Source of the DNA: Siphonodentalium dalli
Taxonomy: Eukaryota > Mollusca > Scaphopoda > Gadilida > Siphonodentaliidae
Direction of reading: 5' to 3'
DNA: 64,000 nucleotides
NCBI GenBank assembly: GCA_032622095.1
Contig: CP136062.1
Location: forward strand, 158,156,875 to 158,220,874
Made by a program: the position numbers and the translations under genes. This document shows positions 1-64,000 of this stretch, piece after piece. Numbering within the stretch: position 1 is the first letter of the stretch; each line of letters starts with the position of its first letter. Under the pieces are notes generated by a model. The model was not told where the DNA came from. It worked only from the letters and a program-made list of their open reading frames with translations, and did not search any database.

Positions 1-588
1 TTCCAAGCAAGGAGCCCCTTGTTTTGTGAACTGTTTTCGTTCTAGGACATGACAATTTATGTCTTTCTCATTCAACGGGCAATGTTCATATAAGACAGCT
101 ATATTCCCCGAAAAATGAAAAACACTTATTACTGCATGTTTAATTAGGCTTTATGGTTACGTTGTAATAAATGAAGAATCACAAATAAAGCATTAATGGC
201 ATGCTTCATTTTTTCAAATAACATCGCTTTATTGAAGTTATTTCGAGAATAACGGATTTTCAAATAGGATTGTAACCGTCAACAAATCCGGCATTGTAGT
301 GCTGTGTATGGAAGACAAGACCAGACCAAAACCAAATGCCCTGATGTATCGATCGTTATATACATACTTATAGATATATAATATCCTGCACACCCGATGT
401 TCGGACGTCAAATATGCTAGTTGCAAAGTTGCCTCAGTGACATTATGTAGCTACATTAGCAGGCCTAGTCAATTAGATCGTATTACATGTACATTGGAGT
501 GGCTTAACAATTTAGTGAAATAAGATAATTAATATATGATAGAAACCTTTATCAAATAACAAGCTACAATATCAAGGACAACAGAAGA
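1..588. other. AT-rich stretch without a gene
   Basis: Nothing coding or structural could be supported. Short open frames here have no recognisable motif and no convincing splice context. Confidence 0.6.
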
Positions 589-1086
589 GCAAAGCTGAAG
601 CACATATTTAGTTGTACACAATAACATGTGTAAATAAAGAAGGCTATTTGGAAAAGATGGCATATAAAGGGAATAAAACAATTATGCACTTTAAACAAGG
701 AAATTCAAGTTTAAGATGCGTCGGACGTGATGACAATTTGTGACGAGAACACATTTTTCAACAACCTGATATTGGGAATTTATTGGCGCCAACATAACTT
801 GCACATCTGCTGTGCAATGTCCAAAACTAAAGCCAGAAAAGCAAAGCTGAAGCACATATTTAGTTGTACACAATAACATGTGTAAATAAAGAAGGCTATT
901 TGGAAAAGATGGCATATAAAGGGAATAAAACAATTATGCACTTTAAACAAGGAAATTCAAGTTTAAGATGCGTCGGACGTGATGACAATTTGTGACGAGA
1001 ACAAATTTTTCAACAACCTGATATTGGGAATTTATTGGCGCCAACATAACTTGCACATCTGCTGTGCAATGTCCAAAACTAAAGCC
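589..1086. repeat. Tandem duplication of a 246-bp unit
   Basis: Copy one is 589-834 and copy two 841-1086, a 252-bp period with a 6-bp spacer (agaaaa). The copies are almost identical over their whole length, with one visible substitution in the run before TTTTTCAACAACC (aacaca versus aacaaa). This implies a recent duplication. No protein is evident in either copy. Confidence 0.95.
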
Positions 1087-3240
1087 GGAGCATGACTATT
1101 GGGTGACTATTATAAATAAACCAACGATCATATGTCTAAGCGTGTTGGTATTTACGAATTATTCTATCGAAAAGGGGGGAACAAATTGTTTCTCAAAATA
1201 ATTTTTGCTTAATGTGTGTGCCTTATCGGTTCATTTCATAAACTCCCCCGCCTATATTACGGCTTATCCTTTGTAAATTTTCTCCTCAAAAATTGTTTTA
1301 ACGGATCAGGTTTATAAATGTTAATATCCAGATCCGATCAACATATCACAATGAAACATATTTGGCAAGACGCACAAACTCACACACACTCAGACACCTA
1401 CATTAACAGCTGTCGCAACACTACTTCTTTGACTATCGCACACGAACACAGCCACAAGTCTTTCACACCTTCTCTGGCTCGTCGCGCTGGCTCTCTCCTT
1501 GTTCTCGCGATGCATTCAGGCACTGCACATGCTCACATGCCAACAGCTGACGGAAATGGTAGCTTTGCTGGAAGAACAAAACTATTTTATTTAAAAATAC
1601 ACACATGCAAATATAGTTAGTTTAATACTAAAAACTATTTATTATCGTTCTACCATATATGAATGACTAAATTTCAGCAAAACATTAAATGTTCTCTCTT
1701 GTAGTCCCCGCGTGGGCTCGTGTTAGAATAAGGCCTACCGCCCCACTGCGATGGGTAATAATCCCCTAAGGTGGCACCCTGTTTGCCGTGGGGTACAATC
1801 CCGCGATGCGTGGTATGAGTCCTGGAGGTAATATTATATATATCTTTAATTCCTCCATTAATTAAGATGTTGATATACACATGTAATTTAACACAATCAT
1901 ACAAAAACAATTGAACATGGGAACGAGAACATAACATATATACAAGCACACACTTAACGTATGTGCAAAGCAAAACAAATATAGATTGGAACAGATCAGC
2001 CGGGCACACGAACAAGGGGGCGACAACACCAGATACAGATAGAAACAGTATGGGAAAAGATATAATGGAATCAGTTCAGTTAGAGGCGAGTGGGGAGAAA
2101 ATGAGAGGGGTTAATTGAACCTAAATTTACGGAAATCTCTAGCACCCAGCCGATCCACACGACCGGATGTTCACTAAGATCCCAGATGTTGGCCATTACG
2201 AACAAATACCAGACCCAGTACACACACCATTGTATATAAGAGGGCTACTACTTATTTATATTTGCCAACAACCGTGACTTACATATCCCACTAACTACCG
2301 GTACATGTATATAAGTGACATAAACAATTATCTCGATAATGACGAACGATTGTTCCATTCGCACCACAGCGCCCTAGTCACCTTAAGAAAGTATCTCATT
2401 ATTGTTTGTGGTGGAATGCATGCAATGTCCAAAAGTTCGTTAGGCACATAGCCTAGAAAGAGGGCAATAAGCCTCTCCTGATCAAGATATTCCACAAATT
2501 GAAAGTCCCCTAAAGGCAACTTGTCTATAAAGTGATATCAAAGATGAGTATGCGACGCTGCAAGTTCCGGGCAGTCCGCTATAATGTGTTGCGGTAGATA
2601 TATATAAGTTCGCGCACAGCACATACAAGGCACTGAGTTTCACCAGCAAAATTTCGATAACACAGTAGCTGTACCGCGATGAAAACTACTCCTTCTCATC
2701 TGGGTACTTTTGACAGACCTTCCATAAAAACGATAACTCTGGACTGCTGTGAACCAAACGAAATCTAACAAAGGTGGGTTCCGTGTGAACCCCGTAAGAC
2801 CATTCAGATTTCCAAACATGACTTCCTTGTTTGGATAGGGTTTTCCAAACTGTTTTCTTTGGAAACAGAGCTGTTGATATATATTGAGACATATAGGAGG
2901 ACAAACTACAGTTATCAAGAATACTGAATAGGTCCTGAAAAAACACATTCCTCGATAGAGTATTGGGTTCATTTGAAAATCCCAGTAATCTGATGATAAA
3001 TACATCTTTAACAGTTTTTTTTAGACTCGAGTATACAAAATGATGAAAACAAGGACACCTTTCTACAATTAATGAATGTGATTAAAGGAGGAATACCAAG
3101 CAGACCCAAGACCATGTCTGTGCTAGTTCTATAGCTAATATATAGTTGTGAGGCCATGTATAAGTTTGAGGCACATACGGTGTACCTTCTCAAGTTGAAC
3201 AGTGTCCGATTTAGAGAGACCACACAAAATTTAACTACCA
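1087..3240. other. Intergenic DNA, no gene supported
   Basis: Several short open frames occur on both strands, but none has a domain, codon pattern or splice sites that make it credible. The block near 1700-1820, richer in G+C than its surroundings, may be an old repeat, but no second copy lies in this window. Confidence 0.5.
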
Positions 3241-3306
3241 TATAAGCCTCGTGGTAAGACCGCGGACTTGTAAATCATGAGAGATCTCGCGGCTGGGGGG
3301 GGGGGG
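3241..3306 (+). repeat. tRNA-like SINE remnant ending in a G12 run
   Basis: The stretch reads like a tRNA 5' half: an A-box-like GCCTCGTGGTAAGACCG, an anticodon-arm-like segment with CTTGTAAATCATGA, then GATCTCGCGGC. It breaks off into twelve consecutive G where a B box (GGTTCGA...) should stand. It is therefore best read as a degenerate tRNA-derived SINE head rather than a working tRNA. The G run may be a replication-slippage product. Confidence 0.5.
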
Positions 3307-3463
3307 TAATACCAAAGAAAAGAAAGCGTTCTTGGTTGTTGTACAATTATTATCAGATAATTTTGAGCGAAAATTGTATTTCTCAAGCGGAATACCTAAA
3401 TGAGTAACACTTTCGGTTTATGTTAGGCCGTGGGAAGACATGTGCCAGTTATTATGTCGCTTA

Positions 3464-4223
3464 AGTGACATTATTTACTTTCATACAGAACAGAATTTCA
3501 CTAGAAAAAAATTAACTTACAAAATCACGATTCCATTAACCGAAATGGATGCAAATTATTGATCTATTTTAGGATTATGTCTGATAAATATAAACATACG
3601 TATATACGAGCAATATAAATACAATCACCGGGCACTATAAATATGTAACAAATATATCAGATGTAACTTAAGGCATAAAATATGAATCACAGAATGTTGA
3701 CATAATCCTGAAATAGACTCAGAGGTTGATACAAATGTCGGTAAGAAAATTGTCATCTTTTTAAGATTCGATAGATATTAGGTCCAACAAAGAAATCTCC
3801 AAATTATTTGTATTGTTATATTTATATTACTTGGAAACAAAGTTTTAGATTAAAACAATGTACTTGCGGACTTGATAAACAAGCGTTTAAAAGTCAGTGA
3901 CATTATTTACTTTCATACTGAACAGAATTTCACTAGAAAACAAATTAACTTACAAAATCACGATTCCATTAACCGAAATGGATGCAAATTATTGATCTAT
4001 TTTAGGAATATGTCTGATAAATATAAACATACGTATATACGAGCAATATATTAAATACAATCACCGGGCACTATAAATATGTAACAAATATCACATGTAA
4101 GGCATAACATATGAATCACAAACTGTTGACATAATCCTGAAATAGACTCAGATGTTGATACAAATGTCAGTAAGGCGCCCATTCCAATGTAAGAAATTTG
4201 TCGTTTCTAAGATTCGAGAGATA
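3464..4223. repeat. Direct duplication, two ~280-bp copies
   Basis: Copy one is 3464-3745 and copy two 3896-4174, offset about 432 bp. They share AGTGACATTATTTACTTTCA at the start and ACAAATGTC(a/g)GTAAG near the end. Weaker similarity (AAGATTCGA.AGATA) continues to about 3783 and 4223. The copies differ by scattered substitutions and small indels. No coding content is evident. Confidence 0.9.
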
Positions 4224-4802
4224 CCAGATAATGTATAGAAATCGGATGGGGATGTTACGCGAACCTACAGTTCATCGCATCAATCCCTGGGTCAGAAGCA
4301 TGGACGACAACGCGGTTATAAATAACCGGAAGGGAGAGGTGAAATGAACATATTGGCTCAGTTAACAGGCGAACCTGGATGTCTTGTTAGCACTAACAAA
4401 ATACTTTATGGCAGCACTGGTCAAAGACATGGCTAGACTAACATTCGCCACAGTGACCTCAGTGGCGAATATGATAATTTTCTGAACAGATTGCAGTGAA
4501 CCTCGGTTTGGCAACCTCATTATACTCGTTTATGTGCTCTAACCTGTCATTATTTTCCTCAGCCTGGCGACATATACGTGCCGTCTCGACAAGATGGTCT
4601 GCAGCTACACTTCTTTTTGTGCAGGAGATAGTGATTTATATTGAGCGTGACCCTGTTTGAATAACGCAGCAGCGGAGATGAAAGTCCCACGACCCGATTT
4701 ATTTATCTCTAGGCGTCTCCATTTGTGGGCAAAATATACTGCAGGATTTTTTTCTCAACTCCTTTCAATTTGATCTTAGGAAAGCAAGGGACTATGTTCT
4801 TT
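4224..4802. other. Non-coding flank of the BRCT-containing pseudogene
   Basis: No gene or repeat recognised. It lies immediately 3' (minus-strand sense) of the decayed gene below and may contain its old 3' end. Confidence 0.5.
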
Positions 4803-4869
4803 TTACGTCTCAATTTTGTCTTTACGTTTCTTTGAGTTTTTATCTCGCAACGACGGTTGCTTTAAAATA

Positions 4870-5200
4870 GTAGGAAATGAATCTCTGCAAATGAGATATT
4901 GATCCTTGTCCAGTTGTTCACCAGCTTTAATTGAACCAAGAATGTACTCATATTTAACAATGGGAAATCCCTTTGATAATGCAGCAACCAGGTCAATGGA
5001 AAGTTTGGCACCCTTTGTCTCCGATGAAACAGCTGTATATTGTTTCATGGAGTCGTTTTTCTCGCCGGACGGAATCGAACTACGTCACCGCCGTTTTGTT
5101 CGATAAGATTTTTAATATCGCACTGTTGTAAGTTTCGAAAGGGGCCCGTCTTTGGAACAGTTCCACATAGAACAAATTTGCCAGAAAAGACAGTCACAGC
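4870..5200 (-). pseudogene. BRCT domain of the decayed gene, split by a one-base deletion
   Basis: The first half reads FSGKFVLCGTVPKTG, then IEQNGGDVV, the normal first strand, loop and GG turn of a BRCT domain. The second half, in another frame, has a KG pair, then GFPIVKYEYILGSI and QYLI, matching the PIV-x-x-(W/Y)-I-x-x-S core. BRCT domains bind phosphopeptides or partner BRCTs in DNA-damage and replication proteins. The shift occurs in the A run at about 5050-5060, where five A stand instead of six. The basic linker QQKRKA just before the domain could be a nuclear-localisation signal. The domain call is strong; the host family is unknown. Confidence 0.78.
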
Positions 5201-5315
5201 ATCAGCTTTACGCTTTTGCTGACGAGGGAATGGCTCAGAATTTAATATGTTAGCAACATATTTCTCGAATTCCGCATGTGCTGACTTGTCTCCGTTTGTG
5301 ATTTCAAAATGAAGA

Positions 5316-5818
5316 TTATTCCAACTGTGTTGAAATATTTTCAAACAAAGTCCTCTCTTTGTCTGCCCCACCTTGCATTGATTTGGTATAGTATATACCG
5401 GCATGGTCATAATTGGCATGTTCTCCATCCTCCGCCTGTAATCTGGCTAATGGAAATGGAAGATTTTTCATCACGGTTGGAGCTATATCAGTGAACTTTA
5501 GCATGTAAGGGGTCAGTTCCTTGTGTGTATATCGAGAACAAAAAAGTTGATAAAAACATTCTGAATATTATTTGTATTTGACAATGTCATCTTCTGAATA
5601 TCCCCAAGAGTAATCATCTGGGCAAAGAGAACCCAAAGGAAATCCGCTTTTTAACACTGGATCGGGATCTTTCTTTGCGATTTCCATCATCTCATAAAAA
5701 TGTTGCCAAATCAACGACACTTGCTCGAATTATGTGAAGGAGTTTGGTAAGCGGAGTTCATCGGAGACCTTTTTATCTAAGGGGCTGGGAAATGTGTCGT
5801 CATCAGGAACGAAATTAC
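5316..5818 (-). pseudogene. Middle segment with EDGEHANYDH motif
   Basis: Reading the minus strand from 5760 gives WQHFYEMMEIAKKDPDP, then GSLCPDDYSWGYSEDD, a stop, and then TPYMLKFTDIAPTVMK and ARLQAEDGEHANYDHAGIYY. The residue pattern is protein-like rather than random, despite stops near 5715 and 5590. The reading frame then shifts near 5320, just before NNLHFEITNGDKSAH, which leads into the BRCT domain. The E-x-x-E-H-x-N-Y-x-H cluster could be metal-binding or catalytic. I cannot assign a family with certainty. Confidence 0.6.
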
Positions 5819-6959
5819 TCAATGGATGAGGCCAGTTGGTTCCAGGCGGAGGTGGGCGATGAGGGCGAATGCATGGTCTTTGTTAAATTTAACGGGATCG
5901 GGTTTACCGTTGGTATATGCAAAAGAAACATTTCCATATTTAATGTATCTTTTGTTCAGGTTAGATTTCAAGTTTCCCAAACGCATGTTGCGATCAGTAT
6001 TCTCGTCACATCCAGGTCTGCCTTTTACTCTACTAGAATGGTTTAGTATTAAGTTTATTTCAAGATTCAAAAGCTTTTCAACGCTCCTAGCAATACCGTG
6101 GAGGACACAGAAAGCGAAGTCATGTATGGGTATGGCAGGTAATAGTGAGGTTTCATGTTTCCGATTAAGGGATTCTACCACGTTAGTGCGAAAACATGTA
6201 CTTTGGTCTACAACATTGGCAACCTTCTTTGAAGAAGATGTGTAAATATTGTGCCCCGTGTCTTTTCTAGGACCCAAGTTCCCCTTACCGTCAAGTATGG
6301 CCTGTAAAAACATATCTCCTGTCATGAAAAATTTAATGCCTTTATTTTGCAAAGATTTCAGTTCTTCATTGAGGTCTGCCATATTTTCGTCACTGAGGTC
6401 AACCAAATTTTCCTCTAAATTGTCACGAAAATCAGATCCGTGAAAAATGTAACTGGGGTAAACAATTTTGCTACCCTGGAGTAAATTTCCATGCATGCGC
6501 AATGAATTATCGATGGGAGTAATGGCCAAAAATGTTTGTGACTTTTTTCCTATTACTCTGCCATCATCGAAAATTCAACACATTATTGGCCGAGAGGAAA
6601 GGGAATCTAAATGTAAGGACTTGTATGAGCCGTTCTACGCTGACACGCCAGCCAGTGGATGTCATTGTTGGCTGCATCACACTCGAAAACATTTCTTTTA
6701 AATGTAATTTCACCTTTCGTTCGGCCCTTTGACTTGGAATTTCACCCGGGAGATATTTCCGCAATCGCTTAACCATACGAGTCCCCATTAAATTCTCTAT
6801 GTTAATGATTTTTTCGGGTGTCATTTGATATACTCGACAGGCGTTCTGTGTCACTAACTCGGTCAGCAAAATGCTGGGGGCTTTATTATTGTGATTTTTT
6901 GATCGTTTTTTGCGTTTAATTGTCTCGAGGAATTGAGACAATTCTTCCACTGAGATCAT
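5819..6959 (-). pseudogene. Central segment, two frames joined by a one-base shift near 6560
   Basis: Segment 6959-6564 encodes a basic region (TIKRKKRSKNHNNK) and ends in a stop created by one extra base; the sense continues in the next frame as DDGRVIGKK and into 6529-5819. The second segment is rich in conserved-looking motifs: KFFMTGDMFL, GPRKDTGHN, TNVVESLNRKHE, and IPIHDFAFCVLHGIARSVEK. A GD motif followed some 70 residues later by an HDF...LH motif is reminiscent of DDE-type transposase cores, but this is only a resemblance. There is no evidence of a working product, because the frame is broken. Confidence 0.6.
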
Positions 6960-7423
6960 ATTTTAGTTTTTGGTTTTAATATGGAGTGCAATCTTTTCAA
7001 GACAGTTTTCTTGTTAACTGTTTTAGTTTTGGTTTTGGGAGAATTAGTAACAAATGATTCAACTGAGTGAGACATTGAATGGGTGACTATGTGTGCGGTG
7101 AGTGCACTCGTGTAGTCCATTCTTAACTTATGGAATTGTTTACTTTCTAGAAGGACCGAGAACGCTGTCTAGGATATCATTGCCCTGAGTTCTTGCTTAC
7201 CTCTATTAACGAAAATAATGTTACTCTGTCTATCTAAGCCCCGTTTTGATAAAATCTTATCTATCTTTGTATACCCAACTTTGTTTATTGTATCAGCCAT
7301 ACCAAGTGCTGCCCACAAATCTTTACATGTTAAGAATATTTCCTGATTTTTTTATCATAAATGAAACTCTGTAATCTCGGAATGTTGAGGGAACCATTTT
7401 CCGATGCAATGTTGTCACGCCCC

Positions 7424-7675
7424 TTATTGTGTCTTTCGTTTTTTTTTTAAATTTGTCATATAAGAACGCAAAAGAGCTATGAATGATTGCAATTTAATGT
7501 GTGATCTCATCTTGCCATGAAAAATGAACACGTCCATTGGATTAATGTCCAACTTTTCCAGAAGCTTGTCTATGAAAATATAGCCATGTGTCACTGTTTC
7601 TATATTCATTGCAGAAAAGGACTCTTTACATGGCAGATACAGATAATTAGAATTTAACATGAGTATAAATGACAA
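7424..7675 (-). pseudogene. Short upstream fragment of the same gene (tentative)
   Basis: An 83-codon open segment with SFSAMNIETVTHGYIFIDK and a basic end (NLKKKRKTQ). It sits on the same strand between stronger segments, so it is assigned to the same decayed gene by position. On its own it has no recognisable domain, and 6960-7423 between it and the next segment shows no clear coding sense. Confidence 0.3.
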
Positions 7676-7782
7676 TACCAGCTATTGAAATTCTAGTAAA
7701 ATCGTAAGACGGTTCAATTATTTCAGAATTACTAGGTTGAATGAGAGGGGTTTCATCACTATCTTCCAGCATTGCAAATTTA

Positions 7783-8680
7783 TTAACCAGTTACAAAACT
7801 ATGCAACTGAGATCGGTATGAAGTTGATTCCAATGGCGCTCCGCGATACACAGCTGTCCTAATCGTACCTGATATTGTGAAATTCTTAGTTAATTTAAAT
7901 CCAATTAAAGTTACAAAATTATACAAATGTTCATTCTGAACAAAATCCCACGAAGCTCCCAAAATTCTATCTAATCCAGAAAGTGTATGGTTGTGCTGCT
8001 CAAATTTGTTCGATATTATCGTACTGTTTATGCCCAAAATTGAGGGATCAGTGTCAGGAGCAAAGAGACCCAAAGAAATATGTTTCCTATGTGTTGGATT
8101 TTTTAGTGATTGTCTGATTTCAGAATATAACAGATTCGCCAAAAGGGCGTTTCTTGATTCTACTTGTGACAGTAAGATTTGTTTCTCCAATGACAATTTT
8201 TTCAACAAAAGTTTATCCTGCGAACATGACAATTTAGCTTTTTTGATTTCTGACACTTTGTGTGATGACGCAATGAGCTCTATATCTGCATCCAAACAAT
8301 CATGATTTAGCAAATAACCACTTACTTTTACAGCATCCTTCTCTTCTTTTATTGCGCTGACCAGGATATTATGTTGACCGACCTTTGCCGTGTCTCCAAG
8401 TTGAATAAGTTCACGGCAGAGCTGCTAAATACAAGAGTAAGATCTCTTTCAGTTGGGAGATGTCTTTCACTGGCAGTTGGAAGATCCCTTTCAGTTGGAG
8501 CATCATTCAGGCGGGCGTCCTCATCGGTGGTCACGGTGATTGTAGTTATGGAACGGCTAATAGTTGGTACATGTTCGGTTCTCTTCTTTTTTGTGGTCTG
8601 GATGTTCTTTTTTTTATTCCAGTGCCAGCGTCGGTGTTTATTTCTGTGGGATGGAATGAAAATGTGGAAACATGAAAATA
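7783..8680 (-). pseudogene. N-terminal coiled-coil-like segment of the decayed gene
   Basis: The 8313-7783 part reads SHKVSEIKKAKLSCSQDK and LLLKKLSLEKQILLSQVESR, a heptad-like leucine pattern of about 45 residues, followed by a more globular part. Upstream, the sense continues in another frame as GQHNILVSAIKEEKDAV, then after a further shift near 8410 as a repeated ERDLPT.ERHLPTERDL stretch (8441-8500, an imperfect ~20-bp tandem repeat). The open sense can be followed to about 8640, where a polypyrimidine tract ending CAG precedes AAATAAACACC on the minus strand and could be a splice acceptor. The true start is not identified. Confidence 0.5.
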
Positions 8681-8750
8681 TAATTTATGCTAATAAAACT
8701 GCATTAAAGATGGATTATCTCTTTAAATGACAAATTTTGAATATGTTCTC

Positions 8751-8850
8751 GATAGAATCGTTTCCGGGCATGGATTTAACACTCACACGTATTATTGTAT
8801 ATGAAATAATAGGTGTGAGTGTTAAATCCGTGCCGGGAAACGATTCTATC
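8751..8850. repeat. Hairpin MITE-like element, 46-bp arms
   Basis: Left arm 8751-8796 (starts GATAGAATCGTTTCC) pairs with right arm 8805-8850, leaving an 8-nt loop (GTATATGA). There are about three mismatches per arm. Such a foldback could be a small palindromic transposon or a source of double-stranded RNA. No clear target-site duplication was found. Confidence 0.85.
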
Positions 8851-10452
8851 AATTGGTAATGATTTTTGTCGATATTATTTGCGAGCCGCAAAATGTCTCC
8901 GATTGATTTTTGTATCTATTGTAATATTAAATGCGAATGAAGTCGATAAGACCTAGGGTTTATGATAACGCTTATTTTTCGATGATTAAAATAACAGAAA
9001 ATACGTAATATGCGCAATTTCAAATTAGTAACACCAAAAGTTTATCCGAATATCAACTTAACACAATACAATGTAGAACGAAATTCCATTATACAATAAT
9101 TCACCTGATGTTCACAAAGCAACATTTTCTGAGTGACTCGGACAGGGTTTTAGTCTACGTGTATGAGCAGATAAATTTGTGTTTGAGTTTTCCATATGTT
9201 CCATAATTATGTAGCATATGTGGTTGGGTGATTGGGGAGGTCAGATTCTATATTTTAAGTTCCTATATATAATTTGTTACAAACCTGGTGTCAGGATAGC
9301 ACCGAACGAAACTTTCACCAGTTTGGAATTTTGTCAGCAATTCTAAATGTTCATTAAATTTGTCCACCGGTAAAACCTCGCCGGACTCGGAGACAGAGCC
9401 ATTGTCACTATTGAACTGAACATGGTCTCCCGTCACCAAACTCTTCAGGAATGTTTGTTGATTCAGTCGTGTCGAGCCGTCTCGACGACGCTTCTTTCCA
9501 GCTAGGTATGAAATAGATATACAATTGTTAACAATAATATAATATTATTGTGACACGTTATAAATGTGAGATGAACGAGCGGTTCCCAATGTGGCCTTGG
9601 TGGATTAGCACACCGTGGATATATGGATATATATGCGCAAATTTGGCAAGTGCACGCGAATCGAAGATGCCCATCATTGTTGCTTGTCCACGGAATGTCA
9701 GGAATGTTTCTGTATAAATATAGTGTCCATTTTTATTTTTAAAAATAAAATGAAACCATTCTCACCAAGAAATTATTTGAAACGAACTACTTTATCAAAC
9801 AAGATATTTAAAATTTGGAATGAATTATCACATTTGGTGGTAAGTGACCAATTTCTCAATGAGGCAAAATTATGCAGGTGACAAGCAGTATAATGACGTT
9901 TAAATTTTACCCAAACGCGACAAAATCAAAATACTGAGAATAAAAGTTACATTATAATTTTGCCAGGCTTATCTTCTCGATAATAAGACACTACTTAGTA
10001 ATAATTCATCCACATCCAATAGAATAAATTTTCAAATTCTGACAAACTTGACAAAATAAATAATATTTACGCGATATTTACGATTCAAATTGGTATAAGA
10101 ACACATGTTTTTACTCGTTCTGTTTATAAAAAAGACAGCGCAATTCGATTTGTTAATCACACACAAATGATATAAACGTGCGTTATTATTTCCATATCGG
10201 GAATGCAGTAAAAAATAACGCTGTTTGTGTTTACCAGGGGTCAATAATATGAAGCGTTTTCCTTGTAAGAATCTACAATTGTTTGTAAGAAATAACAATT
10301 TATCATTCCTCTAATACTATGAACCTATGATTACAAACATAAATCACAAATAGTACGTGTTCTTTGTATTTACAAACATCTCCCAATCACAAAGAATGTT
10401 CGAGTACTATGAAAGTTAATTGAAAGGAACGTGATTAGAAGATCTTCATATT
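8851..10452. other. AT-rich DNA, no gene supported
   Basis: Only short low-complexity open frames occur. The motif TGGCCTTGGTGGATTAGC at about 9590 resembles a tRNA/SINE A box but has no supporting arms. Nothing else can be supported. Confidence 0.5.
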
Positions 10453-11095
10453 GTGTGTCCAACATCAATTTTCAGTTTTCGCACCCTTAACCCGGATAAT
10501 ATACCCATCTATGATACGCAGGGACGTGGCGACAAGGGGCCGATTCACCCCCTTGTGAAAATGTTTTGTCAGCTGGAAATCTCAAGTACAACCCACAGGG
10601 ACGTCGCGACAAGGGGGTTGGGTTATGTTTCTCGCCCCCAAACATTCTGTCAACATGTTCAACAGTTGAAAATTTGATACCTGAAACAACATGAATTGGA
10701 AATTTTACAACAATAGGTTGAACTTGTTCTCTTATTTAGTTTTTCCAACAATTTATTAGAGGGTAAGTGTTTGTTTTAGACCAACATTAACATATTTACC
10801 TGCTTTGGTCAAAAGTTTGGATTGAAATGGCCTATATTTAGAAATTGTCAAACCTTAGGGGGTGTCAGCTTGGATATGAGGTAGCAGTATGTGTTCCTTG
10901 TAACTACTAAAATTACCCAATTTATTGAAACTCACAACGTTAAGGAACTTGTCTAGAATGTCAGTATAGGGTGTCAAACATAAATTGTTGATTTTCACAC
11001 CCTTAAACCGGACCATATAACCATCTCTGATTCGTAGGGGCGTATCGCCCTCCCCCCTTATGAAAATGTTTTATCAATGGATAATCTCATAAACA
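10453..11095. repeat. Two diverged direct copies of a ~125-bp repeat
   Basis: Copy one, about 10458-10585, and copy two, about 10970-11094, share the order TTTTC.CACCCTTAA.CCGGA, CCATCT.TGAT.CG(c/t)AGGG.CG, CCCCCTT and TGAAAATGTTTT. A third partial piece, ACAGGGACGTCGCGACAAGGGG, lies at about 10595. This is a dispersed repeat of unknown type. Confidence 0.75.
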
Positions 11096-11400
11096 GGGAC
11101 ATTGTGATAGTGGTCTTGTGAACACGGTGCCTGGCACATTACAGTCGTTCAAAATAGGAAGGGGAGAGTCGCCGCCAAATCTTATGATTCACAACGTCTC
11201 TGACAAACGTTGGTGATTGATATACATAGTGAGTGATACTTACGGATTATAGCCAACATTAGCATGTTACATGTACTTACCATAATCAACGATATCTCCA
11301 AGAAAGTTTGTCCGATTTATAATCGCCTCTTGATATACGATTCCATCGTTATGTGGAATTTATTGGTAATTATTTTTATTCAAAGATTGCATATTGAAAT

Positions 11401-11645
11401 TATAGGATGGACACCCATCACCAAACAGAGCCCATATAGCCACGTCCCTATCTCGATATATTATAAGATATCGGAGCAGTTTGAAATTATAAAATGACCA
11501 TCCCTCCTATAACCGAGAGCCTTAGCGCGTCCCTGCTTCGATAATGTGATGGGCACCCCTGATAAAAATGGAGCCACGTTCCTGCCTCGATGTGTTATGA
11601 TAAGAGTAGCGGATCAGTTTGAAATCAAAAGATGGGCACAATATA
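11401..11645. repeat. Two diverged direct copies of a ~100-bp repeat
   Basis: Both copies (about 11401-11505 and 11545-11645) contain GGCACCC/GGACACCC, a GAGCC segment, CACGT(c/t)CCT..CTCGAT, a TTATAAGA/TATGATAAGA run and CAGTTTGAAAT. No coding content. Confidence 0.65.
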
Positions 11646-12027
11646 TATAATGTTATACCATCAAAATAATATTTTGTTTTCACAAACTGAATGGTTGTAA
11701 TTTGTGAAAACAATGATACCAAATTGGTTGTAGTACTCGATATTGCACATGCACACTCTACAAACGAACAGTTTATTAGTTATCTTTACGCAGACAAGTG
11801 GTCACCAACTTAGCAATCCGTGTACCGATTGGATAGCTCTGATAAGCGAACACCTCTCAACTTATGATTGGTTAATTCTTTTGTAACTTTGGCTTGCCGT
11901 GATTCAATATATTGTGAATCACTCACAGGTAACGGTATGCCCGTAAGCAATCTACAATAATCAGCAGTAGATCTTTGTGAAATTTGCGAGATTTTGTTAG
12001 CTCATCGTTTCATAGTACCGGCGATAT

Positions 12028-13590
12028 CACTAATCACGGGTGTGACTAATTACCGTCCGGGGCCGCCCGGGACCTCCCGGGCGCCCCCACGGGCCCGTGG
12101 ACACTATATATCGACGTTATAAGGTAGCAACATGTCACATGAGAGCAACCTAGAATAGTTTATTCTCTCGCTCGTCTCCGGCCGGTGTTATTAACCCCGC
12201 AAATGCCGATATTGGCTAAGAGAGCCCGGATGATCCCGGGTGATCCCGGGTGTCTTCGTGTGTTTTCGGACAGAATATTTTGGTGATACGTGGTGGTGCA
12301 ATACCACCTGAGTGTGACTTCCAAATATTGACTCGTTGACGCGTCCACGGCCGATGTTATTAACCCCTCAAAATCCGGTAAAATACCATATAAACAAAAA
12401 GAGCCCAGGACCGCCCGTGACCACCCGGGCGCCCCCATGGACCCGTGGACACTATATCTCGTTATAACGTATATCTCGTTATAACGTATCGGCATACCCC
12501 ACGAGGTCAACCTAGAAAATTTAACAAGGTCGCTCGTCTTCGGCCGGTTTTATTAACCCCGCAAATACCGATATTGGCTAAGAGAGCCCGGGGAGCCTGG
12601 ATGTCTTCGTATGTTTTCGTATGTTTTCGGACAGTATATTTTGGTGATGCGTGGTAGTGCAATACCACCTCAGTGTGACTTCCAAATATTGACTCGTTGA
12701 CGCGTCCACGGCCGATGTTATTAACCCCTCAAAATCCGGTAAAATACCATATAAGCAGAAAGAGCCCGAGACCGCCCGGGTGTCCCCATAGGCCCGTGGA
12801 CACTATATCTCGACGATATAATGTAGCGACATACCCCATGAAGGTAACCTAGAAAATTTAACAAGCTCGATCGTCTCCGGACGGTGTTATTAACCCCGCA
12901 AATGCCGATATTGGCTAGGAGAGCCCGGGGGAGCCCGGGCGTCTTCGTGTGTTTCGGACAGTATATTTTGGTGATGTGCACTGTGGTAGTGCAATACACC
13001 TGAGTGTGACATCCAAATATTGAATCGCTGATGCGTCCACGACCGATGTCATTAACCCCTCAAAATCCGGTGAAATACCATATCAACAATAAGAGCCCGG
13101 GAGAGCCCGGGCGCCCCAATGGGCACGTGGACACTATATCTCGACGTTATTATGTAGCGACATACCACCTGAGGGATTAATACTTGAGTCAATTTCAATT
13201 TATTTCATAGCCATACTAGGAGAATTGTATGTTTGTAAATAAAAACGACTATAGTCTTGCTTACAGTTTCGAGACGTCGTCAATATTGCTGGGGGGGGGA
13301 AATAAATCGCAAAATAGACTTAGACACTCTCGCCGCTCGAAGGAGTAACTATATAGCGGGAAATACAAATCAACACATCGCCAGTAACATTGTTTTTTAT
13401 AGAGGCGAAATCTGTCGATAATTCTGATTTTTTTTAGCCAATATCGGCATTTGCGGGGTTAATAACACCGGCCGGAGACGAGCGAGCTTGTTAAATTTTC
13501 TATGTTGACCTCGTGGAATATGCCGCTACGTTATGAGATCGAGATATAGTGTCCACGGGTCCATGGGGGCGCCCGGATGGTCCGGATAGA
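12028..13590. mobile_element. CCGG-rich element with tandem subrepeats and an inverted end copy
   Basis: From 12028 a monomer of about 335-360 bp is repeated a little over three times. Marker positions: GCCGATATTGGCTA near 12202, 12567 and 12903; AAAATCCGG(t)AAAATACCATAT near 12371, 12731 and 13066. Each monomer contains two related halves, each with TTATTAACCCC(g/t)CAAA followed by AGAGCCCGG. The head is rich in CCCGGG blocks. At 13437-13590 one unit returns in inverted orientation (AGCCAATATCGGCATTTGC ... GGGCGCCCGG), so the whole resembles a foldback element with subrepeat-built ends. The 'loop' (13180-13436) shows no gene. A related locus is at 36716-37440. Confidence 0.75.
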
Positions 13591-14149
13591 ACTCGAAAGT
13601 TCAGTCTATTATAAATTGGTGCGTTAGGGAGCAGAGTGGTGAGTTAATTTTTTCTACGTTTTAGGGGTTTCACCCCTCGCCCAGTCTAAGGTATTACAAT
13701 AATACGGCTAAATGTTCCCTGTACTATGAAACCACTGTGATAGTTAACACAAATTTGTAATTACAAATTGATAAATACTATTTGTATTTACAGGTATAAA
13801 ATTGTTCATAGTATTGACCCCTGGACAAAGGGAAAACAGTTAACAATAACATACTGTCTATGCGATATATCTGTCTATATTTACTTGCGCCAGTCCATGC
13901 TGGACGCAAGTAATGTTTTCGGCTCGGATGTCTGTTTATCCTTCCTTCTATCCGTGAATATGTTACGTCATACCGGAAGTACATACTGTAAAAAATGAAC
14001 ACGCGCTAATATGAAATGGTTGCATCAATTGTAATTTAAATCCACATATATACTTAATATGCATTGTTATCTGGTTTTATTTTGGTAATAAATCGTTCAT
14101 AAATGAACAATATTGAATTTTTTCTTACTGGAAACCGATCAAGACGCCA
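13591..14149. other. No gene supported
   Basis: AT-rich sequence without a convincing open frame. A motif around 13808-13835 (TATTGACCCCTGG) matches, in inverted orientation, a stretch near 10235-10250 (CCAGGGGTCAATA), hinting at a shared old repeat. Confidence 0.45.
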
Positions 14150-14177
14150 TGACGTCACGACGCACATCATGACGTCA
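14150..14177. promoter_or_regulatory. Pair of palindromic CRE motifs (TGACGTCA)
   Basis: TGACGTCA occurs at 14150-14157 and again at 14170-14177, a 20-bp offset. The octamer is the consensus CREB/ATF site. Two copies about two helical turns apart are suggestive, but no adjacent gene supports a promoter. Confidence 0.4.
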
Positions 14178-14469
14178 CAAGCTACATGGACGCGCAAAAC
14201 ACCAGACATGATTGCGTCGATGTCCAGACAGCTGAGACATATATATACACACGTACATTGTGGTCGATAGTTCAAAGATAATTAATGCATGATCACCAGC
14301 AATCGGAAACACGCCTATTGTCACATCAAAACTGTTTTCATTCAGCTGGGCCATTTGCGTGTTACATAGTATCCATCATACACGCACATTCACATTATAC
14401 CTGACATATGTCTTAAATAGGCCATGTTCATGCTACTTTCTGAATTCGAAGTCTGAAATCTTTGTCTAA

Positions 14470-14738
14470 TTTCACTCGATACGGTGATATGACGAAACAC
14501 ATTCTCAATTTCTTATACTCAACTTTGATGTTGACTAAATATTTTATTTGGAAGTTTTATTTCGCTCGATCACACGCATGTGATTTTGCTAATTTATTTC
14601 CAGAAACGCTCGTCAACTTTCACTCGACAAGTTAATATGACGACTCACATTCGAAAGTTCCAATACTCAACTTTGATCTGCAATAAATATTTTATTCGGA
14701 AATTTTATTTCGCTAAATCACACGCATGTGATATTGTT

Positions 14739-14774
<36 letters not shown>

Positions 14775-14790
14775 GTTGTTGTTGTTGTTG
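14470..14790. repeat. Tandem 125-bp duplication followed by T29 and (GTT)n
   Basis: Copy one (14470-14594) and copy two (14618-14743) are offset by 148 bp. They share TTTCACTCGA, ATACTCAACTTTGAT, AAATATTTTATT(t/c)GGAA and CACGCATGTGAT. The second copy is followed by 29 T (14746-14774) and about five GTT units. A homopolymer of this length is prone to slippage, so exact length is uncertain. Confidence 0.85.
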
Positions 14791-16489
14791 ACAACTGTCA
14801 TTTCTATATTAGATTATCACCGACCACCTTAACACATGGAATTTGAAAATATCAGACCTGGCCGCATGCGTGTGACGAGGCATAAACACTGTTATATTAA
14901 TATTGTGACTAGTATTACATTTGCATGCATATTTATGTAACTTGTATATAATTGTCATTTGTATATATGCTCTCCTAAATTGAGGAGGTTAACAATAAAC
15001 TTATTATAAATATATATACTGCATGTAAAACAAACGTGGGAAACAGTACATGCCCATTAAAAGCCTATTTTATGTAATTGAAACTAGAGGAAATGAGTTG
15101 AGATCAAGTCTAAAAGATGCGTGCGGAATCGTTTTTTTCTCAGTGACTGTGAGGTGCGAACATATTTCTGGAAAGTTCAAAACATTTCCGAAAGATCCTG
15201 GTGCATATAAATCATGTCCGGCCAAACAGTCGAGCGCGTGGTTCAATTGAAAAACAATTGCACTGAAAATGTGAATGGGGAAACATGGATTATTAAAATG
15301 CCCTATTAATTAACTGGGAAAACAAACTTTCTCATTCTCAACGCAATAGACATTTTAAAATGTTCCCGAAGTATGTAGATCAGTCGCTAAGGGCATGTTC
15401 ACATTTGACACATTGTTAATCAAAGACTAACCAATGATCGCGTTTCTTGTATTTAATTGTATCGGTATTTTACAATTTACTTTGATTGTTTTTGCCACTG
15501 GCATACACACTTGATATCATTCGAGTCAAACTAGTAAGTTAACCCAATTGGTATATAATATAGCATCATCGGCAATCAATCGTCTTCACACCCTTCATAT
15601 GAACGATGTCTAAGTTGTTATATTAATATGTCAAACAACTCGTACGTATTACTAAGACTATCATTAGTGTAATAGATCAACTTGAGATAACAGAGATATT
15701 CTGTCCGTACATACAACTATTTCAGCGATGGATGAACAGAGATTTGATATCTAGATTCTTGTTATCGATCTCTCAAACGAGGGGCCAGCACCCGTGGTTC
15801 AAACTGTTGTTGGCAAGACACCACACAACATGCCAAATGCGTGATGGGCGCAAGTATAGGCAGCTCCAGTGAGTGCATTTTAGTTTAATATTTTTTTTGT
15901 TTTTGATGTAGGGAAATATTTTAACAGCATATCTTCAACATGGTTGCCGCTCAAATAATTCTGGAAGACATTGATATAATTATATAGTTTTTTCCACGAA
16001 ACTGACGTCCGTTTCCCTGAGAATTATTGTGCCGTCAGAGAACGAACGACATCTCTCAGAACAAGAACATTCCTGCACGTATATATGTACACTTGATACA
16101 CGGTGATAATGAGAGACATATTTATTGTTGATGGCTGTATATATAATTTTACTTTAGACACGGTGTCGTGGTCAAAATAAAAATAACTTAGCGTGGGTTT
16201 ATTTTGTTAAATAAAACATTGGTATCACTGGCTAAATTTGTGTCGCAAAGATTCACATGAATCTAATGACTGAGCAAGCGTTGATATCCAAATGATATGC
16301 AAATGCATATAAAATATTATCAGCAGGAATTTGCACTTGTCAAGTCTACATATACTAATTGCAATTAACCATAGTTATAGTCCTAACCATATATACCGAA
16401 AACAGAAGAAACATAGTGCCCGATCTCATGAAACAAGGATTCACGTTGTGAAAATCAGAGGAGTGTCAGGAGCTTTATTTGGGGAAATT
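14791..16489. other. No gene supported
   Basis: AT-rich intergenic or intronic DNA. If the exon at 17306-17507 belongs to a larger minus-strand gene, this stretch could be its intron, but no second exon was recognised. Confidence 0.45.
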
Positions 16490-16565
16490 AGGAGTCTGGT
16501 GCTTGGCTTCAATATAATATGATTGGCTGACAGAGGTGCGAACGTATTGTCATTGGTTCGGTGAA
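16490..16565 (-). promoter_or_regulatory. Second copy of the double-CCAAT block
   Basis: On the minus strand this holds two CCAAT boxes (16556-16552 and 16526-16522) 30 bp apart with a GTTCGCAC core between them, and on the outer side AAGCACCAGAC. It matches 17600-17697 in order and spacing. No exon follows this copy, so it looks like a duplicated, possibly orphan, promoter segment. A CRE motif (TGACGTCA, 16668-16675) lies on its upstream side. Confidence 0.5.
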
Positions 16566-17305
16566 ATACACAAGGGACGACATCCAATCTGAAACCTTTG
16601 GGATTAGGCTGAAACCTTTGTGGGATTAGGCTAACACCATCTACAGGACTCACTTTTTACTCACGAGTGACGTCATTTTTACCGACAAACATGTTCAAAG
16701 CAATCCTATATCGAAGGGACACTTTTGAGTACATTCATGGTGTAATCAACTCCTCCTACAGTTTTCATCCTAGAGACTTGAAACTTCAGAATATTGTTGC
16801 CCATATATTGAAGATGTGCAACATGTATATAGATGACGGAAAACCTATTTTTTGACGGAATTATTAACCCTTTCGACTTATATATGGAAATAACAAAGGG
16901 CGTTTATATCATATGTGTGTGATTAACCAATAGAATTGCGCTGTGTTGTGTAAACAGAAGCCAACCTTCTATGACAGTATCAGGCTCTTACGAAATAACA
17001 TCGTAGTCTTAATGATAGCATGACATTGACGGGATAATTGTGATTGGTATATGGATAAAACTATACGCATTTTAATATTTTTTTCTGTTTATGGCGATTT
17101 GAATACGAAGGCCATCCATGTCTTTAAGAGGGATGTAAAGCGGCAAAATTTGAATAGAAAATTCAGGACAAGATTTCTCAATAGACCACTGAACAATGAT
17201 TCACGTCTTGTTGGAATTTTTGAGCATATATCTAGCGACAACGCGAAGTTCGTCAGACCCTTCTCCACTTTAAAATACAGTAATAAACTATCATTCAGTA
17301 CTCAC

Positions 17306-17507
17306 CACTGTTGCAATCGCTTGTTGTGAGAGGCAGTGGATCACGTATATAATCACAACAAACAACCCTGCTGAATTTCTTTGGCCAACCAACAAAGCTG
17401 ACTTTGTAACGAATATCGTTTGGCGTAACAAATTGAATGTCCACTATTCGGGCATTCTCCCAACAACCTACTTCATCAACGGCCTGTATTTTCTGGCCTA
17501 CCTCCAT
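17306..17507 (-). CDS. First coding exon with a Tudor/chromo-like fold pattern
   Basis: The ATG at 17507 opens a 67-codon stretch that ends exactly at a strong donor (CAGTG|GTGAGTACTG, cut after 17306, phase 1). The product begins MEVGQKIQAVDEVGCWENAR and continues with an IVDI strand, then YKVSFVGWPKKFSRVV and CDYIRDP. The pattern 'G-x-x-(I/V)-x-A-x-D-x-x-x-x-W-x-x-A-x-(I/V)' followed by 'V-x-F-x-G-W' is that of small beta-barrels (Tudor, MBT, Agenet, chromo-barrel) that read methylated Lys/Arg or bind nucleic acid. A double CCAAT block stands upstream. No second exon was recognised downstream, so the gene may be partial, have distant exons, or be a mobile-element exon. Confidence 0.55.
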
Positions 17508-17599
17508 TAGGATGTTTTATTGAAAAAAGAAAACAACTGTTGACAGAAAACAACTTAGAACATGTGTTAAGGTCTCACAGAAATAATATGGAAAAAATA

Positions 17600-17697
17600 G
17601 TAGTGGTCTGGTGCTTTATGTGAAAAATTAAGGGGGCGACGCTTATGTTCTGATTGGTGGCGAGAAGTGCGAACGTATTGTGATTGGTTCGGTGAAC
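17600..17697 (-). promoter_or_regulatory. Double CCAAT box upstream of the 17507 exon
   Basis: On the minus strand CCAAT occurs at 17687-17683 and 17657-17653, 30 bp apart, with ACAATACGTTCGCACTT between. It lies 150-190 bp upstream of the ATG at 17507, a normal distance for CCAAT boxes bound by NF-Y. The conserved spacing in the 16490-16565 copy supports the block as a unit rather than chance. Confidence 0.5.
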
Positions 17698-17717
17698 ATT
17701 AAAAGTCATTGCTGGTT

Positions 17718-19480
17718 GTGTAACAAAAGAACTCCGCAACATGAATATGGACAAAGACTTCTGGAAAAAATTCAAATCCCTAACCGGCACAGGAACAACA
17801 CCACAGAAAAACCCCTTAAAAAGAAAGACGGGAGCCTTACCTCGGGAGACAACGAAAAAGCAGAAACCGTCGCAGAAAATCTAAAAAAAATCCACAACAC
17901 ACACCAGGGGCCAGCTTACGACAATAACTTCAAAACAACAGTCGAAAACCATGTCAAAGAAAACCCAGAGCTTTTTCAACCACTAAATAGCACCGACAGC
18001 GACCATGATGAAGTATTTCCCATTGCATCACCCATCACACACGAAGAAATAGTATCCAATCTAAAGAAAGAAAAGAACAATTCACCCCTAGGCAACGACA
18101 GCATCACCTACTTATATTCTTCGACAAGCGCCACCAGCCTTCTTCGCCAGACTACTACTACTCTTCAACGCATGCCTAACCATTGGATACTTTCCAACAG
18201 CATGGAAAACAGCAGTAGGAGTAATGATCCCAAAGCCCGACAAAGGCCGATCCATCCCCAGTAACTACCGACCAATCAGCCTCCTTCAATGCACGGGAAA
18301 ACTTTTCGAGAGAATAATCAGCACCAGACTCCATGACCACCTAGAATCCTCCAACTTTGTCAACCCTTGGCAGCGAGGATACAGACAAGGAAAGGAAGGC
18401 ATAGACCACGTCATCAGAATAGCAGAAGATGCCCGACTATCTCTAGGAAAAAACAGCCGCAGTTTTCCTAGATGTTGAAAAAGCCTTTGACTCCGTGTGG
18501 CACGACATCCTCCGCTACATAATCAGCCACCTCAACCTCGCCAGAAAATACACACGCCTCATCTCTTCATTCCTAAAAGACCGCCAACTCAGTGTCCGCA
18601 TCAACAACGAAACATCAACCCCAGTCAACCTACGCGCCGGAACACCACAAGGATCAGTACTAAGCCCGCCCCTCTTCTTAATCTACGCCAACGACCTACC
18701 CATAGACAAGAGAAACAACGTTGTAGTATTACAGTTTGCCGACGACCTAGTACTCTGGACTACACATACAAACCCTCAAATCCTACAAAAAAGACTACAA
18801 AAGACACTCGACAACCTATCAACATGGTGCGCCAAATGGAGAATCAAACTAAACGCAAAAAAGACCCAACTCATACTATTCCACAGAAGAAAAAGAACTC
18901 AATCCATCAAAATCAAGATAGACAACGATACAATCCAACCATCCAACCAAGCGATCCTACTAGGAATAACATTAGACCAGCAAATGACCTTCAACGCCCA
19001 CATCAACAAGATATCAGATAAAGTTCGAAAAAGAACCAACCTACTAAGATGCCTCCTTGGAACAGACTGGGGCACCAACAGCCAAACTCTCATCAACCTC
19101 TACCAAATCTACGTCCGCCCAGTCATGGAATATGGTGCCGCCATCCTCGCAGCAGCCCCAAAGACCTACATCGAAAAACTACAGAAAGTCCAGAACAACG
19201 CCCTCCGCCTCGCGCTCCGCCAACCGCCATGGACACCAATCAACGCCCTACACGACGCAGCAAGAATACCTACAATCAAGCAAAGACTGTTGGAGCTTAG
19301 AAAACATGACACTATCCCGACTAGACAACAGCACACTTCTACAAGAACTCCAAGTCCGAAACCAACTACTCACCACGAAAAAGACGAAATCCATCCTCCA
19401 GCTAGACGAAACAGATAGACCAATATAATCCAGACACAACCTGACCCCCGACCACGCTTCCGCCACTTTGACTCTAGCAA
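17718..19480 (+). mobile_element. 5'-truncated Jockey-superfamily LINE with broken reverse transcriptase
   Basis: The plus strand encodes, in order, a linker with DFWKKFKSLTGTG; RT fingers with VGVMIPKPDKGRSIP and NYRPISLL; RT motif A in FLDVEKAFDSVWHD; AGTPQGSVLSP; the catalytic LQFADDLVLW; thumb and C-terminal region with YVRPVMEYGA and KLQKVQNNALRLAL. The catalytic aspartates are present, but the frame shifts at least near 17790, 18119, 18450 (one extra A) and 19300, so it is dead. No endonuclease region is present, so the 5' end is missing. The strand is A/C-rich and G-poor, unlike its surroundings. No clear poly(A) tail; the 3' limit is estimated from the composition change. Family: Jockey/CR1-like by motif reading. 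Confidence 0.88.
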
Positions 19481-19762
19481 CAGCAATACGACAGCCACAA
19501 AATCGATTTTCATCGAAGAATTAAAGAATGGGTGAAGGGACTTGCACATTGCAGTCCGAACATCCTGTCCGGCCTTCGTTAACATACACGCTCTTTATTA
19601 GAGACAAATAATTGACATTGGATCCTATCTAATTATTATCTGGTTTAGAAAACGTACATGATGGTGTTATGCATTCTATAAACCAGACAGTGTATCATTA
19701 AAAAAAATACCATTTATTTTGGAAGACTTTTCACTGAAAATGCTTTGTTTACTATTTTTCAG
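19481..19762. other. Spacer between LINE and SGNH-like exon
   Basis: Contains the likely 3' remnant of the LINE and then AT-rich DNA. Its right end is a good splice acceptor (TTTACTATTTTTCAG at 19748-19762). Confidence 0.45.
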
Positions 19763-20199
19763 GTATGGTTCTGTTTCCAGAAAAAATCCAAAAACAAAGA
19801 AACAAAGACTACCGCGACGGCACCAAAGACATGGAAGAGTTTCGCCCAAATTCGCTGTTTATCCACTTAGGTGGGAAGGACATTTCGGCCAGCAGCAGAC
19901 CAAACACCATTGTGCATGAACTAATGAAGATCGTTGGAGAGTTTCGCGAAAGGGGCACGCGGGTGTACGTGGGAGAAATCCTATATCGGATCCCAAATGA
20001 AGATAAATCGCCAGGACTTACACTAAGCTCGTATCTCAAGCAGAGAGCTGCAATCAATGCACGTCTTAAGAGTCAGTTAGGAGGTGACTTCGTAGAGTTT
20101 TCTGACATCAAGTTTCCGGTGCATTTTAAGAACACCAAGTACGACAAAGTGCATCTATCAGACATACCTGATGACAAAGAACTGAGTGGCCTGCGGTGA
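19763..20199 (+). CDS. SGNH/GDSL-hydrolase-like exon or short gene
   Basis: The open frame, from the ATG at 19765 to the TGA at 20199, encodes 144 residues. It shows SGNH-family hallmarks from block III onward: NSLFIHLGGKDIS (family usually HLGxND; here K replaces N), RGTRVYVGEIL, then DKVHLSDI with the block-V histidine near the end. The block-I GDS serine is missing, which fits an exon of a larger gene; a splice acceptor (TTTTTCAG) ends at 19762. SGNH proteins are esterases or acyl-binding proteins, and SGNH folds are also known in ORF1 of CR1-like LINEs, so a transposon origin is possible. A poly(A) signal follows at 20577. The frame is intact, unlike the neighbouring LINE. With block I absent, activity cannot be assumed. 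Confidence 0.55.
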
Positions 20200-20469
20200 T
20201 ATTTTTGAGAGTTCGAAGGACGTTCACGAGACAGTGATTCAGTGGTGCTATGTGAAGTACTGTGTAGTGTGTGTAAGACTGGTATTATGCATACTAGTAT
20301 GATCATCTGAATTTGAACCATATACATGGTATTGAACATCCCTCGGGTAGTATCCATTTTCACACACTCTTAAACTAAGCCCTAAACTCATAAATTACCT
20401 ATACACAATATGTGCACGGCTCACCCAAGGCCATCTTACTATAAGTTATTACTTTCTATATTTACCATA

Positions 20470-20516
20470 CTGGGGATGGCAGGAAGACAGTCTTGCCAGA
20501 TTATGCCATCCCCCAC
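20470..20516 (+). ncRNA. Hairpin in the presumed 3' UTR
   Basis: GGGGATGGCA pairs with TGCCATCCCC over 10 bp, with partial pairing inside. It lies between the SGNH-like stop and the poly(A) signal, so it could be an RNA stability element. Only the pairing is seen; function is inference. Confidence 0.35.
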
Positions 20517-20576
20517 AATATACGACAGAATTATCCATAATTGTTATCATTATTATGTAATATGTATGTGTATTGA

Positions 20577-20582
20577 AATAAA
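20577..20582 (+). terminator. Poly(A) signal AATAAA
   Basis: AATAAA stands about 380 bp after the stop of the SGNH-like frame on the same strand, in an AT-rich 3' UTR-like stretch. This makes it a plausible cleavage signal for that transcript. Confidence 0.4.
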
Positions 20583-20650
20583 ATATCCTATCTGATTATT
20601 TATCATGGAGTTGCGGCATATTGCGGCATATTGAAGCTCCAATTCAGCTC

Positions 20651-20809
20651 TTTAAGTGCTACAGGTCAAAGTTCTGGAGGTGCATTCCATATATATATGG
20701 AAACTTGAATATCCATGAATTTCATATGTGAAGCTTCTGATTATTCATATTCATGAATTCCATATATGACGTGGAATGCGCCTCAAGATATTTGACCTGT
20801 AGCATTTAA
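20651..20809. repeat. Foldback element, ~45-bp arms
   Basis: The left arm (TTTAAGTGCTACAGGTCAAA and on through GGTGCATTCCATATATA) is matched in reverse by the right arm ending TTTGACCTGTAGCATTTAA. The centre is AT-rich with further small palindromes (TCATGAATTC-like). Its right end abuts the TTAA of the next element. Confidence 0.75.
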
Positions 20810-21047
20810 CCCTTTGAGTGCCAGGGGCCGATCTCATCGGCCCTAAACCTACAAAATAAGTCTGTTAAAGAATATAAGAATAAATTATTAAAATTGAAAA
20901 TAATTGTAAAAAAAAAAAAAAAAAATGTTAGGCCAATGCATTCTCTTATATATGCGAGGCGACCTATGGTCGACTCGCATATATAAGAGAATGCATTGGC
21001 ACAGGGTATATGGGTTGATAGAAAAATCGGACCTGGCACTCACAGGG
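20810..21047. mobile_element. piggyBac-like MITE with TTAA target duplication
   Basis: Terminal inverted repeats CCCTTTGAGTGCCAGG.. and ..CCTGGCACTCACAGGG are flanked by TTAA at 20806-20809 and 21048-21051. TTAA duplication plus CCC/GGG ends is the signature of piggyBac-superfamily elements. At 238 bp it has no transposase. Its centre holds the perfect hairpin described separately. Confidence 0.8.
20932..21000. repeat. Perfect 27-bp-arm hairpin (copy A of a family)
   Basis: Arms 20932-20958 and 20974-21000 are exact reverse complements, starting GCCAATGCATTCTC, with a 15-nt loop (GCGACCTATGGTCGA). Related copies lie at 39205-39352, 47234-47302 and 47435-47503. The length is in the range of precursor hairpins for small RNAs. 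Confidence 0.9.
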
Positions 21048-21051
21048 TTAA

Positions 21052-21221
21052 AGCTCGGAATAATTCAATTTGGCCGCGACTTTATAATCTCGCTTATTGT
21101 TAAACAATATATATGGTGTGTGTATTATATGTATATTATGAGCATTACATGATGTTTAAAAATAAATCATAAAACACAAATTCTTATGTTAGTTGGTTCT
21201 TAATTAATATTTCTATGATAC
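21052..21221. other. No gene seen
   Basis: Short AT-rich spacer between two MITEs. Confidence 0.5.
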
Positions 21222-21224
21222 AAT

Positions 21225-21867
21225 GGCTGGAGACACACGTACCATCGCAGCGATGTCATAGTGACTATGTTATCGCCCGATGGTATCAGTTAGTCACAAG
21301 TGGTCGTAGTAATTACGATGCCATAGTTAACGAAGTCGCCCTCGAATGTTTCGCTCACTGAATCTAGTTGGACCAATTAACCGGTTTCGTCTCATGGCGG
21401 TTGATAGCTACTCAACCAGCGGCATTGCGTTCTTCTTACACATATTGTTACATGAAAAACACTAATATACAATTGATCCCAAAGTTTGGCTCACTTATAT
21501 ATGTTGAGAAATTACTCGGGTGATTTGTTCGATGAACAATCGAAATTCGACAGAACTGGATTAATCATTAACTTAACTTAACTTATCAAGTTGGCTGTTG
21601 TATGAGCATGGACAAACAGGACAGTTGATTAAAGATCAACCATCAACCTCCTCTATACAGTCACGGGTCCATGTGTTTAGCACATATACCCCAGCGATGA
21701 TGGCAAATCACCTTGGTAGAGCTTGGTAGACTTAGTGTGCGAGAACTTCGAGGGCGACATCGCTAACAATGGCATCGTAATTACGACGACCACTTGTGAC
21801 TAAATGACACCATCGGACGATAACATACCAACTATGACATCGCTACGATGGTACGGTGTCTCCAGCC
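21225..21867. mobile_element. MITE with ~140-bp terminal inverted repeats
   Basis: Begins GGCTGGAGACAC and ends GTGTCTCCAGCC. Inverted similarity extends about 140 bp inward on both sides (CCATCG, CACTTGTGACTA, GGCATCGTAATTACGA, CTTCGAGGGCGAC) with scattered mismatches. A 3-bp AAT flanks both ends (21222-21224 and 21868-21870), a possible target-site duplication. The centre (about 21370-21725) has no open frame of note. The superfamily is not certain. Confidence 0.85.
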
Positions 21868-22204
21868 AATGTCACTGGTCACGTATATGTATAGCAAGTA
21901 TGAAATTTACAAACTCCTCCCGACTCCTATCAGATCCAAAGAAACTAGCATAGATATATATAAGAATATATTAATTTTGACATTTATTTAATTTTTATTC
22001 CCGGATGATCTACTTCACATTAGGGGATGGTCACAGCTTGATATTGCATGCTTTGTTGTGGCTTTTGTTAGTCGATGTCGCGAAAAACAGTGCATTAATT
22101 ACCCAGGAGAAATGCCATGATTGTAAGCGAAGCAAAATAAAATCGCTCACAAACTTAATTCGTGCAATTTGGAGTTGGGATCTTCATATATATGTGGTGA
22201 ATTA

Positions 22205-22332
22205 CAGTATCAAGAAACAGCTAGTAACTAAGAAATAACCCCCCCCCCCGGTCCCGCGTTAATTTTTCGACTTTAAGGCGCCCTGTTAACTTCAAATGTT
22301 CCAAGGTTTTGTATACTGGTGGAATATGATTT
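22205..22332. other. No gene seen; C10 run
   Basis: Contains a C homopolymer (about 22240-22249) and AT-rich flanks only. Confidence 0.4.
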
Positions 22333-22428
22333 CTATACCCGGCCGGCATTAGCCATATTGTAGAGATTCATGCATGATCTCTATACCCGGCCGGCATTAG
22401 CCATATTGTAGAGATTCATGCATGATCT
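22333..22428. repeat. Perfect 48-bp tandem duplication
   Basis: CTATACCCGGCCGGCATTAG and the following 28 bp occur twice back to back (22333-22380 and 22381-22428) with no visible difference. Confidence 0.95.
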
Positions 22429-22897
22429 AACTAAAATTGAATTTTATTTTGGTCTTTTGGTAAACCACGATCGATTGAAACAAACTTTAGGCAACTAGAT
22501 TAGAATGCACATTCATCATAGATCATTCGTATAACACTGATGTGATTTTATTAGTCAGGACATATTGGTAATATTTATAGTATTGATCATACAATATGAT
22601 ATAATATCTGAAACTCATCGTTTCGTCCGGGAATACAGCAGGTTCTTCTTGGCGACCACCAAAAGATGCATTCGCGTCGGTTTTTCCTGAGCGGTTTTCA
22701 CGGCCGATGGAAGGTTGTTTATTCCTATTGTTGATCTTTAGTATATTTCGCTTGCATAGAAATGCGCAGTATATGGCCTAACACTTTTCGCTTTTATGTG
22801 ATATGGTTTATAGTTCGATATATAAGTATACTACAAATAATGAAAAATGATATAATAGTATTGTTAATAATATACAAAAATTATCGCCCGCGATTGA
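22429..22897. other. No gene supported
   Basis: AT-rich; only short open frames without motifs. Confidence 0.45.
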
Positions 22898-23008
22898 GTG
22901 AGACACGGGGATTTGTCGCCCGCTCGAGACCTGGAATGTCACCCGAGGGCCGCCAGGCCCGAGGGTGACATTCCAGGTCGAGAGCGGTGACAAATCCCCG
23001 TGTCTCAC
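22898..23008. repeat. Long hairpin, ~54-bp GC-rich arms
   Basis: The left arm starts GTGAGACACGGGGATTTGTC and the right arm ends GACAAATCCCCGTGTCTCAC; pairing covers nearly the whole 111 bp with a few mismatches near the tip. Weaker inverted similarity continues outward (TTATCGCCC versus GGGTGATAA). It resembles a small foldback transposon. Confidence 0.88.
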
Positions 23009-23963
23009 GAAAACAAGGGTGATAACTGTTTTGTTATCTGACAAAGGAGTACTCACGAACCTCCTTAATAGCAAGCATAAATGCGCGCATATATTCTTTA
23101 ACCCACTTCGAAAAGTTAATTTTATGTTGGAATCATCGCTATTTAGAAAATAAAACATTCATAATCTTGATCAATTAACAGACCCGCTAAAATGTGAAAC
23201 TAACACGTTGTAGTGGTGCAAAAAGAATTTGATATATGTCACAGATTGCTACGCAACATACGAGTATTCTCTGAAGTCTGAGGAATGTATTGAAGAAAAG
23301 AAATAGTCAATTGATAAACAGCAAAGAGTGGCTATTTGATGAAGCACATACACGTAGTTGTAACGTATGTACATCGTATGTGCAATTGTTTGCAGCAAAT
23401 ACCAACTGCATAATAAGGTTTATCTATTTGTCCCACGGACTTTATTATTGATATAAAAAGGTCCAATAGGAATATTACAGCTTATAACAGATATGTGATT
23501 GTGATAACACCATTTATACATAGCGTGCTTTAATAGCAAATAAAAAAACACACAATTATGCAAATTAGCAAACACCACAGTTCGCGGTTGTTATGAAACA
23601 GTGGGGTTTATAAAAACATTGTTTTTCGACATTATCAGAGAGCTGTTAGAGAATCTCTGCGTGGTGAGTTCTTCGTAGTTCTATGTTTGCTGGTAACAGC
23701 TGAGCGGTCAATAACTGAGACAATGTTACCCTCGAGGTGATTTATCGCCCGCCATGTGACGCACTCTCAGCCAATCAGAAGAGAGGAAAATGGGATGAAG
23801 GATAACAAATGTACAGGTCGACCCGATCTCTAGCGTCGCAATAATACCATGTCACGCGACATGCATGTTTACTGGTAGTATATTAGCGTGCGATCGGCGC
23901 TGACAGGTCATATACTGTCAAGGCTGGTTGAAGGCGGCTACAAGATAAAGATCGCTGGTATCC
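23009..23963. other. No gene supported
   Basis: Contains a partial copy (23825-23850) of the GATCTCTAGCGTCGCA repeat; otherwise nothing recognised. Confidence 0.45.
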
Positions 23964-24018
23964 ATCTCTAGCGTCGCACTAATGCCAAATATTTGTTTGA
24001 GTTATTTTGATTGTGACA
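23964..24018. repeat. 55-bp repeat shared with 36532-36586
   Basis: ATCTCTAGCGTCGCACTAAT followed by GCCAAATATTTGTT(t/a)GAG and TTATTTTGATT(g/a)TGACA is nearly identical at both loci, 12.6 kb apart on the same strand. This indicates a dispersed repeat or an old duplication. Confidence 0.85.
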
Positions 24019-24389
24019 AAACTCCGAGTCTGTATTACAGTTCTAGTTCAATAGCTGTGTGTTGGAAAATGCACGCTGATATGTGCATGTGTCGAGACTG
24101 GTACCTCTTTAAAAAAAATTATATATATAAGAATCACTGCTACCACATATAGACACTCTTTATTAAACATACTGGAATATATGTGATAATTGTGATTAGC
24201 AATGAACAGTAATTAATTTGAACACTTATTTAAAGAAAAACATAGATACATAGACTCAAACTCGTCGAAGTACGGTCTGAATTTTTAACTGAAAGCTATA
24301 TTATAATATGATCGTACGTGACACGTAATGGAGCAACCACCAAGTTGATCATTAAGTTCAACGTTACAATAATTATATGATGTACCATA

Positions 24390-24918
24390 CAGGGTACTGC
24401 ATGTGTTACACCACTCGGAGAAATGTCTGTGTCGTCACACAAATACCATGCTAGAACTTGGATTAATATATTCGTAATCGTATATAGTCACCAATAGCCG
24501 GGTTACTACCGTAGTAACGGACATTGCCCATCTAGTGAACTATTCAAACCCAGCATTGAAATCATGGTTATGATCAGTCCAAACATATGAGTAAAGTTCG
24601 AACATAAGATAATAATAGCTGAGAACCTGGTGCGAATTTAACTGTGGTGGGGCCTCAAGCATATCTACCCCTGCACGTCAGAAAAGAAAAGTAGCTTGAG
24701 TATGGAAGTGAACCATCATCACACAGTGAAATCAACCAGGCCTGTTGGGTTTGAATAGTTCACTAGATAGGCAATGTCAGGTTCTACGGTAGTAACCCGG
24801 CTATTGGTGACTATATACGATTACGAATATATCAATTCAAGTTCTAACATGGTATTTTAGTGTGATGACACAGACATTTCTCCGAGTGGTGTAGCACATG
24901 TAGCACATTAGTACCCTG
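24390..24918. mobile_element. MITE with ~165-bp inverted repeats and TA target duplication
   Basis: Starts CAGGGTACT and ends AGTACCCTG, flanked by TA on each side (24388-24389 and 24919-24920). The inverted arms run from 24390 to about 24550 and from about 24748 to 24918, and include ACCACTCGGAGAAATGTCTG and TCACCAATAGCCGGGTTACT. TA flanks with CAGGG ends fit the Tc1/mariner group of non-autonomous elements. No transposase in the 200-bp centre. Confidence 0.88.
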
Positions 24919-24999
24919 TATGTATATATACATATATATATATCACAGCAGAAGTTTCCTTAGAATTAATGGATGGAAATGGAATGCCTCTAATATTTG

Positions 25000-25395
25000 T
25001 ATTATTTGAGTCGGACATAGATTACCTTAGCTGCAGGCAATCAATGCAATACGTGTAAATTATGTAGAAAAAGAAATTATTGAATAAAGTGTAGTGAATA
25101 TGATGCGTCACTTTAATATTTGAGTCGGACATAGCTTACCTTACCTGAAGGCAATCAATGCAATAAGTGATGTAGAAACAGAAATTATTGAATGAAGTGT
25201 AATGAATATGAAGCATCATTTTAATGCAATATCGATTGGGAGGAAGAGAAATGTCACTTTAATAGTTAACAATGATATACATATATAATTATAGATTATC
25301 CCCATTGAAGACGATCAATGCAATGAGTGTAGAAATGGAAAAAAAATGTTGCCTGAATGAATCGATGTGTGAACATAAAGTCTCACTTTAATGAA
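25000..25395. repeat. Diverging tandem repeat, about 3 units of 110-140 bp
   Basis: Units share TTTGAGTCGGACATAG.TTACC, GGCAATCAATGCAAT.(c/a)GTG, GTAGAAA..GAAATTATTGAAT and CACTTTAAT. The third unit is strongly diverged. It lies directly before the large array and could be part of the same mobile unit. Confidence 0.75.
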
Positions 25396-25594
25396 ATGTT
25401 GAGATGATGGAATCAACGATGAATTTGCAATTTCTGTAATGATGAAATTGGTTCACATACCGGTATACATGTATATGCAGCTGAAAATGTGAATTGACTG
25501 AAATGTAATTATGAAAGTGTCAATGACACTGTAGCTCAATGAGGAAAGGGAATAATTTCATGTGTTACAGTTAATGGAGCGATTAGGAATGTGG

Positions 25595-28500
25595 AAAGTT
25601 GAAAGGCCTAGTTATGCAAAGATTAAAATCCAAGATGGCCGCGACAGCCATCGTTTTTTTTGCCAAATGACACACAAAAGACTCCTTCCTATTTACATGT
25701 CATTGTTAACATCCTTCACAAATTTTATGATGATCCGACAAAAGATACGACCTGTAGCCCGTATCAAAGGATTTAGTCGTGTAAAGAGTAAAATACAAGA
25801 TGGCTGCTGGCGACCAGGTTTCTTGGTCGAATTCAAAATGAACCTTTTCCCATCTACATGTAATTGTTAACATCCATTACAAATCTCATGATGATTGGAC
25901 CAAAGATTCGACTTGTAGCCCTTGACAAAGAATTTAGTCATGCAAAGAGTATAATCCAAGATGGCTGCTGGCGGCCATGTTTTGGCCGAACAACCCCAAA
26001 ATTACTCATTTCCCATCTACATGTCCATTTTAACATCCATGACAAATTTAATGAAGGTGGCAATGACACTGTAGCTCAACTTAGGTAGGGGAATAATTTA
26101 ATGGTCGACAGTAAATGGAAGAATATGAAAAGTGCTATTTGAAATGTCTAAGTAAGACTAGATGTACATGTCAATATCAACATTTATAACAGGTTTCATA
26201 ATGATCGGATCAGGGATGTGGTGATTATGGTGTGCCAAAGGATTTATTGATGCAAAGAGTAAATTCTAAAATGGCCAACGGCAGCCATGTTTTTTTCCGA
26301 ATTACCCCAAAATGACTTGTTCCCATCTACAGCCTTTACAAATCTCATAATGATCTGATCAAAGATATGACCTGTAGCCTGTGCCAATGGATTTAGTCAT
26401 GCAAAGAGTAAAATACAAGATGGCTGCTGGCGGCCATGTTTTTCGGCTGAACGACCCCAAAATGACTCGTTTCCCATCTACATGTCATTGTTAACATACA
26501 TGACAAATTTCTTGAAGTTCCGACCAAAGCTACGACCTGTAGCCCACACCAAAGGATTTATTCATGCAAAGAGTAAAATCCAATATGGCTGCTGGCGGAC
26601 ATGTTTTTTAGCGAAACGACCCCAAAATGACTCGTTCCCATCTACATGTTAATATTAACATCCATGATAAATATCATGATGATCAGACAAACAGTACGAC
26701 ATGTAGCCCGTGCCAATGGATTGGATTTTGAAATCCAAGATGGCTGCCAGCGGCCAAGTTTTTTGGCCGTATGACCCCAAAATGACTCGTTCCCATATAC
26801 ATGTCAATATCAGTATTCATGACAAATTTCATAAAGGTCAGACCAAAGGTACGACCTGTAACCCGCGCCAAAGGATTTAGTCATTGAAAGAGTAAAATCC
26901 AAGATGGCTGCTGGCGGCCATGTTTTTTGGCCGAACAACCCCAAAATCACTCGTTCCCATCTACATGTCATTGTTAACATCCATGACAAATTTCATGAAG
27001 TTCTGACCAAAGATACAACCTGTAGTCCGCGCCAAAGAATTTAGTCATGCAAAGAGTAATATCCAAGATGGCTGCTGGCGGCCATGTTTTTTGGCTGAAC
27101 GACCTCAAAATCACTCGTTCCCATCTACATGTCATTGTTAACATCCATGACAAATTTCATGATGATCAGACGAACAGCACGACCTGTAGCCCGCGCCAAT
27201 GGATTGAATTTTGAAATCCAAAATGGCCACCAGCGGCCATGTTTTTTGGCCGAATGACCCCAAAATGACTCGTTCCCATTTACATGTCAATGTCAACATT
27301 CATGACAAAATTCATAAAGATCAGACCATAGGTACGACCTGTAGCCCGCGCCAAAGGATTTAGTCATGCAAACAGTAAAATCCATGATGGCTGCTGGCGG
27401 CCATGTTTTTTGGCCGAATGACCCCAAAATCGCTCGTTCCCATCTACATGTCAATGTCAACATTCATGACAAAATTCATAAAGATCAGACCATAGGTACG
27501 ACCTGTAGCCTGCGCCAAAGGATTTAGTCATGCAATGAGTAAAATACAAGATGGCTGCCAGCGGCCATGTTTTTTGGCAGAATGACCCCAAAATGACTCG
27601 TTCCCATTTACATGTCAATATCAACATTCATGACAAAATTCATAAAGATCAGACCATAGGTACGACCTGTAGCCCGCGCCAAAGGATTTAGTCATGCAAA
27701 GAGTAAAATCCATGATGGCTGCTGGCGGCCATGTTTTTTGGCCGAACAACCCCAAAATCACTCGTTCCCATCTACATGTCATTGTTAACATCCATGACAA
27801 ATTTCTTGAAGTTCCGACCAAAGCTACGACCTGTAGCCCACACCAAAGGATTTATTCATGCAAAGAGTAAAATCCAATATGGCTGCTGGCGGACATGTTT
27901 TTTAGCCAAACGACCCCAAAATGACTCGTTCCCATCTACATGTTAATATTAACATCCATGATAAATATCATGATGATCAGACAAACAGTACGACATGTAG
28001 CCCGTGCCAATGGATTGGATTTTGAAATCCAAGATGGCTGCCAGCGGCCAAGTTTTTTGGCCGTATGACCCCAAAATGACTCGTTCCCATAGACATGTCA
28101 ATATCAATATTCATGACAAATTTCATAAAGGTCAGACCAAAGGTACGACCTGTAACCCGCGCCAAAGGATTTAGTCATTGAAAGAGTAAAATCCAAGATG
28201 GCTGCTGGCGGCCATGTTTTTTGGCCGAACAACCCCAAAATCACTCGTTCCCATCTACATGTCATTGTTAACATCCATGACAAATTTCATGAAGTTCTGA
28301 CCAAAGATACAACCTGTAGCCCGCGCCAAAGAATTTAGTCATGCAAAGAGTAATATCCAAGATGGCTGCTGGCGGCCATGTGTTTTGGCTGAACGACCTC
28401 AAAATCACTCGTTCCCATCTACATGTCATTGTTAACATCCATGACAAATTTCATGATGATCAGACGAACAGCACGACCTGTAGCCCGCGCCAATGGATTG

Positions 28501-31075
28501 AATTTTGAAATCCAAAATGGCCACCAGCGGCCATGTTTTTTTGCCAAATGACCCCAAAATGACTCGTTCCCATCTACATGTCAATGTCAACATTCATGAC
28601 AAAATTCATAAAGATCAGACCATAGGTACGACCTGTAGCCTGCGCCAAAGGATTTAGTCATGCAAAGAGTAAAATACAAGATGGCTGCCAGCGGCCATGT
28701 TTTTTGGCCGTATGACCCCAAAATGACTCGTTCCCATATACATGTCAATATCAATATTCATGACAAATTTCATAAAGGTCAGACTAAAGGTACGACCTTT
28801 AACCCGTGCCAAAGGATTTAGTCATGCAAAGAGTAAAATCCAAGATGGTTGCTGGCGGCCATGTTGTTTGGCCGAATGACCCCAAAATCACTCTTTCCAA
28901 TCTACATGTCATTGTTAACATCCATGATAAATTTCATGAATTTCTGACCAAAGCTACGACATGTAGTCCGCGCCAAAGAATTTAGTCATGCAAAGAGTAA
29001 AATCCAAGATGGCTGCTGGCGGCCATGTTTTTTGGCTGAACGACCCCAAAATCACTCGTTCCCATCTACATGTCAATATTAACATCCATGACAAATTTCA
29101 TAATGATCAGACGAACAGTACGACCTGTAGCCCGCGCCAATGGATTGAATTTTGAAATCCAAAATGGCCACCAGCGGCCATTTTTTTTGGCAGAATGACC
29201 CCAAAATGACTCGTTCCCATTTACATGTCAATGTCAACATTCATGACAAAATTCATAAAGATCAGACAATAGGTACGACCTGAAGCCCGCGCCAAAGGAT
29301 TTAGTCATGCAAAGAGTAAAATCCATGATGGCTGCTGGCGGCCATGTTTTTTGGCCGAACAACCCCAAAATCACTCGTTCCCATCTACATGTCATTGTTA
29401 ACAGCCATGACAAATTTCATGAAGTTCTGATCAAAACTACGACCTGTAGCCTGCGCCAAAGGATTTAGTCATGCAAAGAGTAAAATCCAAGATGGCTGCC
29501 AGCGGCCATGTTTTTTGGCCGAACAACCCCAAAATGACTCGTTCCCATCTACATGTCAATATTAACATCCATGGCAAATTTTATAATGATCAGACGAACA
29601 GTACGACCTGTAGCCCGCGCCAATGGATTGAATTTTGAAATCCAAAATGGCCACCAGCGGCAATGTTTTTTTTGGCCGAATGACCCCAAAATGACTCGTT
29701 CCCATCGACATGTCAATGTCAACATTCATGACAAATTTCATAAAGATCAGACCAAAGGTACGACCTGTAGCCCGCGCCAAAGGAAATTGTTGACGGACAC
29801 ACGCACACACGCACACACGCACATACGAATACACGCACACACGCACACACGCACACACGCACACACGGACAACGGACGCCAAGCCATGGCAATAGCTCAA
29901 ACTTACAAAAGTAAGTTGAGCTAATAATGATCCGACAAAAGATACGACCTGTGGCCCGTGCTAATGGATTGAATTTTGAAATCCAAGATGACCGCTGCGG
30001 GCCATGTTTTCTGGCCAAATGACCCCAAAATGACTCACTCCCATCCACATGTGAACATCAACATTCATGACAAATTTCATAATGATCTGATCAAAGTAAG
30101 GACCTGTAGCCCGTGCCAAAGGATTTAGTCATGCAAAGAGTAAAATCCAAGATGGCTGCTGGTGGACATGTTTTTTGGTCAAACTACCCCAAAATGACTC
30201 GTTCACATCTACATGTCAATGTCATCTACATGTCAATAACGATGACAAATATCATAATGATATGACCAAATGTACAACCTAGAGCCTGTGCTGAAGGATT
30301 TAGTCAAGCAAAGAGTAAAATCCAAGATGTATTTTGGCCGAATGACCACAAAACAGCTCGTTCCCATCTACATGTCATTGTTAACACTAATGACAAATTG
30401 CATGAAGATCCGACCAAAGCTACGACCTGTAGCCCGCGCCAGAGGATTTAGTCATGCAAAGAGTAAAATCCAAGATGGCTGCTGGCGGCCATGTTTTTTT
30501 GGCCGAACGACCCCAAAATGGCTCGTCCCCATAGATATGCCTGTCATTATTAACATCCATGACAAATTTCATGATAATCAGACGAACAGTATGACCTGTA
30601 GACCACGCGAATCAATTTAATTTTGAAATCCAAGATGGCTGACAGCGGCCATGTTTTTTGGCCGAATGACCCCAAAAGGATTCTTTCCAATCTACATGTC
30701 ATTGTTAACATCCATGACAAATTTCATGAAGATCCTACCAAAGCTACGACCTGTAGCCCGCGCCAAAGGATTTAGTCATGCAAAGAGTAAAATCAAAGAT
30801 GGCTGCTGGCAGCCATGTTTTTTGGTGGAACAACCACAAAATGACTCGTTAACATCCATGATAAATTTCATGATGATCAGAAAAACAGTAAGACATGTAG
30901 ACCGCGCCAATCGATTTAATTTTGAAATCCAAGATGGCTGTCAGCCGCCATGTTTTTTGGCCAATGACCCAAAATGACCTGTTCCCATCTACATGTCAAT
31001 GTCAATATTCATGACAAATTTGATAAAGATCAGACCAAAGGTACGACCTGTAGCCCGCGCCAAAGGAAATTGTTG
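25595..31075 (+). repeat. Tandem array of ~160-bp units, pearl/HINE-like
   Basis: A unit of 156-165 bp is repeated about 33 times over 5.5 kb. Each unit carries ATGACAAATTTCAT, GACCAAAG.TACGACCTGTAG, CCCGCGCCAAAGGATTTAGT, CAAAGAGTAAAATCCAAGAT, GGCTGCTGGCGGCCATG and CCCCAAAATGACTCGTTCCC. Some units alternate GGATTGAATTTTGAAATCC in place of the GTCATGCAAAGAG block. Bivalve 'pearl' elements and Helitron-associated elements carry similar tandem cores; that link is from knowledge, not a search. Short open frames across it are by-products. Two units reach a tail (29798-29930 and 31074-31117). Confidence 0.9.
29798..29926 (+). mobile_element. Element tail: (ACACGC)n microsatellite plus terminal hairpin ending CTAA
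   Basis: After GCCAAAGGAAATTGTTGACG comes a run of ACACGC-type repeats (about 29797-29866), then GGACAACGGACGCCAAGCC, ATGGCAATAG and a hairpin AGCTCAAACTTAC/GTAAGTTGAGCT closing with CTAA. A short 3' hairpin with CTRR is the hallmark of Helitron 3' ends. A shortened tail at 31074-31117 also ends GAGCTAATAATG. Confidence 0.65.
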
Positions 31076-31117
31076 ACGGACACACACACGCACACATGGA
31101 CGTCGAGAGCTAATAAT

Positions 31118-32116
31118 GAATATGTGATGTGTCGCTTTTAACGAATTGGCAATGACAGCAGTATGGAAACGGTCACTGCGGTGGAGTTACGATACATGCC
31201 GTTAGGTTATGATACACGGTCTACAGCCCTACAGGTATTAGCGGGTTGTCACACCAGACGTTGAAGACAATTATGATATATGTCCATGAGGATCTTTTTA
31301 AAGATTGGGTAAGTGTTGGCGCTGGGTATAGCTGTTAAAACATCCGTTAAAACCGCCATAAACAGAATTAATATTATAAACAAACCTTGTTCTTATACCA
31401 ATCATAAATCACATGTATCACATTAATTTCAGCATGTTGTTATGTTAGTACTTTGTCTTACATTGTATGTAAGCAAACGTCATCTTATGTAAACAAACAG
31501 TACATCCACATGTATGTAAAGAGTATGCGATAAGCAAAACACTCAACACCGAGTAGACCCCCACTGCATATACATGTACCCGGTATATGAAATTTTGTTA
31601 GAAATACCATCGTTATTTCACGCCTTTAGATTAGGCTAATTTGGGGACATTTTGGGGGACAGAGGTGATAGGTTTGAGTGAGGGGGTACCCCCTTGTGAC
31701 TATTGGGGGTACTTTTTAAAGTAAACCTAAAATGGGGGCTGTCTGGTTGTTCTGAAGCATATGAAAAGTGAAAGAAATGAACCAATGGCCCCCATATCAT
31801 TTCCTGGCAACTTGGGCTTATATCAGCATTCAGCAAGTTATGTTACATGTACCCTTATATTTTCAAGTTGTGTAGGTCACAATTTATTGAATATTGGGAA
31901 TATTGGATCATTTGACATCAACAAAGCCATTTTATAGATGTACGGAGCTTGAATGTTCACCAAGCAGTTCACCAACACACTGATCATGGGTATTTCTAAT
32001 TAAAATTTAATTTAATCCAAGTTAAATCGCATAATCAAAGTAATTAATGGCTGAACATCACCAACTTCAACTGTGGAATCTGACCCAATGCCTCCCATAC
32101 AGAGAGGCCTAAGGTG
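31118..32116. other. No gene supported
   Basis: AT-rich DNA with a G-rich, C-poor patch at 31640-31740 (GGGGG clusters). No credible open frame. Confidence 0.45.
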
Positions 32117-32170
32117 AATGAGGTTCCCAGAGGGTGAATTTGGTGATGCTAGCCCTCTGGGGACCTCATT
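32117..32170. repeat. 18-bp-arm hairpin
   Basis: AATGAGGTTCCCAGAGGG (32117-32134) pairs with CCCTCTGGGGACCTCATT (32153-32170), one mismatch, 18-nt loop. Confidence 0.8.
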
Positions 32171-32244
32171 CCGCAAATGTCAGCCACACTAAATTCAGGC
32201 TTGGAGACCGCCCACCTCTAGTTCTATTGAGAATCATATATTAA

Positions 32245-32490
32245 CCCTTTATTTACTAAATGCTTATTGACAAGTAGATGTTGTGGGAAGTGTTCAGATA
32301 AAGTCGTTTGTTGAACTTTTCTGAACATTTCCAACCAATTAATAGATATCCTTCTACACATGTACATGTATGTATTACCTGTTAGTCTGTTGTCATCTGC
32401 TTGCATTTCCTGAACACCCCTCTGAATGAATAATAGATCATTCAAATAAATTCTTTTTTACTTGGTGGGAGAATCCATTTAGTAAAGAAA
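32245..32490. mobile_element. Second piggyBac-like MITE
   Basis: Left end TTAA CCCTTTATTTACTAAATG and right end CATTTAGTAAAGAAAGGG TTAT are inverted copies (about 20 bp, one mismatch). Left flank TTAA is intact; the right flank reads TTAT, a likely later mutation. About 250 bp, no coding content. Confidence 0.7.
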
Positions 32491-32886
32491 GGGTTATATC
32501 AAATTTTCGCTACGATAAGGCAGCAATGATTCATAGCCCCTACAATTCAGTGGAATCATGCAATTATTTACAACATACCGCATTACCGGTATAGCCATTT
32601 AATAAGCTAAATCTCCGATTTTGGTGTTGAATGGGTCACCATGAATCACTCTCAACCTAATCAATCACCACGGTGTTTTGCTTATCGCTCACTATTTACA
32701 TGCTGTATATATACAAACGCTCCGCTCACACAAAGTGTTTTGCGGAAAATAACGCATTATTAATATGATCATTATTCTACATGTATATTATTAGGATATT
32801 ATTGAGGAAACTTTCATAATTTGGTAACTGTTATTTCTAAATTATTACTTATTACATGTACATATGTACATGTACACATACATGTA

Positions 32887-33510
32887 TACCGGCAGACTTT
32901 CATTTTTAGAAAATGTAGGCGCGCAGAGTCCCGCTCGCTGGGTTTTGGCCAGGCGCGCGGTTTCTATCAAGATAAAATAAACAGCGGAAATACATTCATA
33001 AATGCCGCGTAAATTGAATTTGTTTACTCACGATCGATGTCCAGTGAATCTCTTTGATGGTTTAATACTGCTTAATCCACTATCCATAAGCACAAGTGAA
33101 TGTTACACACTATGTTTTATATTCTACATGCTCCTATATTAAATGTAATTCATAATAATTAATAAGGAATCAATTTAATACTCAGATTCCAAGCTGACAG
33201 AATAAATATCAACATCTCCCGGCCACGTGGTCTCGATTTGATTTTCGAGGAATTTATGTGACGTCATAAGCCACACCGGTACATAGAAATGTATTTTTAG
33301 CTTCGAATCATTCAGTCTCAGACAGATAGTGCATTTGACACGTCACACCGTGTGACCTCGTCTGGGTAGACACTGGTAATAGCGTTATCAGGTTCGCTCT
33401 CTGTATTTGGCCTAGGTGCGCAATCGATCGCTCGCTGGTTTTTCAGTTTTAGCCGTGCGATGGTGCGCAAGAGCGATCGCGCGCCTCAAAAATGAAAGTC
33501 TGTACCGGTA
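32887..33510. mobile_element. MITE-like element with ACTTTCATTTTT inverted ends
   Basis: Left TACCGGCAGACTTTCATTTT..GGCGCGC and right GCGCGCCTCAAAAATGAAAG followed by TCTGTACCGGTA are inverted. The interior has no gene; a CRE octamer TGACGTCA occurs at 33259-33266. The arms contain CpG-rich CGATCG/GCGCGC pieces. Limits are approximate. Confidence 0.6.
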
Positions 33511-33589
33511 CACTTAGCTGATGTGCCTGACTTCATCCGAGCTCTTTAGGGAACAACGTTGCCAACCGGAATACATGTACATGTACAAT

Positions 33590-33850
33590 GTATGAGTATA
33601 TATCGAGGTCGCAGTCAATGACACAGTCGCATATGAAATTGGACCCACCCATATAGTTCCCGGGATCAAAGTAGGCCTTTGGTACATTAATACCAAATTT
33701 TAGTCCGATCAGTCGTGCAGTTTTCAAGTCTATAACACACAGAGACAGAAGTTCTATGTACCTACATGTATATGAGCGAGGTCATGGTCAAGGACATGGT
33801 CACTCATGAAATTGGACCCGCCCATTTCCGGGATCAAAGTAGACATACAA
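33590..33850. repeat. Direct duplication of a ~75-bp segment
   Basis: ATGAAATTGGACCC(a/g)CCCAT.. with CGGGATCAAAGTAG occurs at about 33600-33672 and again at 33775-33845, preceded by GAGGTC..GTCAA.GACA in both. It looks like a dispersed repeat in tandem. Confidence 0.75.
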
Positions 33851-33887
33851 TACATGTACCCCGCTGGACAAAACAAGTATCCATTGG

Positions 33888-33974
33888 CACCGCAGTGTAT
33901 TTGCTGTTCGGCTGCGGTGTCAAGAGTTTGTAACTGCAGTTGAGCACCGCAGCAGAACAGCAAGTACATTGCGG
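33888..33974. repeat. 30-bp-arm inverted repeat, CCGCAG..
   Basis: CCGCAGTGTATTTGCTGTTC and the next 8 bases pair with CCGCAGCAGAACAGCAAGTA and its continuation, leaving a 26-nt loop. Surrounding DNA has further GCGGCCGAA(t/a)GGCA-type short repeats to about 34200. Confidence 0.8.
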
Positions 33975-34219
33975 CCAAACGGCAAGTTCACTGCGGCCGA
34001 AAGGCAACTACCCTCACGGTCGAATGGCATGTACACCGTGGTTAGATTTCTGGTTTGTATTGTCTTTTTTCAGTTTGATGAAAGTACACCGTGGCAAATA
34101 CACCATGCCGAATGGCAATTACATCACGACCCAACTGTTAGCCGGTGGCGCCGCGGTGTAGTTGCATTTCAGCTGCGGTGGCAATGCTAACCGCACCGCA
34201 ATTAAGTGGTCCCACACAC

Positions 34220-34440
34220 AGACAGAATTTCCGAAAAACAACCGATGAACAAATGACCGATGATGAAAAACAACTAACGAAAAAACACAGCGGTACTTGC
34301 CGTTTGACTGATGACGAAAAACAAATGGCCAACGACTAACACGATGTCGAACAATCGATGACGAAAAATTACTGATGACGAAAAGCAAACAGCCAAAGAT
34401 GAACACGATGTCGAATGATCGATGACGAAAAATGTCTTGA
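34220..34440. repeat. Short tandem repeats around GATGACGAAAA
   Basis: GATGACGAAAAACAA.. / CACGATGTCGAA.GATCGATGA units recur at about 50-bp spacing. A related A/C-rich stretch with ACGACAAA motifs occupies 34680-34865, and CTGGACAAAACAAGT recurs at 33865 and 34572. No protein is supported. Confidence 0.6.
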
Positions 34441-34865
34441 TGACAAACACATCGACCCAGGACTGCAGGTTTCAAAATTATGTGTAACCTACAGTACGTG
34501 TATTTTTTTTTTCGTCTGGTTTGTGCTTAGGTAATCCTAGTCCAAATCTACGGGATATAATGTACCCTGCTGGACAAAACAAGTTTCCAGTTGACCACGG
34601 TGCAGTTAGCATTGCCACTGCGGCCGAAATGCACTACATTGTACACCGCGGCTCCACTGGCTAACTACATTTGGGCTGCGGTGTACTTGCCACAAAAACC
34701 ACGACTGATCACAAATGAACAAAGGATGAAAACAAACGACCAACAATAAACACGACGACAAACTACCGGTACCAAGGACGAAAAACGACAGACGACAACC
34801 AAACACGAATGACGACAAACACACTGACTGTGACACTGATGACCAACGAATGACCACGACAAATT

Positions 34866-35874
34866 GTCAAATGATCAAAAATGATTAAATGAAATAATAA
34901 TCAAAATTTAATTTTTAATTTAAAGCAAACAGACCTACCTTTAAAAAAATCTTGGATTTGGAGAAAAATGCCTCCAGGAGCACGCATTGTGCTGTTGTGT
35001 TCACAACTCCACAAGAATCCTCATCAGATATCAATTCCTTGAACTTAAGTTGAAGTTGAAGATGGTAACTAGGAAACATACTACAATTTTAGTATCACAA
35101 TTTACACGTAACACATAATTCGTTCTTTCATTTTTTTATCTTTCTTTGAACTTCGAACTTTTTGGTTGATTGAATGATTCTGGAATCTTGATCATTGTTG
35201 TCTGTAACAGTTTACAGTAAAGCCTAACGCAGTAACTGTCGATTGTCACGAAATCAAGCGATTAATTAATCTACGTACACTCGTACATTTGTGAAAATTG
35301 TTTGCCATGAAGCGAAGGTGAAGGCCTTATCGGTCTATGGGATATACGGAAGTAATTTCCGATCAAGTAACTGCCGTAAGCCGGATGACACTGACAGGAC
35401 GGTCGCTTAATGGGGGGTAATTAATTATTATGCTAATGATATACCAATGATTTTTATCAGATGAAAAGGCTGTAATTAATCCTCAGAAAGAACTGAATAG
35501 GCTAAACTTGAAAGTCGGGTACATTCTAGAATCTGGGAATGAATTTGATCAGTTGTTGTTGTTGTCTGCATATTCCTCCGTTATATTCGGAGCACCCTGT
35601 AGTTTCTGCTGGATTCTGCGCAGTCACCACCCGGAAGTCACGTGTTAAATTCACACATAAACGTACACGGTAATTTCTCTCATGGTATATAGAAATATAT
35701 AAAAATTATATAAAAATTATATGACGTCATAATTCACATGCATTTAGGTATAAACACCCACTGGGTGGTTGCTATTAAAGTCTCTGTGCATGAAGTAGAC
35801 AAACGCTCTTTATCCATACCCGGCAATGAATTTCAACGAACGCTGTTTATTTGTCATGATTAAGGGAATTATAA
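34866..35874. other. No gene supported
   Basis: AT-rich DNA. A CRE octamer occurs at 35722-35729 without an associated gene. Confidence 0.45.
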
Positions 35875-36300
35875 GTATGGGTCTTATATTTATCTATTAA
35901 AGTCTCGATATTTTGTAAAGGAACGCCATGTATCAACATCGCGGGATATATCCCTTACAGGCGTCAAACATCACTCAGGTGTCCAACCTCACCCATACAA
36001 ATGGTATAATTATCTGTTAAGTCTTGATATTTTGTAACGGAACGTTGTCAGGATAACGCAATAATACCCACACACACTTAAAAATTCACCCAGGTGCCTT
36101 TAGAACTAATAAAATACATCATCTCGGAAAATTGTATATTTACCTGTTGATATGTGGTGAAGAAACGCTATAAAAATTCCCTTACAAACATCAGAAATAA
36201 CTCTGGTGCCCAAACTCACCTCGGAAAATGATATATTTATCTATTAAATTATTGATATGTTTGTAAAGAAACGCTAACAAAATTAAGAAGCAATTTCTTT
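35875..36300. repeat. Diverged tandem repeat, ~4 units of 100-130 bp
   Basis: Each unit contains TATTTATCTATTAA/TAATTATCTGTTAA, TGATATTTTGTAA.GGAACG, CCTTACA..CATCA and CAGGTG(c/t)C. Units differ by many substitutions and indels. Confidence 0.65.
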
Positions 36301-36531
36301 ACAATAGTCTGCAATCACTTGTGTATAACCTTTCACCTCTGTCAGACAGTGGCAATTAACTTTTGCTGGTATGTGTAATTTCCAATTACCAATCCACTGT
36401 GCATTGGGGGATTATAGACGCCTAGTATATTACGAATTAGGCTTAGTGTACAAAGCCGACGGCAGTCCATGTGCAGTGCATATTGTCTGATGATGATGAT
36501 GATTGAGTAAGTTCAGGCCGCAGACGGACCG

Positions 36532-36586
36532 ATCTCTAGCGTCGCACTAATGCCAAATATTTGTTAGAGTTATTTTGATTATGACA
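36532..36586. repeat. 55-bp repeat shared with 23964-24018
   Basis: See the partner locus: near-identical sequence in the same orientation. Confidence 0.85.
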
Positions 36587-36715
36587 GTAGCACAGGGAAG
36601 ACGGCCATAGCTGTTGACCACGAAATGAAACTGTGTTAATTAGCCGTGAGCTTTGTATTGAATGTCTTCACTGACAGAGGTCATACAAGGTCACGTTTAC
36701 GGTCTAATGACCGGT

Positions 36716-37439
36716 GTGACTAAACACCACCCGGACCAGCCCGGACCAACCCGGGCCAGCCCGGACCAGCCCGGACCCCCATATGGACTATATGAGTGAT
36801 TTTAAGGGCAATATAAGTGAAGGGGTGTCATGGAAACCCACTCAGGGTCGCTATTAACCCTCAAAATGCCGGCATCGGCGAAAATGTTCGCCGCGAAATG
36901 AAGCTAACAGCCCGGAATATATGAGTGATTTTAAGGACAATATAAGTGCAGGTGTGTCATGGAAACCCACTCAGGGTTGCTATTAACCCTCAAAATTCCG
37001 GCATCGGCGAAAATGTTCGTCGCGAAATGAAGCTAACAGCCCGGACCGCCTCTGCTGCGTCCATGTGTGATTTTAGTATTCATATCTGTGCGAGGGTGTT
37101 AATGAAACCCAAATACGCACGGAGAGTGGTCAAGGTCAAACGGAAGTGCCGCTTATTAACCCCTAAACTTCCCAGATTCAGCCAGAATTACACAAATGCG
37201 CCCCCAATAAACAAACTCACAGCCCGGAACCCCTTAATATCCTCGTACTTCTAATAACCCCTTACATATGTGTTGTGGAACTACGCTCGACTACACTCAC
37301 GAAGATACAAGGGCGAGTCGCCCACGAATGACTGGCAATTAACCCCCCAAAATGCCGCCATCGCCGATTATGTTTACCGATAACGACGCTGACAGCCCGG
37401 ACCAGCCCGGACCATCCCGGTCCAGCCCGGACCCCCCGT
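36716..37439 (+). repeat. CCGG-rich monomer array, same family as 12028-13590
   Basis: The head (CGGTGTGACTAAAC then CCCGGACC blocks and CCCCCATATGGACTATAT) parallels 12035 (CGGGTGTGACTAATTACC then CCCGGG blocks and CCCCCACGGGCC). Monomers repeat TATTAACCC.CAAAATGCCGG, CGGCGAAAATGTTCG, GAAGCTAACAGCCCGGA at about 36850, 36970, 37160 and 37340. The last monomer delivers CCCGGACCCCCCGTATGGAC and the ATG of the next feature. Confidence 0.75.
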
Positions 37440-38127
37440 ATGGACTATATGAGTGATTCTATTTCTGATCCAGATCATAAGGATTCTCCGAATCTTAATA
37501 AAATGTTCAAACACACTGTCGAGGTTCACATGCTGCAATGGATCGTTCATGTCCCATTTTGGGATTATGAATTCAAGATTAAAACGCTGTCATATATCGA
37601 TGCTAAGAAAATAGTTGGCCCTCGACCATCCATTTCGCATGTCACATACACATTCTCAACCATCGTGTCTACAAAAAAGTGTGTTGATGCCAGCACTCAG
37701 GAGTCAAACCAAATTCGTCAGTACATGTAATTCACTCGCAACACCAGTTGCGGCGACTGATAGTGTTCCTTTTTCCGAACCTGAAGCCCACGTTATGGAT
37801 ACAGCTTCTGCCGTTGAGACATTTCCTCCGAAACAATCTATGCAGGTTGATCCTGCTGTTCCGGATGGGATGTCACCAGTTGCTCCAAAACACAGATAAC
37901 CAAAGTCACTCGAACGTTTCGACTCTCAGAAAGAGAGGTACATCTTTGAGCTTTCAAAATTTGACAAAATGATCGAAGATGAACGGTTAAACCTCAAAGA
38001 CAAGAAACAATATTTGTGGTGCGAGGCTGTCGGTTGGGTGAAGGATGACAATCTGTCTCACCCACCCGACCATCAGCTTGACGCATTGATACAGATTCAT
38101 GGGCGATTAATCAAATATTATTAATAC
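37440..38127 (+). pseudogene. Broken open frame directly downstream of the CCGG monomers
   Basis: The ATG at 37440 lies inside the last repeat monomer (MDYMSD). The sense runs to about 37700 (KTLSYIDAKKIVGPRPS, CVDASTQESNQ), shifts frame near 37710, continues with PVAATDSVPFSEPEAHVMDT, hits a TAA at 37897-37899 and then resumes in the same frame with ERFDSQKERYIFELSKFD, LWCEAVGWVKDD and PPDHQLDALIQIHGR, ending at the TAA near 38126. The total is about 228 codons. No domain was recognised. Position between monomers and a LINE-like tail suggests the ORF1 of a non-LTR element or an internally deleted derivative; this is inference. Confidence 0.5.
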
Positions 38128-38384
38128 CTTATCACTGCAAAATCTTATTTGAAAAGCTTCTTTACATATTTCGATGTGGATCCTTGGTAACTTTCGTGTT
38201 ACGTAGTTGCTCTTTATTATCTATTCTTGTACTACTTGTATACGTGTTATACTCCAAGTGGACAAATTTCTCTTCTGTGCTTTTATTTGTACACATACAT
38301 CATCATTGCTTTGTTTTACTCTGATCCACTGTGAGTATCTACACAGTTTCTTCGCTGCGATCCTTTTTTATCCCTGATTCTGTT
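38128..38384 (+). other. T-rich stretch after the broken frame
   Basis: No coding sense seen. Pyrimidine-rich, probably the 3' UTR of the same element. Confidence 0.4.
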
Positions 38385-38445
38385 CTTGGTCGTGATATGG
38401 CCTTGCGGCTAAAACGACGTTAAACCCTCAAATAGTCTCTCTTGT
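38385..38445 (+). mobile_element. LINE/SINE-like 3' tail
   Basis: GATATGGCCTTGCGGCTAAA, then ACGACGTTAAACCCTCAAATAG, is the style of 3' tail (…GC..TAAAACG.CGTTAAAC…) common in molluscan CR1/L2-type LINEs and their SINEs. The assignment rests on remembered pattern only. Confidence 0.4.
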
Positions 38446-39172
38446 GGAAAATTGATCTATAAATATAACCCAACTTTCATATATCTAATTGTGTTGGCAC
38501 ATGTCTCGATATAATTTGTAAATAAATATAAGTACACAATATGATGCAATTAAAGTATAAAGTATAAGTATGGTGATACGTTTCTCGTTTGGAAATTAAG
38601 CCTGAATTTGTAAACCTACCTTCACGTTTGTCTGATTCAATTGAAGCGAACGTTGAATCAGTCTATGTCCGTCGGTCCGCGGTTTTGTAGCCATTCCAGT
38701 CTGGATTAAACATATAAAATGTAAAATCACGACGTGTATGGGCACTATTAGTCATTTACCATACAACTTATACAAAATTGTATTACGAATGAAATAACTA
38801 GCTGCAAATGATATTAATATCACGACACAGAATCAAGATAACTATTTAAAATCACATATTGATAAACCCTTTATATTGTCTCGCATAATGAAAATAATAA
38901 ATGTTATGAATTAATTAACAGTCAATAATTAACAATAGAATATCGGGATGAATATAAGTTGACAGAAGAAAAAGGTTCATTTATTAAGGTTCTTGCATTC
39001 CTCCATCTGTAGTTATTAATTTAGTGTGTAGCATTGCCCAGGGAGATACATCAAGGCTTGGTTTTATGTGTATGTTTATGGTATTATAGCTGATGAAAAA
39101 TAGCTAGTAAACTCAGAATAAGTAGGACTTGGGTCATGGTATCTTCATCTGCGTGATGGTCAATTTCGAGTA
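38446..39172. other. No gene supported
   Basis: AT-rich intergenic DNA. Confidence 0.5.
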
Positions 39173-39173
39173 C

Positions 39174-39960
39174 AGTCCGTTATTCCGAAGGTCCCCCATT
39201 ATGTCATATATGCGAGTCTCCCATATGGAGCCTCACATATATAAGAGCATACATTGGCCTAACAATAATAACCTTAACCCTAAGTGAGTGCATTCTCTTA
39301 TATGTGCGTTGGTCCCGATGGGAGACTCGCATATATAAGATAGTGCAATGGCACAGGATATGTAATGCTGCACCAGCGTAGCTCCCGTCTTGAAAGGGAT
39401 AAATGACGAACCGTCGAAGTAACTTCGGCTCCGGCGACATGGAAGCTGCAAGGCAGAGTTGAGGTGCATCGCAACACAAGCTCTTGTCAGCTAACCAATC
39501 ACTGCTATGCTTTCCTCTGTCAGCGTGAACTAGTCACTCCTAGTAAAGTTGCTTAATTGTGTGATCATTGTTTGTTCTTATTTTACTATCATTGATTGCC
39601 AAAAAGTATGCAATTGCCATACTTATGCATGCTATCATATAGAAACAAAATATCGGACCTTCGGAATAACGAACCTTCGGAATAACGAACCCTCGTCATA
39701 ACTTGCAGTTGTCGTTTCGAGGGTCCGCTATTTCGAAAGTTTTTATATTTTGTCAAATATTTGTAAGTGGAACTATATTCCACCGAAAGAACCCAACAAT
39801 ATTTTATCATGTCTATCATGCCTAATATATAGGCGATTTATAAATCTTTCCAGTCACACGCATTGTGTCCGTAAAGTGTACTTTCGGAATAGCGGACCTT
39901 CGGAATAGCAAACTTCGAAATAGGAGACTTCGAAATAACGGACCTTCGGAATAATGACCC
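39174..39960. repeat. TTCGGAATAACGG repeat cluster in both orientations
   Basis: GTCCGTTATTCCGAAGGTCC (39176-39195) faces GGACCTTCGGAATAACGAAC (from 39656), which is followed by a tandem repeat of the same motif. A further inverted pair runs from about 39700 (TTTCGAGGGTCCGCTATTTCG) to 39880-39955 (TTCGGAATAGCGGACCTTCGG and more copies). This pattern suggests nested foldback elements with subrepeat-built ends. Confidence 0.7.
39205..39352. repeat. Two degenerate members of the TATATATGCGAG hairpin family
   Basis: About 39205-39258 and 39285-39352 read as worn versions of the 20932-21000 hairpin: ATATATGCGAG / CTC(g/a)CATATATAAGA arms and ..CATTGGC(c/a) ends are recognisable. TTAACCCTAAGTGAGTGCA stands at 39274, close to the piggyBac-like MITE end. 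Confidence 0.65.
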
Positions 39961-40636
39961 GTCCCCGTCAATTTCATGTTCGCGTCCTTTAACTGTAAAC
40001 GGAAGAAAGAAAACATGAAACATACCGTGTGTTACCATATGATGTACAGTGAGTCTAAATGGTCGTTTCAGAACTTTTGTTGTGTTAAATTTTTGTTTCT
40101 TTTAAATTTTGCACTTGTGTTGTCAATTTATATTAAGAAAGTGTCAACACTTGGGAAAACGAGTGTTCTGCGCCATAGAGGTCTAGATGTCCTCTCCAGC
40201 TACACCTTATGTTATAAGAAGCCATGCACTTTTAAACGAGCGACTGATTGAGCTAACAGTGCTGCATGTTGTTTTGTGAAAAATGTTACAAACCATTCAG
40301 AACAATTTCGTCGTCCTCGCTGGTGCCATCACATCAGAAATATAGAAAGCATTCCCAGTTGTAATTATCAATACAAATACTGTTTTTCAAAGAAATATGT
40401 ATTTTAAGTTTCAATGTAGTTAAGAGTTATTTCCATATTACTATGTGATATATCAATGCTGAAACCAGTAGTCCCAGCCAACAAGTTGAATGCTAATAAA
40501 ACAATTACTTTCCGCAATCTCCAAAATATAAATAAATATACATTTATGGTGTATAAAAGTTTGATTTGTTTTAGAGGATTGTTTAAATATACTTGTATAC
40601 TCCACACAAGCCGTGAAACAGAAAAGTAGCAATTAC
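39961..40636. other. No gene supported
   Basis: Short open frames only. This would be the downstream side of the exon set below. Confidence 0.45.
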
Positions 40637-41983
40637 CTGAAAGTATCGCTTGCCAAGCACTGGTCCCACAGTTTGACCGACAAAGCACAAAACACTTGTT
40701 GACTTCGTGGCCGATTCGCTTGAGGCTGTTGGATTGCAATCTGTTGTTCTTCAACTCAGCTAACCCGACAAGCTGGAACAAAAAGAACGTTTCAATATAA
40801 CATTCTAGTGTTGACCGTTAAATGATATCGAAAATGTCTAACAAATCCAATAAACAATTATATTGATTAATAAACCGTCATTGTGTATGTATGTATTGAA
40901 GCGACAAATAAATATATTTGCATTGTTTCATATTGGTTTAGACCATATATTTAGAAATATATTAGAATCAAAATAGTTAGCATTTTGAGAGTTATTGAGG
41001 CATACGTTAGGAAATTCGATCAATTTGTCTATTATTATATTATTTTATTCTACCATCTAGTGTTGTTATCTACCTTGGATATATTAATTTCTCGTTTATC
41101 CATGATCAAATATGGATTTCTTTAACACTATATATAATGTATTATGTTGTCTTTTATTTGATGAAGACAAACAAATAATTGAATTGATAAAGTACTAACA
41201 TCGTCCTCCTTCACATCTGCCAGCTTCTGACCAATGGGCTCCACTAACGCGCAAACACGCAATCTCTGAATCGACGTGAAGTTGCCGCTGGTATGACACG
41301 AGGTACTCCCGTACATACAAATCGATGCCTTCGTGACTCAATACAACCAGTTGTAGAACCTGTAATAAATTATAAAAAGATTATTTAAATATCAATATTA
41401 TGATGTTCACTGTACTTTGCAATATATATTGTGCTTGCGTTTCGTCCATAATCAGATCATTTTAAAATGCATCATGTCAGAATGATTACTTGCGGCTTTA
41501 TTGGCATTATAGAACAATACATTCGTTTACCTCGGAATTGTTACGTTTATATTTCCTATATACCATTGCATGTATTACCTTGAAATACCGAATATTCATA
41601 TATTAATGGAATGGACGAATCAACCACGTAAACATGCAAATTCTTTGTCACAGAAGGCGAAAGTATTGGAAAGATCAGTTATGTTCTATTTACTGATTTA
41701 CAAACGATGATACTCATCTTCAGTACTGGTTCCAGAAGGTCGACATTCCTCTTTGGCGACGACAACGGGAAGAGCTATGCCTTCCGACACTCGTAGGTCG
41801 GCCAGTGGTAGCTGTCGTTGAACGGAGTTTACCTCACTTGCGATGAGTCGAATGGTGCATTTTTCCTGTATGGTCTTCATTTGAACGGACGTGGCGGCCT
41901 TCCGCTGCACGGACGGCTTCCTCCAACTTCAGGGCGTCGCCGGTTTCCTTCTGTCGGTTAATATGTTTATTCGACTGGAATAC
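40637..41983 (-). pseudogene. Three exon-like blocks of an unidentified gene, each junction in phase 0
   Basis: Minus-strand blocks with splice-like ends: 41983-41833 (after TTTGTGCAG, before GTAAAC), 41359-41200 (after TTATTACAG, before GTTAGT) and 40772-40637 (after TTGTTCCAG, before GTAATT). They read, in order, KETGDALKLEEAVR .. VQMKTIQEKCTIRLIASE | VLQLVVLSHEGIDLYVREYL .. VEPIGQKLADVKEDD | LVGLAELKNNRLQSNSLKR. The sense crosses both introns in phase 0, but blocks one and two each need one frame change inside. Either this is a decayed gene or the assembly has small indels. No domain was recognised. No further exon found on either side. Confidence 0.45.
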
Positions 41984-44900
41984 CTGCACAAATTATAATA
42001 GATTAATTGTCTTTCGTACTATTCTTAGTTTAGTCATTTTAGTATAAGGATATGGCAATAGATAATCGGGAGTTCTATGTACAGTTGTAATACCGGTAAT
42101 TACTGTGACCACTTTATTTGGCGGTTTTATGGTACATGAAAGTCGATGTCACTATCGATGAGTTTATATAAGGTAAGGTAACACAGTAAAATTAAAATAG
42201 CATTTCCATTGTTCAAAACATGAGGGGGAATAGTATATATAAATCGGTATAGTCAAAGGAGAGGCGAGTTAATTCCGTAATCCCAGCAAAACTATTAATT
42301 TGTGTCTAAAATGTGTCATAGCAATTTGTATAAAATTGGTGTGTGTCATAGCTTAGCCATTACACACAGTAATTAGAATAACGAGCAGTATGTGTCGTAC
42401 AAGCCGTGTGCTGACGCGTCGAAGTTCGCTGTGCCAAGACAGCCGATTGTCGGTCCGCTTGACTCTTTTCTTGCAACCCCTCAGACGGCACCATTACCAA
42501 TGATGACCGAAAGCTGACACATCTCCTGAAATCTTGGTGGGTCGTCCCAAACGACTGGCATAGTTCAAGTCGTTAAGTGTCCAACGAGGAAGGACAGTGA
42601 GCTCATGTAAAAGAGAATAATAAATGGTATTTGAACACGTTGGTGTGGGCCTAGCTCTACATTGGAGACTGATATACTAGTTTTAATAAGGTAGATATAT
42701 CAACACTGTTATACTGTAACATTAAAGGTATATCTTTTAAAATACGTTTTACAAGACCATTTAGATCTTGTTTGGAAGCTAACACTCTGAAGGGAAACAC
42801 CATATTTCATAAGCGACATTGGGAGTTGTATTGTCCAGCACCATTTTTACGAATTGAACAGAACTTGATCAATTCTCGATTTAGAGTTTTATCGATATAA
42901 TTCCAATATGGATAACACACTGATGTTCGTCATTCGTGCAAACCAAAGAAACAATTTGAGGAACAATTGAAGCTATACATATATCAGGACATGTATCGAT
43001 AATATGACACCATTGTTTTATTAGTTAACACCAAACTAAGCTGTTTGATAATTATAAGTAAGAATTTATTAAGTCAGAACCATGTCAATTACCGTGAACA
43101 TAACTGGTTGCCTGGACAACCATTCAACAATAAGGCACATGTGGAAATTAGTGCCATCCCAGCAGTTGACAGTCCAGCCAACATAGGTAAGTTGAAATGC
43201 CGTAGCTGATTAAGTGAATTACGCGAATAAGTTCACGGAGTACATGCTGGCCCATGCAAGGACGGTGTCAGGAAAGTTGTTTGTCCAGGAACATGTCGGC
43301 AAGATCGAGGAAGGTGTTAGAGGGTGCTGATGTAGATGGTAATGGTCTGCACGTGATCAGTCAACTATCTGTTGGCTTCAGAGTACCCAGGTACCATCAT
43401 GTTGTTTGTTCGAGTGGCACCTGAAATATTAACACGTTTACTGTAATTTTTTTGAAAATGTGATCTAAACAGAAACTGCTCACCACTGCATGTAGCTGTG
43501 AAAATATGTTGCGATTATAGTAACATGTACGAAATTGTTAGAATCCTAGATAATTCACATTTAAGTGCATTCAAATCTAACAGATTTCCATCCACCAAAT
43601 TTCTTACAAATGGTTTTACCTTCATGGATGGTAGACCCTTTTCACTGTTTCGTGTCATGATTTAGAAAATTTCTTCTGTCTTTGTTGCTGTGCATATATT
43701 GCCGCCTTTGACATTCTTGTTGATGGCTTTCTGCAGCTTGCTATCTGACGTTTCGCTTATCGGGAGACAAGCCACTTTACAATTGTGTTAGCGAGTGGAC
43801 CGTGTCAAATTGACCATGTTAATAAATTTAGTGTAAACTATATGTATGGTGCGTTCACGTGGATTAGCGAGAAGAAATTCATGTCAAATCGGAACCATTT
43901 AAGGAAAAAATACCAGCAAATTCCAGCGTGTTCACTGAATGTTTCCATAAGAGCAATTCTTTGTTGAAAATTATGGGCGTTCGTGTGGAAATGAGTGCGA
44001 ATAACAAAACTAGTTTAAAATAGTTATGTGTAGTTTTTGTTTAAATAACAGTCGATTAGAAACTGCTGAAGTTGATTTAAAATATTCAAAGAAATATATC
44101 ATAATCAGGTTTGCCAACAGTTTTGGTCCCGGTTTTCTTCAATAATCCAACTTAATTATAGACATAGAGAAGAACTAAATCCCCGACGAAAATCAAGTCA
44201 TCGTGCATTACTTATTCTTACTCGAAACTATTAGAGTACTACTGGTAGCTTTCACTAACTAGTAGGTAGTCCATGTATTAAATATACACGTAAATTATAC
44301 ATAATAAACGTTTTCAGATAGTATATAGTGATATAGGCGAACCAATGGTAAATGTTAATTTAATTTTAACAACAGGTCCTGTGGTTGATGTAATGAAAAA
44401 ATGCTGTAAGTGTGAGTATGGATATACCTATACATACACTAAAAAGGGTGCATTTTTATTTAACGAAATATTTAATGTTTTCCCGCTAAGATGTTGAAAC
44501 TATATAAGAAATATTTGTCAAATAGAACTTTATAAGAAGTAAATTAGTTATGTATCAATAAATATAATTAGAATGGCATGCTAACCACACTAAAGAAACG
44601 TCAAAACAATAAGATAATCCAGGGCATTTATCAAAAAAGCAAATAGTTAATTGCAAAACTATTGTTCTTCATAGTATTACTTACAAATTTTATGTTAAAA
44701 CCTTTTTTTAATATGGAGTTATTTTTAACTGAGCGCTGTTCTCACGAGATTGTGCACAATAGTTTTGTTTGCGTATATACATGACAAGTGAGTTTCCATT
44801 GATCTGACTTAGCCAAATTTGCCTGGGAAACAGAACATCGTTTGATGGTATTTTGGGGGTGTTTTTATATAACATGGCGATCACATTCTAATAAGTAAAC

Positions 44901-46547
44901 TTCCAATAAAGTAACAAGCTATTTCATAATGTAGGAGCAAACTCAGTTTACACACTAAACGCCCGTTTTTCTATTTATGAACCAAACCCTTATATATGAT
45001 CCCAAAAACGTGTCACTGACGACATGCACAGGTTTAGCCGTATGTTTAACTGCATACAGTATTTCAAATGTGAAGTTCGTGCAAGCGGTTAGATGTTTTC
45101 ATTCCTTAACGAACAACTCGCCTTATAAAACAACGATGTCGACACTTTTCGCGTTAGCCATTGTGAGAGACACTGGATGATACGAACTGGACACACAAAC
45201 AGGATACATTCTTGTTGATTTGGTCACCAAATATATAACCCACAAACCACTCCCACTGTCGATGGTTTTATGTATTTTCACACATTCGTTGATTGAAACA
45301 ATCTGGCGAATATTGCGAATATATTGGTACTAATGTGGTTCTATTTTCACAAGAGTTATCCAACTGGTGAAATTAGGCCGCTTTAGTTAACGAACAATAC
45401 TTTCTAATGGGATTCGCCGGTAATCCAAAAGGGATTACTCTCTGGTGCAATATGTCGTAACTAGCAATGTCCTTTGGGAGACAATAACACTGTTGATTGG
45501 ATATATGTTCATCTTCACGCCTTCACACTACAAACAGAAGGGTAGTAAATTGCGTTTGTGTAATCTATTCACAAAGAACAAAATAACACAATTTAAATAT
45601 GCCTATATACACTCTTAATACTTCTTTATACTTGTCAAATCCTCCCGGGTCTCACCCCAAAACTCCTCTTTCAAATTACTAAAGGATACGAGAAATTCGA
45701 ACTTCAATTCTGAAATAGGTAATGACTAATGAAACCAAAAAATAATGACAGCGTGTCTTCTGCTTTTCCCCCTTATATAATGACGAGGCTTGTCGGTCTT
45801 CGTTGTTTTTTCATGTGTCCACCTTGAAATTTCCAACTGTCCCCCCTGAACCAGACTAAGCTCCCAAGTTCGTGTAATACCAATTACACCCCGGCTTGAA
45901 ATTACAGAACTGGTCCCCACAGCCATGGTTTTATTTTGTTTAATGACTATTAGTCTTTGACTGACGATCGGGGAGGGGAAATGACCCACCAGGCCGACCA
46001 TTGTTCGGCCCAGTGTGAGAACAATTTGAAATCTGAACCTGATAACTGCCAAATCCTTGCTTCTAGAGGACTAACTCCGGCACAATCAGGCGTCGATATT
46101 TTTTAATTTATAAGGTTGGAACTGCTGGTAATTTTAGTCGAAAATTGTTATCAAAACCAGGACATTATATTACTGTTACTGGAATATCAAACTACTAGAA
46201 AACTTTTTAACCTATTGTTGGTGTGAAATTTACAACCACTGAGCACTGTGTCAGGTATGAAATGTCCAAAAGTTTAAAATTTTGACCAAAGTTGTGGTGA
46301 GAAACCCATCCCCACCCGGTCCCTGTCCATATATACATCTCATTCTCACCATCTTCTAATATTGGCTCGAGAAATGTGTTGCTATATGAAAACGATATTT
46401 CCACAACAAGTGGGCATTATACTTGAGAAGACATATATTCCACGAGGAGATACTTTAAAAAATCTATTTGCTTGTCCAATTCTCTTTCTCAATCTCTGTA
46501 TCCACATGTGTTGTATAGGTCTTCCGTCAACGACGGTCTTATGGAAT
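41984..46547. other. 4.5 kb without a supported gene
   Basis: AT-rich DNA with scattered short open frames on both strands, none with a recognisable motif. GACAGTCCAGCCAACATAG before GTAAGTTG at about 43189 is a good-looking donor but the upstream frame is only 34 codons. Local slight G+C rises at 42400-42600 and 43100-43400 carry no recognised repeat. Confidence 0.45.
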
Positions 46548-47233
46548 GACACGCTGGCGAATAAATCCAACAATATCCCAACCATTTCAATTTTAATTTT
46601 ATTCGTCGGATTCCATAATGTAAAGATCAGTCTACGTTTGTGTTATGTCTCCGTCATCAATAATGAAGTCGCACGGAGACTCACAGTAGGTCTTCGCTAC
46701 ATATAAAAAGACCTCTTTGATGGACCCTGTTTGAAATTTATTTCGGACATAGTTTGCTACATCCGTAAAGCACTGTTCAGGTATTCTTAGCTGCTTTAGA
46801 AATGCCATCTTCAATAAGTAAATTTTCGACATATCTCGCATCTGATGGACATTGCGCTGCAGAAGCAAACAAATTATCTTCGTAACTTTGTGAAGACAAA
46901 CACCCGCGATATAACGAATGTTTGACCCCACATTCTGACAGAGAGTCTATGTCTGTCGATATGCTGGGAACTGCGGTGACACATGTCCTGGAGCTCATAT
47001 AACACGAACACAATCTAACTTGAAAGTTATGTCAATGGGAGTAACTACAAAAATTGCCTATCTCTGTGTACAGTACCCCTTTAACCCTTTACCCAACAAA
47101 TCGGCCAAAAACGCCCAAATAAAGCTTCAACAGCCTAAAATATCTTCGGTCTGTCTCAATAACACCATACAAATATGGATATCATTGGAACCGGTTCATT
47201 GACCACATTGTGATGATTACCGTTATGCCCTGT

Positions 47234-47302
47234 GCCAATGCATTCTCTTATATATGCGAGTCGACCATAGGTCACCTCGCATATATAAGAGAATGCATTG
47301 GC
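47234..47302. repeat. Perfect 27-bp-arm hairpin, copy B
   Basis: Arms 47234-47260 and 47276-47302 are exact complements and identical to copy A. The loop (TCGACCATAGGTCAC) is, but for one base, the reverse complement of the loop in A, so B is inserted in the opposite orientation. Confidence 0.9.
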
Positions 47303-47434
47303 CTAAAAAATCACTTTTTACCATTTTTTGTTACATTCTTTAACAATTTTATAATTTTTTCTTACATTTTTTTACAATTTTTATAATATTTTTCTACATT
47401 CTTTGACAATTTTATCATTTGTAATATGTGTTAA

Positions 47435-47503
47435 GCCAATGCATTGTCTTATATATACGAGGCGACCTATGGTCGACTCGCATATATAAGAGAATGCATT
47501 GGC
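47435..47503. repeat. Hairpin, copy C
   Basis: Same family and same orientation as copy A (loop GCGACCTATGGTCGA identical). The left arm has two substitutions (GCATTGTC, ATACGAG), so the pairing is no longer perfect. Confidence 0.88.
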
Positions 47504-48494
47504 ACAGGGCCGTTCTGTTGGGTGCCATAAGTGCTTGGAACATCATTAACAATGTTCCCATGAATGTTGACGGTGCTCACATTTTAATCACATTCTTTGC
47601 CATATCAATTATCTGAGAAAATACTGACCTGACTATTTTTGTAGAAATTGTTTTAATATCTGGGGTTATATGTTCCACACCGAACAACTGGCGTGTAATT
47701 TCAATGTGGTCATTCCCGATAAGAAATATTGTTCATTGTTCTGTATAATAAATTCCACTCAGTCTTTCCCTTTGTGTCCCGCTGGCCAGTATGCAATAAA
47801 CATCATTAATATACTCTGCCAATATATCGGATTTTAAAAATTCTTGTTCTTGTGTTTCATATAAATATTTCCGTTCATTCCTTTTGACCAAATCGATCGT
47901 GGCAATGCAACTGTTAGAAATCTCTTATATGCCGTCTCATGTATGATTCCCATATCTGTGAGACAACATGTCCTATCTTCCATGAACCCCTGTACATCGT
48001 GGTGTAATACAAGTAGACATCTTGGGAATGATTCATCGATGCCATATGTTTTAATAATTCATAATGTGTATATCATCTGGGCACCGTAATCGGCCAACTG
48101 CAACACCAATTTGTCCGGCAGCGAAGAGAAGTGAACAATCCACCATGACTGAATCCATGGTCATACCATGGGCCCCGTGTACAGTCATCGCAAAAGCGTG
48201 TCGTGTGTGGTATCGTACCATTTTCCGACTAGTCACTTGTGTGATTTATGTTAAACATCGAACCGTTCTCTTTGTAACTTCACAGCCACTACACCAAAAG
48301 ATACAACTGGAGACTCTCCATGGAACCATTGAACGACTCCCTGCGTTCCGTTTGTCATACATTTTGACAAGGATAACAGGTGCACAGGATTTCAAACAGA
48401 ACTCAACTGAACAGCCTTGTGACGCTGACCTTTCGACGAAGAGCTTGTGACTTTTCTCTGTTCAAAATGGATTTCTAATTGTGTAGGCCTTCTC

Positions 48495-49645
48495 TGACAC
48501 ACTGGCGAACATATCAAACAGTATTCCTACCATATTGATTTAATTTTCTTCGTGGGATTCAATATTGGAAATATCAGTCCACGCTTGTATTACGTCTTCG
48601 TCGTCATTAATGACACTCCGTGCCATCTCACTAATGCCAATAATATTCCGTTAAAATGATTGCACCGAGAACAAATTCGCATGGAGACCCTCAATACGGC
48701 TTTGCTACATATAAAATACCTCTTAATGGACCTTGTTTGAAATTTATTTCATAGCTTGCACATCCTTAATGCACTGTTCTGGTATTCGTAGCTGTTTCAG
48801 CAAAGCCATTGTCAATAAGTAAATTTTCGACGTATCTCGCATCTGATGGCCACTACGCTCCAGTAGCACACACATTCTCTTTATAACTTTGTGAAGACAA
48901 ATACCAGCGATATAAAGAGTTTTGACCCCAAAATCTAACTGAGGGGGTCGATGTGCTGGGAACTGCGGTGTCGCAAGACACATCTGTGTTAGAGCTGGCG
49001 GTTGATTCTGTGGCAGCAGAAGTACTTGGAACAGCATCAATGTCCTGAGCAATGTTGACGGTGCACACATTTTAGTTCACATTCCTTACCACATCGTCAA
49101 TTATCTGAAAAAAATACGGATCTGAATAATTTTCTAGAACTTTTGTTCACAACTGGTGTTAAATGTTCCACCATGAACAAAGAGGCGTGCCATTTCAATA
49201 TGGTCGTCGTTCCCAATAAGAAATGTGTTCATAATTCTGTATAGTAAATGTATGATTCTTAAATATGTCAGACAACATGTCAGATCTTCCAAGAACCCCT
49301 GTGCGTAAATGGTGTAATATTAGTATGCATCTGCGGATGTTTCAACGATGATATATTTATTGAATAACTCAAAATATGTGTATCATCTGGGAACCGTGCG
49401 CGGCCAACTGCAACATCGATTTGTCCGGCAGCGAAGAAAAGTGAACAATCCACGATGACCGAATCCAGTGTCATACCCTGGGCCCTGTGTACAGTCATCG
49501 CAGAAGCGAGTTGTTAGGGGTAGTGTACTTTCTCGACTACTCCCTTGTGTGATTTATGTTGATCATCGAACCGTTCTCATTGAAACTTCACAAACAATTC
49601 AGCACAAGATACCACTGGAGACTATCCATGGAACTATTGAACAGC
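48495..49645 (-). pseudogene. PIF1-like helicase C-terminal region, copy 2 (tandem to copy 1)
   Basis: At 49498-49340 the minus strand reads MTVHRAQGMTLDSVIVDC and FAAGQIDVAVGRARFPDD, a better-preserved motif VI than copy 1, with HGMTLD-type residues intact. After a Ser/Thr-rich linker (STSAATESTASSNTDVSC and AVPSTSTPSV), 48930-48744 gives YIAGICLHKVIKRM, ERSGHQMRDTSK and LKQLRIPEQCIKDV. The homology to copy 1 runs from about 48495 to 49645. Frameshifts and stops make it a pseudogene. It abuts copy 1, so the pair is a tandem duplication. Confidence 0.75.
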
Positions 49646-49829
49646 CGACTTGCCGACTAAAGTTAGTCGATTGCAAGCGGTGTTACGACCACGTCCATTG
49701 GGTTCCAATCCTCCCCGTCCTCTGCCTCTTCCTCTGCGACGATCAACACCACAACCATATCGGCCTTGTCCTTCACTGTTAAAACAGAACCGTGAACATT
49801 CATGGTTATTTGCCGGCAATTTGGGGACC

Positions 49830-50072
49830 GGTTGGACCGTGAATTTTTCACGGTCTTACCGTTAAAACATTTACAGCCAATCTGTGAATTGTTCACGGTC
49901 TGTCCGTTAAACAATTTACAGCAAATCCGTGAATTTTTCAGGGTCTGTCCGTTCTTGACTTTACAATTGAACCGTAGAATTTTTTAAACGGTTATGCCGT
50001 TAAAACATTTACAGCAAAACCGTGAATTTTCACGGTCTGCCCATTTATCAGTTACAGTCACACCGTAAAATT
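49830..50072. repeat. Tandem ~54-bp repeat with palindromic cores
   Basis: About five units alternate GACCGTGAATTTTTCACGGTC-like palindromes (here given loosely) with CCGTTAAAACATTTACAGC..AA. Each core can form a small hairpin. Units differ by substitutions (TTCACGG, TTCAGGG, TTAAACGG). Confidence 0.75.
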
Positions 50073-50407
50073 CTTAGTATTAGTCTGTTCATGTATTGAC
50101 TTTTGTGGTCACTAATATAGGCCTGATGATTGAAAATTGAAAATCTATTCCTTATAATTTCAAAGATATTTAGCAATATTGTAAATTCAACTCCGGACAG
50201 ACACATGTATTATGTGAAATGCAACTGGGGTGGTTTCATACAACCTTAGTAAAGCTGAATGTGTCTTGGTGTGTATTTCATGAGTTACCTAACCTGAAAA
50301 TGCATTAACTTATGAGATAACTTTCTATGCACATTTAGCTTAACTGCAACTATGCTAAATCCTGCAGTCCAATTTCACTGCTAATATACATGTATGTCTA
50401 GTTTGAG
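50073..50407. other. No gene supported
   Basis: AT-rich spacer; nothing recognised. Confidence 0.45.
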
Positions 50408-50755
50408 TTAGTATAGAGTGTCAATGGAATCTATTAAATGAAATGCACAGACGGTTATCGCATATAGGTTAGCGCGTTTCCAGGATAGAAAACTCTTTGG
50501 AAAAAACATACAAAGACAACATCTTTCGCTTAATAGTAAAATGTAACTATTATGTAGACAAATAACATTTAATGAAACTGATGAATCAGTGACACAACAG
50601 TCAACATATTCCTCTATCCTTGTACTTGATTTCTCCATAACAGTATACATATCCAGAAATGTCCATGTCCGGTTGGTCAGCCAATGTATTGGCAACATTA
50701 TTTCTTCACGAAAATCCAGTTCATTTGAAAGAACATCCGAAATATCATTGAACAA
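50408..50755 (-). pseudogene. Possible coding fragment of unknown family
   Basis: The first ~65 codons on the minus strand look protein-like: SNELDFREEIMLPIHWL, then TWTFLDMYTVMEKSSTRIEE and CCVTDSSVSLNVICLH. The remainder looks random. There is a TAG just upstream and no clear start. It lies between helicase copies 2 and 3 on the same strand, so it may be part of the same element. No domain recognised. Confidence 0.3.
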
Positions 50756-50969
50756 CTAAATTAAACACCACCGTCCTGCAACTGTCAACTTTATATATCA
50801 GACAGTGCATCAGTTGCTATCGCATGCTTATAGGAAAGCTGGTTGTCGTCGCGGAGTCTTATATTCGAATCTTGGAACTGTCTCGTGTATCAGACTATCT
50901 CACTTAAATTTCCACAAATCTTGTAACATTATATTCAGTGCATTTCTGTGCCAGTTCCTATCGTAGGCC

Positions 50970-51228
50970 CTTCTTGAAATTTATTTCCGACATCGTTTCC
51001 ACGTATGTTCCGGTATTCTGAGCTGCTTTAGCAGTGCCATCTTCATTAAATTGATGTTAGACGTATCTCGCATCTGATGGCCACTGCGCTCCAGAAGCAA
51101 ATAAATTATCTTGATAACTGTGTGGAGACAAATACCCGCGATGTAACGAATTTTGCACCCCACAATCTGATTTAGAGGGTATATCTCTGTCGATGAGCTG
51201 CATGGAACTTCGGTGTCGAGAGACACAG
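50970..51228 (-). pseudogene. PIF1-like helicase C-terminal block, copy 3, abutting the satellite
   Basis: The minus strand from 51228 reads PVSLDTEVPCSSSTEIY, a short linker, then RYIAGICLHTVIKI, LLLERSGHQMRDTSN and LLKQLRIPEH, ending in a frameshifted stop at 50981. It matches copies 1 and 2 over about 240 bp. In place of the rest of the linker and the PIF1 motif, the upstream sequence is the 24-bp array, and its HQQPVISI frame (open from about 52261) runs into this block without a stop. The helicase motif, if it survives, would lie beyond 64000. Confidence 0.7.
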
Positions 51229-54200
51229 GTTGCTGTTGTATCGAGATAACAGGCTGCTGGTGTAATGAGATAACATGCTGCTGGTGTATCGATATAACAG
51301 GCTGCTGGTGTATCGAGATAACAGGCTGCTGGTGTATTGAGATAACAGGCTGCTGGTGTATATCGATAACAGGCTGCTGATGTATAGAGATAACATGCTG
51401 CTGGTGTATCGAGATAACAGGCTGCTGGTGCATAGAGATAACATGCTGCTGGTGTATAGAGATAACAGGCTGCTGGTGTATCGAGATAACAGGCTGCTGG
51501 TGTATTGAGATAACAGGCTGATGGTGTATCGATATAACAGGCTGCTGGTGTATCGAGATAACAGGCTGCTGGTGTATTGAGATAACAGGCTGCTGGTGTA
51601 TATAGATAACAGGCTGCTGATGTATAGAGATAACATGCTGCTGGTGTATCGAGATAACAGGCTGCTGGTGCATAGAGATAACATGCTGCTGGTGTATAGA
51701 TATAACAGGCTGCTGGTGTATAGAGATAACAGGCTGCTGGTGTATTGAGATAACATGCTGCTGGTGTATCGATATAACAGGCTGCTGGTGTATCGAGATA
51801 ACAGGCTGCTTGTGTGTAGAGATAACCGGGTGCTGGTGTATAGAGATAACATGCTGCTGGTGTATATAGATTACCGGCTGCTGGTGCATAGAGATAACCG
51901 GCTGCTGGTGTATTGAGATAACAGGCTGCTGGTGTATCGAGATAACAGGCTGCCGGTGTATTGAGATAACAGGCTGTTGGTGCATAGAGGTAAGAGGTTG
52001 CTGGTGTATAGAGATAACAGGCTGCTGGTGAATTGAGATAACAGGCTGCAGGTGTATCGAGATAACAGGCTGCTGGTGTATCGATATAACAGGCTGCTGG
52101 TGTATTGAGATAACAGGCTGCTGGTGTATAGAGACAACAGGCTGCTGGTGTATCGAGATAACTGGCTGCTGGTGTATTGAGATAACAGGCTGATGGTGTA
52201 TCGAGATAACAGGCTGCTGATGTCTAGAGATAACAGGCTGCTGGTGTATATAGATAACAGGCTACTGGTGTATAGAGATAACAGGCTGCTGGTGTATCGA
52301 GATAACAGGCTGCTTGTGTATAGAGATAACAGGCTGCTGGTGTATCGAGATAACAGGCTGCTGGTGTATAGAGATAACAGGCTGCTGGTGTATATAGATA
52401 ACAGGCTACTGGTGTATAGAGATAACAGGCTGCTGGTGTATCGAGATAACAGGCTGCTTGTGTATCGACATAACATGCTGCTGGTGTATAGATATAACAT
52501 GCTGCTGGTGTATAGAGATAAAAGGCTGCTGGTGTATCGAAATAACATGCTGCTGGTGTATAGAGATAACAGGCTGCTGGTGTATATAGATAACAGGCTG
52601 CTGGTGTATTGAGATAACAGGCTGCTGGTGTATTGAGATAACAGGCTGCTGGTGTATCGAGATAACAGGCTGCTGGTGTATCGAGATAACATGCTGATGG
52701 TGTATTGATAACATGTGGGTTATAGAGATAACAGGCTACTGGTGTAATGAGATAACAGGCTGCTGGTGTATTGAGATAACAGGCTGATGGTGTATAGAGA
52801 TAACAGGCTGATGGTGTATCGAGATAACAGTCTGCTGGTGTATCGATATAACAGGCTGCTGGTGTATCGAGATAACAGGCTGCTGGTCTATCGAGATGAC
52901 AGGCTGCTGGTGTATAGAGATAACAGGCAGCTGGTGTATCGATGTAACAGGCTGCTGGTATATCGAGATAACAGGCTGCTGGTGTATTGATAACATGTGG
53001 GTTATAGCGATAACAGGCTACTGGTGTAATGAGATAACAGGCTGCTGGTGTATTGAGATAACAGGCTGATGGTGTATAGAGATAACAGGCTGATGGTGTA
53101 TCGAGATAACAGTCTGCTGGTGTATCGAGATAACAGGCTGCTGGTGTATCGAGATAACAGGCTGCTGGTATATCGAGATAACAGGCTGCTGGTGTATAGA
53201 GATAACAGGCTGCTGGTGTATCGATGTAACAGGCTGCTGGTATATCGAGATAACAGGCTGCTGGTGTATTGATAATATGTGGGTTATAGAGATAACAGGC
53301 TGCTGGTGTATAGTGATAACAGGCTGCTGTTGTATCGAGATAACAGGCTGCTGGTGTATTGAGATAACAGGCTGCTGGTGTATAGATATAACATGCTGCT
53401 GGTTTATCGAGATAACAGGCTGCTGGTGTATTGAGATAACTGACTGCTGGTGTATCGAGATAACAGGCTGCTGGTGAATCGAGATAACAGGCTGCTGGTG
53501 TATTGATAACATGTGGTTTATTGAGATAGCAGGCTACTGGTGTAATGAGATAACATGCTGCTGGTGTATTGAGATAACAGGCTGCTGGTGTATAGAGATA
53601 ACATGCTGCTGATGTATTGAGATAACAGGCTGCTGGTGTATTGAGATAGATAACAGGCTGCTGCTGTGTTGAGGTAACAGGCTTCTGGTATATCGAGATA
53701 ACAGGCTGCTGGTGTATTGATAATATGTGGGTTATAGAGATAGCAGGCTGCTGGTGTATTGAGATAACAGACTGCTGGTGCATAGAGATAACAGGCTGCT
53801 GGTGTATAGATATAACAGGCTGCTGGTGTATATATTTAACAGGCTGCTGATGTAATGAGATAACAGTCTGCTGGTGTATCGAGATAACATGCTGCTGGTG
53901 TATAGAGATAACAGGCTGCTGGTGTATCGAGATAACAGGCTGCTGGTGTATCGAGATAACATGATGCTGGTGTGTTGAGATAACAGGCTGCTGGTGTATA
54001 GAGATAACAGGCTACTGGTGTATCGAGATAACAGGCTGCTGGTGTATCGAGATAACAGGCTGCTGGTGTATCGAGATAACAGGCTGCTGGTGTATCGAGA
54101 TAACAGGCTGCTGGTGTATAGAGATAACAGGCTGCTGGTGTATCGATGTAACAGGCTGCTGGTATATCGAGATAACAGGCTGCTGGTGTATTGATAATAT

Positions 54201-57200
54201 GTGGGTTATAGAGATAACAGGCTGATGGTGTATAGTGATAACAGGCTGCTGGTGTATTGAGATAACAGGCTGCTGGTGTATTGAGATAACAGGCTGCTGG
54301 TGTATAGAGATAACATGCTGCTGGTTTATCGAGATAACAGGCTGCTGGTGTATAGAGATAACTGACTGCTGGTGTATCGAGATAACAGGCTGCTGGTGTA
54401 TTGTGATAACATGTGGTTTATTGAGATAGCAGGCTACTGGTGTAATGAGATAACATGCTGCTGGTGTATTGAGATAACATGCTGCTGGTGTATTGATATA
54501 ACAGGCTGCTGATGTATTGAGATAACAGGCTGCTGGTGTATTGAGATAGATAACAGGCTGCTGCTGTGTTCAGGTAACAGGCTTCTGGTATATCGAGATA
54601 ACAGGCTGCTGGTGTATTGATGATATGTGGGTTATAGAGATAGCAGGCTGCTGGTGTATTGAGATAACAGACTGCTGATGCATAGAGATAACAGGCTGCT
54701 GGTGTATAGATATAACAGGCTGCTGGTGTATATATTTAACAGGCTGCTGGTGTAATGAGATAACAGTCTGCTGGTGTATCGAGATAACATGCTGCTGGTG
54801 TATAGAGATAACAGACTGCTGGTGTATCGAGATAACAGGCTGCTGGTGTATCGAGATAACATGATGCTGGTGTATTGAGATAACAGGCTGCTGGTGTATC
54901 GAGATAACAGGCTACTGGTGTATCGAGATAACAGGCTGCTGGTGTATCGAGATAACAGGCTGCTGGTGTATCGAGATAACAGGCTGCTGGTGTATCGAGA
55001 TAACAGGCTGCTGGTGTATCGAGATAACAGGCTGCTGGTGTATCGAGATAACAGGTTGCTGGTATATCGAGATAACAGGCTGCTGGTGTATAGAGATAAC
55101 AGGCTGCTGGTGTATAGAGATATCAGGCTGCTGGTGTATTGAGATAACAGGCTGCTGGTGTATATAGATAACAGGCTGCTGGTGTATTGATAATATGTGG
55201 ATTATAGAGATAACAGGCTGCTGGTGTATCGAGATAACAGGCTGCTGGTGTATCGATGTAACAGGCTACTGGTGTAATGAGATAACAGGCTGCTGGTGTA
55301 TTGAGATAACAGGCTGATGGTGTATAGAGATAACAGGCTGATGGTGTATCGATATAACAGTCTGCTGGTGTATCGAGATAACAGGCTGCTGGTGTATCGA
55401 GATAATAGGCTGCTGGTATATCGTGATAACAGGCTGCTGGTGTATCGAGATAACAGGCTGCTGTTGTATCGAGATAACAGGCTGCTGGTGTATTGAGATA
55501 ACAGGCTGCTGGTGTATCGAGATAACAGGCTGCTGGTGTATTGAGATAACAGGCTGCTGGTGTATTGAGATAACAGGCTGCTGGTGTATTGATAATATGT
55601 GGGTTATAGAGATAACAGGCTGCTGTTGTATCGAGATAACACGCTGCTGGTGTATTGAGATAACAGGCTGCTGGTGTATTGAGATAACAGGCTGCTGGTG
55701 TATAGAGATAACATGCTGCTGGTTTATCGAGATAACAGGCTGCTGGTGTATTCAGATAACAGACTGCTGGTGTATATAGATAACAGGCTGCTGGTGTATC
55801 GAGATAACAGGATGCTTGTGTATCGAGATAACAGGCTGTTGGTGTATCGAGATAACAGGCTGCTGGTGTATTGATAACATGTGGGTTATAGAGATAACAG
55901 TCTACTGGTGTAATGAGATAACAGGCTGCTGGTGTATTGAGATAACATGCTGCTGGTGTATAGATATAACAGACTGCTGGTGTATAGAGATAACATGCTG
56001 CTGGTGTATAGAGATAACAGGCTACTGGTGTATTGAGATAACATGCTGCTGGTGTATCGAGATAACATGCTGCTGGTGTATAGATATAACAGGCTGCTGG
56101 TGTATCGAGATAACAGGCTGCTGGTGTATCGAGATAACATGATGCTGGTGTATTGAGATAACAGGCTGCTGGTGTATAGAGATAACAGGCTACTGGTGTA
56201 TCGAGATAACAGGCTGCTGGTGTATCGAGATAACAGGCTGCTGGTGTATCGAGATAACAGGCTGCTGGTGTATCGAGATAACAGGCTGCTGGTGTATCGA
56301 GATAACAGGCTGCTGGTGTATCGAGATAACAGGCTGCTGGTATATCGATATAACAGGCTGCTGGTGTATAGAGATAACAGGCTGCTGGTGTATAGAGATA
56401 TCAGGCTGCTGGTGTATTGAGATAACAGGCTGCTGGTGTATATAGATAACAGGCTGCTGGTGTATTGATAATATGTGGGTTATAGAGATAACAGGCTGCT
56501 GGTGTATCGAGATAACAGGCTGCTGGTGTATCGATGTAACAGGCTACTGGTGTAATGAGATAACAGGCTGCTGGCGTATTGAGATAACAGGCTGATGGTG
56601 TATAGAGATAACAGGCTGATGGTGTATCGATATAACAGTCTGCTGGTGTATCGAGATAACAGGCTGCTGGTATATCGTGATAACAGGCTGCTGGTGTATC
56701 GAGATAACAGGCTGCTGGTGTATCGAGATAACAGGCTGCTGGTGTATTCAGATAACAGGCTGCTGGTGTATCGAGATAACAGGCTGCTGGTGTATTGAGA
56801 TAACAGGCTGCTGGTGTATTGAGATAACAGGCTGCTGGTGTATTGGTAATATGTGGGTTAAAGAGATAACAGGCTGCTGTTGTATCGAGATAACAGGCTG
56901 CTGGTGTATTGAGATAACAGGCTGCTGGTGTATTGAGATAACAGGCTGCTGGTGTATAGAGATAACATGCTGCTGGTTTATCGAGATAACAGGCTGATGG
57001 TGTATTGAGATAACAGACTGCTGGTGTATATAGATAACAGGCTGCTGGTGTATCGAGATAACAGGATGCTGGTGTATCGAGATAACAGGCTGCTGGTGTA
57101 TCGAGATAACAGGCTGCTGGTGTATTGATAACATGTGGGTTATAGAGATAACAGGCTACTGGTGTAATGAGATAACAGGCTGCTGGTGTATTGAGATACC

Positions 57201-60200
57201 AGGCTGCTGGTGTATAGAGATAACATGCTGCTGGTGCATAGATATAACAGACTGCTGGTGTATAGAGATAACATGCTGCTGGTGTATAGAGATAACAGGC
57301 TACTGGTGTATTGAGATAACATGCTGCTGGTGAATTGAGATAACATGCTGCTGGTGTATCGAGATAACAGGCTGCTGGTGTATAGAGATAACAGGCTGCT
57401 GGTGTATTGATAATATGTGGGTTATAGAGATAACAGGCTGCTGGTGTATTGAGATAACAGGCTGCTGGTGTATAGAGATAACATACTGCTTGTGTATTGA
57501 GATAACAGGCTGCTGGTGTGTTGAGATAACAGGCTGCGGATGTATAGAGATAACAGGCTGCTGGTGTATCGAGATAACAGGCTGCTGGTGTATCGAGATA
57601 ACAGGCTGCTGGTGTATCGAGATAACAGGCTGCTGGTGTATCGAGATAACAGGCTGCTGGTTTACAGAGACAACAGGCTGCTGGTGTATAGAGATAACAG
57701 GCTACTGGTGTATATAGATAACAGGCTGCTGGTGTATTGATAATACGTGGGTTATAGAGATAACCGGCTGCTGGTGAATAGAGATAGCCGGCTGCTGGTG
57801 TATAGATATAACAGGCTGTTGGTGTATCGAGATAACAGGCTGCTGGTGTATCGACATAACATGCTGCTGCTGTATTGAGATAACAGGCTTCTGGTGTATC
57901 GATATAACAGGCTGTTGGTGTATTGATAATATGTGGGTTATAGAGATAGCAGGCTGCTGGTGTATTGAGATAACAGACTGCTGGTGCATAGAGATAACAG
58001 GCTGCTGGTGTATATATATAACAGGCTGCTGGTGTATAGAGATAACAGGCTGCTGGTGTATTGAGATAACAGGCTGCTGGTGTATTGAGATAACAGGCTT
58101 CTGGTGTATAGAGATAACATGCTGCTGCTGTATCGAGATAACAGGCTGCTGGTGTATCGAGATAACAGGCTGCTGGTGTATTGAGATAACAGGCTGATGG
58201 TGTATAGATATAACAGTCTGCTGGTGTATTGAGATAACAGGCTGCTGGTGTATTGAGATAACAGGCTGCTGGTGTATATAGATAACAGGCTGCTGATGTA
58301 TAGAGATAACATGCTGCTGGTGTATCGAGATAACAGGCTGCTGGTGCATAGAGATAACATGCTGCTGGTGTATAGATATAACAGGCTGCTGGTGTATCGA
58401 GATAACAGGCTGCTGGTGTATTGAGATAACATGCTGCTGGTGTATCGATATAACAGGCTGCTGGTGTATCGAGATAACAGGCTGCTTGTGTGTAGAGATA
58501 ACCGGGTGCTGGTGTATAGAGATAACATGCTGCTGGTGTATATAGATTACCGGCTGCTGGTGCATAGAGATAACCGGCTGCTGGAGTATTGATAACATGT
58601 GGGTTATAGAGATAACAGGCTACTGGTGTAATGAGATAACATGCTGCTGGTGTATAGAGATAACAGGCTGCTGATGTATAGAGATAACAGGCTGCTGGTG
58701 TATTGATAATATGTGGATTATAGAGATAACAGGCTGCTGGTGTATAGAGATACCATGCTGCTGGTGTATTGAGATAACAGGCTGCTGGTGTATTGAGATA
58801 ACAGGCTGCTGGTGTATATAGATAACATGCTGCTGGTGTATTGAGATAACATGCTGCTGGTGTATCGATATAACATGCTGCTGGTGTATCGAGATAACAG
58901 GCTGCTGGTGTATAGAGATAACAGGCTGCTGGTGTATTGAGATAACAGTTTGCTGGTGTATAGAGATAACAGGCTGCTGGTGTATTGAGATAACATGCTG
59001 CTGGTGTATCGATATAACATGATGCTGGTGTATCGAGATAACAGGCTGCTGGTGCATAGATATAACAGGCTGCTGGTGTTTAGAGATAACATGCTGCTGG
59101 TGTATATAGATTACCGGCTGCTGGTGTATCGAGATAACAGGCTGATGGTTTATAGAGATAACAGGCTGCTGGTTTATTGAGATAACAGGCTGCTGGTGTA
59201 TCGATATAACATGCTGCTGGTGTATCGAGATAACATGCTGATGGTGTATTGATAACATGTGGGTTATAGCGATAACAGGCTACTGGTGTAATGAGATAAC
59301 AGGCTGCTGGTGTATTGAGATAACAGGCTGATGGTGTATAGAGATAACAGGCTGATGGTGTATCGAGATAACAGTGTGCTGGTGAATTGAGATAACATGC
59401 TGCTGGTGTATCGAGATAACTGGCTGCTGGTGTATAGAGATAACAGGCTGCTGGTGTATCGAGATAACAGGCTGCTGGTGTATTGATAACATGTGGGTTA
59501 TAGAGATAACAGGCTACTGGTGTAATGAGATAACAGGCTGCTGGTGTATTGAGATAACAAGCTGCTGGTGTATAGAGATAACATGCTGCTGGTGTATAGA
59601 TATAACAGACTGCTGGTGTATAGAGATAACATGCTGCTGGTGAATTGAGATAACATGCTGCTGGTGTATCGAGATAACAGGCTGCTGGTGTATAGAGATA
59701 ACAGGCTGCTGGTGGATTGATAATATGTGGGTTATAGAGATAACAGACTGCTGGTGTATTGAGATAACAGGCTGCTGGTGTATAGAGATAACATACTGCT
59801 TGTGTATTGAGATAACAGTCTGCTGGTGTGTTGAGATAACAGGCTGCGGATGTATAGAGATAACAGGCTGCTGGTGTATCGAGATAACAGGCTGCTGGTG
59901 TATCGAGATAACAGGTTGCTGGTGTATCGAGATAACAGGCTGCTGGTGTATCGAGATAACAGGCTGCTGGTTTACAGAGACAACAGGCTGCTGGTGTATA
60001 GAGATAACAGGCTACTGGTGTATATAGATAACAGGCTGCTGGTGTATTGATCATACGTGGGTTATAGAGATAACCGGCTGCTGGTGAATAGAGATAGCCG
60101 GCTGCTGGTGTATAGATATAACAGGCTGTTGGTGTATCGAGATAACAGGCTGCTGGTATATCGAGATAACATGCTGCTGCTGTATTGAGATAACAGGCTT

Positions 60201-63200
60201 CTGGTGTATCGAGATAACAGGCTGTTGGTGTATTGATAATATGTGGGTTATAGAGATAGCAGGCTGCTGGTGTATTGAGATAACAGACTGCTGGTGCATA
60301 CAGATAACAGGCTGCTGGTGTATATATATAACAGGCTGCTGGTGTATAGAGATAACAGGCTGTTGGGTATTGAGATAACAGGCTGCTTGTGTATTGAGAT
60401 AACAGGCTTCTGGTGTATAGAGTTAACATGCTGCTGCTGTATCGAGATAACAGGCTGCTGGTGTATCGAGATAACAGGCTGCTGGTGTATTGAGATAACA
60501 GGCTGATGGTGTATAGATATAACAGGCTGCTGGTGTATTGAGATAACAGGCTGCTGGTGTATAGAGATAACAGGCTGCTGATGTATAGAGATAACAGGCT
60601 GCTGGTGTATTGATAATATGTGGATTATAGAGATAACAGGCTGCTGGTGTATAGAGATAACAGTCTGCTGGTGTATAGAGATAACCGGCTGCTGGTGTAT
60701 TGATAACATGTGGGTTATAGAGATAACAGGCTACTGGTGTAATGAGATAACATGCTGCTGGTGTATAGAGATAACAGGCTGCTGATGTATAGAGATAACA
60801 GGCTGCTGGTGTACTGATAATATGTGGATTATAGAGAAAACAGGCTGCTGGTGTATAGAGATACCATGCTGCTGGTGTATTGAGATAACAGGCTGCTGGT
60901 GTATTGAGATAACAGGCTGCTGGTGTATAGAGATAACATGCTGCTGGTGTATTGAGATAACATGCTGCTGGTGTATCGATATAACATGCTGCTGGTGTAT
61001 CGAGATAACAGGCTGCGGGTGTATAGAGATAACAGGCTGCTGGTGTATTGAGATAACAGGCTGCTGGTGTATAGAGATAACAGGCTGCTGGTGTATTGAG
61101 ATAGTGTATCGATATAACATGATGCTGGTGTATCGAGATAACAGGCTGCTGGTGCATAGATATAACAGGCTGCTGGTGTTTAGAGATAACATGCTGCTGG
61201 TGTATATAGATTACCGGCTGCTGGTGTATCGAGATAACAGGCTGATGGTGTATAGAGATAACCGATTGCTGGTGTATTGAGATAACAGGCTGCTGGTGTA
61301 TTGAGATAACAGGCTGCTGGTGTATTGAGATAACAGGCTGCTGGTGTATCGAAATAACATGCTGCTGGTGTATCGAGATAACATGCTGTTGGTGTATTGA
61401 TAACATGTGGGTTATAGAGATAACAGGATACTCGTGTAATGAGATAACAGGCTGCTGGTGTATTGAGATAACAGGCTGATGGTGTATAGAGATAACAGGC
61501 TGATGGTGTATCGAGATAACAGTCTGCTGGTGAATTGAAATAACATGCTGCTGGTGTATCGAGATAACTGGCTGCTGGTGTATAGAGATAACAGGATGCT
61601 GGTGTATTGATAATATGTGGGTTATAGAGATAACAGGCTGCTGGTGTATTGATATAACAGGCTGCTGGTGTATCGAGATAACATACTGCTTGTGTATTGA
61701 GATAACAGGCTGCTGGTGTGTTGAGATAACAGGCTGCGGATGTATAGAGATAACAGGCTGCTGGTGTATGGAGATAGCAAGCTGCTGGTGTATCGAGATA
61801 ACAGGCTTCTGGTGTATAGAGATAACATGCTGCTGCTGTATCGAGATAACAGGCTGCTGGTGTATCGAGATAACAGGCTGCTGGTGTATTGAGATAACAG
61901 GCTGATGGTGTATAGATATAACAGGCTGCTGGTGTATTGAGATAACATGCTGCTGGTGTATAGAGATAACAGGCTGCTGATGTATAGAGATAACAGGCTG
62001 CTGGTGTATTGATAATATGTGGATTATAGAGATAACAGGCTGCTGGTGTATAGAGATAACAGTCTGCTGGTGTATTGAGATAACAGGCTGCTGGTGTATT
62101 GATAACATGTGGGTTATAGAGATAACAGGCTACTGGTGTAATGAGATAACATGCTGCTGGTGTATAGAGATAACAGGCTGCTGATGTATAGAGATAACAG
62201 GCTGCTGGTGTATTGATAATATGTGGATTATAGAGATAACAGGCTGCTGGTGTATAGAAATACCATGCTGATGGTGTATTGAGATAACAGGCTGCTGGTG
62301 TATTGAGATAACAGGCTGCTGGTGTATAGAGATAACATGCTGCTGGTGTATTGAGATAACATGCTGCTGGTGTATCGATATAACATGCTGCTGGTGTATC
62401 GAGATAACAGGCTGCTGGTGTATAGAGATAACAGGCTGCTGGTGTATTGAGATAACAGGCTGCTGGTGTATAGAGATAACAGGCTGCTGGTGTATTGAGA
62501 TAACATGCTGCTGGTGTATCGATATAACATGATGCTGGTGTATCGAGATAACAGGCTGCTGGTGCATAGATATAACAGGCTGCTGGTGTTTAGAGATAAC
62601 ATGCTGCTGGTGTATATAGATTACCGGCTGCTGGTGTTTCGAGATAACAGGCTGATGGTGTATAGAGATAACCGGTTGCTAGTGTATTGAGATAACAGGC
62701 TGCTGGTGAATTGAGATAACAGGCTGCTGGTGTATTGAGATAACAGGCTGCTGGTGTATCGAGATAACATGCTGCTGGTGTATCGAGATAACATGCTGAT
62801 GGTGTATTGATAACATGTGGGTTATAGAGATAACAGGCTACTGGTGTAATGAGATAACAGGCTGATGGTGTATAGAGATAACAGGCTGATGGTGTATCGA
62901 GATAACAGTCTGCTGGTGAATTGAGATAACATGCTGCTGGTGTATCGAGATAACTGGCTGCTGGTGTATAGAGATAACATGCTGCTGGTGTATTGATAAT
63001 ATGTGGGTTATAGAGATAACAGGCTGCTGGTGTATTGATATAACAGGCTGCTGGTGTATAGAGATAACATACTGCTTGTGTATTGAGATAACAGGCTGTT
63101 GGTGTATCGAGATAACAGGCTGCTGGTTTATCGAGATAACAGGCTGCTGGTTTACAGAGACAACAGGCTGCTGGTGTATAGAGATAACAGGCTACTGGTG

Positions 63201-64000
63201 TATATAGATAACAGGCTGCTGGTGTATTGATAATACGTGGGTTATAGAGATAACAGGCTGCTGGTGAATAGAGATAACCGGCTGCTGGTGTATAGATATA
63301 ACAGGCTGTTGGTGTATCGAGATAACAGGCTGCTGGTGTATCGATATAACATGCTGCTGCTGTATTGAGATAACAGGCTTCTGGTGTATGGAGATAGCAA
63401 GCTGCTGGTGTATCGAGATAACAGGCTGCTGGTGTATCGAGATAACAGGCTGCTGGTTTATCGAGATAACAGGCTGCTGGTTTACAGAGACAACAGGCTG
63501 CTGGTGTATAGAGATAACAGGCTACTGGTGTATATAGATAACAGGCTGCTGGTGTATTGATAATACGTGGGTTATAGAGATAACAGGCTGCTGGTGAATA
63601 GAGATAACCGGCTGCTGGTGTATAGATATAACAGGCTGTTGGTGTATCGAGATAAAAGGCTGCTGGTGTATCGATATAACATGCTGCTGCTGTATTGAGA
63701 TAACAGGCTTCTGGTGTATCGAGATAACAGGCTGTTGGTGTATTGATAAAATGTGGGTTATAGAGATAGCAGGCTGCTGGTGTATTGAGATAACAGACTG
63801 CTGGTGCATAGAGATAACAGGCTGCTGGTGTATATATATATAACAGGCTGCTGGTGTATAGAGATAACAGGCTGCTGGTGTATTGAGATAACAGGCTGCT
63901 GGTGTATTGAGATAACAGGCTTCTGGTGTATAGAGATAACATGCTGCTGCTGTATCGAGATAACAGGCTGCTGGTGTATCGAGATAACAGGCTGCTGGTG
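51229..64000. repeat. Giant 24-bp minisatellite, runs past the window end
   Basis: A 24-bp unit (minus strand starts TGTTATCTCGATACACC; plus strand contains GGCTGCTGGTGTAT) repeats without foreign insertion for at least 12.77 kb, roughly 500 units. Variants cluster at a few positions (TATCGAG/TATTGAG/TATAGAG, ACAGGC/ACATGC, GCTGCTGG/GCTACTGG/GCTGATGG). About every 200-600 bp an 18-bp longer unit with TTGATAA(c/t)ATGTGGGTTATAG occurs. Large blocks recur at offsets of 900, 1278, 1386, 2310 and 3510 bp. The minus frames read HQQPVISI, NTPAACYL and SRYTSSLL, two plus frames read VYRDNRLL and EITGCWCI; all are consequences of the unit. No gene is supported inside it. Confidence 0.97.

Follow-up and report, generated by a model that had tools for sequence, protein, structure and literature searches.

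The window, the whole 64,000-nucleotide stretch analyzed here (C2:158156875-158220874), lies in the 2.23-Gb, nine-contig genome of Siphonodentalium dalli and carries three decayed minus-strand copies of a predicted PIF1-type helicase gene, the last of which adjoins a long array of a 24-bp tandem repeat. A preliminary description had reported homologous C-terminal blocks ending at 46632, 48744, and 50981. The homology is seen by blastn, with identities of 80.8% (copies 1 and 2), 79.5% (copies 1 and 3), and 77.0% (copies 2 and 3), and the stop codons lie where that description put them. Copy 1 (46547 to 48430, minus strand) is a decayed fragment that extends from a PIF1 2B-like region, named by eye, to the C-terminal block. 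Between its motif VI and that block, self-blast revealed a foldback (inverted-repeat) element at 47227 to 47510 (no strand assigned), with relatives at 20863 to 21010 and 39197 to 39357. Copy 2 (48495 to 49642, minus strand) is a decayed fragment comprising PIF1 motifs V/VI (49283 to 49513), the middle part of the family, an S/T-rich linker, and the C-terminal block. The linker and motif VI described for these two copies are present, but a short linker alone does not separate motif VI from the C-terminal block: about 100 residues of further family sequence, judged by eye, intervene in copy 2, and the foldback insert adds to the separation in copy 1. Copy 3 (50981 to 51224, minus strand) is a dead C-terminal block fragment with residual linker (SLDTEVPCSSSTEIYPLNQ...), joined straight to the array in the same frame. 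All three copies show decay (stops, frameshifts, and truncation), and no intact helicase gene was found at the array. No RNA family reached its gathering threshold in the window.

Tandem Repeats Finder (TRF) places the 24-bp array at 51225 to 64000 (no strand assigned), with 541.6 copies and continuation past the window end; unit decomposition gives the same in-window feature. Within the window, the unit pattern matches 501 times, versus 0.40 times expected from shuffling, and the first of the 200 matches listed lies at 51228. Homology between copies 2 and 3 stops at 51227 by blastn, within 3 bases of the TRF start, which agrees with the earlier statement that the array begins at the linker of copy 3. 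Beyond the window, the first array segment ends at window-equivalent position 94177 and, after an interruption of 4.54 kb, a second segment follows at 98719 to 103980 (TRF). The repeat thus comprises 42.95 kb and, after the insert, 5.26 kb. The previously given size of over 12.7 kb was too small; with the continuation included, the repeat totals approximately 48.2 kb. The interruption has 281-bp inverted ends that are 96% identical to each other and looks like an inserted foldback-type element. In addition to the 24-bp unit, a 42-bp composite variant accounts for 273 of the 1,825 decomposed pieces of the first segment (138 20-mers and 135 22-mers). This variant is missing from the first 1.5 kb adjoining the gene and recurs through the rest of the array.

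The genomic distribution of the unit was assessed by pattern searches, which would miss relatives diverged beyond 3 of 20 bases. Allowing one mismatch, a 17-base part of the unit gave 2,658 forward and five reverse matches, against two and none for the control. All but one of the forward matches (2,657) fall inside two arrays on C2, the window locus and a duplicate located 273 kb away, and all five reverse matches lie outside them. A 21-mer pattern with up to three mismatches yielded 3,066 forward matches, 2,988 of them inside the two arrays; the other 78 are at control level (71 reverse; 63 and 82 for the control). The unit was therefore found only at the window locus and its duplicate, and a widespread satellite, which had been named as the observation that would speak against a local origin, did not turn up with these patterns. 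This restriction supports a birthplace at this locus. It also means that the label "satellite" was too strong. Satellite families occupy large chromosome blocks or occur as long arrays at numerous loci; here, the distribution is that of a single-locus giant minisatellite, found at the window locus and its duplicate only.

The duplicate locus is 99.6% identical to the window locus. Their common inner flank covers window positions 42048 to 52000 (plus strand) and C2:157926001-157935887, with 42048 marking the start of the fetched duplicate sequence, so that the shared flank may extend further. Identity in this flank is 99.6% over 7,861 bp and 98.1% over the last 2,117 bp, array included; the outer flanks are 99.7% identical over 3,994 bp. 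The 4.54-kb interruption is also found in the duplicate. Between flanks that are 99.6% identical, the first array segment measures 42.95 kb at the window locus and 29.86 kb in the duplicate, a difference of approximately 13 kb. The two C2 loci may be true paralogues or misplaced haplotypes.

Comparison of the two arrays gives insight into how the repeat grew. Unit-by-unit alignment of the first segments, which excludes unaligned blocks, comprises 1,116 aligned pairs and 35 gaps. Only one of the 14 largest gaps (10 units) falls within the first 19 kb from the gene. Further in, a 474-unit block is present only in the window copy in this alignment; it contains 63 distinct units, versus 147 in 400 units nearer the gene, and shows 58- and 121-unit periods. 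Many internal block copies occur in the window array as well, the longest being 931 bp at 96% identity. Based on these internal copies, the small number of distinct units in the 474-unit block, and its two periods, growth by repeated block duplication, latest in the inner part, is well supported.

Other members of the gene family were sought across the genome. A search with the copy 2 block returned eight places, namely, the three window copies, their three counterparts at the duplicate locus (C2:157.93 Mb), and two on C4 that lie in opposite orientation. The better-preserved C4 copy in turn gave 20 matches, among them five distant ones on C1, C3, and C6 that lie in open frames of 598 to 735 residues. 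When three distant open reading frames (ORFs) were scanned against Pfam, two exceeded the cutoff for Pif1_2B, with the third just below, and two carry a PHD finger, as does the ORF directly downstream of the C4 block. One family member shows a weak PIF1 match upstream (E = 2.3e-4, below the curated cutoff), and the motif V/VI segment of copy 2 matches solved PIF1 helicases with a best E value of 1.9e-6. On this domain content, the family is a predicted PIF1-type helicase with a C-terminal PHD finger in several members (PF05970/PF21530/PF00628). The open relatives in this genome share the Pif1 2B and PHD domains of such helicases; the window copies differ in being decayed fragments, and copy 3 retains the post-linker part only. 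A protein search with the copy 3 block produced four candidates and no match at E values up to 10. The open C3 relative retrieved 27 proteins, three of which were counted as family (P0001 to P0003, 81 to 94% query coverage), and the remaining 24 are weak general helicase matches. In viral sequences, a 30-base unit pattern had no match, and the C-terminal block had one pattern match and no confirmed relative. A 14-base unit fragment matched at least 120 viral stretches, a count obtained with no control run that was taken as chance and left unused.

The preliminary description had anticipated that motif VI might resume beyond the array. It was not found in the 20 kb past the far edge, and neither was any other family match, the best protein hit having an E value of 0.71 and one 24-bp DNA match an E value of 0.042; in the 60 kb after the window, no family match occurred at an E value of 0.01. 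The 5' part of the gene not having been found beyond the array, the gene appears to end at the linker through a truncation that may have preceded, accompanied, or followed the growth of the array.

We consider the array most likely, with a probability of roughly 0.7, to be a giant minisatellite that was born in place, at the broken linker edge of a dead helicase copy of the PIF1 type. There, a short stretch would have been tandemly duplicated, presumably through replication slippage or break repair, and the array would then have been enlarged by repeated duplication of multi-unit blocks. A foldback-like element would have inserted near the far array end, and the whole region would have come to be present twice, with array copies that now differ by 13 kb. 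Both the birth at this locus and this order of events are what we infer from the present-day arrangement. A local birth is consistent with the finding of the unit, at the search sensitivity applied, at this locus and its duplicate only and with the readable gene-array junction. In an anchored alignment, the 28 bases of copy 3 just outside the inner edge (51197 to 51224, minus strand), a stretch with homology to copy 2, show a weak continuation of the unit (P = 0.013), whereas the bases at the outer edge show no unit likeness (P = 0.58). On the other hand, an array that had arrived from elsewhere and was then lost at its source would look identical in this one genome, and with the 5' part of the gene not found on the far side, the site of the array may be no more than a breakpoint. 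Overall, as far as the pattern searches reach, the array is a giant minisatellite private to this locus and its duplicate rather than a dispersed satellite, and birth in place is the simplest account of it.

Whether the seed was the linker itself is a separate matter. The suggestion had been that the native S/T-rich linker supplied a single 24-bp stretch, which duplicated and then expanded, the present unit being its descendant, and that the birthplace of the repeat is observable. Birth in place is likely, as set out above, but we give linker codons as the seed only about one chance in three. The tests of chance resemblance (free alignment, position-weight profile, anchored edge, fixed register, and permuted units) disagree in their outcomes. 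The edge of copy 3, described before as looking like a diverged unit, weakly continues the unit in the anchored test; in free alignment, its P value is 0.07 to 0.12. At the same position, the anchored test gives P values of 0.06 for copy 2 and 0.20 for copy 1, and the single unit-like stretch reported in copy 2 does not clearly exceed chance (P = 0.06 to 0.17). A positive signal for a linker seed comes from comparison of copy 3 with the better-preserved C4 copy, in which the protein score of an ungapped leftward extension remains above zero as far as the final units of the array (BLOSUM62, +12; P = 0.0026 and 0.005 under two nulls). In the C4 register, the consensus unit scores best of the eight rotations (+7). 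However, this fixed-register test is post hoc, having been picked after the likeness was already seen, and its DNA version gives a P value of 0.05. Free alignment yields P values of 0.02 to 0.17 for C4, 0.02 to 0.11 for copy 1, and 0.10 to 0.17 for copy 2, with similar or weaker results in earlier runs. The array and the linker share one frame, as would happen in one of three cases by chance, and the far edge without unit likeness also fits a seed on the gene side.

Against a linker seed, the unit, scored on the native linkers against permuted versions of itself, gives a P value of 0.057 for the three together and 0.88 (C4), 0.37 (copy 2), and 0.14 (copy 1) singly. In the C4 protein, the linker windows with TVTIVQ rank 50th and lower among 158 for unit likeness. 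The linkers of relatives, which had been proposed as the place to look for one or a few 24-bp units, argue in the same direction. Relatives with linkers free of unit-like sequence had been set out beforehand as an observation against the seeding, and this is largely what was seen. In six distant relatives (three members from this genome and three metagenome sequences), the linkers are variable, roughly 17 to 40 residues long as counted by eye, and an inspection by eye found no 8-residue repeat in them; the array-free C4 copy and copies 1 and 2 are borderline at best. Seven relative stretches were fetched, three of which entered the linker alignment; the one on C9 was viewed singly, and L178 to L180 stood outside the alignment. 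In the C9 relative, homology breaks off at the linker, and no unit match was found in its 2-kb stretch. The most far-reaching version of the scenario, in which the linker codons of a single dead gene copy gave rise de novo to the 48-kb repeat and the birthplace, an array-free C4 sister, and two independently drifting descendants can all be read in a single genome, is doubtful and carries slightly lower odds again.

Less likely, at perhaps one chance in five, is an origin elsewhere, in which an older satellite, a mobile element, or introgressed DNA came to abut copy 3 through an insertion, a translocation, or illegitimate joining and the source is now gone. The junction can indeed be read as a plain breakpoint, given that no part of the gene turned up in the 20 kb past the array and that array and gene homology meet within 3 bases, and the family also breaks at the linker in C9. 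Long arrays of older families normally leave remnants, though, and no further copy was found in 2.23 Gb at the sensitivity used. The weak unit likeness of the inner edge likewise argues against this origin.

Far more improbable is a Helitron-type origin, in which the helicase would belong to a rolling-circle transposon and the minisatellite inside that element would have expanded, as has been reported in other animals. Helitron Rep domains are abundant in the genome, with at least 151 matches (150 of 457 candidates scored), and satellites carried by Helitron/Helentron elements have been published, as outlined in PMC7492417 and PMC12628747. However, among the Rep matches listed, none lies within 10 Mb of the window or within 0.45 Mb of any family place, the nearest being about 0.46 Mb away (C3:142.71 versus 143.17 Mb). 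Pfam scans of the relatives' pieces identified PIF1 (below the cutoff), Pif1_2B, and the PHD finger and no Rep, and the motif V/VI segment of copy 2 fits the Helitron protein Helraiser (0.26) far more poorly than PIF1 (1.9e-6). Judged from these sequence comparisons, a Helitron origin is disfavored.

The idea of a coding repeat, in which copy 3 would specify a protein containing an expanded run of HQQPVISI, was rejected as highly implausible. An open minus frame does extend from 52261 to 50984 and is shared with the C-terminal block, and the 42-bp variants preserve the frame. However, this openness is trivial because the consensus unit is stop free in each of the three minus frames, and the frame is broken both by frame changes and by 11 copies of a unit variant that carries TAG. 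In addition, the 20 kb on the far side yielded no helicase part, and there is no clear synonymous bias once the 4-fold unit position 18 is left out (27% of weighted changes versus 22% of possible ones; site counts from the 462 of 546 pieces that are 24 bp long), so that the array does not look coding.

Returning to the preferred reading of a locally born minisatellite, the array resembles known minisatellite/variable-number tandem-repeat (VNTR) loci in having one 24-bp unit at one locus and its duplicate, unit variants, multi-unit duplications, and a length difference between copies. Its period of 24 lies within the approximately 10 to 100 bp of minisatellite units, and 2,657 of the 2,658 forward matches fall in two near-identical arrays. 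The same segment differs in length between these arrays (42.95 versus 29.86 kb), which may be alleles or paralogues. Unlike such loci, the array abuts a dead gene copy, and its approximately 48 kb is far longer than typical minisatellites. A second set of comparable systems consists of satellites born from short tandem repeats in transposable elements, which, as outlined by Vondrak et al. (PMC7004042), form short arrays in dispersed retrotransposons and occasionally expand. In common with the element-born satellites presented in PMC7004042 and PMC12628747, for which local amplification is proposed, a long array lies beside or inside a repeated gene or element copy. It differs from those outlined in PMC7004042 in that no repeat was noted in the other family copies examined here and the searches for the unit turned up no locus besides this one and its duplicate. 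The satellite-like repeats of oyster Helitron/Helentron elements, as portrayed in PMC7492417 and PMC8268682, bear a superficial likeness, with tandem repeats adjoining helicase sequence; here, there is a single locus, no dispersal, and no Rep nearby among the matches listed.

Tandem repeats that arise locally from the sequence of elements are already described in PMC12628747 and PMC7004042, and according to the former, amplification can affect nearly any part of a transposable element. The array leaves existing knowledge of the possible origins of such repeats unchanged. The literature search found no title on a repeat born in a PIF1-type helicase gene. By the time most satellites come to notice, they have already spread and their seed is lost. 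In the present case, an array of great length remains restricted to its locus. Its junction with the gene can be read, another chromosome carries a relative of the host gene that has no array, and a nearly identical but diverging duplicate has an array that differs by 13 kb. For these reasons, it provides a usable case for the onset of tandem repeats and the speed of their turnover.

The locus that holds the 24-bp array is present twice on contig CP136062.1 (C2), with a near-identical duplicate located 273 kb upstream. Positions 157926001 to 157981000 of the contig match window 42048 to window-equivalent 110415 (window numbering carried on past 64000), and the flanks are 99.6 to 99.7% identical. 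The first array segment spans 29.9 kb in the duplicate versus 43.0 kb at the window locus. Common to both duplicates is the insertion in the array of L132, a 4.54-kb element (window-equivalent 94177 to 98719) with inverted ends of 281 bp and repeats inside. The locus pair may represent either a recent duplication or a misplaced haplotype.

In addition, a foldback element with a palindromic end lies within copy 1 of the decayed helicase fragments (47227 to 47510), with further places in the window at 20863 to 21010 and 39197 to 39357. Judged by eye, a foldback element also adjoins the outer edge of the array, at window-equivalent position 104100 approximately. Other tandem repeats in the window comprise a large array with nested periods of 164, 319, and 483 bp (26338 to 31067; about 15 copies of 319 bp), a 361-bp repeat in about three copies (12065 to 13166), and a 252-bp unit in two copies that match at 99% (582 to 1086). 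A 45-bp repeat of about 4.5 copies (49836 to 50039), containing the short inverted repeat ACCGTGAATTTTTCACGGT, is positioned directly upstream of helicase copy 2. The window also carries a reverse-transcriptase ORF fragment at 18495 to 19415 (RVT_1, E = 7.4e-18).

Outside the window, about 7 kb separates two better-preserved helicase-family copies, L139 and L140 (C4, 218.858 to 218.867 Mb), which are oriented in opposite directions and have ORFs encoding a PHD finger and an RG-rich tail. One of the two copies adjoins a 394-amino-acid ORF, named by eye as reverse transcriptase-like. A further relative on C9 (L174, 153647140 to 153647415) is 73 to 76% identical, and its homology ends at the linker, which is also the site at which copy 3 borders on the array. 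The helicase-family linker may be a recurrent break site.
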